DNA of 64,000 bases from Cylindrodendrum hubeiense (taxonomy: Eukaryota; Ascomycota; Sordariomycetes; Hypocreales; Nectriaceae). The notes under the pieces are model-generated. The model was not told where the DNA came from and did not search any database. It saw only the letters and a program-made list of their open reading frames with translations. The DNA is taken from contig JAANBB010000210.1 in assembly GCA_014621425.1 (NCBI GenBank), positions 1-64,000 of the forward strand, in the 5' to 3' direction. This document shows positions 1-64,000 of the stretch, one piece after another. The first letter of the stretch is position 1; each line of letters begins with the position of its first letter. Made by a program: the position numbers and the translations under genes.

Positions 1-1187
1 CACCGATCGCATCGCCAACCGGTGGGCCTGAGGAACCTGAAGAGCCTGAGGTGACATCAGCTATTGAAACCTGTTCGGCCCACGGAGATCACTGGCATTG
101 TCCCCCAGGAGTTCCCGAGCCAACCACAGCGCCAACAGAGGAACCCGTGGCGCCTGAAGAACCAGCACATACGACAGCAGCTTCGGGAACTTGCACTGCT
201 CACGGAGATCATTGGCATTGCCCCGAGGGTGTACCTGAGCCAACTTCTCCACCCAGCTCTAGCGATGATGATGCTGAGAATGATTCCGAAGAGTGTGTGG
301 CGCACGGCGACCATTGGCACTGCCCCGAGGGTGTCGAGGAGCCTCCTTATGCCCCTGGTGAGGAGCCGATTGATGATAAGCCTAACGATGGTGATGATTC
401 TGAGGACACTGGAGAGTGTGTAGCCCACGGAGACCATTGGCATTGTCCCGAGGGTGTCGAAGAGCCCCCTTATGCACCCGGTGATGAACCTAGCGATGCT
501 GAGGGTTCTGAAGATGCTGGTGATAGTGGGGAATGTGAGGCTCACAGGGACCACTGGCACTGTCCCGAGGGCGTCGAAGAGCCTCCTTACGCCCCTGGCG
601 AAAAGCCGACCGATGAAGCTACCGAAGAATGTGTTGCCCATGGAGATCACTGGCACTGCCCTGAGGGTGTTGAGGAGCCTCCTTATGCCCCTGGCGAGGA
701 GCCTATCGATGCTGAGAGTTCTGAAAGCTCGGAGAGTGCTGATGGCGCCGACGGTGATGGAGAGTGTGTCGCGCACGGGGACCACTGGCACTGCCCTGAG
801 GGTGTCGAGGAGCCTCCTTATGCTCCCGGTGAGGAGCCCGTTGACGAAATCACTGGAGAGTGCGTTGCGCATGGAGACCACTGGCATTGCCCCGAGGATG
901 TTGAAGAGCCACCCTACGCCCCGGGTGAGGAACCTAACAATACTGAAGATTCTGAGGATGCTGGAGAGTGCGTGGCTCATGGAGATCACTGGCACTGCCC
1001 AGACGGTGTTCCTGAGCCCACAGCTCCTCCAACAGCTACAACTGTGTCGACGATGGTCACGACAACCAAGCAAACTAGTGAGCCGACGGCGCCTCTGGTC
1101 ATTGTTAGCGGAAGCGCCAAACAAGTTGCAGCGACAAAGTATGTGGCGCTCATTGTTGCCTTTGGCTTCGGGGTCTTGCTCATGTAA
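1..1187 (+). CDS. His/Cys-repeat surface protein, 3' part (5' end outside window)
   Basis: The frame is open to the left edge, so the start and signal peptide lie outside the window; GTG at 51 is not taken as a start. The visible 395 codons hold nine copies of a ten-residue unit C-x2-H-x2-H-W-H-C followed by P-x-G-V-x-E-P, separated by Pro/Glu/Asp/Ser-rich linkers. Six middle copies also share the extension E-E-P-P-Y-A-P-G. The C-terminus is a Ser/Thr region, small residues, then a hydrophobic tail ending FGFGVLLM with no charged end, as in GPI-anchor signals. Two Cys and three His per unit suggest binding of zinc or copper. Third codon positions differ between copies while the residues are kept, so the repeats are old and selected. 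The metal role and GPI anchor are inference; I know the motif only from unnamed fungal proteins. Confidence 0.75.
   Translation, partial: PIASPTGGPEEPEEPEVTSAIETCSAHGDHWHCPPGVPEPTTAPTEEPVAPEEPAHTTAASGTCTAHGDHWHCPEGVPEPTSPPSSSDDDAENDSEECVAHGDHWHCPEGVEEPPYAPGEEPIDDKPNDGDDSEDTGECVAHGDHWHCPEGVEEPPYAPGDEPSDAEGSEDAGDSGECEAHRDHWHCPEGVEEPPYAPGEKPTDEATEECVAHGDHWHCPEGVEEPPYAPGEEPIDAESSESSESADGADGDGECVAHGDHWHCPEGVEEPPYAPGEEPVDEITGECVAHGDHWHCPEDVEEPPYAPGEEPNNTEDSEDAGECVAHGDHWHCPDGVPEPTAPPTATTVSTMVTTTKQTSEPTAPLVIVSGSAKQVAATKYVALIVAFGFGVLLM
72..998 (+). repeat. Nine-copy C-x2-H-x2-H-W-H-C coding repeat
   Basis: The repeat occurs at protein level with irregular spacing. All Cys and His positions are kept in all nine copies. 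Copy five has Arg for the usual Gly (AHRDHWHC) and copy eight has Asp for Gly after CPE. DNA copies are diverged at synonymous sites, so this is not a recent expansion. Confidence 0.85.
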
Positions 1188-1312
1188 TTTCTCCGAGGAC
1201 ATTGGATACTTTTCTAGATTAGTTTTATGATTAAATACACTCATTCTACTACCATATGTTTCACCATACTTGCGACTGCTCAGTGCGCAACATGAGTATT
1301 CTACAAGTGAAA

Positions 1313-1675
1313 TTAAAGTACATGAAATATTTCGAATCTTGCCATATAAACCCCCCCAAGCTTACCTAGGGTAGTAGACGATGACCAGGTCAGGAGGGTA
1401 AGATCCGGAAAACCCCATAGCCGGACTAAATGTCCATACGCCTGCAATAACGTTTCCGAATATGAATATTGCCGCTGGTTGATGGTCAAAGGGGTGTCCT
1501 CCCCGCTGGGTTGAAACTGAAGAGGTAGCGACGGGGCCGTGGAGAGGGCGAACCAGAAGTACCAGTGAGCAGAAATACTGGGTCCCTCGTCGATATACTG
1601 GAGCTCGATAGAGATGCCATGGATACCAATGTTCCCGCCCATAACAATACCATCGCTAAAAGCCGGCGGTATCAA
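1313..1675 (-). other. 120-codon open frame of unknown status
   Basis: A possible protein of 120 residues rich in aromatic residues (for example HWYFWFALS). I do not recognise it. It could be an exon or a remnant of a gene read on the minus strand, since no convincing partner exon or start context is visible. The rest of 1188-1809 shows nothing else. Confidence 0.15.
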
Positions 1676-1809
1676 CGTAGGATGCGTCAGGCGGGTTCGG
1701 TGGAGTCAACACTGGAAAAGAAAGGAGTTACGGAATAGGTTTAATTTTAGGTAACAATAGTGACCAATCTGGTGTTGGTAATAATTACATTTGCCTATAT
1801 GACGTGAAT

Positions 1810-2970
1810 CTATGGACCTTGCCAGTTTGATCTTGCCAACCACTCCTCGAATGTGCTTACCCGCACACCAAGATCTTGCCAGGATGTGTCATCTGCAGGA
1901 TCCATAGTGCCATAGCAGATCTTGTCACTCGGAGCGACAGCGATCCATTGCATCATCTGCTTGATATCTTCCTCATACCCCTTTCCGACTGTTGCTGCTA
2001 CAGTAGCTCCCCATTGTTCGATTGTCGTTGACTCAAAACTAGAAGGTTGAGATGTTACCCTCGAAAAGATGTTTGAAAATTCGGAGAATCGAATTTTAGA
2101 GCTGACCACAGGATATGTCTTCGAGCCTGTTTTCTGGGGACCGACCTTGAAAACCTCTGTTACTTGTGTTTAGCTGTTTTTCATCTTCGCCTTTTTTGTC
2201 ATCGGTCATGCTCACCGCCTGCAAAGACACCGATGTCGTAACCTGGATCAACCCAATCGGCAAGTGTGTCACCAGAAACAGGTGCACAAAAGCGGACGGA
2301 TCCATCTTCTGTCGATTAAAAGTTAGCATGAGTATTTAAAGAAGGTAGAAAAAGCCAACCTTCACGCCGACAATACTGCGACCAAGTCATATTGGTGTAG
2401 AAAAGGCCTAGAATTTTCCAATTAGACCAAGAAATCGCAATGGGAGAGCGAAATTTAACCTGGGATCAAAGCTGTGACGGAAGGCAATCGCTTTCGGGCG
2501 AGCTGCTCAATTTCGTGTTTATAATCGAAATGGTACACCTTCGTGAAGGCTCCACCACTTGACAACGTCAGATTGGGGAGACTGCTCATAACAAAGTGTT
2601 GGACTTTGCAATATTCTGCGGCGCCTATAATGTTGTTACCGGCAACCAGTTCATGTCGCATCTGGTCTTCAGTGTCAATAGTTTGGCCTGGGAGTCGATT
2701 GTGGGTAACAGCAAAGACCCCATGAGCATTTTTGAATGCCAGCTGTAAACTCTGGGCATCATAGATGTTAGCGTTAGCGAGACTCAGCCTCTCATTTGAC
2801 TGGAAATCCTCCAGGAGACGTTTAGCTCCTGGACTCTCGACATCCCGCGTAATCGCCCGAACTTGAAAGGACGGGGATGTCTCTTGAAGGAGAGCGCGGA
2901 CAACGCCTCGTCCTTGATTTCCCGTCGCCCCAAGAACGACGATGGTCCGAGTCTGCTGAATGGAAGCCAT
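1810..2970 (-). CDS. NmrA-like NAD(P)-binding protein
   Basis: Four exons read 2970-2460, 2407-2360, 2308-2216 and 2156-1810, giving 332 residues; all introns are GT-AG and the phases match. The N-terminus has a Rossmann fold with the dinucleotide motif GATGNQGRG at about residues 14-22, typical of atypical short-chain dehydrogenases of the NmrA family. These act as redox sensors or reductases; family members regulate nitrogen metabolism or occur in pigment clusters. The join gives the family-like stretch PGLFYTNMTW after the first intron, which supports the model. There is no SDR Tyr-x3-Lys pair in the usual place, so a regulator or sensor role is as likely as an enzyme. It lies about 4.8 kb from the polyketide cluster with a membrane protein in between, so cluster membership is open. 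Confidence 0.85.
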
Positions 2971-3577
2971 GTCGAGGTTGCTGAAATTCTTTTTTACCGT
3001 CCTTTTACTCGTTCCTCGGCTGTGGATAGGTGTTTGTGTAGTTTGCTGGAGAAAAGTTCACATTTTAAATATGCAGAGTCAACTGTGAGCACCCGCTACC
3101 CCTCTGCCCGTTGACTCCGGAATCCCCAGCGGCGGAGGAAGGGAACCGTATTGCGGAAGTACGGATATAGACCAAAGCTGAATCGAGAGCAGTTAAAAAG
3201 CCGCAACATCACTGGTCGCAAAATGTACAGCCACTCCGTCTGAATAATCTCGAATACCTCATTGGTAGTTGTAGTGGGTTTAATCAAGCCACAATGTGAG
3301 TTGATGTACTTCGTCCCACATCAGTAGCATGGCGGTCTGGGGTCATGAGAGGATGGGATATATGCACACTTTGACGAGGTCAGTCTACATCACTTTTCTA
3401 GCGTGAGACCAATTTAAAAATTTGGAACACTCCAAATATAACAATTATCCGATCATCATGGCGTTGGCAACCTTCTCCTTCCAATGAAAGTTGGGCCTGT
3501 TGGACGACGACGACAAGAGCAGATATGCCCCTGACATCAACCAACCTAAACTATACATAAAACCCGGGCATCAAGAC
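2971..3577. other. Intergenic, no gene seen
   Basis: Contains the promoter of the NmrA-like gene and the downstream region of the membrane-protein gene. Only short random frames are present. Confidence 0.5.
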
Positions 3578-5884
3578 TTAACCGTAAAATTCATTCGGCT
3601 TAACCCTATTTTCCATAGGCACCGATCCTTGAGTCGTGCGAAGCCGCAACTGGTTGTCTTCAACCGCGATGCAGTAATTCTCTTTCATAAATGCGTCCTC
3701 ATCCAGGGATCTCATCTTTTGCGCTGCGTCTTGCTCGGTCAAGGAAAGTGCGAGAAGCTCCGGAACGGACTCCCATGATGACGAGGTGATTCCAGTCCAA
3801 ATCGACCAAATGGAAAATGCCACCACAAAGGCCACATAGACGTAGAAAACGCCCATCGCTCCAAGCATCGTAAGACTGTTGTCGGCAAAGGCATATCCAG
3901 TTAGCCATGTTTCCATTTCGGTCCCAAAGTATTTGGCTTGGTCTTCGGTGGTGATTGCGTATGGATTTCCGCCTGGTCCAAACACCTTGCCGTTTTGTGG
4001 CATAAAATTTTTCCACCACTCGCCAGAAGGATCAGCTAGAGTTGTTATTGCCGAGGTATTAGGGGCTGATCGTGCTAGACCATTTGTCGCCAATACCCCC
4101 AGGATTGCCTCCAGGTGCTTTTCGGACCTGCTTCCACTGCCCTTGGAAGTCCAGATGCCACTGGTGAGTAGCATCTCGTGAATTACCGTGTGGTTGCTCC
4201 TGGAGTCGAAGGGGTTCAGATACTTCGCAAAACTCGGTTGAATCTGTGTTTTCTGGCCGTACGTGGGGCTAAGAATCCATGATCCGCCCAGAGAAGTCGC
4301 TAGAGCATCCGAGAATGCAGGGTAACCCTCACTGAGAAGTGAGACAGCGTCGCCAGTTAGCGTCGCGGAAACCCATCTAGCATCAATCATACAGCCGTAA
4401 ACGTCGATAGGTTGGTCGGTATCATCAGTCGGAACGGCAACGATGACCCCGACAGAAGCATTGGCAGCCATATCGGATTCCGGACTAAACCAAAAGACCT
4501 CAGGAGTCTCCAAATCCGGGAGTGTCTCGCTCATCCAGTCTGTAATATCATCCGAAGTAATGTTTATAGTTGGGTATTCCCATGAGCGGAAGTCCGGAAA
4601 TGAAGGTTCAGTCAGATCATCTGCATTCATGGATGAACGATGACATCTGGTGTGTGTCATCGGCTGAGGAGCGGTAAGAAGATGCTGAATCTTGGAGTAA
4701 AGGTTGAAGCGATAGTTTCCGGTCTTTGATGCCGCGTCTGATGCTAGTTCCCAGTCCAAGGAGCTCAAAACGCAGGCATCCGATGGTACGAAATGAGGCA
4801 TCGATGCGACTGTGTGGTTGGGGCTGTTCCTATTGAAGACCTTTTCCCTCACGTCAATGAAAAGCTTTGAAAGTGTCGTGGCTCCAGAGAGAACGACATT
4901 GCGTGGTGGTCTTGGACCGATAATTCCATCGACAATTCGACTGGATGTTGGAAGCTTTGCAACGAGCTGATGTTCCAACACATCCCACTCCCAAGAAGGA
5001 CACAGAGAGTTTCCGGTAACGTTGCAAGCTGAGCCTATTGTGTTGTTTTCGCTCAAGATAAGAGGGAATATTTCATCATACGTAGAATTGGACCAGATCA
5101 AGCTTCCACCTGCCCTCCAATCACCCTCTTGTGGCATCATGACTGTTGCACTAAGGGAAGATGCGCCGAGGGCAAGAATTGTAAAGATGAATATCGTTAC
5201 AATAAATGCAAGCTTTTTCCAAAACCGAGAGAACTTTCCGGTAAGAACGGTGAGAAATTCTTTGGACCACAGGAAGCTGATGTCTGTAATCTGCTGTCCA
5301 GCCACGAGAGCTCCATACGGAACGCCTTCTCCGATGATAAACTCATGACGGATCATGGCAAATAAGATAGAACTGAGAGACAAGACAATGAATAACTCCA
5401 TCAGCTTTGCTGCAAACTGAATACCGAGCTTTTTCTCAATGTCATAGTTGGGTGGTCCCTGGAGCTCTTTGCCGATGTAGTAGTTCTTGAAGATGTAGAA
5501 GCTCAGTGTGATGACTCCGGCGATAGCAGGGATGTGAATCAGCGTGGTCAAAAGCGCGGCTATTCTGTCCTTGACGATTGGGACTTCTTCGTTGCGTTGC
5601 ATCCATGCGCGCGTCGACCTGAATGGAACTAAAGCACCTTGAAGCCGAAATTTGCTCAAAAGGGCCGTGATTCGCCATTTTAGGCGTGAGAAAGTCCTCC
5701 TTGAGCGTTTTGGGGAATCCGAGTCGAAACCAGCAAGGTTATTTTTCGAAGAGTTCCTGGCTGAATCTGCATCGTGTGGGGTGTATTGGTTTTTCAACGG
5801 CTCGTGGGGGCCATGGTCTTCAGCGCTGACCAGCTCGTAGTGAGGGTCTATGGTTTTCGCAGTGTTATCCGCCATTCTCACCAA
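3578..5884 (-). CDS. Large four-helix fungal membrane protein, unknown function
   Basis: A single exon of 768 codons; a start at Met4 (MADN) is also possible. The N-terminal 105 residues are polar and basic (cytosolic). Hydrophobic helices follow at roughly 108-132, 158-182 and 226-250. A long domain of about 430 residues with many N-x-S/T sites comes next, then a fourth helix near 690-712 and a short charged tail. The glycosylation sites suggest the long domain faces the lumen or outside. The layout is common among uncharacterised fungal plasma-membrane or vacuolar proteins. I recognise no enzymatic or transport motif. It lies between the NmrA-like gene and the polyketide cluster, and nothing ties it to either. 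Confidence 0.75.
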   Translation of the reverse strand: MVRMADNTAKTIDPHYELVSAEDHGPHEPLKNQYTPHDADSARNSSKNNLAGFDSDSPKRSRRTFSRLKWRITALLSKFRLQGALVPFRSTRAWMQRNEEVPIVKDRIAALLTTLIHIPAIAGVITLSFYIFKNYYIGKELQGPPNYDIEKKLGIQFAAKLMELFIVLSLSSILFAMIRHEFIIGEGVPYGALVAGQQITDISFLWSKEFLTVLTGKFSRFWKKLAFIVTIFIFTILALGASSLSATVMMPQEGDWRAGGSLIWSNSTYDEIFPLILSENNTIGSACNVTGNSLCPSWEWDVLEHQLVAKLPTSSRIVDGIIGPRPPRNVVLSGATTLSKLFIDVREKVFNRNSPNHTVASMPHFVPSDACVLSSLDWELASDAASKTGNYRFNLYSKIQHLLTAPQPMTHTRCHRSSMNADDLTEPSFPDFRSWEYPTINITSDDITDWMSETLPDLETPEVFWFSPESDMAANASVGVIVAVPTDDTDQPIDVYGCMIDARWVSATLTGDAVSLLSEGYPAFSDALATSLGGSWILSPTYGQKTQIQPSFAKYLNPFDSRSNHTVIHEMLLTSGIWTSKGSGSRSEKHLEAILGVLATNGLARSAPNTSAITTLADPSGEWWKNFMPQNGKVFGPGGNPYAITTEDQAKYFGTEMETWLTGYAFADNSLTMLGAMGVFYVYVAFVVAFSIWSIWTGITSSSWESVPELLALSLTEQDAAQKMRSLDEDAFMKENYCIAVEDNQLRLRTTQGSVPMENRVKPNEFYG

Positions 5885-7727
5885 ATTGTAGTTTGCTGAG
5901 ATTGAGGGTGGTAGAAAGCAGGAAAATCGGACAGAACATCAATTAAGAAAGAACATGGAACAGAGGCAGTATTAAAACGTTGCAGAAACCGCCCTGGATC
6001 AAGTGGATTGGGGGCGGAAACCAGAACCAGGCTACCGTCCGTGTCAGAGAGCATCCCTATGGCCAATGATTTGAAGAGTTACCGACAGGGGATCAGGATT
6101 CTGTCTTAGCCAGGATGAATCTCAGCCATCGCACTAGGGTCTAATCCTTACCCACCTGTCGCGTCCACAGTTGCCGGCGGCAATCAAACCCGTAGTTGAG
6201 GGTGATATCTCGATCGACAAGTCTATTATCAGCTGGTTGTGTGCATATGGAGGAACCATCTTGAATAAATCTCTCCTTGACTCCTTTTACTTCCTTGATG
6301 CTAAGAGCATTGTAGCTCTGGAAAGTTTTCCATTGCCGCCCTGAAGCGTGCGGTAATTAAACCAACCGTAGGGCTGGTGGCTGGGGGACTACGAAGAACG
6401 TCACATCGTACCATTTGCGTACATGCGGCGCAGCACACCCTAGTCGTCTCAAACTCCACATGAACGTATCCAGCCCTACTACGGAGCACGGAGCCGATGG
6501 GGTTTTAGGGCTAGGCGCTTCAACTATTGGTCGGTATACGATCAGCTTACGAGGCTCTTTGATGATGATCCAGGAGCGGAAAATTCAGCAACTCCGGAGT
6601 ATTAACAGTCCGGCTATGAATCGGGTCGCTTCCGCGTTTTTTCTCGTTTAAGTCCTAAGCCCTCTCCTTCAAGTAGCTGTGATGCGTGGGTGATTCTCGT
6701 GCATGCATATTTCTGATATGAAACTCAATAAAGTGAATGGTGACTCCGGTGATTGAACCCTACTCTTGAGGAGCCCGGTGTGCTCTTTCAGCGTAGCATA
6801 ATCGTAGATCTAGAGTTCTTAATTCCCTATCAGATTCAAGCTTGGGCTATTGATGAGGAAAATAGTAAACTTCCTCAATGACGCCATTGTGCGTTTCATT
6901 GTTGTCTAGTTAGTCGCCAAGAATTGGAGCATCATCTGGGATTGATTAGAAATCCGGGGGTGTCGGAATCGTGCTTGTACGGATATTATTTGACAGGCTA
7001 ATTCCGTCTCACGTCAGCTTAAATTTCCTTGATGTGGGACAGCGCGCTATGGTGGGTGTGTTTCAGTCAGTGCGCACTGCCTTGCAGGGATGCGGCCCAC
7101 AACCATCCTTTACCAGCGTTGATTCTTGTGGAATCACATATCCTTATTGTGGATAGAAATATATATCCTAATGCTGTCCATTCGAAACTCCGCTCAGTTT
7201 CTCTAGCTCAGGACACCTTACCTCAGTCAAAGCAACTTTTGGACATTCTGAAGGGTACCTGTAGCGCCCGAGCAGAGCCCCGTGAGATGGAGGTCATGCG
7301 CAGGATAATCAATGATAACACTGTCGAATACCTAGTTGTTTCAAGGAATAGTGTTGGGTTAACATACATGGAACAAAATAGACATCATGTTCTATTAATT
7401 AGTAGCCTAATTCACCATATTGCAGCGAAGCCATAATTGAACCGGGGTTGGTCGCATGCTACTTGTATATTATTCAGCCATTATTCCGAGCAACTGACAA
7501 GAATCACAGGACGGTTCCAAAACACTGGACAGCTTCAGCTTAAACTAATATTTAAGGTATGAGCTATGGATAAACAATTTGATGCCTGTGATCTAACTGG
7601 GAATGAAACAAAGTACTTCAAAGGTAATGAAACGGCATCCCATAGCAATCTGGCGTTTGATATCGCACGCAGTGCTTGATCGACGACATAATCCAGCAGG
7701 CGAGACAAGGTAGTGAAGTGATCAATG
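5885..7727. other. Intergenic, 1.8 kb, no gene supported
   Basis: Separates the membrane-protein gene from the polyketide cluster. A 135-codon frame (7029-7436, plus) has no recognisable domain and no Kozak or intron context, so it is not called. No repeat or RNA gene was seen. Confidence 0.45.
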
Positions 7728-9356
7728 TCAGTGCATAACCCCGTTAACATCGACACGCCTCCCATTCAGCTCGTAACCCTCTTCCATACCCGTCTCCCAC
7801 TGGTTCTTGACAAAGTCCAAGGCCTCGGGCCTGCGAGGCTCGAAGCGAACAGCAAAGGGCTTGGGGGCCTGAAACTCCGTTTCATCCCACGCGTCGGGGC
7901 CGGCATCAAGGGCCGCGACGCCCTTGGGCGGCTTGATGACAAGAGCCCATAGGATGTTTGCCAGCGCAAGGTCCAGGGTCATCTCGGCCAGCTTGGCGCC
8001 GGGGCAGACGCGGCGCCCGACGCCGAAGGAAAAGTGGTCGCGCTTGGTCTGGTCGCCGGCGGCGTATTCGAAGCTGGAGCGGGGGTAGCTCAGGTACCGC
8101 TCGGGTTTGAAAGCCTCCGGGTCCTCCCACTTCGCCGGGTCTGAACCGAGGAAGATGGTGTTGCCGAGCAGCACCGTGCCCTTGGGGATGATGAAGTCCT
8201 TGTACCGGACGTCGGCATCGGCAAAGCGCTTGATGCACCAGACGGGAACGGGCTTCAGGCGGATCGTCTCCTTGATACAGGCGTTGATGTAGGGCAGGTT
8301 GGGCAAGTCCTGGAGTGTGGGTGTACGGTTGGGTCCGATGACGCGCATGAGTTCCTCATAGGCCTTGTCCTGGACCTGGGGGTTCGCCGCCATGTACAGG
8401 ATAGCCGAGTTGAAGGTGACGGTCGATGTCCCGGAGCCGGCATCAGCGATGCCACCGACGATCCAGGCGAAGTCCTCGTCAGTAAGTCCCTGATCCCGCC
8501 ACGACTGGTTCTTCTCGAGCAACTTCCGTCCGAAACACATGGGGGCACGGCCTGCCTCCATCTGGCCCTCGAGCCGCCGCCACAGCCGTAATTTGGCACT
8601 GAGAATCGGCTCCCTCAACGACTCAGCCATGCGCCTGCCGGGCTGCAGCCAGGCCGGCAACTTGGCAAGGAGAGGAATCTCGTCGACAATAAAGGAACCC
8701 GGCTTGGATATCTTGCTGAGCAGTTGCGTGCTGTGAATGGCGCTGCGCACGTCTTCGTGCTCCCAGCTATCCACACGCGAGCCGTAGCAGCTCGTCATCA
8801 GAATGCTGAAGAAGTAGCGTCGCACGTGCATGTAGAACTGCTGCCCGTCCTCGTTCTTGAAGGCGAAGTCGTGGAGGAGCTGTTTGGTCTCGAACTCCTG
8901 CGACGGGTTGAACTGGTCGGTCAGGGTTGTGGACAGAAGCCCGTGGACAATAGACCGGTATGCCCGCCACTTCTTCCCGTATGGCAGGGTATTCATGCGC
9001 ATGCCGCCAACGGCGACATCATGAGCGAGGGGCATGGGAGACCGGGACGAGGTGCTGACCGACTGCTTGTCGAAGATGTCCCGCATCGCCTCCGGGCTGT
9101 TGATAACGACCCAGTTGTACCAGCCAACCCTGATCTTGTAGACTTCACCGTACTGGATAGCCCACTGACCAAGGACCTTGGCTGATCTGCGGGGCAGACC
9201 AATGCCGATGCCGATGAGTGGCCACCCCCCGGGACCTTGCATCTTGTCCAGTCGACGATCGCGTTTGATCCATGCGAAGATAATTGCGACAGCCGCGCCG
9301 ACTAATGTCAAGGCGGCTAGTTTGTAAACTTCGTAAAGAGAAAGAAAGATGGCCAT
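7728..9356 (-). CDS. Cytochrome P450 of the aromatic polyketide cluster
   Basis: A single exon of 542 residues. An N-terminal membrane anchor lies at about 10-30, followed by the Pro/Gly hinge GPGGWPLIG. The K-helix ExxR is E363-T-I-R366. The haem loop is F442-S-F-G-V-G-R-R-V-C451-P-G, with Cys451 as the iron ligand. It resembles microsomal fungal P450s of the O-methylsterigmatocystin oxidoreductase (OrdA-like) type. The I-helix reads A306-G-S-G-T-S311, where most P450s have Asp or Glu at the fourth position; Gly309 replaces the acid that helps protonate bound oxygen. This may mean an unusual oxidation such as phenol coupling (inference). It is divergent from the exporter at 9869, with a 512 bp shared promoter, so co-expression is likely. 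Confidence 0.92.
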   Translation of the reverse strand: MAIFLSLYEVYKLAALTLVGAAVAIIFAWIKRDRRLDKMQGPGGWPLIGIGIGLPRRSAKVLGQWAIQYGEVYKIRVGWYNWVVINSPEAMRDIFDKQSVSTSSRSPMPLAHDVAVGGMRMNTLPYGKKWRAYRSIVHGLLSTTLTDQFNPSQEFETKQLLHDFAFKNEDGQQFYMHVRRYFFSILMTSCYGSRVDSWEHEDVRSAIHSTQLLSKISKPGSFIVDEIPLLAKLPAWLQPGRRMAESLREPILSAKLRLWRRLEGQMEAGRAPMCFGRKLLEKNQSWRDQGLTDEDFAWIVGGIADAGSGTSTVTFNSAILYMAANPQVQDKAYEELMRVIGPNRTPTLQDLPNLPYINACIKETIRLKPVPVWCIKRFADADVRYKDFIIPKGTVLLGNTIFLGSDPAKWEDPEAFKPERYLSYPRSSFEYAAGDQTKRDHFSFGVGRRVCPGAKLAEMTLDLALANILWALVIKPPKGVAALDAGPDAWDETEFQAPKPFAVRFEPRRPEALDFVKNQWETGMEEGYELNGRRVDVNGVMH

Positions 9357-9868
9357 GATTCACGTGTCGAGAACACTCGTGTCTTGGTCTAGATGCTCGA
9401 TATTGATGGCAAACATGGCTCAAGCAGAACAAGGTCACCTATTATATCGATATCAATTTCTGGTGTCTCGTAGCTGTGAAGCTGCGCCTTCACCGGACAC
9501 CGTCAGCTTGCATGAGATAATTCCTCCCGTGAAGTCCGAATCGCGGGATGACCCGTCTGCCCTGAATTAGCTCGATCCGGGATCTGGCTGGCTCCCGGGT
9601 AGGCAGATCCAAGGTATGTTGGTCCGGGGCATTAGGTGGGTCCGGGGTGATATAAGCCAGCCAATGGGGGTGAATCTACGCTGCCCGAAGTCGTCTCCAC
9701 TCCCGGTGTTAGACAACCCTTGAGATGTTGATATGGGCCGGATTCGAGATGATATGGACTGTCCAGAAGCCACTTCAAACATGTAAAAACATCTTCTACC
9801 AATAACATTTTCTGACATCAAGCTGCTCTCAACGGAGACCCCAAACAGCCAATCTCTGAATCACAACC
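9357..9868. promoter_or_regulatory. Bidirectional promoter, P450 / MFS exporter
   Basis: A 512 bp gap between two divergent starts. It holds ATCCGGG at 9575-9581, GTCCGGGG at 9622-9629 and 9640-9647, and a TATA-like GATATAA near 9648. The same core recurs upstream of the methyltransferase and the synthase, which suggests a shared operator (inference). Confidence 0.5.
9575..9581 (+). promoter_or_regulatory. ATCCGGG element, P450/MFS promoter
   Basis: A seven-base element inside the longer partial palindrome GATCCGGGATC. It matches elements at 14565 and 17144. A candidate binding site for the cluster's Zn2Cys6 regulator because it contains a CGG triplet; this is inference only. Confidence 0.3.
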
Positions 9869-11792
9869 ATGTCGCAGACAAGCACCAAGGCAGGTGATGA
9901 GGCCAGCCGCGAAGGCTCAGCCGTCCTCAGAAGCGACGAGGTCGAATCTCAACCAGTCCCGCCACCAACCCCCACGTATCCGACTGGCTTCAGCTTCGGA
10001 ATTACTTTGTTCGCCCTTTTCATTTCTCTGTTCTGTGTTGCATTGGACAGCACCATTATTTCAACGGCTATCCCGCGAATCACCGACCACTTCCACGCCC
10101 TGCAGGATGTGGGCTGGTATGGGTCATCGTATCTGCTTACCAAATGCGGTATGTACCTGCAGCATCAGCACCTTAGCTGGTAGTACTTGATTTGTTGCTA
10201 ACACCCATCAAGCCTTTCAACTCCCTTTTGGGAAAATGTTTCGTTTCTTCAGTCTGAAATGGACTTTCCTTGCTGCCTTGTTCATTTTTGAGGTCGGATC
10301 AGTCCTCTGTGCCGCTGCTCAATCGTCAGCAATGCTCATCGTTGGTGTAAGTATTGCCTCACTGGATTTATTAAAAGATAATTACTGACGCTGTGGTAGC
10401 GCCTGATTGCCGGCATTGGGTGCGCTGGCATCTCCAGTGGCGGGCTCATCATCATTGCCAACATTACTCCCATGGAAAAGCGCGCCACATACCAAAGTCT
10501 GTACGGTGGCATATTCGGTATTGCCTCTGTCGTTGGACCATTGGTCGGCGGAGCCTTTACTGATAAGGTCTCGTGGCGCTGGTGCTTCTATATCAACCTT
10601 CCCCTCGGTGCAGTCTCTGCTGCTTTCATCATCTTTTCTCTCCGTTTGCCAGCGAAGCCCAACCCTCTCAAAGAAATGGGCATTGTGAGCCTACTGTGGA
10701 ACCTTGACCCGATCGGGTTTGTTTTGTTTGTGCCCAGCATCATCTGTCTCCTGTTCACCCTCCAGGTACGTACCATACATCATCTACACTTATCTAGCTT
10801 CGTTGCTAATATCCACTAGTGGGGAGGCACGACATATGCATGGAACAGCGGGCAAATAATTGCACTGTTCGTGGTATTTGGAGTAACACTCATTGCCTTC
10901 ATTGTCAGTCAGGCCCTGCTTGGAGAGGGAGGAACTGGTAAGCATTCTCGATATCAATATTCCAATCTAGATTAATACCTAACCCACAACAGTTCCACCT
11001 CGCATTGCAAAGCAACGAACAATTTTTGCTTCCAGTCTCTTCACCTTTTGTCTCGCGGGCACTTTCTTTCTCCTCAGCTACTTCATCCCTATCTACTTCC
11101 AAGCAGTCAAGGGCAAATCGGCCCTGAGGTCCGGCATCGACTGCATCCCCCTCATCCTGCCCAACGTCATCGGTATCCTCTTCGCCGGCTTCGGCACAAG
11201 CAAGATCGGCTACTATGTCCCATTTATCTACCTCGCCGTGGTTATTGCCCCTATCGGCGCCGGACTCCTGACAACCCTCGAGCCCGGTACCAGCAGTGCG
11301 AAGTGGATTGGCTACCAGATTCTCTTCGGGTTCGGTTCTGGTTGCGGCTTTCAGCTTCCCCAGGTTGCTGCACAGATCGTGCTCCCGCCTCGCGATATCC
11401 CAATGGGGATCTCAGTGTCCATGCTCTTCCAGGGCCTGGGAGGCGCTGTTCTTATCAGCGCCGCCAATAACGTGCTCAACGACAAGCTGCTCCACTACAT
11501 CAACGCTCTCAACATCCCCGGCGTAGATGGCATGGATGTGATCAATGCTGGTGCTACGGGGTTCCGCGACATCATTCCCGCCGAGAATATCGTTGAGGTT
11601 GTTGCAGTTTATAACAAAGCTCTCCGTAAGGCCTTCCAGATTGCCCTAATCATGGCGTGCCTGAGTGCTCTTCCCGCCGCCTTGCTGGAGTGGAAGAGTG
11701 TTAAGAAAGGCAGTCCTGGTTCGGCGCAACCCAAACCGGAGGACAAGTCTGCGTCGCCCACCGGGAGTGATGTGGAGAAAACATCGTCTTAG
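9869..11792 (+). CDS. MFS exporter (DHA2-like, about 14 helices) of the polyketide cluster
   Basis: Five exons read 9869-10148, 10213-10346, 10400-10765, 10820-10937 and 10993-11792, giving 565 residues with consistent phases. The polar N-terminal 45 residues are followed by helix 1 with [13 protein letters not shown], the hallmark of fungal drug and toxin exporters of the DHA2/TRI12-like group. Then come [11 protein letters not shown], the antiporter-type segment [20 protein letters not shown], and a charged Ser/Pro-rich tail. Such proteins in the plasma membrane export polyketides by proton antiport and can give self-protection. It shares its promoter with the P450. A general multidrug pump is the alternative, but the position argues for a cluster role. 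Confidence 0.92.
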
Positions 11793-12310
11793 ATCACATC
11801 TTGACGATGAAGCGACCGATCATTTTAACAACAGTTGTTGCAGGGCTTGGGCCATTACGGCCCAAGGCTCTTTGTACGATAGAAGGTTACATATTTCATA
11901 TAGACATGGGCCAGAGCTTCCCACTCGATAGACTCTCATCAATAGATTATTATAATCGGCCACTTCATCTTGCTCAGCCACCACTGTGATAGAAGTACCT
12001 ACTGGCAGCTATATTACTTGCAAGGATATAGTCATACAATCAATACGTTAAGCTTAACATGCGTTGGCCTCAGTTTAAATACGTGAGTTATTCCTCTAAA
12101 CTGATCATTACCTCTATCTACCCCTCCCTTAATGATCATTCTGGAGTCTCTTCTCTTGTAATTCTGCTCTTTCCATTAGATGCATTGCAACTGCTCGCCA
12201 TTGATCTGGTGTAATAGTTGCTAGGATCTTTTGATGTTGGCTTTTGCTGCTTTGCTGCTCTCGGACTTGATCTAAAATATATTAACCTTGAACTCCTTCT
12301 GTATTTCTCT

Positions 12311-12778
12311 TCATCTTGGAAGTGTGCAAGTAACACTCCTTGATGAATATGTGCAATTTGCACATGCACCACCTGCAATATTCCTTTTGGCAATACAGCC
12401 TTGAAAAACACCAGTCCCCTTTGCACAATGCTCACAGGGAGGATCTTGTTGACTTCCATATATAAATATGAGAACAGCGTCAATATTTTGGGCACGTGTT
12501 ACATTCAACGCGCTTGATCCAGATCGCCCTTGTCTTGGTCGTTGATTCAATTCTAATAATCGTGTTCCATCTGAGACATGCTGGAATCTTGCAACCTTAG
12601 CTGGTCGCATCAATCGGGCTTTTCTTAATGCCCATGCGGTAAGCTCAGCTTGGGTCCGATGGCTGTTCCGTCTCTTCAGATGGGATTGTAAGGGAAAGAC
12701 CTGGTATCTGAAATGACATGATGTATGTGTAAGGAGGAAAGAAAAATTGAGGAGAATAACTAGAACCTTCAGACGCAT
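12311..12778 (-). CDS. Small Cys-rich protein (DUF3716-like), inside the cluster
   Basis: A 155-residue frame. Its C-terminal third has C-E-H-C, then F-x2-C, then GGACANC and a last Cys, spaced as in the fungal Cys-rich domain I know as DUF3716 (PF12511, from memory). The preceding segment (NIDAVLIFIYG) aligns by eye with YVNALLIQSRG in the gene at 62944-63694. The hydrophobic N-terminus may be a mis-chosen start, so the true start could lie further in. A second open frame of 119 codons overlaps the 3' end in another phase, so the end may be altered by an intron or frameshift. It is AT-rich compared with its cluster neighbours, suggesting a later arrival. Function unknown; possibly zinc binding. 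Confidence 0.5.
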   Translation of the reverse strand: MRLKVLVILLNFSFLLTHTSCHFRYQVFPLQSHLKRRNSHRTQAELTAWALRKARLMRPAKVARFQHVSDGTRLLELNQRPRQGRSGSSALNVTRAQNIDAVLIFIYGSQQDPPCEHCAKGTGVFQGCIAKRNIAGGACANCTYSSRSVTCTLPR

Positions 12779-12897
12779 ATTAGAAGTAAGATTAAAGCAT
12801 ATGAGAAATACACCCTTTTATTTCGAATGAATAGTAACCAAGCTCCACCCGCACTACAACCGAACAATGCCGGCTGAACAATCTTCAGTGTGTTCGG

Positions 12898-14337
12898 TTA
12901 TCCACTAATGTCCCAGTTCTCCTCCTTCTCCTCGTCCTGCTGGACATCCCTATCCAGCTCTACCTCCAACAGCGACATAGCACTTCCAAAAGGCTTCGTG
13001 ACCTGTCGCAGCCGCAAACCCTCATCCGCAGCCGCCAGCAGCGCTCTCCACTGCTCAAGGTCCCTCTCATGGCTGTTGAAGACCTGCATCATGGTCAGGT
13101 CGCGCACGCGCACGATGCGCTCCACCGAGTTGGGGACCTGCCCCGGCGCGGGCAGAACAGTGTCCATGATGAGGAGTTTAGCCGTCCCTTTCTCTAAGAC
13201 GGGCACCAAGTTCTTGAGGATGGTGATGGCTACATGATCGGGCCAGTCGTGCAGGATCATGCGCAGGAGATAGACGTCGGCACCGGCGACGGGCTGCGGC
13301 TGGGTAAAGTCGTGGCCCTGGAATGTGATGCGGGAGAGAATGTTATTCGGGAGGGTTGTCTCAGCGGCCTGGCGTCCGGCGTTGGCATTATCGGGGAGGT
13401 CTTGGACGATGAAATTGAGGTCCGGGAAGGACCGGGCGAGGGCGATGGCTGCGTTGCCAGTCGAGCCGCCGACATCAACTACCAGCCCGGATCTGAGCTC
13501 TGCCCAGGGATACCCGTTTACCAGATGCTTCAAGTCGACACCTACGCTCGTCGTCACATTGCGCATGTAGCCCGCGAACTCAGCCGTATTGGCGGGGTCC
13601 AACGAGAGATGGTCGAAGAAGGGCAACTCCGTGCTGAAGGCGACGTTGTAGGCAGTCTCGTTCTTGGCGACGCTGGCTGGTGTGAATTGGTCGTGGGCTG
13701 CCGTCATGGAGAGAGCCGTGGGCGCCGAGCGGGTGGAAAGATAGGACGCCCATGAGTGCACATCTGCGTCGCGTGCCACCAGCGCTGAGGTGGCTGAGTG
13801 GCCGACGCGGTTTGGTTCCGGTTCACGGAACAACGCCGAGGTCATGGCCATGCGGACGATGCTCTTGAGACGTGTCTCAGGAATGTCAACGGCCCCGTTG
13901 GCCCGCTTGGAAGCCGCCATGGCGAGGTCCTTGTATGAAATAGTACCCGATGCAGGGACGAGATGGAAGATATCAAAGCGGAGGAGCCAGGCGAGGCAGG
14001 CTACGTATTGGAAGCCGGGAGCGAGGTTTGTGATGAACTCGCTGGGGCCCGCGGCGAGCTGGAAGAGCTGCAACGCAGAGTCCATGAGACTCTGCCGTGC
14101 CCGCTGGACATTTGGCGGAGCGTCCTTGGGAAGAGTGCTGCTGGGTCCGTCGGGCTCGTGCGACGGCTGGGGTAACTCGTGAGCAGAGAGATACTGGCTC
14201 ACGGCGATGGCATTCTTGGTGCATTTCCAGGCGAGCTCCTCTAGGAGGAAAGAAGATGCGGCAGCTGACCGATGTGTTGCCACATTCTCTGTGTCATTGC
14301 TGTTGTTAAGCTTTCCGGGCATTGTGAATATGAGCAC
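12898..14337 (-). CDS. SAM-dependent O-methyltransferase of the polyketide cluster
   Basis: A single exon of 479 residues; a start at Met6 is equally possible. It is a plant-type class II O-methyltransferase like the sterigmatocystin methyltransferases (AflP/OmtA type): an N-terminal helical dimerisation and winged-helix region, then a Rossmann SAM domain. The SAM loop is D288-V-G-G-S-T-G-N295. The catalytic base is His363 in ILHDWPD, and the HERDLEQW segment near 423 supplies the usual acidic partner. It would methylate a phenolic hydroxyl of the polyketide in the cytosol. It lies between the small Cys-rich gene and the regulator, with a GC-rich coding sequence like the P450 and synthase. 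Which hydroxyl it modifies cannot be read from the sequence. Confidence 0.92.
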   Translation of the reverse strand: MLIFTMPGKLNNSNDTENVATHRSAAASSFLLEELAWKCTKNAIAVSQYLSAHELPQPSHEPDGPSSTLPKDAPPNVQRARQSLMDSALQLFQLAAGPSEFITNLAPGFQYVACLAWLLRFDIFHLVPASGTISYKDLAMAASKRANGAVDIPETRLKSIVRMAMTSALFREPEPNRVGHSATSALVARDADVHSWASYLSTRSAPTALSMTAAHDQFTPASVAKNETAYNVAFSTELPFFDHLSLDPANTAEFAGYMRNVTTSVGVDLKHLVNGYPWAELRSGLVVDVGGSTGNAAIALARSFPDLNFIVQDLPDNANAGRQAAETTLPNNILSRITFQGHDFTQPQPVAGADVYLLRMILHDWPDHVAITILKNLVPVLEKGTAKLLIMDTVLPAPGQVPNSVERIVRVRDLTMMQVFNSHERDLEQWRALLAAADEGLRLRQVTKPFGSAMSLLEVELDRDVQQDEEKEENWDISG

Positions 14338-15033
14338 TTGATAGGTTCGGTAAGGTAAGAGCCGAAAGAATGAGTACTGGGATTGATCGGTAAGATATTT
14401 GGCATGTATGTAAATAGCTTTTTGTTACACAGCCATTCTTAAGCAAAGTTGTGAGCTGTTATCCACGGCCGGAGTATGCACCGGGCCTGCGGTCGATGGG
14501 GCCTAAGTTAGCCCGCCCGTGTTGGGTTAGTTGTTAATGGGCCGTCCCGGTCGGTACCCGAACCATCCGGGCCAAATACAATAGCCCGAGTGCGGGAATG
14601 CGGCTGAGCACTACGTTGCATCTTTCTAACATGCTTTAGACTCGTGCGGCTGGAAGTCGACTTGGTCGCAAAAGGACCCTAATTAGGATTGTGTCGATCT
14701 TGTCACAATGAGACATCGGGTAACTCATCTGCCAATTGTAAAGCACACACATCACCGGGAGGCTTTGATATGGCGTGGATAGAAATGTCTAAATGTGACA
14801 CATCTAGGACTAATTGCTAATAATAGCCACGATGGCTGTTGGGAATCTCGAGATTCTGCAGACGTCTTGACTCACTTCACGTAACGAGCGCCATTTCACA
14901 GGGCAGCATGGCGGAGATAATTCCGTCTTAGGGGTGAAGAGAATTCAAGCAGGGATTCTTTTGGCATTTCAAGCATCTGAAATAGAAATACATATGAGTG
15001 TGTATCATTGTTAGTCACTCGCCGATACCCTCG
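14338..15033. promoter_or_regulatory. Methyltransferase promoter and regulator 3' region
   Basis: A 696 bp gap holding the upstream region of the methyltransferase and the downstream end of the regulator. ATCCGGG lies at 14565-14571. No other gene was seen. Confidence 0.4.
14565..14571 (+). promoter_or_regulatory. ATCCGGG element, methyltransferase promoter
   Basis: About 230 bp upstream of the methyltransferase start. Same core as at 9575 and 17144; candidate cluster operator (inference). Confidence 0.3.
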
Positions 15034-16412
15034 TCAAAAGTTAAGGTTCTCATCAAGCACGGATAAGCCTGACCTTGCCTTCCTCACAATGCGCCTATGC
15101 TCGGTCTGAAGCCAGGTACCAAGACTCGCAAACAAGCTTGCATCCGCTATGATAGTACTGAATTCTGCAGCTGCGGGGCAAGAATCACCCGGTGTGTGTA
15201 AATCTGACGTGCCGGTGCCGAGCGAGACGAACGAATCAATCAAGCCACCCACCGTCCTCAGTTCGCTAAGAAGAAGGCAGTTTGTCAGGGCGGTTTGCAC
15301 GTTGCGGTCATCGCTTTGGAAGGTCCCGACCGTAATGGGTGTCGGGAGCACCGAAACACTGCCCTTGTCATCAGCAGCTCCCGCATCTGACGTCTTGAGT
15401 GGGGTGCTGCCTGACATTGATGGCGTTGCCTGCTGCGGTGCCAACGTGGGCGGGAACGGCGACGACGACAGCCCTGCGGGACTCGTATTCCAGGCGGCCT
15501 GCTGGTACCACAAAAGAACGCGAGATACGATGGAAGCGTACAGCATAGCCGTGTGGGGGGAGCGCGCGCACGGGCATCTGAGGAGTAGCTGCAGGCGGCT
15601 GACAACATCACGGTTCCGTGTCAGGACGGAGCCCAGGTCCAGTATGCGGGCTGGCACGCCATCAGAGACGGGATTGGCGGGGTTGGCGCAGTACAGCCGG
15701 CGCATAATGTCCTTGGCTTCCCGGGTGCAGTAGGGCCTTGCCGTTGCTGCCGCGGCCGACGTTATCGATGTTGCGGTTGTTGCGGTTGTTGAGCTGTCGA
15801 CCGAGCCGCTCTGCCCGCTCATGCACGTGTCCTGGTCCGACGAGAAGGCCGTAAGCGCCCCCGGGCTGCCGAAGCCGTCGAACGGGAACCAGCTTTGGTC
15901 GGAGGCAGAGAAGGGGAAATCCATCGCCATTGCCTCGTCTGCCAAGCTGAGCATCATGTCGGCGCTGTCGGTGCTGGTGCTGTTGTGGCCGCCGCCGGGC
16001 AGGTCGATGGCCGTCGTCCCGGGCTCACCGGGGCGCGAAGGGGGCGACAAGGAAGCGGCGGGCCTCTTGCGCGGAGGCTTCCCGGCTTTCCTCGACACCC
16101 CATACACGCAGCTCAAACGGCCTTGGACGCAGCGCGTGCAGGCAGGCCGGCCACGATCACATTTGATCTTGAAGTTGCCAGGTTAGCCAAGCGCTCCCTT
16201 CAATCGCAGCATCAAGGGCGCACCTTTGCCAGTCCACAGGCGTCGCAGCTGGAGCGCAGTTTGGAGGGCATCAGGGGGGTTTGTGATTGGGCCGTGGGTG
16301 GCTCGAGCTGGGATGAAGACATATCTGGCGAGAACGACATGTTTCCCTGCTTGGGAGTGCGGTCGGGGGCCGAAATAAACAGGGTTGGCTGCTCCATGGC
16401 AAACGATGGCAT
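15034..16412 (-). CDS. AflR-like Zn2Cys6 cluster regulator
   Basis: Two exons read 16412-16224 and 16167-15034, about 440 residues; starts at 16397 or 16340 are also possible. The intron splits the zinc cluster, and joining gives six cysteines at 56, 59, 66, 73, 76 and 83 (C-x2-C-x6-C-x6-C-x2-C-x6-C) with DRGRPACTRC. A basic linker follows (RKAGKPPRKRP), then a low-complexity Ser/Thr/Ala part. The C-terminal part has LLRCPCARSPHTAMLYASIVSR spread over about 22 residues near 270, matching the aflatoxin regulatory protein (AFLR) domain. It is a nuclear activator that would bind the promoters of the cluster. It is divergent from the synthase with about 1.05 kb between. Known AflR sites are TCG-N5-CGA; I found none in the two shared promoters. 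Confidence 0.9.
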
Positions 16413-17464
16413 GGCGTGTAGTCGTGACTTTCGGAGCGGCCGACCGAGAGCACGGCGTGCCAAGGCGGCGATTTTGGAGAACTTTGTTGCTTTGGGGGCA
16501 CGGGTCGGAATTTTTGCTTACCCGCCCGGCCGCCCTCATTATCATGCAGGGGAACGCGGAGACGCAGGCTTCCGTAACAGAGACACAGATGGATGCACTC
16601 AGCCTTTCCGCCACTATCACAGCCCGTGCTGCATGTCCCCGCTGATGTACCCGCTGATGCACGGAACTGACGTCAGCTCCAGAAAGCTTCATTTCACTTC
16701 GCCTTCAATCACCGCTTCAGTCACCGCGTCAATCACCACGCGTAGCCAACACACACACAACACAGCCAACATGACAACGTACACCACACAGCCAACCAAC
16801 GCAACAGCGCACCCAGACGCCTTGGGGCCTCAACCGCACCCTGGTCGACGTTGCGGGCCCGGATAGCCCGGCAGTGGCTGCGCCTTGACGACCTACAGTC
16901 ATGAACAAAGGTATTGAGTCAAAGCGCTCTGGCACGCTTGCACCCGTCTAGCCGCGCAGCCTGAGGATTCCCGGAGGATCGATCAGGCTACATGCTAGGC
17001 TGTTCTCGATGCGCAATCGATACGCCGCCGCCGCGCGCGTGCCATGTCAGCCGCACCAACCAACCCCCCGAGGGCCAAGGTTAAGCCGAACTATGACAGT
17101 TATGGTGGGCCGTTGGAAGAGTTGAGCTGGCTACCCGGGGCAAATCCGGGAGGATGGCCTTCTCGCGTTGTAGCAAGTGTGGTGTTCAACCCCGGGATAC
17201 CTGAGAAGATAGGCTGCGGTTCGGGACATGAGAGATCGGGGTCAAACCGGGCATGACAACTACGTGATAGCAGGCTCCATTACAGTCCCGGAGCATCTCC
17301 CCAACGGGATTGCTGTAGATTTACTGTCGATATTCCTCGGAATCTAGTTATAAGACTCCCAATGTAACCCTATCTCCCGTTGGAACAACTAACAGCGACT
17401 CAACATCGGAAAAGATTCAAACCCTCAACTCAAACTCTCAGCAACTGTCTAAATTTCGTTCAAC
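16413..17464. promoter_or_regulatory. Bidirectional promoter, regulator / polyketide synthase
   Basis: About 1.05 kb between divergent starts. It contains CGG-N5-CCG at 16432-16442 (just upstream of or within the regulator's 5' end), a CA-rich tract around 16745-16810, CCCGGGG near 17134, ATCCGGG at 17144-17150, CCCGGGAT at 17191-17198, and a TATA-like TTATAA near 17349 on the synthase side. Confidence 0.5.
17144..17150 (+). promoter_or_regulatory. ATCCGGG element, synthase promoter
   Basis: About 315 bp upstream of the synthase start, close to two further CCCGGG words. Same core as at 9575 and 14565. Confidence 0.3.
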
Positions 17465-20400
17465 ATGGAGCACCAGGAGACCTTGTACCTGTTTGGAGAC
17501 CAGACGTTCGACGTGGAGCCGCATTTACCTAAGCTGCTCGATGCCAAGAACAGCAATGTGATACTCAGAGACTTTCTCGACAGGGTTTATGATGCTCTAC
17601 GCGTGCAGATATTCCAACTGCCGAAAAACGTGCGCGAAGAGCTGCCTAGATTCACAAACATCGAGGATGTGCTGCTTTGGAAGCGGACCGAGGGGAGTAT
17701 CCGTTGCGTGCCGTTGGACATGGCCATGACCTGCATGTATCAACTGGCATCTTTCATCATTAGGTAAATTTAACCATAAAAAACACTAGGTTCTGGTAGG
17801 CTAACTTAATCGATCAAGCCAAACGGGCAACGAGTACCCCAAACCCGACGATGCCTGCATTCTCGGTTTATGCACTGGAGCTCTGGCCGCCGTGACCGTC
17901 AGTTGCAGTCGAAGCCTCTCTGAACTGGTTCCCCGGGCTGTGAAGGCTGTGATTGTTGCTTTTGGCGTCGGTGTGTGCGCCTCCAACATGAAGATGCGCC
18001 TTGTGTCTCCGATTGAGATGTCTCGGATGTGGTTCATAATGGTGGCTGGACCGTCTGCTCCCCAAGCGGTGCAAAGGTTCTGTGAAGAAAGTGCACTTCC
18101 CTTGACGGCTAAGCCGTTCATTAGTGCTTACACACCTAGTGGCCTGGCTGTGAGCGGTCCGCCAAGCTCGCTCGATGAACTGGTGTCATCGGTGCACTTT
18201 CAGGGGTTGAAGCACAAGGCCAAAGCTGTGTATGCTCCCTATCATGCACCCCATCTTTATTCGGCAGCAGACATCGAAGATATTTTGACGCCGATCGAGC
18301 TGAACAGCGGGTCTCAGCCACTCGCCAAAATCCCCGTCATGTCAAGCACCGGTGACTGGATCGAAGGGGCGGACTTTAAGGATCTCCTCAGGGTGGCGCT
18401 GGAACACATCCTCCTCCATCCTATTCGCTGGAACGGCATTCTTGACGGGGTTCGGGATCGCCTCGGGCGCTCGTGGGAAACCAAGAAGTGCAAGGTCGAG
18501 TTGTTTGGATCTCGAGCCGACCAGCTCATCTACACGGCACTGAAGCAGCCGAGTGGACTGGGACGGACATTGACATCTCGACCGTCGATTGAGAGACTGT
18601 CATCGGATTACGGAAGCGGGACCGCGCCTGAATGCACAACACAGGCCAGGCCCAAAATTGCCATTATTGGCATGTCTGGACGATTCCCAGGCGGGGCCAA
18701 CAGCAACGAAGCGTTCTGGGACCTCCTCAGAGAGGGACTCGACGTTCACGAGGAGGTCCCGCCCATGCATTGGTCCAAGGCACACGTAGATCCGACGGGA
18801 AGTCGCAAGAACACCGGTGCAACGCCGTATGGCTGTTGGCTGAGCGATCCGGCCTCGTTTGACGCCCGCTTCTTCAACATCTCTCCGCGAGAGGCGCCGC
18901 AGATTGACCCTGCACAGAGAATTGCCCTCATGACGGCGTACGAGGCGCTGGAACAAGCAGGTGTCGTGCCAGATGCCACGCCTTCGACGAGGAGGGACCG
19001 CGTGGGCGTCTTTTACGGCGTGACGAGCAACGACTGGATGGAGACTAACAGTGCGCAAAACATTGACACATATTTCATCCCTGGCGGCAACCGAGCCTTT
19101 ATCCCGGGCCGAATTAACTATTTCTTCAAGTTCAGCGGCCCTAGCTATGCTACCGACACGGCCTGTTCTTCCAGTCTTGCTGCTATTCATACGGCGGTTA
19201 ACTCTCTCTGGCATCGTGACATCGACATGGCTATCGCAGGCGGCACCAACGTACTGACCAACCCGGATTTCACCTCCGGGCTGGACCGCGGCCACTTTCT
19301 ATCCCGCACTGGCAACTGTAAGACATTTGACGACTCGGCTGACGGCTACTGCCGCGGCGAAGGTGTCAGCACTGTGATCCTCAAGCGGCTCGAGGATGCC
19401 GTCGCCGAGAAGGACCCCATCTTGGGTGTGATTCTCGGCGCTTATACGAATCACTCGGCCGAGGCAGAGAGCATTACACGGCCCCATACCGGCGCCCAGC
19501 GAGCCATCTTTTCCAAGATTCTCAACTCGAGTGCCGTTGACGCTAGTAGCGTGGGGTACGTCGAAATGCACGGCACAGGGACGCAGGCCGGCGACGCGAC
19601 CGAGATGTCCAGCGTGCTCGAGGTGTTCGCACCGCCGGGACAAGCAGCTCGCCAGGACCCCGTCTTCCTCGGCTCAGCAAAATCAAATATTGGCCACGGT
19701 GAAGCCGCTTCGGGCGTGTCGAGCTTGATCAAGGTGTTGTTGATGATGAAGAACAGCCTGATTCCGCCGCATATCGGCATCAAGACCAAGATCAACCACA
19801 AGTTTCCGACCGACCTGGCAGAGAGGAACGTCTACATTGCCAAAGAGGCTGTTCCGTGGAATCGTTCTGGTTTGAAACCTAGGCGCGCATTTGTGAACAA
19901 TTTCTCGGCGGCGGGCGGCAACTCGGCCCTCCTGCTGGAAGATGCCCCGACGCCAATGCCTGATGACGATAGCTGCAACACCGCGGGCGCGAACCTCGTC
20001 GCCGTTTCTGCGAAAACGGGCGTCTCGCTCCAGGGCAGCCTCTCTTTGTTTAAAGGATTCCTACAGAACAATAAAGAGAGAATCTCGGTAGGCCAGCTCT
20101 CGTATACGACAACCGCCCGGCGCATCCACCACCCACACCGTGTCATGCTTGTCGGGTCCTCGGTCAACGAACTCGTTGCTCAGATCGACACCGCCCTTCG
20201 CGATCAGACGGGCATGACACGACCCAAGAGCAAGACGCCCAAGATCGTCTTTGCCTTCACCGGGCAGGGCGCACAGTTCCCCGGCATGGGCCGTCAAATG
20301 ATGGAGACATTTGCCTTGTTCCGCACTGAGCTCCGCCAGCTGGACCACGTTGCCCATACTCTCGGGTTCCCATCCATCATGCCCGTGTACATGGCTAAAG

Positions 20401-23400
20401 AAAATGAGTCCCTTGACGACTTTCCTCCTTTACAAGTCCAACTTGCTAGTGTCTGCATGCAGATTGCGCTGGCACGTCTCTGGGCATCATGGGGGATTGT
20501 GCCCGATGCCGTCGTCGGCCACAGCTTAGGCGAATACGCGGCGCTGAATGTCGCAGGAGTATTGTCTGACTCGGACGCCGTCTACCTCGTGGGCACACGG
20601 GCCCGGCTTCTTCAAGACCTCTGCACCCGTGGAACACACTCCATGCTGGTTGTTCGCGCTTCGGCTGACACAATCACGACCACGCTGAAAGGTACACCCC
20701 ACCAGATTGCGTGTATAAACTCGCCCATCGAAACGGTACTGGCCGGTCCCGGTCACGAGATATTCGTGGCAAGTCAGATGCTGGAGGGCGTTGGCATCAA
20801 GACAACCAGGCTCAAGATTCCTTATGCATTCCACTCATCTCAAGTCGATCCTATCTTGGCACCCTTCAAAAAGTCTGCCGCTTCTGTCCGATATCTTACT
20901 CCAAAGTGTCCGGTTCTGTGCCCGCTGAACGGAACCATCGTTACTACGGACGGAACGTTTGGACCAGCCTACCTTGGCCGCCACTGCCGCGAGCCCGTCA
21001 ATCTGCTCCAGGCTCTCCAATCTGCCCGCCGTGATGGCATCATGACAGATCAATCCATCTTGCTCGAAGTCGGCCCGCACCCTGCAGTCTCAGGCATGGT
21101 CAAGGCGACTTTGGGTCCGAAAATGACAGTCATCTCGGCGCTGAACCGCAAGTCGGCTCGGGACGTGCTCGCTGACGCTTTGAAGGTGGTCTACCAGGCC
21201 GGTGCCGATGTTTCATGGCCGACATATCATGATGACTTCAAGGCTTCCCAGAAGGTCATCACAGGGCTGCCGGCTTACAGTTGGGACTTGAAGCCGTACT
21301 GGATCCAGTATGTGAATGACTGGTCGCTCCGCAAGGGGGATCCGCCTCTCGTAGTCGATAAAGCCGAGGAGGAGAAGATGAAGCTTGAGAGCACCACAAT
21401 CCATCGCATTGTTGAAGAGTCATCATCCGAGAGCGGTGCAAAGGAGCACATCATAGTTGAGGCAGATATAACTCGGCCGGACCTGAATCCGCTTGTGCAG
21501 GGGCACATGGTCGACGACATCCCGCTGTGCACGCCGTCCGTGTATGCTGACATGGCGCTCACGCTGGGCCGGTATCTCGTCCAGCGCCGGCAAAACCTTG
21601 CATTGGAGACCGACAACCAGCAGGTTGATGTGTCAGACATGAGCATTTTCAAGGCCCTGATTGTGAAGCAACAAGGCCCACAACCGCTTCAGGGGCATGC
21701 CGCGGTGGATTGGACCAAGAATGAGGCCGCCATGAAGTTTGTCAGTTTCGATGGCAAGGGCAAACCGCAAGAACGCGCGAAATGCACTCTACGCTTCACA
21801 GATCGTTCTATTCTCCTAACTAAACTCCAAAACGAAGCCGCGTCGATCAAGACGCGCATGCAGGACCTCCGCCAGGGCATTGCCAAAGAAACAGCAGCCC
21901 GTTTCAACCGGCCCATGGTCTACCGCATGATCCGCCCACTCGCCCAGTTCCATGATGATTACCGAGCCATCGACGAAGTGGTTCTCGATAGCACCACCCT
22001 CGAGGCCTCGGCATCCGTTAGCTTTGGAGGAATCAAGAAGGGCGGCCACTTTGCCCTCCACCCCGCCATCATCGATGCGTTTACGCAATCCTGTGGGTTT
22101 ACTATGAACTGCAACGATCATACCGATCTCGACAAAGAGGTCTTCATGAACCATGGCTGGGGACGCTTCCAGGTGTTCGAGGATGTGCATTTCGATCGGC
22201 CATATACCTCGTATACGCGCATGTTTGAGGGCAAGGATAAGCTCTGGCATGGCGATGTGGTGATTTTTGATGGCGAGACCGTCGTGGCTGCCTTTGAGAA
22301 GATTGCCATACAATGCGTTCCGCGACGAGTGCTCCGAGTTATTCTCTCTCTGGAGAGCGGTCTCAAGTCCAAGAAGCCTGCTCCTGCTCCCCCTCAGACA
22401 CCGTCGACTCAAATCAAGACAGTGAAATTTGCCGAAACCCACGTCGAGACTCGAGTTATTCCTCCAGCAACCCAACAATTACCTGTGCCTGGCACTTCCA
22501 AGGTCTCTTCTGCCTTGCAGATTATCGCTGAGGAGAGCGGAGTTGCCTTGGATGAGCTCACCGACAACAGTGCCTTTGCTGACCTCGGCGTCGACTCATT
22601 GCTTGGTTTGACAATCTCGGCGCGATTCAGGGAGGAACTCGACCTGGAGATTGACTTTGACGCCATCTTTATTACTTATCCAACAATTGGTGACCTGAAA
22701 AGCTTCATTGAGCCTGCCGGAGTGCCCGCTATCAAAGTCGAAGAGCATCGCCCTTCACCCTTCATAGACACACATTCCACAGCACCCGAAGCTGAGGCAG
22801 AGGGAGATGCAGTAGTCAATTCGGACTTGGGTGGAGAGCCCGTCTTGGTCTTGACAAGCAACAACGAAAGCAGCAGGGTTGACTTCATCCGCGTGCTTGA
22901 CATTGTCTCGGAGGAGAGCGGCATCGCGGTGGAGGAGTTGACCGACGACACACACTTTGCCGACACAGGCGTGGACTCACTCCTGTCGCTCATAATTGTT
23001 AGCCGGTTCCGTGAAGAGCTGGAAATGGACATCCCTATGGATTCTCTCTTTGTCGACTGCCCGACTGTCGCCGACCTGAGATCCTCCTTGCTCGGCATGT
23101 CATCATCCGCATCATCTGCTTCGGAGGACTTCACAGAAATTCAAAGCATCTCGAAGAAATCCGTGGTGTTGGGTGGAAAGTCCTTTGGCACAACTATTCA
23201 AATGAAACCCATTGATATCACCCCTTCATCTTCTGGAGCCTCCTCAGACACCGACGAGTTCGAACCCGAGCGACAGCCCGTCGTCGTGCCTCGAGCCACC
23301 TCGCTCATTCTACAGGGAAACCCAAAAACAGCCTCTAAAACTCTCTTCCTATTCCCCGACGGAGCCGGCGCCGCCTTTTCGTACGCGGCAATCCCCAGCC

Positions 23401-24262
23401 TAGGCTCCGACACGTGCGTCGTGGCTCTCAACTCGCCCTTTCTCAAGGAAGCCGACAAACTGCGCGCGGCTCGCCTCGACGATGTCATCATCAACGGTTA
23501 TCTCGCTGAGATCCGGAGCCGCCAACGCCTCGGACCCTACCACCTCGGCGGATGGTCGGCCGGTGGGATCCTCGCCTACCGCGCTGCGCAGATCCTAACC
23601 AGTAGTCAAGAACAGGTCCTCAGCCTGAGCCTGATCGACTCACCAGCCCCGCTCAACGGACTCGACCGCCTCCCGCCGCACTTCTACGAATACTGCGAGA
23701 GCCTGCACCTGTTCGGGCATAAGTCGTCGTCCGGAGCGGGCGGTGGCAAGCCACCCGCCTGGCTCATCCCACACTTCAACGCCACCATCGACCTGCTTCA
23801 CGAGTACCGGGCGGCACCCATGCGGCCAGGGCGGTTCTTCGATGTCCCCAAGGTGAGCATCATTTGGGCGGCCGCTTGCATTGCCGATAACCCGCTCCTG
23901 CCGAAGTTGGCGCCGCACCCGGATGACACTGAAGGGATGAAGTTCCTTCTGGAGCGGCGGACGGATTTCAGGGGCAATGGGTGGGAGGCCTTGTTTCCAG
24001 GCCGGGAACGTGGTATTGTTGTTGACAGGGTTGAAGGAGCCCATCACTTCTCCATGATGGTGAGTTTTTCCTTCCGGCTTTGCTTGGTGTTCGGACTTGT
24101 GCTGTTTTACATCTACTTCCCCTTGATGGCTGCCTATATTGGTCTGGATTCTGTGTTGGTGGACCGTGTAACATCTCTTGCTAACCAGGGCATCTTTATT
24201 CTACACAGCGCAAACCTCACTCCCAGAAGCTCGCAGAGTTTCTTCGCAAGGCGATGGAGTAG
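17465..24262 (+). CDS. Non-reducing polyketide synthase, SAT-KS-AT-PT-ACP-ACP-TE
   Basis: Three exons read 17465-17763, 17819-24059 and 24209-24262, giving 2197 residues. Domains in order: SAT with nucleophile Cys118 (GLCTG); KS with Cys549 (DTACSSS) and the two His of HGTGT and SNIGH; AT with Ser1002 (GHSLGE); product template with His1329 (QGHMVDD) and Asp1519; two carrier domains with phosphopantetheine Ser1693 and Ser1820, both in GVDSLL; thioesterase/Claisen cyclase with Ser2013 (GWSAGG) and His2175/2176. All active sites are intact and no reducing domain is present. It would condense acetyl/malonyl units into an aromatic core released by the last domain. The last 17 residues come from a 54 nt exon; reading through the intron would replace the expected C-terminus. 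Chain length and ring pattern cannot be read by eye. Double carrier plus TE matches naphthopyrone- and tetrahydroxynaphthalene-type synthases. Confidence 0.96.
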
Positions 24263-24588
24263 TTGATGTTGTGGAGGTTGGAGGTTCAGTTCCTATTGCA
24301 CATTCGTTTGTTCTTTTTCTTTGTAAAACGATCCCATATGATAAAGACCCCGAAGCCATAACTTCACTTTCTACTATCTTTATTTAGCTTGCAATTAGCC
24401 TTTCAAGGAATAGCGCTTGCTCGTGATTTATAATGCGCCTCTATGCGTAACAAGTGTTCATCCTTTACAAAGAATCATGTCCATGTTTAAAAGTGTACCA
24501 AGGCGAACAAAAGATTCGCTATGTCACCTGCTGACAAAGATACAGTCCTAACATGCCACGAAGATAGAAATCCCCAAACATATGCCCA
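24263..24588. other. Intergenic between convergent genes
   Basis: A 326 bp AT-rich gap between the ends of the synthase and a minus-strand gene. Nothing else was seen; it marks the right border of the recognisable cluster. Confidence 0.5.
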
Positions 24589-25416
24589 TTAACTAGCAAT
24601 CCAAGTAACTATACCCAGAGGCGCTGTGATAAAAGCTAGTATTCCTGCAAAAGCAATGAACCCGATCTCAACGCTCGATTTCAGGGCTCCAGTGACAACC
24701 CCGACAATGACAGAGACAGTAAGTCCAGAAATAACAAACCGCAGTACACCATTCTTTCTTATTTGAAACGACACCACAATAACTCCACTTCCCGGTGATC
24801 CAGTAATGACGCCTGAGTAATGGTCGCCGAAGCTCTCCATTGCACCAAGGATGCTGCCTTGATTTTCGTTAAACAGTGCAGATAGCTCGGGTGAGTGGTC
24901 ACGGCGACACACGACGACTTCTCGAGGGAATTCTTCGGTTTCACTATTATCCAGACGAACCTAAAGAAAAAGATCTTTTTAGCGAATTGATGTCCTAGGT
25001 AGAGAGTGATTTAAGGTTAATTACCTTGCCGTGGAGAGAGCCCCGATCTCGACGATTGGCTCCCATATCATTTTGTGTAAGGAGTACCAGACAGTCGATT
25101 TAGCCATCTCTTTCTTCCACGCCTCTCTAATTAGATTCAGTGCGGTCGACTTGGATACGCCTGCGTCAATTTCTGGCTTGAGATACCAGACCCTGCTCCC
25201 AGGACCCTGATATGTAACCCGAATCAGCTTGCCTAATTGGACAGTCTGGCTGCTGGAGCTGGTGTCAGGAATAGGGCATAGGCTTGGAAGTTCATAATCT
25301 CCAACGAGGATTGTAGGGAGTCGTTCATTTTGTGACATTGGGGGCGATGGATGTTGTTGGCAATGGTTGTGTGACTTGGTCAGATCAGAAGCGCGATTCG
25401 AAGAAGCACAGCGCAT
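24589..25416 (-). CDS. Hypothetical protein with two C-terminal membrane helices
   Basis: Two exons, 25416-25025 and 24943-24589, keep one frame and give about 248 residues (222 if the second Met, MSQNER, is the start). The N-terminal part is soluble. The C-terminus has two hydrophobic helices separated by a short charged loop, ending at a final Trp-Ile-Ala-Ser. I do not recognise the family. The acceptor is uncertain: a better pyrimidine-rich acceptor 15 bases upstream breaks the frame. It is convergent with the synthase and has no visible metabolic role, so it is not counted in the cluster. Confidence 0.5.
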
Positions 25417-25468
25417 GGCCCTCCGCCGATAATCGACGCGGGAATCCGTATTATGTATCAGAGATGTA

Positions 25469-25500
25469 TAGCTGCGATATTCCTTGGATTATCGCAGCTA
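25469..25500. repeat. Perfect 11 bp inverted repeat with 10 nt loop
   Basis: Arms TAGCTGCGATA (25469-25479) and TATCGCAGCTA (25490-25500). The core GCTGCGAT recurs at 25873-25905 and near 25925, so several related hairpins lie within 500 bp. Confidence 0.7.
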
Positions 25501-25872
25501 CATAACGCTCAGCCTCTCAATGATTACATTGATCTTTCTTCCATCGGGGCTGTTTTAGGCGTGAAGACCTAGGTCTCTGTCGAGGGTATGGCCAATGAAC
25601 CAGAGCATTCGCAAAACAATGCTGGAACCGAGAGGAATGAGGATTTATTTCAAACTCATAAGGTTCAGTGATTTAACCTGCCCCGATGCCACTTTTCAGT
25701 GCTAAAACTACCACTGCTACAGCAGCGACGAGAGTCGTATATGATGTAATCATGTCCATATTTGCTTATTTGAAACAGCCACCCCCCACAGCAGCACCCG
25801 GTCAGCATCGGTCTGTGCCAGTCAGCGAGTGCCACACCGTAGCCTGGCCCTCATTAGCCGTGGCGAGAAAAC

Positions 25873-25905
25873 ATCGCAGCTATGATTTTGAATCATCATT
25901 GCGAT
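25873..25905. repeat. Two-step inverted repeat related to 25469-25500
   Basis: Outer arms ATCGCA/TGCGAT and inner arms ATGATT/AATCAT around TTG, separated by an unpaired triplet on each side. The inner ATGATTTTGAA occurs again about 48 bp downstream next to CGCTGCG. It may be a decayed miniature transposable element (inference). Confidence 0.5.
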
Positions 25906-26595
25906 GAAATTCCAGGAACACCTCGCTGCGATGATTTTGAACCGATTTCCCAACCCCCCTCACACCCATGTCTCCAGAAGTGCTGCACTTGCGACTGAAC
26001 TGTCGTAGGCCGCTCTTTATCCACACTAAACTGGCACACGTGCCACCTATCGTCCGCGGCCCAGAGGCTTCATGTCCTCCCCTTATGTCAATAGATCCAA
26101 GCCAGACGTAGGTAGCCCATTAATTTGGTGACCTGATACGCGACCGGCCAATTGTCTCTACCATGTGGTCAGTAGACTACCTAGAAAGCAACGGACTAAC
26201 ATCGACAAGGCAGGATCGACCACCACGAAACAGGACACGCCCTCCGGAACGAGCGATCTTCTACCGTCCATGACCTACCATATCCAGCGATTTCTGACCA
26301 ATGACCCTGACAACGCTACAACTGCTGGGGAATTCATTTCTCGGAGAGTGGAAGTAACCAAAGACGAGCCATATCAAGACAACCCGAGTGCAAGCGCAGT
26401 TGGGTTCTATCAAGACCGATCGGTGACGAGGATCAATAACATTTCGTCGAGATTTGAGTCAGGTTCACGGTCGGCAAAGTGACGCTACATACTCCAGACG
26501 CTGAACCGAGCGCCCGAACGGTTGTGAGCAGAACCTATCTTGCCATCCGTGATTCCCCAGGGTGAAGGGGCACGTGTGCAAGAGAATCACCAGCA

Positions 26596-27597
26596 ATGGT
26601 CGATGACCGGATTAGAACGTCAAAAAGGCGAGGCAATGCAGCAAAATCAGGCAACCCGAAACTTCGTTGCCCATTCCGCGTACACGCGGATAAACACAAT
26701 CACGTCTACGATCATTGTTCAAATACCTTTTCCGGTATCGATAAACTCAAGTTCGTTGCATCTTCATATCACAGCCATTCGTTGATGGCCCACCAACAAT
26801 CATGCAACTAACAATTCTGTTCCGTTAGCGAGCACCTCAGTCGAGTTCACTCATTGAAGTACCGGTGCTTTCGCTGCAAGATTAAATTTCCGTTAACAAA
26901 AGCGAAGGACCTCCAGGTTCTTAAGGAGAATCACGGCACCTCTTGTGAGGAAAACCCTTGGCGACAAGGTGAAGAAGACTGGGCGAAACTGGGCTTGATG
27001 AGCGATGAGCAACATACTCGTTGGGTCGATTGGAATAATACATGCGTTTCTCGGCAAGGGAAGGAGAAGAAGGCATTGTGGAGCTGGAGAAAGATTTACG
27101 AAAGTCTTTTCCCGAATACTGAATTCTTCCCAAACCCATGTACGAAGCCATCTCCCGTCATTCCCGTCCCATCTTTATTCCGAACCCCCACATTCTGAGA
27201 ACAGCCATTGGTATCAGAGACGTGAAGATCTAACATTCCATTAGGTCTAGACGATGGCTTGTATCAGGACATCGCCAAAGAAGATGTTCACAAGAACGAC
27301 AGCACTTTGCCGTACTCGAACTCGATATTATGGAGCCCACTTTCGAGTGACCTTACACCAAAACAACTCGAACAGCGGGAAGATTCACGTGAATCACAGT
27401 GGTTGGAAGATACCGTAGGGCCTGCGTCATGGGCTTTTTCCAACGCTTCAGGAGATGCAGACACATGGTCCACAAATCACATACCAGCTTATGTTGCGGA
27501 ATCGCCTGATATTTTCGACGATGGTGAGGGTAGAAGCAAGGACTATTACGTCGATCCCCTAGCTATATTTAACGACCCAGAATTAAAGGGGCCTTGA
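26596..27597 (+). CDS. Degenerate C2H2-like zinc-finger protein
   Basis: Three exons read 26596-26750, 26829-27139 and 27245-27597, giving 272 residues in one frame; an extra 5' exon within 26165-26482 is possible. The N-terminus has KLRCPF, a Cys in YDHC, then DKLNEHLSRVH, YRCFRCKIKF and a last His/Cys pair in NHGTSC. This spacing is typical of a fungal family with two irregular zinc fingers of the C-P-x, H-L-x-R-x-H, C-x-x-C order. The tail has W-rich and acidic segments, as in nuclear proteins. It may bind DNA or RNA; the role is unknown. It lies in accessory DNA without a linked pathway. The start is the weakest part of the model. Confidence 0.6.
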
Positions 27598-28630
27598 GCC
27601 CTCAAAATATCAAGAACTTACGTTCTTAGTGATATTGTGTCAGGTGGAGATGGTCGATTGGCCAGGGATGACACGTACACCCAAGGGGCTACAGGGGATA
27701 TTAAGGGCACTGCTGGACTCTCTCTTTTAGAGGGCATCTTTGTCAGACTTTACAGCATCGTGTGTACCTGCGGGTTTACTTTCTTGAGCCCAGCCCAGCT
27801 GATACCCCAGCCTTTAATTCTCCATGGTTTCCCCCCAATTTCTGATGACTTTACTTCTTGCCACATCATCACAGACTCTGCGGATTTGGATTGTCAATTG
27901 CTTGTGAGATTGAGGTATGGTTGTGGTTCCTTTACTTGGATTTTGGTCGAGATCAATTCTACTACCTTAAAGCTGGCAAATTTGCGGCTGGTAGGTGCGG
28001 TTGCTTTTGCCCAGTGAGCTCCAGTTCCATGGAAGGAATAGTTGGAGATCGATGAGGTGCCAAATTCATTAGAGTAGCACTTTGCTAAGATCTTGACGGC
28101 TATTCACCTTCGCAAAACAAGAATTGCGATTCGTTGAGGAAGTATTCGTCTTCTCTTTGTCGTCCCAAGTTCTACTTGCCTCGCTTTTCGCCGTGGCTGT
28201 AACAATTTGCTATGCTGGCATATCCTGCCGAAACGAAAAATGTGGTAGTTCTTGCCAGCACTCACATCCAGGGCAGCTTACCATATACATAGGTCAAAGC
28301 TGATCGTGTACATTCTCACGATAAGTTTAAAATAATAGCAATGCGAACGCAGGCCGCTTGCTTTTCAAGCACTTTGAGAATATTGGGAACCATCGGTCTA
28401 AGTGCGTCTCGAATGCAATTTGTCAGCTAGGCAAGATTGATAAATTAATATTAGCTAACTAGACACTACGAAAGAAGTAATAGCCAACGAGTGTCATACT
28501 TAGGCCAAGCTCAGGGATCGGGTACGTCATCCAGATAACTCTTTGGAATTAGGCCCAGCTTTCTCCATGTCATTAATTACTCAAGTTTTCAATATCCTCC
28601 CTTACATCTTAAAGATGTCCACTATTCCCC
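27598..28630. other. Intergenic, 1.0 kb, no gene seen
   Basis: AT-rich. Short plus-strand frames (27637-28055) have no recognisable domain. Confidence 0.45.
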
Positions 28631-29429
28631 TTAATTAGATAGCACCGGCGCCTTGCCAATCCATTCGGACGAATTATTCATCTCCTTCAACACCCATGCC
28701 GCCATGCTTTTTCTGGATAGAAACATCCCATCCTTCCCGGAACCCGTGAATGTGGCGGTCACGGGTGCCTCAGGACCATTCCCGAGAAAAGGGACCCGGA
28801 AGAGGGTCCAGTTCAGTTGTGTGACATCCTGGGATGCTACAAGCTCCCCAATCCCTTGAACTCTTCAAAGGCAGACCCACCAATTATCTTGATAAGGACA
28901 ACTGATGCTTTCCACTTTAAAGCCCCTTTATCACCTGGTGCCGTAAATGAACACGTGCCGAGCACCATGGCTCTCTCAAACCCGTTGGCGATAAGGAGCG
29001 GAAATATCGATGTCATTGCATTAGTGACAGGCTGTGTGATTTATTAATTCGATTTTCTAAGTAGGGGAACATGTAAACCATGATTGATTAATTAATCCAG
29101 GATAACGTACTGTGCCTTTCGAGTTCGCAACGGGTCCTGCAAACGAGACAAAAACCTTGGCGCCACATGAAACAGCCCGCCGTAGGCTAGATTCATCGTC
29201 AAAGGTACCTTGGATAACGGTAACATTTGCATTACTGCCAACGTCGGATGGTAGCTTAGCGGGGTTTCGTATGTAAAGTGTCAATTGGTGTCCCTCTTTA
29301 AGGGCGGCCGAACAAAATTCCAAGCCCGAGGGGCCTAAGAAACATCAATAACAAACACAACAAAGTGAAGGACAGAAAGATTGGATGCTTACCGGTAGCT
29401 CCAATTACTAAAATATGCGATATCGCCAT
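28631..29429 (-). pseudogene. NAD(P)-binding (NmrA/SDR-like) gene with one-base frameshift
   Basis: Exons read 29429-29393, 29334-29111 and 29031-28631. The start MAISHILVIGATG, rejoined over the first intron, gives the dinucleotide motif GATGPSG. Later segments (FPLLIANG, VIKIIGG-like, LNWTLFRVPFL, and the end WIGKAPVLSN) follow the order of a common fungal oxidoreductase family. In the third exon the frame runs into a stop at about 28837-28839; one extra base in the run of four G (28846-28849, C on the plus strand) would keep the frame to the proper end. So this is either a recent pseudogene or a homopolymer base-calling error. If intact it would be an enzyme of about 220 residues. Nothing nearby explains its substrate. 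Confidence 0.65.
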
Positions 29430-29479
29430 CACTAAAATGATCTCGAATACTGCCTGTATTTTCTCAAAGAAAGTGAAGG

Positions 29480-29644
29480 TTATGTCCCTCGTGGGACTTG
29501 TTAGTCAGGGAAGGTGGGGCATATGTATGCAAATCATCCCACATGGTCTGTCCCCAATGGGACGAACTTACTAATTAAGTTACCTGGTCAGGAGGGTGGG
29601 GCGGCATACATGTACACAAACAATCCCACATGTGGGATTGTTTG
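29480..29644. repeat. Imperfect direct repeat ending in a palindrome
   Basis: Two copies, about 29497-29545 and 29574-29632, share a layout: GTCAG, GGTGGGG, CATA..TGTA, CAAAC/CAAATC, and ATCCCACAT. They may be two copies of a short mobile or regulatory unit. Confidence 0.4.
29617..29644. repeat. Perfect 28 bp palindrome
   Basis: The left half is CAAACAATCCCACA (29617-29630) and the right half is its exact reverse complement, with no spacer. Such a long perfect palindrome is rare by chance; it may be a protein-dimer site, a replication or recombination scar, or a joined pair of element ends. Confidence 0.8.
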
Positions 29645-31709
29645 ATTTCTTCATTACAAACCGAGTCTGATCAGCCGAGAGATAGAAATCCGCCCACAAC
29701 TAATACTGAAATGGGCTAGACCTTCAGCCACAGGGCCCCAAACCGTCGGCGAAAATACTGACACGGGTTTTGTCCCTAACCGAGAGCCCGAAGCTGTGAC
29801 GGATACGTGTACATATCCTGTCACGACTCAGTCAACAAACAGGGTGAGCCCTGAACAGATAGCGGTCCAAGGGACACGGAGGTCTACTGGTTTGCAGTCT
29901 ACGAAGGTGCACATTGAATAGATCAGTGCTCTGTGGTTATCGGCACATTGGACTCTTACCATCATCAGACGCCATCTATATTGCTCAAACCTACTTGCCT
30001 TTCGCCCCTACAAGCTAGCGTTGCATATCACTGTGTATATCTTGTGAACTGAGCTGACACGGGTCGTGAATAAAACGTCGAGGCCGGCTTTAATGGCCAT
30101 GTACTCGGCCCCACAGAGTGTTAGAAAGTAATCTGCTAACAGAGATAAAAGAAGACATACGCGACCGATATATGACTGTTAAAGTATCCCCAAGAATCAT
30201 TTGGTGAGTGACAAATTTCTCGGAGAGCCCACATTGGAGCTACACGTGGTGTAAGTTTGTCCCCGCAGATTGTGGGTTGGCCGTTTCCTGCGAGCCCGCT
30301 TCAATTGCGTACCCTCATGGCAGTCCGCACCTCGATTGTGGCTCGAACTCCGCAGTTTCATGCACTAATTCTACACGAACTGAATATCAGCGTTATCATT
30401 TTCATGCCATTGTCATCCATTTCCATCCATTACCATCCAAATGAGAGCTGCGCGGGTCGATACGCCCCGATTCGGCATGATTTTGGCCGACCCGCGCGGC
30501 TCGGTGCGGTGCGATAGCCCGTAGCCCCACGCTGGAGAGGACGCTTCCTTCTCCCCGGTGTTACAGGGAACTCCTTCCGTTACTAAAGCTGGTACGTTGT
30601 GGATCTTTTCCTGCCGGTCGGTGCTTCCTAAAGCCGATCGCTGCGCTGGGAGCGGAGTATCAACTAGCTATGCTTGGCTCGGTGCTGGTCCAATCCAGGC
30701 CTCAATTCAGCATACTTTATCTCGGCTCATTATGCCGCTGTACTACCAAGTCCCTATAATGGATTGTGTCGAGCTATCTGAAACAGGTTGGTTCGTAAGT
30801 AAAAACCTTGCTGTAACTAACACTTGCTCGAAGATTATTGAGAAGCTACAATTGAATATGATGTGGAATTGGCGAATAAAGATGCCTGTCCCTTCATACT
30901 TCTTAGTTAGAACATGACATAGCGTGGAGGGGGCCGCTCTAACACGAATTTCTTTACATGCTGGGCAACTGTACTTCATAAGCAACCTATCTATGCATTG
31001 AATGTGCCCTAAATCGAGCATAACATAGTTGACTAAAGATATTCAATATTGATCAGCGACAATATGTTTACTATCGGCTGGTCCAACTTTAACTGTATTC
31101 ATGATTGTGGCGGAATTTTGCCCTGTTTTTATTACTTCTCAGGGCTGCATCCTGAATACCACCAAGACTCGACACGACACCGCTCTACTTCAAATCTGAC
31201 CCTACTCCCAATACCAATTTTGCCGGCTAGATGGTTGATGATATGCTAACTGGAATCATATATTAGCTTTAGTATAACTGTCAGGCCCACCCTTTACAGT
31301 TGCAAAGCTCCTGGCTCACAGTATGTACAAATTCCGCAAAAGTCCGCAGAGCGCCACCATAGTATGCGAAACGGCCGGTGATACTTCTTTAACCCTGAGG
31401 AAGTGCATTAATGGTGTAGGTGGTCCATGCATTTGTCACGACTGCCGGAATTAGGTCAATTAGCGCCCGAGCAAAACAACGGTTGCATTCGGATTTCTTC
31501 TAGCTCACACTGGCATTGGGAGAGGAACTTAAAGAATAGCCACATAGCAATCATTTGAGTAATTGTGGAGACGAGCTGGAGTTTTTATTTATATGCCATC
31601 CATTCCCATCCAACCTCCAACACATCCATTCTACACATCCATTCCAATCACCCTTTTATTCATCCATCTACAACTTAATTACACAAACTCAATTCACCTC
31701 TACTTCACA
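29645..31709. other. Intergenic, 2.1 kb, with transposon-like GC island
   Basis: No gene is supported. The stretch 30445-30720 is GC-rich against an AT-rich background and begins with an inverted repeat (30450-30497). The last 150 bp before the SDR gene hold a TATA-like TTTATTTATATG near 31578 and a CATCC-rich pyrimidine tract, as in fungal promoters. Confidence 0.4.
30450..30497. repeat. 10 bp GC-rich inverted repeat, possible transposon relic
   Basis: Arms GCGCGGGTCG (30450-30459) and CGACCCGCGC (30488-30497). The GGGTCG/CGACCC style recalls subterminal repeats of hAT-type elements, but no transposase frame is present. Origin is inference. Confidence 0.35.
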
Positions 31710-32711
31710 ATGTCTCGATACGAAGCAGCTCACGTCAGCCCCAAGGGCCCAGGCGATTCACGGCCTACGGCATTACAGATCATCAAGGATGAAGGAGCAG
31801 AAGGCAAGCTTGATGGCAAAGTAATTGTCATTACTGGTACCTCATCTGGCATTGGCATCGAGACAGTTCGTGCTCTCGCAACTACAGGCGCAAAGCTCTT
31901 CCTGACGGCCAGAGATCTTGCCAAGGCGGAAACAGCCTTGGCCGGAATTCTTGATCCAAAGCGAATGGAACTTGTTCAGATGGACCAAGGTTCGCTTGAC
32001 AGCGTACGCGCCGCTGCGAAGACGATCCTCGCAAAGACAGACAAGGTCAATATTCTCGTCAACAACGCCGGAATCATGGCAATCCAGGATCTGCAATTCA
32101 CCCAGGACGGCCATGAGTTGCAGTTTGGAACGAATCATCTCTCTCATTTCCTCTTCTTCCAACTGTTGAAGCCAGCGCTGCTCACTGCTTCAACCCCCGA
32201 GCTTCATTCTCGAGTCGTCAATCTGGCCTCCTCTGGTCACCGAGTCATTGGTATCAACGCATCAGACAACTACAACTTCCAAAAGGGAGATTATAATCCC
32301 TGGACATCCTACGCACAATCAAAGACCGCCAATGTGTACATGGCCAATGAAATTGACCGTCGTTACGGATCCCAGGGGCTTCATGCGACAAGCGTGCATC
32401 CTGGCGGCATTATGACTGCTCTCCAGCAACACGTTGCTACATCCGATCTCGAGACAATGGCCTCAAACACGGAGTTCCTCAAAGTGGTGAAGAGCCCGTC
32501 TCAAGGTGCTGCAACTACCGTGTGGGCTGCAATTGGCAAGGAGTGGGAGAATAAGGGTGGCAAATATCTTGAAGATTGCGCTGAAGCAAAGCGTGGTGCA
32601 GACGACGGCGATTTGACCGGTTCAGGCTATGTCAGCCATACTTACAATGAAGAGGAGGCGGCCAGACTTTGGAAGGACTCGTTGAAGATTGTGGGACTGA
32701 CTGATGAGTAA
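31710..32711 (+). CDS. Short-chain dehydrogenase/reductase (retinol dehydrogenase/WWOX-like)
   Basis: A single exon of 333 residues. ATG at 31710 is chosen because the upstream in-frame extension to 31563 lacks family similarity. The Rossmann motif is T42-G-T-S-S-G-I-G49, NNAG is at 118-121, Ser174 or Ser175 lies in LASSG, and the active pair is Tyr201-x3-Lys205. This is a complete classical SDR with an N-terminal extension of about 35 residues, as in fungal retinol-dehydrogenase-like or WW-domain oxidoreductase-like members. NADP(H) preference is likely but not certain. It would oxidise or reduce a hydroxyl/carbonyl group in the cytosol. It stands alone, 7.4 kb from the polyketide cluster, so it is not assigned to it. 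Confidence 0.9.
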   Translation: MSRYEAAHVSPKGPGDSRPTALQIIKDEGAEGKLDGKVIVITGTSSGIGIETVRALATTGAKLFLTARDLAKAETALAGILDPKRMELVQMDQGSLDSVRAAAKTILAKTDKVNILVNNAGIMAIQDLQFTQDGHELQFGTNHLSHFLFFQLLKPALLTASTPELHSRVVNLASSGHRVIGINASDNYNFQKGDYNPWTSYAQSKTANVYMANEIDRRYGSQGLHATSVHPGGIMTALQQHVATSDLETMASNTEFLKVVKSPSQGAATTVWAAIGKEWENKGGKYLEDCAEAKRGADDGDLTGSGYVSHTYNEEEAARLWKDSLKIVGLTDE

Positions 32712-33610
32712 AAGACTTGTTCATCATAAGCAAAGTATGGCAGCTCTGGACCAGAGAGTGACTTTCTTTCTTGACTTGGGTTGTATTTTATACAAACTAC
32801 ATACTATTGTGCTTTCTTTAAATGATACGTGCATCAAACTCAGAATGATACTATTGCTTTACCAGTCCTTTTGACTCCTGTTTCTCTCTGAGGGGTTCGT
32901 TGTCGAGGCTAACCCACCCATCTTAGCAATATTACAGAATGAAAATCCTCAAATACCCGCTGCTCAATAACTACATTGAGCCACGAGAGATTATTCTGCA
33001 GTGAATCCCCAAAGGTTTTACAGAGTGCTTGGTCACATCCATGCCCACACACCATGCCCCTACTTTGAAGACGATTTTAATGACAATAAATAGATATAGA
33101 TGGTCGGGGTCAGGGCTCTTTTCTGACACATTGACCGTAATAGATTGAAGACAAGAGACTACACAAATCTAGAGGAGAACTTACATCTCATCAGTTGCTA
33201 CTCTGGCGCATAACTACTACCCTATACTGATTAATTATTTTTGTTGCCGCGGCATACAATTCTGGAAAGATGTACAGCAAATAATATTCTAGCAAGGAAA
33301 GAAAATTGAGAGTACACGCAGAGATCCTATGTAGTCGTGCATAGTCACTCACGCTCATAAAGCCACAAGAGTGATCGTACTGTGTTGGTAGACGAGATCA
33401 CGTTCCGATGGATCTACTTGTATTGGTGGTTATGCTTGTTTCTGCCTATCCTGACCGCCCGACTCTGCCTCGGCTTTCTTCAGCAGCGAGCAAGCAATCA
33501 AATGCTACAATGAATCAAGCAACACTTCATATTATGTCGTGCCATGGACTGTTGTCCAATGATCCTTGTGACCCAGCAATACTGAGTGGAGTCCCTGTAT
33601 CTCCAATACT
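32712..33610. other. Intergenic, 0.9 kb, no gene seen
   Basis: AT-rich; holds the 3' region of the SDR and the promoter of the Zn2Cys6 gene. Confidence 0.45.
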
Positions 33611-35629
33611 ATGCGGCCTGTGAAGGCATGCTTGCAGTGCAGAAGCACCAAGCGAAGATGCGACCGGACAGGCGACTCGGCGTGTTCCCAATGCACTCAG
33701 CGAAACCTGCCATGCTCGGCCGCCATTCATAGCCTCCATGCCTCCCAGTCCCCTATGCCATCACAGCCTCTCCCCTCGGTTCTCTCAACTCTCTTCAGCG
33801 AAGAGAGTATTTACCTGGTAGATCTTTACTTTAAATTCATCCATGACCAGCCTCACAGCCTCTTCCACGAGCCCACCTTCAAGGCAAGCGTCGTCGCGGG
33901 CACCGTCTCCCAGCCTGTACTTTTAAGCATGATGGGCATGTCAGCACGGTATAAGCGCGCGCCCGCCACGATTGGTTCATGACTTTTGCTTGACCAGGTT
34001 TGACAAAGCATCAGGTTTGCGACACAGCCCGACATCCGGTCCCGCGGGCCCATGTATTGCGCCAAAGGCAAGGCCGCGTTGAAGGACGATCTCGAGAACG
34101 TATGCATTGAGAACATCCAGGCGTGTATCCTGGTAGGGAACAACTGCTTCGGTGATTGTTCCGCAGATGCTGAGTCGCTCTACTTTGGTACGTTTCTTCT
34201 GATTGGACCTGAAGCGAAATCGGCAACGTCTTCGCTGACCACGTCATTTAGTGATTGCCATTCGCATGTCTCAGATACTCAATCTCGGAGGATGCAACGA
34301 GGTTGATGATGGAGTCATGTGCGAGACAAAACGGCGCATATTTTGGACATGCTTCATAATCGACACGTGGGCCAGCGGCGGCTCAGACTTGTCGCGGCAG
34401 TTTGGATGGCAGGCTAAGCAGCCACGAGTGCCGATGGACGAGTCTGTTTTCTCCAGTATGAAGCCCGGAGACTCAGATATCGCCGAGTCAGAATGGAGAC
34501 CCGGCCTGTGGGGTCATATGGTAAGGTTGGTCGGGATATACTCACAGATACAACAGCTACACACGCAACTCGCCGAGACAGCTGAGTGGGACGAGGCTCT
34601 GATGGACGAGTCAGTTCGACGCCTCGAAGCCGAACTTGATGCCTTTGCACAGAACCTTGGCCCAGGGTTGAAGTTTTCGATGGAAAACCTGGCCGTGTTC
34701 GTGAGTCGTGGCCTAGGCAGTGTCTTCATGGCCTTTCATCTAGGTTACCATCACTACTACACGCTGCTGTTCTATCAATATCTCGACCAGCGTCGGCCCT
34801 CTACGAGAAACGGAAAGAAACACGCAGATCGCTGCAAAGCCCACGCGACGATTATCTGCAATATTCTGAAGGCCTCGCGGGAAGTCCCGGGGGCGGAGGC
34901 ACTGTACAATATCGTGGGACATGTCACGATCGTATCTTCATCGGTACTGCTGCACACGTACCTATTCGGAGAGCCTCACGAGCTCGAAGACTCCAGGAAT
35001 GGCCTAGAGTCGAACCTCGAGTCACTAGTACAGCTACGAAGCTACTGGCCCAGCGTAGAGCTGATGGTATGGAGTGATGCTTGGGCAATGTGCTGCATTT
35101 TTGCTAATCATGGCGCAGATTAATCGACTAGTAGTGTTCCAGAAGAATTGCATAATGTCTCTTGGCAGAAACACACATCGTTTTGACAAATGGATGGTCA
35201 AGTTTCTGATCGCACATTCTTTGGCACTCGAGGACAAGGTGGACAATATGTGGCCCGATTCTGATCAAGGCCAGACACCTGAGGACGCCTCCCTTGAAAG
35301 AAGTCGCATCACGCAATCTATGATTATGGATATACAAAACTCTGATACGTTTGGAGGAGCTACAGGGTATCCCGAATGAGGCTCAAATTGAAGATGTCAA
35401 CTGGAGCGAGGTCATTTGGCGCAGGTTGACGGAACGTCTAGGTGGCTTCATTGCATGGAATCCAACATATCTCATCATTAATATCGTCATGGAGGGAACT
35501 GGGCTGGAATTAATGCGAAGGAGGGCCGTTGAGAGCCAGAGAATTGAGAGGCGTAGGGACTCAGCTGCTTTCGCCTCTCTAGGAGCGTCTGCCCAGTTGT
35601 ACACAGCTAGCATTGTTTCGTGGAACTGA
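33611..35629 (+). CDS. Zn2Cys6 transcription factor with fungal-specific TF domain
   Basis: Exons read 33611-33948, 34015-34187, 34252-35066 and 35119-35629. The N-terminus carries C-x2-C-x6-C-x7-C-x2-C-x6-C starting at residue 7 (CLQCRSTKRRC). The middle region, with SLFHEPTF, AIRMSQILNLGG and KRRIFWTCFIIDTW, follows the fungal-specific transcription factor domain. The last exon changes frame near 35350: removing one T from the TTT at 35350-35352 would join NSDT to LEELQGIP without a break. An alternative is a further intron between about 35239 and 35357. It is a nuclear regulator. The nearest possible targets are the SDR upstream and the rhamnosidase/transporter pair downstream; no direct evidence links them. 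Confidence 0.75.
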
Positions 35630-36640
35630 GCAATCTATTCAATGCAACTGGTGTAGTCCCAATATGGTCGTAGCTGCACTGAGTGGGTAGTTCTGACGCG
35701 GCATCCGCGGGCTCCTCATGTCGGCTGCGCTCGGCCTCATCTCTTGTGAAGTTTCTTGAGTCGTCAGAGCTGCCCTGTGACCGCCCGGACCGACGCCGAG
35801 TCTTGCAATGGCCTGAGTAAATGTGCGACAATCCTTGCCGGTAGCTTGGTACTCAGTTTTCCCTCCACTCATCAAGGTCACACTCTCCGGTGTGGCTGGG
35901 TTCTAGATTCTCACTGCTCCTGGTTTGTGGGTTGCATGCGAACCCCGTCGACGTTTTTGCCGTCTCTGGGATGCGGAGAGAACCTGGAGAAGTGCGGGTG
36001 TGCGGGGAGGCTGCGAGGGGAGTGGTTTTAGCCAGAGATCTGAACTAACAAACTTCAGATCCTCGTTCTTAGCGGTGGGGTTGACGCCTTCTCTAGCCAA
36101 TGGAACGAGTTGAAAGCCGGTCTCAAAGCCGGGCAGATGAAAACTCGGGACTTTTCTAAGAGCGGGTCTGCGAAGCCAACCATATCAAAAGAAGGCCGGT
36201 CGGCACCACCAATCACACAAATTCAAAGCCGGCGCTAGTCATGACCCCACGTCACCACCCCGGAGACGGAGTCATCTGCAACACGACCTGCATGAATTTG
36301 TTGCACAGGGCAGGTCTCGGCTTCCAAGGTCTGCGCATTGCAGACATCTCGACGACGGTCGGTTGACCAGAGAACTAGCACAGGGGGCCTGGACATGGCA
36401 TGCCCTCGGACCATTGAATACCGACGCTATTGAGTGCCACCGCGAGCATGCCTCGGAAGTGACATCCAAGCAAGCTCGTGAACCATCGACAAGACATGGC
36501 CATGTCATTGTGGGATTGCTTGAAGCATTCACACTGCACACCCTGATACATGTGTCTCTCAAGGTTGGAATCTGGGACAAGGAAGTCGTAGAAAGTCTTC
36601 AATTGCAACAGCAGTGCAGGCATGATCCTGCGTCGGTGAT
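35630..36640. other. Intergenic, 1.0 kb, no gene seen
   Basis: Between the ends of two convergent genes. Overlapping short frames on both strands around 36270-36640 have no recognisable domain. Confidence 0.45.
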
Positions 36641-39600
36641 CTAAGCTGTGATCTCTAGTCTATATTGGCCCTGGAGCAGCTTCAACGTCTTTCCCTTAAA
36701 GTTCCGAGTTTCCTCAACCGGTAGCCGCTGAATCTCCACTGTGCTGGTCTCTCCGGGCAAGATCAGCTCGCAGGTGGTCCCAGTCGGCACGCTGACACCC
36801 ACGACGGCCTTTGTCGCATCCTGGCTACCTCTGCGGTCGAACCGAACCGATATCAAGCCGTAGGGCGACTCGATCTTTCCCTCGACGAAGTCGAACTCGG
36901 CTTTGAAGCAGGGCCTAAGCCTCCACGTGCGGTATGCGTCCGTCAACGGCTTGACGCCGAGAGCGTAGTCGTAGAACCACTCGTATATCGTGCCGAGCAT
37001 GTCGTGGCACTTTGAGCGGCAGTTGTCCTGCCAGAACTCCAGCAGGCTCGTTTCCCCGCGCCGCAGGAAGCGCATGTACGAGGGGTGTTCCGCTTGGCGC
37101 ATCATGTTGAGTACAATGTCAGGCCGGTCCACCTCTTCCTCCGCCAACGTGTTCCAGAGGTATTTGAGGCCAATTTCGCCTGCGCGCATCACATGGCCGG
37201 AATCCTCCGCAGCGGCGACAAAGGCTTGTATAACATCTGCGCGGTGTTTCAGCGGGACTAGACCGTGCTGAAGGGCAATGGCCTGTGCCACCATCGTGCG
37301 GTCTCGCGTGTCCGGATTGTCGCGAGAAGTATAGAAGGCGTAAGGGAACGTCGTGTTATCGGTGACGAGGAGCTGCTGGTTGTAGACGGTGTAGATCCTC
37401 TCAGCCCAGGACGTAAATTTCGCCTCATCACTAGTAAATCCTAGTTCCTTGGCCATCATGGCCACATTGCGCAGACACTTGTAGTAAATGGCCGTCTCAA
37501 TGTTTGCTTGGTGATTGCCAAAGGCAATGCTGTAGCCCCAATCTCCAAGTCCGTGCTCGATGAGTCCGCCTAGTCGCTCTTTACCTTCCATATATTCCAT
37601 GTACTGTACGCATGGCCGGTAAATCTTCTTGAAGACATTTGTGCTACCGTAGTAGTGCTTAATCAGCTCTGGGAGCAAGCACACGGCGCCTCCCCAAGTG
37701 ATGGTGTCGTGCATAGGGCCACACCTTTAATTGACGTTAGTCATTATACAGAACGGGCACAGGCTCATCAGTGGCAGAACATACATGTATCGGACCAAGG
37801 GTGCCATAGTGGGTACAAGCCCAGAAGGTTCCTGGGTGTCAATGATATCGTCTAGAATCTTGGAGTAAACAGCCTCCATATCACGCACGTACTGCGTGGA
37901 AGGGAAGAGCAAAGACGACACCTCAAGCCATCCGAACTTTTCGATTTGCGGGCAGTCGGTGTGGTAGCTAAATATGTTAGAGCTGAAGGTCCAGTAGCAG
38001 GCGTTTATCAGTGCGTTGACGTCTTCCTTGTCCGTCTTCACAGAGCCGAGTTGTGGGGCGCCGGATGAGACGTGGCGGGCAGTAAGCGAGTGAATGACAG
38101 GAAGACCGTCCTTGCCATCGAGCGAGGCGCCTTCAACCTGGATGTATCGGGCACTCGTGAAGCTAAAGTCTGGCGTCCAAACTTCTTGCTCTCCCTTGCC
38201 CAAAAGCGTAATCTTCGAGTAGACACCAGTTTCGAACTCCTTGAATAATGGGTCCGGCATGAGCACCAAGCCATCTTCGCCGATCGTTTCCGAGTACTTG
38301 ACGCGATACTCAGCCCCAGCGAGGCCGCTGGCCTCGACCTGTACCATGATTGACGCATTCTGGCCGAGGTCGTACATGATGACTCCTGGCTTGACCACCT
38401 TCTGGCTGACGGGCACAAATGTGTTGTGCAGGATGACGGGATGTTGGCTCTGGTAGCGCAGCTTGCCCCTTGGCCCTGTGAGTGGCTTGGCAGGCTGCCA
38501 GTCCGCATCGTCGAAGGCTGGCGCATCCCAGCCGACCGGGTACGCCCGTCTGTCGTGGTCTTCGGATGCGTAGATGTTCGCGAGTGTCGTGGCACTATTG
38601 CGGACCTTCCAGGTCGGATCGGAGATGATGCACTCGTGTGTGCCATCGTCATAGTGTGCATGGATCTCGGCAAAGAAGCACAGTTCGTTTCCGTAGCGTA
38701 CATACGTATTATCCTCGTACATGGGCCAGAAGAAGCGGTCTCCTTGGTCACCGGCGTAGAAACCATTGCCTACATGGGCCCCAATTGCGTTTTCGCCGTC
38801 GGAAATGTGGTCGGTCACATCGTATCCAACAAACTGCACTGTCCTGTGATAGTTGGTCCAGCCCGGGTCCAGCACGTGTGACGACGCTGGTTTGCCATTG
38901 ACGCTAAGGTTGAAATGGCCCAAGCCTGATGCAAGTATAATGACGCGCGAAGGCTTTCGCTGAAATGTAAGGGCTTTGCGTAGGTAAATCGGTTTGTCGC
39001 CGCCGTTACCAATCCAGACAGCCTTCCAGCGGTTGGCCTCGTCCTCGAACCAAGTGCGAAATATGAGGCTGGTGTGTGGCATCTGTGGCAATCGCGTAGT
39101 CAGCAAACTGAAAGTCGCGACATTGGTGATGTGGCTCTTACATAGGTCTGGTTCATACTATACGGTGGTAGCAGTTTGGAGGATCGAGGGTACGACGTGT
39201 AGAACTCGTTGACTGAGCTGGTCGCTTCGTTGCCATGCTGGTCCCAGACCGTCACGGTCCAGTAGTAAAGCGTGGTCGACTTGAAGCCGCCCTGGGGGTT
39301 GCAGAGGATGTTGCGTTGCTCACAGCTCTCCGTGCGGCCAGAGTCGAAGCAGATCTCCTCGTCGCCCGACTTGCTGGTGCTTTTGCTGTCCGACACTACC
39401 AGGCGGTATGCCACCTGTGCGGCATGCTCGTCGGTGATATCAAGCTTCCAGAAGACGCGGGATTCGTCGACATCGAGGCCAATGGCTTCGCCGAAGCCGT
39501 GGATGCCACAGCAGGTGACTTCCATGGTGACTGATTTTGGCTGAGGCGTTTTGGTTGCGAGAGTGCAGTCGTCGATGGACCATGGGTGGTGGAGGTGGCG

Positions 39601-39687
39601 GTTGGCTCGACGCAGAACTCGGGTTAAAGCTTCTGCCCCTCGCTCGTTCTCGGGGCGAATTGGCCCGTTGGACGGGGAAACGCTCAT
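36641..39687 (-). CDS. Alpha-L-rhamnosidase, GH78
   Basis: Three exons read 39687-39142, 39082-37785 and 37724-36641, giving 975 residues; the first ATG in frame is at 39687. The order is the beta-sandwich N-terminal rhamnosidase domain (VFWKLDI, YYWTVTVWD), the carbohydrate-binding part, then the (alpha/alpha)6 catalytic domain with D558-C-P-Q-I-E-K-F-G-W-L-E. The better-known GH78 form is DCPQRxExxGWxGD; the shorter version here, lacking the final GD, resembles a fungal subgroup. No clear signal peptide is visible, so it is probably intracellular. It would cut terminal L-rhamnose from plant glycosides or small oligosaccharides. It is divergent from a sugar transporter across 644 bp, which suggests uptake then hydrolysis. 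Confidence 0.9.
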
Positions 39688-40331
39688 GGGTCCAGTCCTG
39701 ATTTTTGTTACACGCACGAGCTATTGCCTGTCGTCTGACCTGACTTCCAATTGGAACAACCCACGACTCCAGTCATGAGCTCGACGGTGCCGTGACCGCG
39801 TCGAGGGGAGCACCGGAGACCCCACACGAAGCCCGCAGCCCCATCGCCAGGGATGGGGGTGCAGCTATCATTCCGGGCACACTCCACGCTAACCGACCTG
39901 CATGGGCCGATAGTTTGGGGCGACCTGGAAACTTGGGGAACGGACCGTGGGACGACGGGGACGACGGGGACAACGGGGACGAGTTTTGCAAGAGTACGTG
40001 ATCATCACTCGGCCTAGATACTGCCGAGATTGTCACTGCAATTGGCAGTCTCTGCACCCTCCTCGAGCAGAGGCCCGGGGGCTAACCTGGCTAACCTCGA
40101 AGCCCACTGCTCCCCTGTTCCTGCGCCTGGCGCTGCATTTGGAAGTGCCTCCATCAGCGTCTGTCCACCCAACTTCTCCGCATTGCACCGACAAGGGGCA
40201 AATCTGGGGTATGGTACGGCGCTATATAAACCTCCAGCGTTCCCCAGACTTGGACTCCCCATCAACTCATCCCGCCTCTTCACGCCCATGCGCAGCAATT
40301 GCACCTTGGCCCTGCTCAACTGATCGTAACC
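39688..40331. promoter_or_regulatory. Bidirectional promoter, rhamnosidase / sugar transporter
   Basis: A 644 bp GC-rich region between divergent starts, consistent with joint induction. A clear TATA box lies on the transporter side. Confidence 0.5.
40222..40230 (+). promoter_or_regulatory. TATA box of the sugar transporter
   Basis: CTATATAAA about 100 bp before the ATG at 40332, at the usual spacing for a fungal inducible gene. Confidence 0.6.
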
Positions 40332-42004
40332 ATGCCCAGCGGCGACGCCATCACCATCGCCTCGGCGGCCTTTCTGGCCGTCGGAGGTTTCCTCTTCGGC
40401 TACGACTCTGGTATCATTAGCTCTACCATCGCTCTCCCTCACTTCATTGAGTACTTTGACGACCCCAGTGATGACACTGCTGGAGGCATCGTCAGCTCTT
40501 TCCAGGGAGGCGCTGTCCTCGGAACCATGATCAACATGGTGAGTCTCCCCATCCAGCACCAGCATTCCGCTCCAAGGAGTCCGCGTCGTCGTTTCCAACA
40601 TGTGGCTAACTCGTGGCTCGCGCTCTACAGGCCGTTGCCAATAAACTTGGTCGCAAGAAGACCATCTTCGCCGGTTCTGTCGTCTCGCTCCTCGGTTCGG
40701 CTCTGCAGGCCGGATCCACGACCATGGCCATGCTCATTGTGGGCCGCTTTATCGGCGGTATGGCCGTTGGCATGCTGACCAGCACGATCCCCATGTACGC
40801 CTCGGAGATTTCCACGCCCAAGTGGAGAGGCGCCCTCTCCGGTCTCCTTCAGTGGTTCCTCAGCTGGGGGTTCTTAGTGGCTCAGTGGCTTGGCTACGGA
40901 TGCTCATTTTCCAAAACGGCCTTTTCTTGTTAGTCCTGGGAACCCAATGGATGATTCCGTCACTGCATCTCGCTAATACTATCATTTTTAGGGCGATTTC
41001 CCCTTGCCTTCCAGGCCATCCCCGCCCTTATCCTAGTATCCGGTATCTGGTTCTTGCAGGAGTCTCCACGTTGGCTCATGGAAAAGGATAGACACGAAGA
41101 GGCGCGCGTCGTTCTCGAGAAGCTACGAAAGGGCGAGGACCCCACACGAATCAACCTTGAGTTCCTAGAGATTCGAGACGTTATCGCTGCCGACCGAGAG
41201 ATCGGCAAGGTGACTACCATGTCTATCCTCACAAAGGCTTCGTGGAGGAAGCGACTTTTGCTCGGATGCGCAGTCCAGGCATTTGGCCCGCTCTCCGGCA
41301 TCAACGTCATCAATTAGTAAGTGGTGATGTGTGCGATTGCGCTGAACACTAGCTGACAAGGATCGCTTAGCTATGGACCTCGTATCTATGAGATTTTGGG
41401 CATCGACACACAGACCTCCTTGATGATCATCGGCATCAGCGGCGCCCTCTCGATTGTATACTGCACTATCGGCCTTTGGATGCTTGACAGAGTCGGCCGT
41501 GTTAAGCCACTCATGGTCTCAGCTCTCGGACTCGGTGCTGCCCTCCTCGTCAACGCGGTCCAGGCACAATACATCGACCACAACAATACCAACCAATTGC
41601 GCTCGATGGTTGCTATGAACTTTGTTTTCAGCCTGTTTTATACTCCTCTTGGTATCATCTCCTGGGTGTACCCGGCTGAGATCTTCCCTGTTGAGGTGCG
41701 CGCGCTGGGCAATGCCATCACCACCTTCACCAACTGGGTTGTGAACCTCGTTTTTGCCCAGTTCTCTCCTGCCGCACTTACGAAGCTCGGGTTCCGCTAC
41801 TTTTACGTCTTCTTCGTCTTCAACCTCATCGCCTTCGTCTGCTACTGGTTCTTCTTCCCTGAGACCAAGGGCCGCACCCTGGAGCAAATGGATGTGCTTT
41901 TCGGCGATCAGCTCGTTCCCCATGCCTTGGATGATCCGAATGGTGCCATGGCTATGCACAAGGAGATGTCGGTGTCGGCGCATGTTGAAGACCAGCATGT
42001 TTAA
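40332..42004 (+). CDS. MFS sugar transporter (SP family)
   Basis: Four exons read 40332-40538, 40631-40928, 40992-41316 and 41371-42004, giving 487 residues with matched phases. Sugar-porter signatures are present: GGFLFGYDSGIISS in helix 1, GRFIGGMAVGM with EISTPKWRG after helix 4, a variant QESPRWL (Gln for the usual Pro) before the central loop, GPLSGINVINYYGPRIY in helix 7, and PETKGRTLEQMD after helix 12. It would carry a monosaccharide or small glycoside with protons across the plasma membrane. Pairing with a rhamnosidase suggests rhamnose or rhamnosides as substrate (inference). The N-terminus is short, so helix 1 begins almost at once. Confidence 0.93.
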
Positions 42005-45000
42005 TTCCGAATAGCCTGGACATTGAATGGCAAGGACCAGAGGCAAGCCATTATAACACAAGCTTGCCTACGAATGGGAGTTACGAGTGATCTAGTGTAC
42101 CTGCTAGATAGCCTATCATTATTGTCAGAGAATGTCATATTTTGACACAGAGGACCATGCGCTGGCCATATGTGTTGCGACTATTTGAGTGGAGCTGTGC
42201 ACTTGCTCTAATTAATAACTTGAGTCTCTTTGATTGCCTGAATAACCAAGTGTGCTTTGCCTTCATTGGTCCGTTTTCCTATTGCGTTTCGGGGATAAAT
42301 TGCAGTCGATGACCTCTTCAATATCTGGCTATCTGAGCCTGAGGTTGTGGCTGTAGGGCTCCGTGATACCTGTGATGGTGTGATAGTGACGAATGAACTC
42401 GAACGTGAAAAGAAAGAATGCCCTACCCTGGTGAAATGAAGAGCCTCGAGTACTCATCCTGGTCAACATAATGCAGAGTAGCCTAGCCACCGGCTACACA
42501 GCAGTGGTAATTATACACAAGGTCCCTCCTTGAATGTTACTCTCCCAGATCACTAAGCATTGTACTCCAGCTCATGATAGATCAATATCGTTTGTTCATA
42601 AAATATATGACAAATGTTGTTTGGGAATCTGAGCAGATTCAAGGTACGCATATGGAAGAACCAATGGTGGTGGCCCGAATACGGGAAGGGCTTGGAAGCA
42701 CGAGTGAATAGTCACCTTAGTAGATTCCAACGACTCCCTCTTGAACAGAGGTTCGTTGGGTTATTGGAGTGTTTGCGGTGTGCTTGCAGAAAATTCTCCG
42801 GCTTCACTCACTCTTCAAGTTTCACGGTGAACGAGCCATCCAGTAGGATATTTTTGCCGGCACCCAGGGCATTCGTATTCTGCAGTCGCCATGCTACAGT
42901 CACCGAGAGGATGAAGACTGCACATAGCATTCGCGCTGTTTAAGTCTGTAAAATAGATCAGCTACACATTTTAAAACATAACACTAAAACGCAACGCACC
43001 CCGATATCCAGTCTGCAATCGTGTAAGCTTGCCAGCCTTGCAACAATTGCTTGCTAGCTGATATACTGTGTAGTGGGAGGGCACAAGAGACACTGGAAAT
43101 TTTAACAACCTACTTAGAAATTACAAGGTTGTAGTGACTGTGGTGTGTGATGATACTGATTCGTCTGTAATAATGATGACGGCTAAGCCTAAAGGTGATG
43201 AAAGTGAACAAAATAGACAAGACTGATCGATACCATCTTACAATATCGTCTGATCAAATGCTTCACTCAACGATGTCCTAAGAGAAGGCCGAAAAGACTA
43301 TGAATTGAGAATAGTGATAGATGACTGCGAAAATAACTGATGATGCGTGCTGATCATGATCCTCCTGATCGTGAAGATGCAGATGAACAGCCTCACCTAA
43401 CGTGCCTAAATCCTTCCTTTCGATCTCAATAACTAACTAATTAGGTTAAGTCAATAGTCGTAAAGCAAGGCGAAACTCGCTGTTGAAAGCCTCTTAGCTA
43501 GTTAGGAGACGAGAGGTGTTCAATACAGCTCTTATGAATTCATTGTAGTTGTCGTATTTGCGCTCTCCGGAATCTCCAGGCATTATAATTTTGAGAGTGA
43601 CATCCTCAAAGTTACGTGTGTCGTGCGCCACTGAAACAATTAAGAAGGGATCAAGTTTATGCTCGATACAACGCTTATTAGCGACGACTTCGCCAATGCA
43701 GATAGTGTGAGAAACGCATATGGAGCAAGACCAACCCCATCCACCAGCAGCAAAATGTAGTGTAGGGTAGCTTATTTAGTCTCGACAAAAATCTGGGAAA
43801 TATAATAACAACCACACCAGCCAAGCAAGCAATTGATAATCCGAATGCTGAGAGACTGTGATACTGAGAGATGAATTCATGATAAATTCATGAATAAATT
43901 GTGCAAAATAATTGAGAATTGGAGACTGTGATATTAGCTGAGCTGGAGCCTGGAGAAACTAGAGTGTATCAGGCAGGTACATCTAAGTCTGGCAAAACTT
44001 AGCAAGAAGCCCAGTCACTCGCATTACTCGCGTGTCATTCCTGACCAAATCTACCAAATCTACTCAACACAATAAGATAGCATAGGCCCTGCTTGTATCG
44101 TTCGGGGGGCCCAGCAGCGCCTTGCCTTCATCATCTACGCTCACAAAGTCGCCCCATCAACAATAGCGGCGTTTGCACTTCCCAGTCCGGCGTTTGCAAA
44201 CAGCCATATTTTTCGCAGAGAAGTCGTTGCTAGCTTATATATGGTAAAGAAAAAGGATTGAAGTTCGAAATTGGAGATGGAAGTGATTGAAGAAAGCAAA
44301 TACGGGGGTGATTAAAGCCGATGAATCGCAGTTGTAGTTAAGTGGATGTGGGTAGACGACACTGACTTGCTTACCAAACCAGAATAATGTCTGCAGAGTA
44401 GAGAAAGGTGGACTTGATGGATGAGGGGACACGATTTTGACACATTTGAGGCAACATAGCCTTACATGAACACGCCGTCAAAGTAAGGCTAACTCAGTCA
44501 TACAGAGCTATCTTGCTCACGGTCGCTTGTGTGGCCGTTATGCCCGCCAGTTTCCAGTGGCTGAGCGATGGTCCTGTGGGTTTGACTAACAGTGTGGCCT
44601 TTTGGGGTCATGTGGCGGAATGAAACAAAATAACGTGGAGCATAGCGAGGATGGATCAATCTCCGATGGATCCGTGCGCCACTCACCCACAATTAAGTTA
44701 AGGACGCGACCGCCCGGTTAGCCCCAACAAGCATCGGATTACAAGTCATATCATGCAGAGGACCAAGATGGCACGGTCGCACTGCGGTGTGCGTTTTGAG
44801 CTAATGGGCTCACCACAGCCTGATATGATCAAGACGTTCTTGATGCGTGACGGGAGTCATGCAAGTATGTGAGCGTGGGGCAATCACACTTCGAGCTATT
44901 AATGGCTTAGTGCACCGTGGTTAGTAACCATGGCTGCAGCATGACTTTTTGGCCTGATTGGCTAAGCGATCGGTCTCTCCGTACCAGTTCTGGGAGATCA

Positions 45001-46096
45001 ACAAGCTAAGCATCAGTGTCGGCAGGGCGAGGGCGAGTGCGAGTGCTGCAAGGCGACGGCTGGCATGAAGCAGAAAGCCGGCTCGGCGGCCAACAACGAG
45101 GGGCAGCACATTGAACAGATCAAGTTGCATACACGAATATCAACATAGAACCCAAATTCTGCTCAGGTCAACAAGTGGTCAAAGCTATCGCCTGCCTCAA
45201 TGTCACTGCCCCCGCTCGTTTCACAAATCAGTCATAAAGAGGATAACACACTGTACGCCGGAGCGCATCGAGCGTTCAGTAATTATTGAGGTGCGAAGGT
45301 TTCTTTTTACTTGGCCGCATTCATGTAGTGGATCAAGAGTTTTTGTTTGGATTCGGAAAAATTGTGGGCAACACAGGGGTAATTATGGGGATCAGACCCA
45401 ACCGTGTTGTCTTAGTTGAGAGCTGACGCCCTTTTTCCAGCGCTATTGGTCTGGCCTAGCCGTTTCTACCATCAGCTGTCCCTGACGCCGCTGGTCTTAT
45501 GCCGGTGAGAAGGTGGTACAGTCAACGCATCCTGCCTGCAATTGGTGTGTCTACACTCACCCAGATCATTGGAATACTATTAGCTCGAACCCAGCATTGG
45601 TGAAATAAGCGCTGAATATGTATAATTATCCGGTATACTACCCTGACCTAGCTAAGGCGGGGGTGGGATTTATTCGAAATCTTGATAACAAAAGAGGCGC
45701 TGGAAATTTCCAAGATTACTTCGTAACACGGATGCAATCAGTTGATTCAGAATCTGGACCCCTGATCTAGTGCGATAAACTACTTTAAATTAAGTGTGAT
45801 GGCTGTGGCTGTAGTATTGAGAGCTGAACCAGTCCTCTTTCGACCACAGCAACGTGCATGCATGCCCCACTAAGCTCGCAGGCACACGTCACGTTCTTGT
45901 TCTTTTCTGGCCAAGGTGCCGACCATAAGCGCAATAAGCTTGAGTGGCGTTCAATAGTCGCGAGATTAGTGGTAGATGAGGCCTAACGAGAAAAATGGTC
46001 GCCGGTCACTGAATAAAGATAAAAACAGGTCGTACTGCCTCATCGACCTCCCCTAAGAATGTTCACTGTGAAGCGCTCTGTCCACAGATAAACAAA
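42005..46096. other. Gene-poor AT-rich region, 4.1 kb
   Basis: No coding region is supported on either strand. A direct repeat CGGCGTTTGCA occurs at 44167-44177 and 44188-44198. The composition and abundance of stops would fit decayed transposon DNA, but no element could be recognised. Confidence 0.4.
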
Positions 46097-47637
46097 ATGA
46101 AGCTCCTCACGCTTCTTTTCACGCTAGCCGCAACAGCTTCGGCAGGTCCCATTTCAACCTGCAAGGAACCTACTGCCCTGTGCAAATATGTTTCTCAGGA
46201 GCATGCTGGAAGGTGTTCCAGGCTCATTGGTATGACACCCACTAGATTTCTCACCTTTGACAACATGTGGAAGGGAGAGAGTTACTGATCACTGAGTTAT
46301 AGCCTCCAAGAACATGAAAGTCACAACATGCCGAGCAGTAGCACCAACCGTCACGACCACTCGCACCATCCAACCCACTGTTTTTGTGACTAGAACCATT
46401 TACCCGCAGGAAGTTACAAAGGAGGTTCGCAAGACCATCACAAAGTCTGGACAGCCGTAAGTATCAATTCACAAGCACGACACACTTTTGTACTGACCTG
46501 CTTAGTATTACACAACCAACCACCACATTGACAAAGACAAAAACATTGGCAGTGAAGACCACAGTGGTTGATACCACAGTCAGCGTAGCGACCTCAACAG
46601 CTGTAACCACAGAGTTTGAAACGACATCCACGACCAGTACTGCGTAAGTAAAGCCTGCGGATCTGCATCCATCCCCTTAACTAATGCCCATCTCATTGTA
46701 GCACTGAATTCAGTACTTCCACCGTGCCGTGGGAAAACATCCAGTGTGGTGTTAAAAAGCGATGGGCTAGTCTACCTGAGATCAAAAAGCGCCAAGATCG
46801 TCGTGCACCTCTGCCTGATGAGTGCTGTATATTACGCCCTCCAAAAAAGCCTGAATCTATTCTCGTACTGATAAATTTCGCACAGCCTGCTTCCTTGAAT
46901 CTACCCAGGCCTACAAATCCACGCAAACAGCCACCGTCACGATTAAAGATTCTACCTGCACTGAGACTGTCTACAAAGAGAACAAACAAACGCCCACCAT
47001 CACCAGGACCATCACTTTCACCAAGTATGCTAGTGGACGAACTCTTTGTGCCCCTGAGGCCACCACGACCATCACCAAAATACTCACTCGAACAATCCAT
47101 ACTCTAACCACTGTTACTGACACAACAATCACTACTTTGACGGAAACGGACACTTCTACAAGCACTGAGACTACGTTCACTACGGAGACTGTCATCGAAA
47201 CCGCCTCCCCCTGTGACGATATTGATGAAGAAAACGGTGGACCTAAAATGCAACCTAACCGGGTATCTGGCTCTGTGGTTGATGAGACAAGTAATGGGTT
47301 GAGTGCGAAGGAGTGCTGCAAGAGCTGCTGGGGTAGCTCGAGCTGCGTCTACTTCAGACACAAGGCCGAACCTGATCTTGAATGCACCAAATACATTGTC
47401 AACGAAGAGGCGATGGACCGATACTGCCTGGACACTCAACCCCTATGCCCTCTGGGATTTGTATTGGCCAGTATACCCGAAGCATTTGAATCTTCTTTTG
47501 ATTATTGGCGGGGTCCTTGTCTTGCCTCGTAAGTAATTTCGTTTTGTTGTTTCAAAACATTGGACAAGCCCCAAGTCCAATCTTTGGATTTGGATTTCCG
47601 CTGCTAACAATGTAATAGTCAACCGCAACAGCGATAA
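46097..47637 (+). CDS. Secreted Thr-rich protein with C-terminal Cys-rich domain
   Basis: Six exons read 46097-46229, 46303-46456, 46506-46643, 46702-46826, 46886-47528 and 47619-47637, giving 403 residues; several introns carry CTAAC or CTGAT branch-like sequence. A signal peptide (MKLLTLLFTLAATASAG) comes first, then a small Cys region. Two long Thr/Val/Lys segments full of TTT and TVT words follow, interrupted by a basic KKR/KKRQDRR segment that could be a Kex2-type site, and ECSCF. The C-terminal Cys-rich part (ECCKSCWGSSSCVYF) resembles PAN/apple-like domains in fungal secreted proteins. It is probably O-glycosylated and extracellular or wall-bound; the exact function is unknown. The last exon is only 19 nt; without it the protein ends at 47532. 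Confidence 0.75.
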
Positions 47638-48458
47638 AGCTGTCATCGAAATGGTTTAATTTGGACTAGAATTAATTTATTGTTAGAGCAGAATTTATGC
47701 TGTTCTCGGCCCTACTCCTTCACGTACTACTGTGATATTTACCTAGTCTTCACCGGCTTCTTGAAAAGAAGTTCCGTAACTATATTGTTAGCCTGTCCTC
47801 GTTTTGCATTGTCGACTTTCCCCTTTTTAAGTGCGTAACAAGTCTACCGCTTGGTCTATGGTTATGGACATGTTGACTTGCGATTTCCTTGGATCTTGTT
47901 TCCTACAGTCGTTGCCCATCTCAATCTCCACGGCATTCAACGACAAAGGGCAACCTCTCTTCCCTGTGCAATCTACATGCTCACATTGCTCAACAAGCCT
48001 CTTCTTCACAACTTGGTCTCCTATAACTCTTAAGACATTTTTAGAAATATTGATGAATATGAATACTATAAGGATGCGACTTGGTAAATTTAATGAGCTC
48101 GTATCTCATTACTTTATGAGGAGAGTAAATGCCTTTCAGGATTAGCTTCAGTAGTTGATCTACACATTCACCGTGAGTCCGAAAGGGATGATAAACACGA
48201 CATCAAATTCTAAGAAACGTCGAAAAACCAATTCAACATATTTCATCACGGACCTTAACACCTGAGAAACCTTAATAGCTCTATTGTTCCACGAATGAGT
48301 GTCGCTACCATTGGCTCCTTTCCCTTGATGTCGATAACCGGAGACTCCCTGTCAGACGATGCGTCAAGCGACCCAGGCCTATTCCAGGATCCATTTAATT
48401 ATGCATTCGTATTACCTGGAATGGGGTTGGAACTCGAAATGCAGATGCTCAATGGCGA
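47638..48458. other. Intergenic, 0.8 kb, no gene seen
   Basis: Between convergent genes. Short frames around 47827-48145 on both strands lack recognisable features. Confidence 0.4.
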
Positions 48459-51400
48459 TCAATTGAGTTTACTGCCAACCAAAGTCTCGGCATGACTACG
48501 ACAGTCAGCCAATTCGTCATCCAAGATTCTCTGAGACCTGGTGACTGTGATTGGAATTCTGCCAGTCTGTGGTCCTGGCAATACAACGCTGACTGTCTTT
48601 GGATTATCCGCAATCTGCTGAGCCCTTTTTTCCGCAGTCATGGATAGCGCCTTCTGATCGATAGAACTCTTCGGTGGCGTTGCTGTATCATTCAATGCCC
48701 CGCCGCGAATCCAAGACAACTTATCGCTCGTGACATGGCCTATTATGAGTGCACCGTCATTTTCAATGCGATTGGACTATGGTGCTGCGGAAGCGCTGAT
48801 GATTTAACCAGGCGAACCACATGATTATCGCAGCATGCCTTGCTCCGCGCGGAAGGATTTGTGATGCATGGCGTGAACAGATTTTCATGGCAACGCAAGG
48901 TCAGTCCAGAGTCTGTGAGTTTCCTCTGATCTTTCAAGGAACCCTGTCGTCGAAAGAGATCCTGTATTGCGTCAAGTTTGACAGCCAAGTAGCACTCGTC
49001 CCTTGGCAAGGATGCAAGACCTGGACAAATAGCAGAAGGTTGAGCTGGGAGAATGACAGCTCCGAAGTTGGCTGCAAATAGGACCACAGCTTTAATATCT
49101 TTGGCGTATTGGTTCCAGTTTCCACATGTTCTTGTTAACTGAATCGACTTTGGATTGAGAGACTTGGAGTCTTCCAGGATGTCTATGTACTCCCAGCCAT
49201 GCACGTCGTGCCCCATGCCGAGCCTAAGCTTAATGGACTTTTTACGCTGAACAGCATAGGTGTTACCCCAAATCGCGTCAATTGTGGAGTAAAGAAGCTT
49301 AACTTCATCTTTAAAACGTCTCTCCTGTACATCTGGGCTAGAAAATTGTTTTCTAAGCGACGATAGCTTCTCAGCGTTGACAAGCATAACCTGCCTAGTG
49401 GGATTCGTGCTCCGATTCGGGTTTGCAAATACGAAAGGTTCTTCGCATTCTCGTGTGGCACCCCGCTGAGGCTCAATCTTTTGGTTTTACCTTCGGTGAA
49501 GCAGAAGGTGGAGTATCAGATCTTCCGCGTTGGTCTGAACTGCCCGTTTCTGGGCTGTATCGTGAAGGATGACATGGATATTCCTGGCATCGTCCAGTAT
49601 TGTCTCATAATCATCAGGCCGTTGATTTACGACTCCGTCTTTTCTCCCAAGAGAAATATCAGCTGTAACGGTAACCCATTGGCTAAATCCAAAGACGAAC
49701 TTATCGACTTGAACACAATAAGAAGAGATTATAGCTTTGGAATAGTCGACTGCACTATAATTAAATATCTCGGTTCCTACAATATGTTCAATGTTAGCCA
49801 TGCTTACCCATGATGAGGGGGTGATCTAACCAAGAAGTTCCAAGACCCGTGGACACCATCCAAAGAATGAACGGCAGTCTTTTAATTCATTTTGGTACGT
49901 TGTTACCCGAACTCGAGTTGGGCATGCTTCATCTATTTCCTCCCATTCCAGCTTTCGTGGATACGTATCCAGGACATGCCATTGGATTACAGAGCCTAGA
50001 CGCATAGTCGGTACCAGAGCATGGCATCTTGCCTTGAAAACAAACCCGCCATCAAATGTTACGGCTTTTGGGGTGCCCAATATCGCAGCCATAGTTGTGA
50101 TATCTGCTTCGAGTCCTCGTACGGCATGCCTCCTGGTGGGAACTGGAAACCCCTGGACCAGAACAGCTGGCCCTATGACCTTCCCCCAACAGCTGTCCTT
50201 CTCGTGTTCTAGAGACACAGCCTCGAGTTTCACATTAATATTGAAAACGGACTTGCTGGCAGAGGTCTGGGGAGAGATTTCCTCGAATCCGACATAGGCG
50301 TATGTCGGCTGGTCTTTCTTTTCTTGGCAGACTGCCGAGAGCCATGTAACCTGTTGGGCAATCGAGATGATGAAATGTTCGCTTCCCACAACTGTCAGGG
50401 TTCTCATGGAGTCCTCAAAGGATAGCGATCGAAACGCTCTCTGTCCTAGGAATGATAGTACTGTAGTATTTCATTAGCTAAGCTTATGTTATTGCATAGG
50501 TTAACACATAACGCGCAATCTACTCGATGGCGACTTTTTTCCACCTTGCAGCGCCTCTCCTATCGCCACCAATAGATCTTGATCTCCGCCAGGCCAGTTC
50601 ATTTGGAAATAATCGCCGACTGAGCCCAGTTTTGCATGATTCATCGGGCCCGTGATTGCAATGATCTTTCTCAAGCTTTGATAGATGCCATCGTCGTAGT
50701 TGCTCTTCAAAAATTCCTCTAGATTCCAGTCAATGTTGAAAATGCCGCGTAATCTACTCATGTCGCCTCTTCTATTCCCACTCTGATGTCGGAGACAGAG
50801 AGACTTTCTGTTGAATTAGGTCCATCTTTTGACCATGATACTGCTGAAAGAGCGTTTCCATCCTCTTCACGAGACTTGAGAAGCCTGGCTGTATCATGAA
50901 TATATCCAAAACCTCCATGGATGAATTACCGAGATCATACGGATACATCTCAGGTTTACCCAATGTCCCAAATTTCCGCTGAGTGACTGAATCGAGTATG
51001 CTGGGAGTTTTGAAGCTAAATACTGGTCTTAGTAGAGCCTTTTTTTGAACTCTGCAAAATCGATGGTCGGAAGCTGATCAAAATCTGAGTCTGTCCAATA
51101 ATCGGCTGTCTCCGACTGCTTGTATCCTGCTAGAACTCCATCTTGAACATCTCGGGCGATAGAATCTGGCGTCATATCTCGTATTAGATTCATACCTATC
51201 CCTTGATCTGCTTTCGACTTATTGGCCTAACAGATTCGGAGAATGACACCAATGCTGCTCGAACCAAAGGCAGAGCGTGGTGGAGCGACCAGTCACTTGT
51301 GGCACTGAAGTCTAGATCCTTCCGGAGAGCTTTTGATATGTTCCGCGAAAGTCCTTCGATGAAATTCTTCAACTGCTCGGGAGGTGAAGTTGTCGATGCT

Positions 51401-51749
51401 GCAGAGTATAAAGAATCGTAGTCTCGTGGTGCGCCAAATTCTTCTGAGCAATTCTTCGAAGAATTAGACTCCACATGATCTTGTGCAGAATCCTCTTCGG
51501 CATTTTCTTTACGGTTATGGATAATATCATTTTTGTAATTGACTAGCCGTGGGTGACGACGTTTTGATGTCGCTTGCGTTGATGTCTGAGTCTTGGCGGT
51601 GTTTTTTTTGGCCGTGGGCCCATCGGTGTTGGAGAAGAAATGCTGGGATCTGGATTTTCCACTTTCTGCTGGGTAGGGATCTTCTCGACTCGCAATAAGT
51701 TCGCCAATGCATCATACTCAGCATGAGATTCTTCATTGAATGATGACAT
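48459..51749 (-). CDS. Large protein of a fungal family of unknown function (model incomplete)
   Basis: Blocks of one protein run from ATG 51749 down to 48459, roughly 900 residues over many exons. A low-complexity N-terminus leads to SKRRHPRLVNY. Blocks such as IFNIDWNLEEFL, SEHFIISIAQQVTWL, SCWGKVIGPAVLVQGFPVP, SVIQWHVLD, GFSQWVTVTADISLG and HDVHGWEYIDIL follow in an order I know from an unnamed family common in filamentous fungi. No enzymatic motif is visible. Two breaks lie at homopolymers (T8 at 51602-51609 and T7 at 51040-51046 on the plus strand); one extra base in each would restore a continuous frame. Another switch near 50790 may be an intron. The last intron is probably about 46 nt, ending near 48770. 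The gene is either affected by base-calling errors or decaying. Confidence 0.55.
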
Positions 51750-53998
51750 TTTTATTATAGCTTTGCGGCTGTCGCTGTCGGGTCTTGGCGTCGACTAATC
51801 CTCTCTGTCGGTGTGAAAGGTTTGGGATTTGGCGTTGAGAAGTAGAAAGGGAAAAGAAAAAGGAATTGCCTTTAAAACAGCGTGAGACTTTCTCTCATTT
51901 TTATCCCATTTGTTATTGGCTGATTAGAGTCACGAGGCAATCAGGCTGGGCGGCCGAGTCTGCCTTGACACTTGCTATGCTGGTGGCTGCTGCATGGCTG
52001 GATTGGTTGGCTATAGACGCCCACACACCCTTCTTTCCTGCTTTCCCTTCGAACAGACACCTGAAAGGACGTTCATAATTACCCAACCATGATCCCAAGG
52101 CCATTAGACGATACTTACCAGGGTTTCGTCGCCACCTACCTGGAAGACAGTGCTTGCCAGCATCGTGCCTTTTTCACAAAACAATTCTTTTATTACCGCG
52201 GAACTCATCGCGCCCCGTCTCGTCAACACCATGTTGTCCTGCGTGTCGGGAAGTATGCCACTGCCCAGAACCTAGAAACATCTCTTTATCCCATAACGTC
52301 TTGAGAAGGACAGATCCTTGCTCTTTCGCGTTGCGATCTTGACTCCGCATGTTGATTTGTTCCATTTGCTTAGACATATAAATCATCGCAAGCTATCATT
52401 TTGAAGTCGATACCGGGGACAGGCTCAGCGCCGGATTCTATGGTAATCACCTCGCTGGAAATGATGTAGCTAGCCCAAAGGCGAGCCTCAGCGCAGGCTA
52501 CTTCCATAGCGCAGGTGTTTGCCAGCCCCTCACCCTAAGTGAAAATGACTCTAGAATGCACGAGCTGTCAACAAATGTTGATCCGATTTGTGGTGTTACT
52601 CAATCACTCTTGCAGTATCCAGGATATCTATATGGCGTTGTTTGCTTGTTTATGAAGAGAGGGGTAAAAAATACCTCCACGGCCTTTATTCGTTTTCTTC
52701 TCAATGGTAGGTCCAATTTTTTGCAATGTCTTGGTGTTCTGGCCTGGGCTGTGTTCTGAGAATGCATAAGCGCGCTCGTGTATGCCTTTCTAAACATTAT
52801 TATTAGAGCCAGTACCTAACAACCCCGTGGACAGGCCGAAGACCCTTGCAGCTGAGCTGAATCCGACTGTGATGCAGCAGCTGCAGGTTGGTGATGTTCC
52901 GGCACATGCACCTCATTTAGGCCATGTGTTTGTGGAGCATCTTGATCTAGGGAATGGAATTAATGCCAACGAACTCCTCGGCATCATTGTTGTCGTTGAG
53001 GATTATGAAGGTGGGCATGGTGTGGATGTTCAACACTGTAACTGGATTTAACAATTCGTCCGTCCGCATTAACCTGGACGATGTTGATCTTTTGGGAGAC
53101 GGCATCCCCGCCCGGCAGCTTGAAAACAGGATAATGTCAGTGCAGTCTAATGATATCCTGCAACGCACGGCGATTCTTACTTCTCCAGGATGGGCGAAGG
53201 AGCCCTGCAAGGATTTTACCAGGTTGTAAAACAGTCGACTAGCACCCCTTGGACCTGATTCTCACGAGGCCCTTGGGCTTTTGGAATCTGTGACCACGGC
53301 CATTGGCCAGCTTCCTCCTTTCTCTCCCACATCCAGGATGGGAAACCCACGATTTGACATCTTGAACGCCAAAGTTTCGGGGCTGAGGAATTTGACATCG
53401 ATACTATTGCTGCATTAAGGGGTGATAAAGTTGGGTCCTACACAAAATAAGAATGTCTCCTTGCAGGCGGGTCGAGCTTCTGATGTGTGTGTGTTCGTGT
53501 TCTTGAAACATCATCGAGCGCTGAAGCTTGGGCCGGAGTGGGTCGAGCGTCATTGGCGAACGGCACAGTAAACCTCAGGTGCAGGTATGCTGATCTCAGG
53601 TACCAGTTTCAGGATACCCGATCCTAAATATGGGACCTCGTATAAGATCTACCACTTCACCAAACAAAGCAACAAGCACACTATCCGTGCACTGCTAAGA
53701 ACATCGTTAAGTACTATATATAGCGCTGCACGAGCGCGGTTCTCTGTTTCAGGTCACAGTAGCGTCTTTAGACTGTTTTATCCCCAATGCCTGCATTAAC
53801 GGGTATATTTCACTGTAAATGTCAATGTGGAATTCTTAGTAAGCCCATAAGAGCAGAGGTTATAAAGATTGAACACTACCCATAGATCTCTTGTGAGAAA
53901 TTCCATGTTATCAGCATCACATTCGTTAGTATCACATCGATACCCTATTCTTCTTCACGGCCCTCTTCAGTACGATTCACCCACGTCAAACTCACACC
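51750..53998. other. Intergenic, 2.2 kb, with an interrupted open frame
   Basis: On the plus strand 52954-53418 one frame is open for about 155 codons except for a single TAA at 53227-53229. It could be a remnant of a gene, but I recognise no domain. A TATA-like TTATAAAG lies at 53860-53867, 132 bp before the small secreted peptide gene. The rest shows nothing clear. Confidence 0.35.
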
Positions 53999-54247
53999 AT
54001 GAAGACTTTTGTCTTTCTTTTGACTGTTTTGGCTGGAATCGCTCTGGCCCATCCTACTAGAGACACCGTTCACATTGAAGGAGGATGTTGGGTTGATGAG
54101 GATGGCAAGTCACACTGCGACAACACACCGGTAAGTGGTCTTGCAGTTGATAAGAGTACTTGTAATATTTTCGCGAAACAATGTAACTGACAGCTCTAGG
54201 TGTGCTCGGAAAATAATGGTACAATGATTTGCGTCGCAAAGCATTAG
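53999..54247 (+). CDS. 59-residue secreted cysteine-rich peptide
   Basis: Two exons, 53999-54130 and 54200-54247. The signal peptide is MKTFVFLLTVLAGIALA, with likely cleavage after Ala17. The mature part of 42 residues holds four cysteines (30, 40, 46, 55), enough for two disulfides, in an acidic, Gly-rich chain (GGCWVDEDGKSHC). The intron has standard GTAAGT and CTCTAG ends and sits at a codon boundary. Size and layout fit small secreted proteins such as candidate effectors or antimicrobial peptides; no activity can be read from the sequence. It stands alone in gene-poor DNA with its own TATA-like box, a setting common for such genes. Confidence 0.75.
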
Positions 54248-56244
54248 TGGAAGCACCTGGATATATTTAATGGGACTGTTCTACTGGAACGCAGGACAGT
54301 TTTCTACTCACTCGATCATGTTTACGACATTCTTGAAATCGAGAGACCGGCCGGTTACCATCAGGGCATGTGTTTGAGACACACTAGAGAACCATACTCA
54401 GATTAAAATTTCACAACACAACATTTTTATGATCTTTTAAGACCATTCACCCTGCACATACGATAAAACCCAGGATTGCAAAAAAGAGTCCTGGGAAAAC
54501 TCTCGTTCTTTTCTACGTGGTTAAAGATGTAAAGTGTAAGCATGCAATGTACACAAGTCAATTTCGCGGGTGTGAGTTAGGCCTACACATTCTTGATCCA
54601 TTACTAGAAGAGTTCGGCCACGTCCTTTGCCTACTAAGGGTGAATTTGTTCCAGTGTCTGTCACGTATGTGAAAAAGAGAAGATTGAGTTGAAGCTGCAT
54701 GTGTTTCCGTTGGGACCGAGTTCCGCTACAGCACCTGTGTAGTTATACTTCCACGGGGAGTATCTAGTACGTTACGTGTTAGCATATTGAAGATCAACAC
54801 TAAGCCCGTGGTCCTTTCTCTGTCCAATGCTGGTGCCTACATCGCATTACTGGCCGCATCTATCCCTTTGCATTCCCAAGAGCTCTGTTGTTACAATATG
54901 ACTTGCTTGGCCTGGCTAACAAATGTTCGATTGACCAGTTGCCATCAATCCAGTAAACAGGGCTTCTTGTGCTTCGTTGGCAACAGAAGCCATTGTTTCA
55001 AGGTAGCAAAGTACAATGTAGAAGTCGAGAGGTCTTAACAGGGTGTATTTTTGAGCCAATTTCATGATTCGCAAGGCCTATACTTGTGTTCTTAGTTTAC
55101 TCAGCTATGGACTCGTTTGGTAGGACTGGAATTTATTTTAGATTACCGTCTCGTGATGACGCGAAATCCCCCCTGCACGAGAGCGTCATCTTAAATGGCA
55201 ATCTTTTACCTGGTGAGTTTGACGCACCATGAATTGGGGTAGTGTTGCGGTGGCGCAGCGGTCCCGGTTGTGGGGTTTTCAACAACGCCATGCTGCTGAC
55301 ATATGTCGAGAAATGATAAGCCGGGATAAAAACCAAGCCGAGGAGGCCTCCCTCGTTGAAACCATGCTCCGTTCTTAGGGAAACCTTGCCAACCCGATTT
55401 GACCAACGTAGTATCCAAGAAACGGGAGAGGCCACCAAATAAAATACCCTACATACTAATTTAAATGAATGCCCATGTACCGAGAGATCATGCGTCTCCG
55501 ATCTTGCAGAGCAACCGCGACACATCGGCAGCCTATTAATCAAGGGATGTGTTTTCACCCAACTACTGAAGTCACAGGCGAGGTCACATCATCTTGGTTT
55601 CCTCGTAGCAGGAACTGCGGTACTTGAGTTAGCGCTAAGCAGTGTTAAAGAGTTAATTGTACTAGCTTGTGGCGGCAGAAACTGTCGGGAAGACGTCGCC
55701 ATGATGTTCAGATGTGAAATTAGTTGCTCTTGTCTAGCGTAAAGAAAGGTGGGCCATAGTCGGCGAAAATTCGGTTGCTTGAGTCGACTTATATTTGCTA
55801 GTAAATCTGCTGGGGATTGATGTACTTCGCAATAGTCATACTCAAGGCCGTTGCAGACCGTCTGTAGCATGGTTTCCCTACGAACGGAGCACGGTTTTGA
55901 TAAGGGAGGCAAGCCGAGGAGGATGATTGAAGCTGACCATCGTATCTATGAATAGATTGAGTGGGGTGTTGTACTGTATGTTTTCCCGCTGTTTTGCCCA
56001 TGGGTCTCAGCTTAGTGCCGCAAAAGTGCCAAGCTGATTACCAATTTAGGAGATTCCTGGCGGAGATTCGGAGTCCCTATTTGGAAGTTGGTGATTGATC
56101 TCAGATTAATATATAGCAGCGATTCAACATTTAGGTTTTCAATATAACTCTTCCTTTCGCACATCCTCATACTAGACCACCTGGACTCTTTTTGTCCCTC
56201 TATTCCATTTCACCCCGTTTTCATCTTCAACTCAATTGCTCACT
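54248..56244. other. Intergenic, 2.0 kb, no gene seen
   Basis: Short frames on both strands (for example 54787-55038 and 55133-55558) lack start context, introns or domains. A TATA-like TAATATATAG near 56106 precedes the GFA gene. Confidence 0.4.
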
Positions 56245-56822
56245 ATGGCCACCGCCGAGACTAAGCCTTCAGGGACATATGAGGCAGGCTGTCATTGCGG
56301 CTTCATCAGCCTTTCCGTCACACTCTCACCGCCTCTCCCGGAGTACGAGGTCACACATTGCAACTGCTCTATCTGTCGCCGCGCGGGCTACCTACTAGTT
56401 TGTTCGTGGTTCATGCCGCCGTCTGAATATAGATAAAGTGGCTGTATTTGCTAACGAGTTGTAGATCCCAAGTACGAGCAGGTTACCTGGCACCATGGCT
56501 CTGATGCTCGTGTGGGACGTTATCAGTTCAATACGAAGACCCGCGACCATATGTTCTGCCCTAAGTGCGGCATAAGTATTGGGATTGACTTTTGGAACAG
56601 AGACTCGAAGGTATATGGAATCAGCGTATGTAAAATTCGAGTGCAAGCAGGTGCGCGACAAAACTAATGCCCATTAACTAGCTGCGGCAATTCAACGGTA
56701 TCGACCTGGATTCAGTAAAGTACGACAAGTTCGACGGGGCGCATGTGCTGGAACCGGCTATTGATTTGTCCGGTCAGCAGGTAGAGGCGGAGACAGGAGA
56801 GGAAATCGCTCCCAGTGTCTGA
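56245..56822 (+). CDS. GFA/CENP-V family zinc protein
   Basis: Three exons read 56245-56401, 56465-56625 and 56682-56822, giving 152 residues. Family cysteines are all present: CHCG near 16, C-x-C-x2-C in CNCSICRRAGYLLV near 39-52, and FCPKCG near 92. They bind two zinc ions in the glutathione-dependent formaldehyde-activating fold. Joining exons 1 and 2 gives GYLLVYP, the usual family sequence, which fixes the donor at 56402. Members are cytosolic; most are of uncertain substrate, some act in thiol or aldehyde chemistry. No linked pathway gene is near. Confidence 0.9.
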
Positions 56823-57721
56823 GTGGATGACTAGTGGATGATGTTGCATGAAGTCGGCGTTGGTATGCGAATTGGTGGTGCAGCTGTATAATGTTGAGGC
56901 TAGCCAACAGGCGAGGCGTCAGTATGATGCTTCCTGCAGAGTTGTGGGGCCGTTGGAAATCAACTAGCTTTGAGCTGAATTGATTTTGACATTGAGATGG
57001 GAGTCGCAAGGATCGCCGTGAGACACATGGTTGGGTGGGTTGGATGGGCAAGCCATCTACGCATGTCGCATGGATGGAGTGATGATCTCCCAACCGTGGC
57101 AATTCCTTCCTGGGGCATGTTTACGCATGTTTGCGCGACAAAGTGGGCGGAATCGAGTTCATTTTGCACGCATTTAGCCCTGCCTTTCCATCCTTCAGCC
57201 CGCAGCTTTTTCAACGGGGTTGTTTACGTTCCACAGATTCTTACTCATTGACATCATATCTGACACGGAGATCAGCACATTTCCTCTCACTCTTAGCTCT
57301 GGTACCAAGCATCAGTGGGCGTCACCACTAAAATGGGGCTCTTGGGGCCTAAAACAAGCTTCCCCCGCCAAGTGCAGCACGCTACGCGGCCCCCCAAAAC
57401 TCACTGGTGCAGATCGCGCCTTGTCCAAGTTTAGCGCACCCTCACTGGTGCAGCTCTATGCAGAGCTCGCCTGTCACTTCAGGATAATCGACGTCATCGA
57501 CCTTTCAACTTGGTCTCGATGCTTGCATGGTCGATTCCTGGCAGCGATCACCGGGGTAAGCAAGTGCTGCTACCGTCAATCATGTCAGGCACATATTTCT
57601 TTCCGTCTTCATTCTTTTCCCCGCCTCAAGCTTCCTCTTTCCTTTTCTCAGCATAGGCCAATTTTCCCTGGGCCAAGCTTCGAAGCAGACTCGCTTACAA
57701 CCCTCACACGGGGCTGCCGCG
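56823..57721. other. Intergenic, 0.9 kb; promoter of the Mug190-like gene
   Basis: No gene seen. A pyrimidine-rich stretch around 57590-57660 is typical of the 5' leader of constitutive fungal genes. Confidence 0.4.
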
Positions 57722-60700
57722 ATGAACGTCGACGAGACTGCCGTGCCCTCGGGCCAGCACTATAGCGGCCGGAACCGCGTTCCCAACATCCATGAATTCG
57801 TCCAACGGCTCGACCGCGAAAAGAAGGAGCGCGATGCCGAGATTGATGAACAGCTTAAGCAGAACAAAGCCCCCAGGGAGGCCAAGGACCACACCAACGC
57901 GCCCGACCCAAAGAAGAGGGACCACCGCAAAGTGCGAGATCCCGTCACGGGAAAAGACGTGGATATTCAAGATGCGGATATTGACTTCGCAGAGGCCGTG
58001 GATAACCCTCAGGTATGTCATGCCGACGAAGAACTTGGCAAGCTGCGAGCGGAATTGACTCGACCCGTGTAGTTGTCCATCCCCAACGAAAATCTAGGAA
58101 AATCTGCCACGATTGCAACCTCATCGAAGCAGTCTGGCGAAGAATATCGCCACGCTCAAGATGTCACAGCACCTCCAGACGTCCAAGCGGGCGCGACCTC
58201 TGACGTTCCAATCAGGAGCGAAAAGACGTCGGTCCTCTTCTACAAAACGCCTTCAGTCAGCTATGAACCTATGTTTGAGATCCTTGAGCAGCGTGCCAAT
58301 GTGCTCTGCGTCGGAATTTTCATCGCCATTGTCTTCATGGGCAAGATGTTCGGCGGTCGACTGTTAGGCCTTGTGCCTTTGGCACTCTGCATTACCTCTG
58401 GCGTCTTCCTCTGGGTCAAGGATCTGATCCGTCAGGGCAGAGATTTGGAATGGTCGAGCGAGCAAGAGCGTGGCGAGACGGCGACGGCGAATCTGATTCC
58501 AGAGTCGGTCGAGTGGATGAACACGATGCTGGGTATTGTCTGGGGTCTGGTCAATCCAGAGATGTTTGCTGGCATTGCCGATACGTGAGTTTAGAGCACC
58601 ATCGCTACAAATACAGTGTTGCTAATGAAAAACAGCCTTGAGGATGTCATGGCGGCATCAGTCCCCGGTGTCATCGACAATGTGCGCGTGGCAGACATCT
58701 CCCAGGGCAACAATCCCATCCGAATTCTCAACATGCGAGCCCTGCCCGACTCCCACGTCCAGGACATCAAGGACGAACTGCATAAACAAAATGAGAAGAA
58801 TACCGACCCGGAAGAGCTAGCTGCCAACGAGCAGGCCGGCTCTTTCTACAACATGGAGGTCTCGATCGCCTACCACGCCAAACCCTCTGGCGGGGACATT
58901 GCCTCAAAGGCACGCAACATGGGCATGCAGCTCGTGTTTTATCTCGGCATCAAGGGACTCTTCGGTGTACCCTTGCCCATCTGGGTTGAGCTGATTGGCC
59001 TCGTTGCCACTGCTCGAGTTCGCGTCCAGCTAACTCCCGACCCACCATTCCTCAAAACTATGACTTTCACTCTCATGGGCCTTCCAAAGGTCCAGGCTGG
59101 ATGCACGCCAATGATCGAAAAGGGCGTTAACATCCTCAACCTTCCTCTTATCTCGAATTTTGTGAATTGGGCTATTGGTGCTGCCGCATCCATGTATGTT
59201 GCTCCCAAGAGCATGACACTCGACTTGAGCAAGATGCTCCAAGGTGACGACATCAAGAAGGAGACACTTGCTCTAGGTGTTCTGTTTATCCGAATTCATA
59301 AGGCAGTTGGTCTTAGCAAGCAGGATCAGCGTGGCAGCAAGGGCGGAGGCTCAGACCCATACATCACCATCAGCTGGAGCAAGTTTGGCAAGCCTCAGTT
59401 CTGCACTCGAGTTATTCAAGACGACCTCAATCCCGTCTTCGAGGAAAGTTGTGGGCTTCTTGTCACAGCCGATCTCTTAAAGGCAGATGAGCAACTTTCC
59501 GTTGAACTGTGGGACAGCGACCGCTCCTCGGCCGACGACGTTGTCGGCAAAGTTGAGCTTAGTATCCAGAAACTGATCCAGCACCCTGGAAAGATGTTCC
59601 CCCAGGTCTCAAAACTTAGGGGCGTGAAGGCGGAAAGTGAGATGCCCGGCGAGCTTCACTGGGAGGTGGGCTTCTTCGGTAAGACGCAATTCCGCAAGGC
59701 ACTGCGCACCGATGGAAGAGACTTGAATTTACCCAAGGAGCTCAGCCATAAGCCCGAGCTCCAGGAGGAGAAGGGCACCATCGATACCAAGGAAGAAGAT
59801 GATGTCATCCACACTCCCCCGGACCCACTGTGGCCCTCTGGCATTCTCAGTGTTGTTGTCCACCAAATTGTTGGCCTCGAAATGGCTAATATCAAGGGAT
59901 CCAACGGCAAGAGGAAAGGCAGAGAATATGAGCCGGCTCGACCTGAGGCTGGTCCGGTGAAAGAGGAACAGAGCAAGGCACTGCCAAGCTCATATTGCAC
60001 TATCATGGTTAACGATGACCTGGTTTACAAGACAAGAACTAAGGTCGTATCTTCTCAGCCTATCTTTAATGCTGGGACGGAAAGATTTGTTCGAGACTGG
60101 CGATCCTGCATCGTCACTGTCGCAGTTCGCGACTCGCGAAACCGACAGCACGACCCGATCATTGGTGTGGTACCTCTGAGGCTTGGCGACATCATGCAAA
60201 CCAGCAGCGAGTCTACTCGTTGGTACCCTCTTGACGGAGGTATTGGGTTTGGACGAATTCGCATCTCGCTACTGTTCCGCTCCGTCGAGCTCAGGCTCCC
60301 GCCTCCCCAGCTCGGCTGGGACATTGGCACCTTTGAGTTCCTCCCCGATGCCATTAGTACCACAAGCTATGCGCCCTCTGAGAAAGTCAGGCTTCGGCTG
60401 CGGACTGGAGGCTCTTCTGCGAATATTAAGAAGAATGCTTCCGTTCGTGAGGGCGACGGAATCAAATTTGATATTAGCGGCCATGAGGCGGGCGGCCAGC
60501 TTCGACTCCCCGTTCGCCACCGCTACAGCTCACCAATTTTCTTCGAATTCTACCCATCTGGCAAGCGAAACCCTGATGCTTTTGCCGCATTGTGGCTGCT
60601 GCAGTTAGTTGATGGGGAAGAAAAGGAGTTTGACATTCCGGTTTGGAAATGCAACAACGCGTTGCGACTCTCACAAAACTACATCACGGAGCAGAATTTC

Positions 60701-61447
60701 CAGTCCATCCCCGATATGGATATACAGGAGATTGGTCGTGTTCGATTCCGTGGTAGATTCTCAGCTGGAACTGATTCTGATCACATCAAATTTGTGAGCT
60801 CCAACGACTCCCGCGAGACTATTGAGGCATGGGAGGCTTGCTATGCTGAAGGTGTGCGTCAGCAAGAAGTTCATGCCGAGGTCCCTGAAGGAATTCAGAA
60901 ACTTCATGATGAGTCTTTAACTCAAGGTCGTGATATTCTCGCCCAGGCAGACGAGAAGGACAAGGACCGGTGGTTGGCCAAGGATGGTACAGACTGGAGT
61001 GGAGCTTTTGGAGAGGATCCTTCTACTCTCATGGCAAAGCAGGACGGCGCTCCAGAAGAGAGTGAGGAGTACGACGACTTCGACGAAGATGACAATGATG
61101 ATGACCCAGACCTCGGAATTCAGGACGCGGAAACAGATCCGTCAATTCCATCCGAGGACAGCCGCCAATCTGTGGACGGCCGCCCATCTGGGGAGAGCTA
61201 CGCAACTGGCACCACAAGCGGGTCACAGAAGAGCAATGGGAGCACCAGCAGCATGAATCCGATCAAGAAATACAAGGATTATCGAGAGCGCAGCCGAGAT
61301 TTGCATCGCAAGCACAGAGGCCTGATGCAGTGGCGCCCGCTGCGGAATGCGCAGTTCGCTAAGGACGAGGCCATGTTTGCAGTCCGCAAGGTTAAAAATC
61401 TCGGAGCACTCGATGGAAGGAAGCCGGATGTTGAAACTGAGGCATAA
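57722..61447 (+). CDS. Mug190/tricalbin-like SMP and C2 domain protein
   Basis: Three exons read 57722-58012, 58073-58584 and 58636-61447, giving 1204 residues. A charged N-terminus precedes a membrane hairpin at about 174-215, as in ER-anchored tethers. An SMP lipid-transfer domain covers about 241-470. C2A begins near 479 with the calcium-binding Asp of SDPY and WDSDRSSADD, so calcium or phospholipid binding is likely. C2B begins near 668 and contains a basic, Pro-rich insert. The tail has an acidic run (DFDEDDNDDD) and a basic end. It resembles fission yeast Mug190 and the tricalbins, which hold the ER against the plasma membrane and move lipids. This is a conserved housekeeping-type gene and marks the end of the accessory stretch. 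The exact symbol is not assigned. Confidence 0.92.
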
Positions 61448-61777
61448 GATGGGTGTTCATTTCCTTTCGTTCGGGTTTCGGGGCTGGTTAAGGTTGGCTG
61501 GTTCCGGTTCAAGGAAGGCCTCAAATTATTGAATGACGCAAAAGCAAGCTGTATGACTTCCTATGTTTTGTATGATTACCACTCTCTCAAGTTTTATCTC
61601 TGTAAATCATCATTTTAGTACACATTGCTATGTCCAAATATCGCTTTGCATGATATCGCGCTGTTATTTGTTAGAAACTCATACCCAGCCGATAGTGAAA
61701 TGTTTGTCAATTCATGAATGACGAGGTGCCTTTTTAATATACAGTTATCAATGAAAATCTAAACTTGGAGGCAGTGT

Positions 61778-62657
61778 CTAGAATTTCTCCTCGTATTGGT
61801 AGTATGCTGCCCGGTTGAGAATCTCCTCGCAATCCTCCCAAATTCTGCGCCTATTGCGCAGCCCTTTAAACCGACCCTGAGAAATAGCGAGCGTGATTTC
61901 TTTATAAAGCTGGAACCAATCCGTGTTGCTAGCATCCAGAAGGGTGGCAGGTTTTGGGACAATCTTGGGGCACGGGGTAGCCGGCAAGCTGGCAATTTCG
62001 TCTCGTATGCGAGTAGCAGCCTCTTCGTTGCTACCTCACACCTCTGACAAGCGATCATTCAACTCATGAATCCGCTTCTGCCTGACCTTTTCTGGTTTTT
62101 GGAGTTCAGTTGCCGTGACTGTTGTCCAAAACGAACAATCGAGCGATGCCAGGCTTCCCATAGCCACGGCCTTTCTTTGAGCGTCAGGCGCGAGGCGAGT
62201 CGAAGGGCTGCAATGTCGGTCGATTCCAACTCCATCGCAGTCATCATTCTTATTTCCTGGGGCAAATTGGAAAATACGTCGGAAGATCTGACGGCATCAC
62301 TCGCTGAGTCGTCACTCGCCGTGGTTGTCGGTCCAGGGTATGCCGCTGAACCCCAGACCCCCAGACTAGATTACGACGTAGCCAATAAGCGATAAAATTC
62401 ACCAATCAGGCTTTTATCCTGAATGTGATGTTCCGTTCAGCCTGTCGCACTAGCGCAGCTAGAACCTTTTTCTCTTCCTCTATTCGCAGGAGACTTGAGA
62501 GAATAGCCGACGTTGGGTCAAGGTCCTGGCAGACAGGAGTACGGTGGCACATTAGACAAGGCCCGCCAAAGTGCAATAACTCAAAATCCGGAAATTGGAA
62601 GATGCAGATCCACTCACATGCATTATGAACTGCGTACGAGTCGTACATTGCTTTCAT
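61778..62657 (-). pseudogene. Broken F-box family gene
   Basis: Three minus-strand blocks in different frames keep the order of a fungal F-box family. The first (62657-62406) has VHNACEW, C-L-M-C-H-R-T and a helix with LSSLLRIEEEKKVLAAL. The second (to 62059) has the F-box LPQEIRMMTAMELESTDIAA. The third (61987-61778) has DWFQLYKEITLA and RFKGLRNRRRIWEDC. Between blocks one and two there is a frame change and an in-frame stop near 62370, with no fitting intron; between two and three only a weak acceptor exists. F-box proteins recruit targets to SCF ubiquitin ligases. I read this as a decayed gene, or one damaged by sequence errors. Confidence 0.5.
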
Positions 62658-62875
62658 TAATATCTAAAAAATTCATATCAATTTCTTTGACAGTGGGAAA
62701 GGCTGGTCTTCGCTTCACTAGATGTCTCGTACGTGCCTCGTACGGTCAATCTAGCTACTGACCTAGAACACCACGAGAAGGTGCCAGCCGTCGTCCTAGG
62801 TCAGCCAGATCAGATCTGACTGACGCCTCCACACAAGGCCACTTGACCAAGGCTTCGCAGGCTGTGCAGGTGAAG

Positions 62876-62905
62876 GTGTATGTGTATGTGTATGTGTATG
62901 TGTAC
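62876..62905 (+). repeat. TGTGTA hexamer microsatellite
   Basis: About five tandem copies of TATGTG/TGTGTA, just downstream of the second Cys-rich gene. Confidence 0.8.
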
Positions 62906-62943
62906 GCGGCAGTGAGAGAAAGAAATGTTATACGTACGAGAAG

Positions 62944-63694
62944 CTATTCCAGGGTGACAGGGTCGTCTTGGGTTCCTTCCTCGTCCAGCTCAATCGGCTC
63001 GTCTGCGGATGCTCCCGGTACATCCTCAATCAGAGCGATCGGCCTTTCTCGGGAGCCCAAACCGCTGCCAGAGCCGCCGTTGCGTACACCTGCTGGCACC
63101 ACTGAGTCTCTTCCGGAGCACCTAACAGCGCGATCCGGCCACTTGCAATTGCCGCAGCAGCCACCGAAGTGACCCGGAAGACGCATGCAGTAGGGGAAGG
63201 GACTTGCGTACGCATCCGAATCCATGCGCATCTTGACAAGGCAAGACGAGCACGGAGTTGGAGGAAGAATGCCTCGACTCTGGATGAGCAAGGCATTCAC
63301 GTACGAGTCCCTGTGACTCAAGACCTGCTCAAGTCTAATCCGGCCAGCTATGAACTGAAACGGACGACCTGGTAGGTCAAGGACACCGCGCTGAAGTGCG
63401 TTGTGTACGTACGGCCGAAGTTGCCGACCGCTAATGTCAACCTGGAGAAGGCGACGTTCACGGGGCACGCGTACGAGACTCAGTGGGACAGACTAGATAC
63501 TGGTTAGTTATCGTACAGGGCAGGAAGTGAGGAAGGATATGACTGACGGTCCCGCGAGGCTGGCCCTCGTTGTTGTTGTTGTTGTTGTTGTTGCTGTTAC
63601 TGCTGCTGTGAACACTGTGGTCAGCGCTTCTGACTTTGTCTCGTACGGGGAAATCGAAAGGGAGATACGGGCTCATGATGACTGGAAGGCTCAT
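62944..63694 (-). CDS. Cys-rich DUF3716-like protein, second copy
   Basis: Two exons, 63694-63548 and 63492-62944, give 231 residues; Met7 is an alternative start. The N-terminus has a run of eight Asn coded by a GTT/AAC microsatellite. The central part reads LIQSRGILPPTPCSSC, then a Cys in FPYC and GGCCGNCKW with a last Cys, matching the Cys spacing of the protein at 12311-12778. I take it as the fungal DUF3716 domain (from memory). The C-terminus is acidic (DEPIELDEEG). It is probably nuclear or cytosolic and zinc binding; function unknown. The intron donor GTCAGT is slightly unusual but the joined frame is clean. Confidence 0.65.
63569..63593 (+). repeat. GTT trinucleotide microsatellite coding poly-Asn
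   Basis: Eight tandem triplets, read on the minus strand as Asn codons in the N-terminus of the Cys-rich protein. Confidence 0.85.
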
Positions 63695-63767
63695 GTTAGC
63701 TAGTGGTCGTACATATCATAGAAGGACTCGTACATACTGGTGGTGGTGGTGTTGTTGCTGTTGTTGC

Positions 63768-63799
<32 letters not shown>

Positions 63800-64000
63800 C
63801 TGCTGCTGATGATGATGATGATGTGATAAAAAGGTCAAAGATGCAGAGATTTAGGCTACAGCTTTAGTATTCAGGCTTCATTGTGTACAGCTGGCTGCCA
63901 GCTGGCTGCAAGCTGCTATTCGTACAGTCATTTTGCTTAATTAGCAAAAAAACAATTGATCAAGTTGGGAATTGAACCTTCAATCTCAAAAAGAAATCAT
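63695..64000. other. Right edge, upstream of the Cys-rich gene
   Basis: Contains a compound microsatellite and AT-rich DNA. The last bases look a little like a tRNA T-arm but do not fold. No gene seen. Confidence 0.4.
63739..63824 (+). repeat. Compound TGG/TTG/CTG/ATG microsatellite
   Basis: About 86 bp of mixed trinucleotides that change from TGG to TTG/CTG to ATG. It lies just upstream of the Cys-rich gene and could be its 5' leader. Confidence 0.85.

What the first reader, a model, noticed from the sequence alone, without database searches (positions are those of the whole stretch)
7728..24262. Compact, apparently intact aromatic polyketide cluster
The synthase has all active-site residues, and P450, methyltransferase, exporter and AflR-like regulator lie within 16.5 kb with two shared promoters. 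The tailoring set is minimal: one methylation and one oxidation. No FAD monooxygenase or laccase is present, unlike the bikaverin or cercosporin clusters as I know them. The set is reminiscent of clusters for coupled naphthopyrones or coumarins (PKS, methyltransferase, coupling P450), but the product is inference.
Basis: partly seen in the sequence, partly recalled or inferred. Interest (0 to 1): 0.75.

Follow-up and report, generated by a model that had tools for sequence, protein, structure and literature searches.

The report
Fungal toralactone-type pigment gene cluster
Five neighbouring genes in a mould of the family Nectriaceae look like a complete small assembly line for an aromatic pigment; its core genes recur in moulds of several orders, are sisters of the fusarubin pigment genes, and no product for them turned up in the searches made.

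Summary
The window is contig C125 (67,061 bp) of Cylindrodendrum hubeiense (Nectriaceae). Five intact genes lie at 7,728-24,262: P450, MFS exporter, O-methyltransferase (OMT), AflR-type regulator, and a SAT-KS-AT-PT-ACP-ACP-TE synthase with all ten catalytic positions checked filled. The product guess needs changing. In a KS-AT-PT tree the synthase falls in a clade of thioesterase-ended enzymes that is sister to the reductase-ended fusarubin-type synthases; next out are VioA-type synthases (putative nor-toralactone on heterologous expression) and a viriditoxin-like group. The P450 and OMT trees broadly mirror this split. The published Aspergillus terreus pgm cluster holds the same five gene types. 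PKS and OMT rows share a contig length in 13 of 18 window-clade rows (the window included), over Xylariales, Diaporthales, Sordariales and Hypocreales. Best reading: heptaketide, nor-toralactone, toralactone by O-methylation, then P450 oxidation of the naphthalene ring, export, AflR-like control. Chain length, methylation site, P450 reaction (hydroxylation or coupling) and co-regulation are inferred. My paper searches, limited to open-licence papers, showed no characterised member of this clade. Verdict: real, functional-looking, new variant of a known kind; moderate interest.

The parts
7728..9356 (-). Cytochrome P450 (542 aa, intron-less); relatives are named O-methylsterigmatocystin oxidoreductase; nearest outside relatives (51-61%) include P450s on the same contigs as R-ended fusarubin-type PKS
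   Evidence: Pfam PF00067 223 bits; nine rows at 82-90%; P450 tree
9357..9868 (.). divergent promoter stretch shared by P450 and MFS; 6 CCCGG-core sites (overlapping sites on the two strands counted apart)
9869..11792 (+). MFS exporter; exons 9869-10148, 10213-10346, 10400-10765, 10820-10937, 10993-11792
   Evidence: splice model; PF07690 on the last exon, 37.9 bits
12311..12778 (-). DUF3716 ORF (155 aa) between MFS and OMT; role unknown, probably not part of the pathway
   Evidence: PF12511 49.5 bits
12898..14322 (-). O-methyltransferase (474 aa) with VDVGGSTG and HDW motifs
   Evidence: PF00891 81.5 bits; relatives up to 88%, PgmB-named row 58%; OMT tree
14323..15033 (.). stretch upstream of the OMT and downstream of the regulator; 4 CCCGG-core sites and the only TCGN5CGA site of the five stretches scanned (14551)
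15034..16412 (-). AflR-type Zn2Cys6 regulator (440 aa); exons 16412-16224 and 16167-15034
   Evidence: PF08493 68.1 bits, PF00172 28.4 bits; splice model
16413..17464 (.). divergent promoter stretch shared by regulator and PKS; 11 CCCGG-core sites
17465..24262 (+). non-reducing PKS, SAT-KS-AT-PT-ACP-ACP-TE, 2,197 aa; exons 17465-17763, 17819-24059, 24209-24262

Best explanation
It is a functional-looking naphthalene-polyketide cluster, the thioesterase-ended sister lineage of the fusarubin-type pigment synthases. The synthase most likely builds a heptaketide, folds it with its PT domain into a bicyclic naphthalene, and the TE releases it as the naphtho-alpha-pyrone nor-toralactone, where the fusarubin synthases release an aldehyde with a reductase domain. 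The OMT then most likely methylates the hydroxyl equivalent to 6-OH (giving toralactone), the P450 oxidises the naphthalene ring (hydroxylation towards a quinol or quinone, the step given to the flavin enzyme Fsr3 in the fusarubin pathway), the MFS protein exports the product, and the AflR-type protein switches the genes on. Shown by computation: gene content, catalytic residues, clade, conserved PKS-OMT linkage. Inferred: chain length, pyrone release, methylation site, P450 reaction, export, co-regulation.
For: KS-AT-PT tree of 63 of 120 listed homologues (all 37 TE-ended, 26 of 83 R-ended) plus one outgroup fragment: window clade of 25 TE-ended rows (SH-aLRT 98) sister to 26 R-ended rows (100), joined at 100; VioA-type and viriditoxin-like TE rows outside. 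The TE-only tree (36 of 37 rows) keeps the window set (17 rows, 99) apart from the Vio and Vdt-like rows. VioA alone gives a compound the authors call putative nor-toralactone (HRMS), and with VioC and VioM semivioxanthin; VioA orthologues are reported in P. freii, A. steynii and A. melleus, and the vio cluster in T. tonsurans, all species with rows in this tree (PMC12093964, passages). In PMC13207265 (passages) PigA2 leads to spectroscopically identified nor-toralactone and PigN2 methylates its 6-OH to toralactone in vitro. A. terreus pgm: PgmA PKS-R, PgmB OMT, PgmC P450, PgmR AflR-like, PgmG MFS, reported as co-expressed; the authors suggest PgmC may do the job of Fsr3 (PMC5488093, section 4.1 and passages). 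P450 tree (38 rows) and OMT tree (40 rows) separate the window clade from rows linked to R-ended PKS, with one P450 exception told below; OMT rows linked to Vio-type PKS lie outside both. CCCGG cores in three cluster promoter stretches: 21 against a mean of 5.3 in 300 dinucleotide shuffles, 0 of 300 reaching it.
Against: No member of the window clade has a known product in anything I found, so the product rests on bracketing. PT identity to the Trichophyton row is only 45.6% and to the A. viridinutans row 43.2%, against 61.0% to the Fusarium falciforme R-type row. TE-ended members of the wider pigment group can make other things: PMC5488093 places the A. flavus asparasone (anthraquinone) synthase, TE/CLC-ended, in the same group as the fusarubin synthases. 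The root depends on one long outgroup row (warning), and the deep split of the TE tree is weak (74). PgmC itself was not among the listed P450s by name, so its kinship to the window P450 was not tested. One P450 row (P0158, on a 3.8-Mb contig length shared with TE-type PKS P0021) nests among R-associated P450s. After correction over all 6-mers the promoter motif is at the edge: best 6-mer 18 (double-counted) against shuffle mean 12.4 and maximum 18 in 200. No expression data. Odds lowered from 0.60 to 0.55 on checking, because the VioA product is called putative in its paper and PgmC was not compared.
Confidence: 0.55

Rival explanations
1. Same PKS and OMT chemistry, but the P450 is a phenol-coupling enzyme and the product is a bis-naphthopyrone (the reader's favoured analogy, with a P450 in place of the laccase/fasciclin pair of the vio and pig pathways). 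It shares its first steps with the best explanation, so the odds overlap.
For: No laccase found on C125 and no fasciclin domain in the 28 ORFs scanned; a fungal P450 that dimerises anthraquinones is known (ClaM, as cited in PMC8998751, passages read; KtnC is recalled and was seen only as a term count in the listing).
Against: P450s linked to R-ended fusarubin-type PKS are among its nearest outside relatives, and for the pgm cluster the published suggestion is a monooxygenase in place of Fsr3. No coupling P450 sequence was available here to test kinship.
Confidence: 0.25
2. The TE acts as a Claisen cyclase and the product is a naphtho-gamma-pyrone (YWA1/nor-rubrofusarin type).
For: Alb1/WA synthases share the SAT-KS-AT-PT-ACP-ACP-TE layout (PMC5488093, section 4.1), and several relatives carry the name conidial yellow pigment synthase.
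Against: The nearest TE-ended synthases with a reported product in the tree are VioA-type, naphtho-alpha-pyrone; names such as conidial yellow pigment are source labels and were not tested.
Confidence: 0.12
3. A longer (octa- to nonaketide) tricyclic product, as in asparasone or bikaverin (chain lengths recalled).
For: Asparasone synthase, TE/CLC-ended, is placed in the fusarubin group by PMC5488093.
Against: Both bracketing groups in my tree are reported to make heptaketides; no synthase named for bikaverin or asparasone was among the 120 listed homologues, though most rows carry no product name.
Confidence: 0.1
4. Kotanin-like bicoumarin cluster.
For: Only the gene-type resemblance (PKS, OMT, P450, recalled).
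Against: Tree placement among naphthalene synthases; no KtnS sequence was available to compare.
Confidence: 0.02

Closest known systems
Aspergillus terreus pgm cluster (PgmA/B/C/R/G), PMC5488093
   Same: Reductase-ended PKS that its authors group with Fsr1, OMT (PgmB-named row 58% identical), P450, AflR-like regulator, MFS permease
   Different: PgmA ends in a reductase domain, not TE; pgm also has PgmD SDR, PgmE methyltransferase, PgmF quinone reductase, PgmH FAD protein; its product is only hypothesised; PgmA and PgmC sequences were not compared here
Fusarium fusarubin cluster (fsr1-6)
   Same: Sister synthase lineage (66.6% identity in KS-AT-PT to the fsr1-named Cladobotryum row), OMT, regulator
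   Different: Reductive release to an aldehyde; flavin monooxygenase Fsr3 and no P450 named in the comparison of PMC5488093; extra dehydrogenases
Trichophyton vio cluster (viomellein, PMC12093964) and Penicillium pig2 (PMC13207265)
   Same: Synthase giving nor-toralactone (called putative for VioA); OMT; vio also has regulator and transporter
   Different: 57.0% KS-AT-PT identity to the T. tonsurans row; vio has reductase VioC, oxidases VioO1/O2, laccase VioL, fasciclin VioF, and the paper text has no occurrence of P450
Viriditoxin-type synthases (VdtA)
   Same: Naphtho-alpha-pyrone synthase; the viriditoxin-like rows in the tree (my label, from A. viridinutans and A. felis) are TE-ended
   Different: Those rows lie outside the window/fusarubin clade; the cluster uses laccase VdtB, hydrolase-like VdtD and dehydrogenase VdtF (PMC11877519, passages)

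Membership tests
Non-reducing fungal PKS, SAT-KS-AT-PT-ACP2-TE | ordered domains with catalytic residues | tested here: met
Fusarubin/pgm-type clusters | synthase in the fusarubin clade ending in a thioester reductase | tested here: not met
   ends in TE; sister to, not inside, the R-ended clade
Fusarubin/pgm-type clusters | linked OMT of the PgmB kin group | tested here: inconclusive
   OMT clade beside the R-linked OMTs that include the PgmB-named row; the joining forks have support 80-83
Fusarubin/pgm-type clusters | linked P450 and AflR-like regulator of the PgmC and PgmR kin groups | tested here: inconclusive
   P450s on contigs of R-ended PKS are near outside relatives, PgmC itself not compared; regulator by Pfam AflR only, no tree
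vio/viriditoxin-type naphtho-alpha-pyranone clusters | TE-ended synthase that releases nor-toralactone or its analogue | not testable with these tools
   kinship supports it; product needs expression
vio/viriditoxin-type naphtho-alpha-pyranone clusters | laccase with fasciclin or hydrolase-like partner for coupling | tested here: not met
   no laccase hit on C125, 19 of 19 candidates scored; no fasciclin match in the 28 ORFs scanned, no separate search
Cercosporin-type clusters | flavin monooxygenase in cluster (recalled) | tested here: not met
   none among the 28 ORFs scanned; genome search incomplete, 19 of 158 candidates scored
Kotanin-type bicoumarin clusters | synthase kin to KtnS | not tested
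   no KtnS sequence available; placement among naphthalene synthases speaks against it

The most novel reading that the evidence does not exclude
An unrecognised, anciently conserved pathway, present in four orders of Sordariomycetes and perhaps passed to Talaromyces, in which a P450 rather than a laccase or flavin enzyme finishes a toralactone-type pyrone, giving a new class of oxidised or P450-coupled naphtho-alpha-pyrone pigment; and the fusarubin family arose from such a TE-ended ancestor by a single TE-to-reductase exchange within an otherwise kept cluster.
Probability: 0.3. Interest if true: 0.6.

Novelty: new variant of a known kind. Interest (0 to 1): 0.42.

Why it matters
It links two pigment families, the reductase-released fusarubins and the thioesterase-released toralactone pyrones, through related tailoring genes. 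That makes a clean test possible: whether exchanging the release domain during evolution changed the product from aldehyde to lactone while the same kinds of OMT and P450 kept working. Viomellein and nor-toralactone are reported as antibacterial (PMC12093964, PMC13207265, passages), so an orphan clade found in moulds of four orders is a reasonable target for compound discovery.

Tried and rejected
Kotanin/coumarin reading: set aside on tree placement, without a KtnS sequence to compare. AflJ-like (non-catalytic) reading of the OMT beside an AflR-type gene: set aside, the SAM-binding and HDW motifs are present and the protein groups with OMT rows linked to PKS genes, among them the PgmB-named row; AflJ itself was not compared. 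AflR binding site TCGN5CGA as a shared promoter element: only one site, upstream of the OMT. Horizontal transfer as the explanation for high identity: not settled. In KS-AT-PT the window PKS is 79.6-88.9% identical to the ten window-clade rows compared, all from other orders, against 72.2-78.7% for this fungus's R-type PKS versus seven rows from Xylariales, Diaporthales and Sordariales (orders of these rows in part recalled), 72.6-76.6% versus three Fusarium rows and 87.3-89.2% versus Ilyonectria and Dactylonectria; the same Cytospora-Annulohypoxylon pair gives 85.3% (TE) and 75.3% (R). Where resolved, though, the TE-clade tree follows fungal orders, so strong conservation plus loss is equally possible. 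The Talaromyces proteolyticus OMT (85%; Eurotiales) is the best single hint of transfer. Contig-length matching uses the longest contig printed for each cluster of proteins and proves little on megabase contigs; 16 of the 53 matches are under 150 kb, the window's own included. In that table 38 of 120 OMT rows were not entered, and 2 of 120 PKS rows had no contig length. The P450 list hides near-identical members (the window's own P450 was not listed), so 3 of 18 is a lower bound. Structure prediction and fold searches were not used. The 2016 ClaM paper was not held.
Full report
What the window is. The best homologue of the PKS is 100% identical over the query and is G7Z17_g8371 of Cylindrodendrum hubeiense, on a 67,061-bp contig; the window is C125:1-64000 of a 47.5-Mb, 798-contig genome and C125 is 67,061 bp. 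The genus is in Nectriaceae, Hypocreales. PMC11433043 lists this species with a 48.81-Mb assembly, GCA_014621425.1 (passage read).

The observation. Five genes are intact within 7,728-24,262. Splice models, set by eye, remove four introns from the MFS gene, one from the regulator and two from the PKS; the PKS model gives 2,197 aa, the length of the database protein. The PKS has SAT, KS, AT, PT, two ACPs and TE, with the ten catalytic positions checked filled as expected; KS and AT histidines were not checked. The OMT has its SAM and HDW motifs; the P450 matches PF00067 over residues 40-479 of 542. The P450/MFS pair and the regulator/PKS pair are divergent over 512 and 1,052 bp. A DUF3716 ORF lies between MFS and OMT. 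Elsewhere in the window ORFs match an NmrA-like protein, an SDR, a fungal transcription-factor domain (22.2 bits, just under its cut-off of 23), an alpha-L-rhamnosidase, a sugar transporter and a Mug190-like C2 protein. The SDR (31563-32711) and the NmrA-like ORF (2455-2970) cannot be excluded as cluster members without expression data.

Where the synthase belongs. 5,714 proteins passed the cut-off among 7,990 scored and 120 were listed; by their Pfam column 37 of 120 end in a thioesterase and I took the other 83 as reductase-ended. A KS-AT-PT tree with all 37 and 26 of the 83, plus one outgroup fragment, puts the window in a 17-row set (98), inside an 18-row clade (100), inside a 25-row TE-ended clade (98) that is sister to the 26 R-ended rows (100); the two together are at 100. 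Outside lie Bisporella/Clarireedia, five VioA-type rows, Xylona and four viriditoxin-like rows. The vio label rests for four of the five rows on species named in PMC12093964 and for Malbranchea on the tree alone; the viriditoxin-like label is mine, from A. viridinutans and A. felis. The R-ended rows form one clade, so one change of release domain suffices; that TE is the older state is inferred from the outer rows, and the program warned that the long outgroup branch makes the root unsure. In the TE-only tree (36 of 37 rows) the window set is 17 rows at 99, apart from Vio and Vdt-like rows, with a weak deep split.

What it most likely makes. VioA alone gives a compound called putative nor-toralactone, and VioA with VioC and VioM gives semivioxanthin (PMC12093964, passages read); PigA2 leads to identified nor-toralactone and PigN2 methylates its 6-OH to toralactone (PMC13207265, passages read). 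Fusarubin synthases are reported to give a heptaketide naphthaldehyde (PMC5488093, section 4.1 read). The window synthase lies between these two heptaketide groups and has the TE. Nor-toralactone is therefore the best prediction for the PKS and toralactone for PKS plus OMT. The nearest P450s outside the window clade are at 51-61% identity and a number of them sit on contigs with an R-ended PKS; the A. terreus pgm cluster shows the same five gene types, and its authors suggest that PgmC stands in for the flavin enzyme Fsr3, but PgmC itself was not compared. I therefore prefer ring oxidation over coupling, at modest odds.

Conservation of the unit. Across the wider family 53 contig lengths are shared by two or three of the lists, 16 of them under 150 kb. 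Locus tags agree in cases such as FH972_026699 (PKS), _026701 (P450) and _026702 (OMT). Large contigs prove little, and one case conflicts: P0158 on a 3.8-Mb Cytospora contig with a TE-type PKS nests among R-associated P450s. Regulator and MFS genes were not searched for in relatives. Window-clade PKS rows come from Hypocreales, Xylariales, Diaporthales and Sordariales (orders), and the OMT also occurs in Thelonectria olida (87%, Nectriaceae) and Talaromyces proteolyticus (85%, Eurotiales).

Regulation. The AflR consensus TCGN5CGA occurs once in the five stretches scanned, upstream of the OMT. A CCCGG core is dense in the three cluster promoter stretches: 9.2 per kb against 1.7 for the window and 0-0.75 in four other stretches taken as gene-poor; 21 sites against 5.3 in shuffles, 0 of 300 reaching it. 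Overlapping sites on the two strands count twice. It was picked after looking, and the correction over all 6-mers leaves it suggestive only.

Novelty. Ten searches of open-licence papers, for the species, pgm genes, naphthopyrone plus Xylariales, nor-toralactone, semivioxanthin, coupling P450s, fusarubin plus thioesterase, toralactone plus P450, toralactone plus genera, and cladofulvin, showed me no described cluster of this clade in the listings and passages seen. One search listed only 5 of 1,349 papers and says little; the Hypoxylaceae survey PMC8403587 was seen as 12 of 37 term passages, none of which described it. Most subscription papers are not held, so a published case may exist. I rate it a new variant of a known kind: known parts and family, a different release domain and an orphan product.

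Noticed in passing
12311-12778 (-) and 62944-63468 (-): Two DUF3716 (PF12511) ORFs in one window, one of them inside the cluster.
   Followed up: no
G000 C756:53998-54741 (L002): The same genome carries an R-ended fusarubin-type PKS (G7Z17_g5015, P0048); no match to the window's OMT (18 of 18 candidates scored) or P450 (80 of 136 scored) lies on that contig.
   Followed up: partly
36641-39717 (-): Alpha-L-rhamnosidase domains spread over three adjacent ORFs, perhaps split by introns.
   Followed up: no
31563-32711 (+) and 2455-2970 (-): An SDR and an NmrA-like ORF lie 7.3 and 4.8 kb from the cluster ends; possible but unproven extra members.
   Followed up: no
P0247, Talaromyces proteolyticus: OMT 85% identical to the window's in a different fungal class, a candidate for horizontal transfer.
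   Followed up: partly
   Followed up: no
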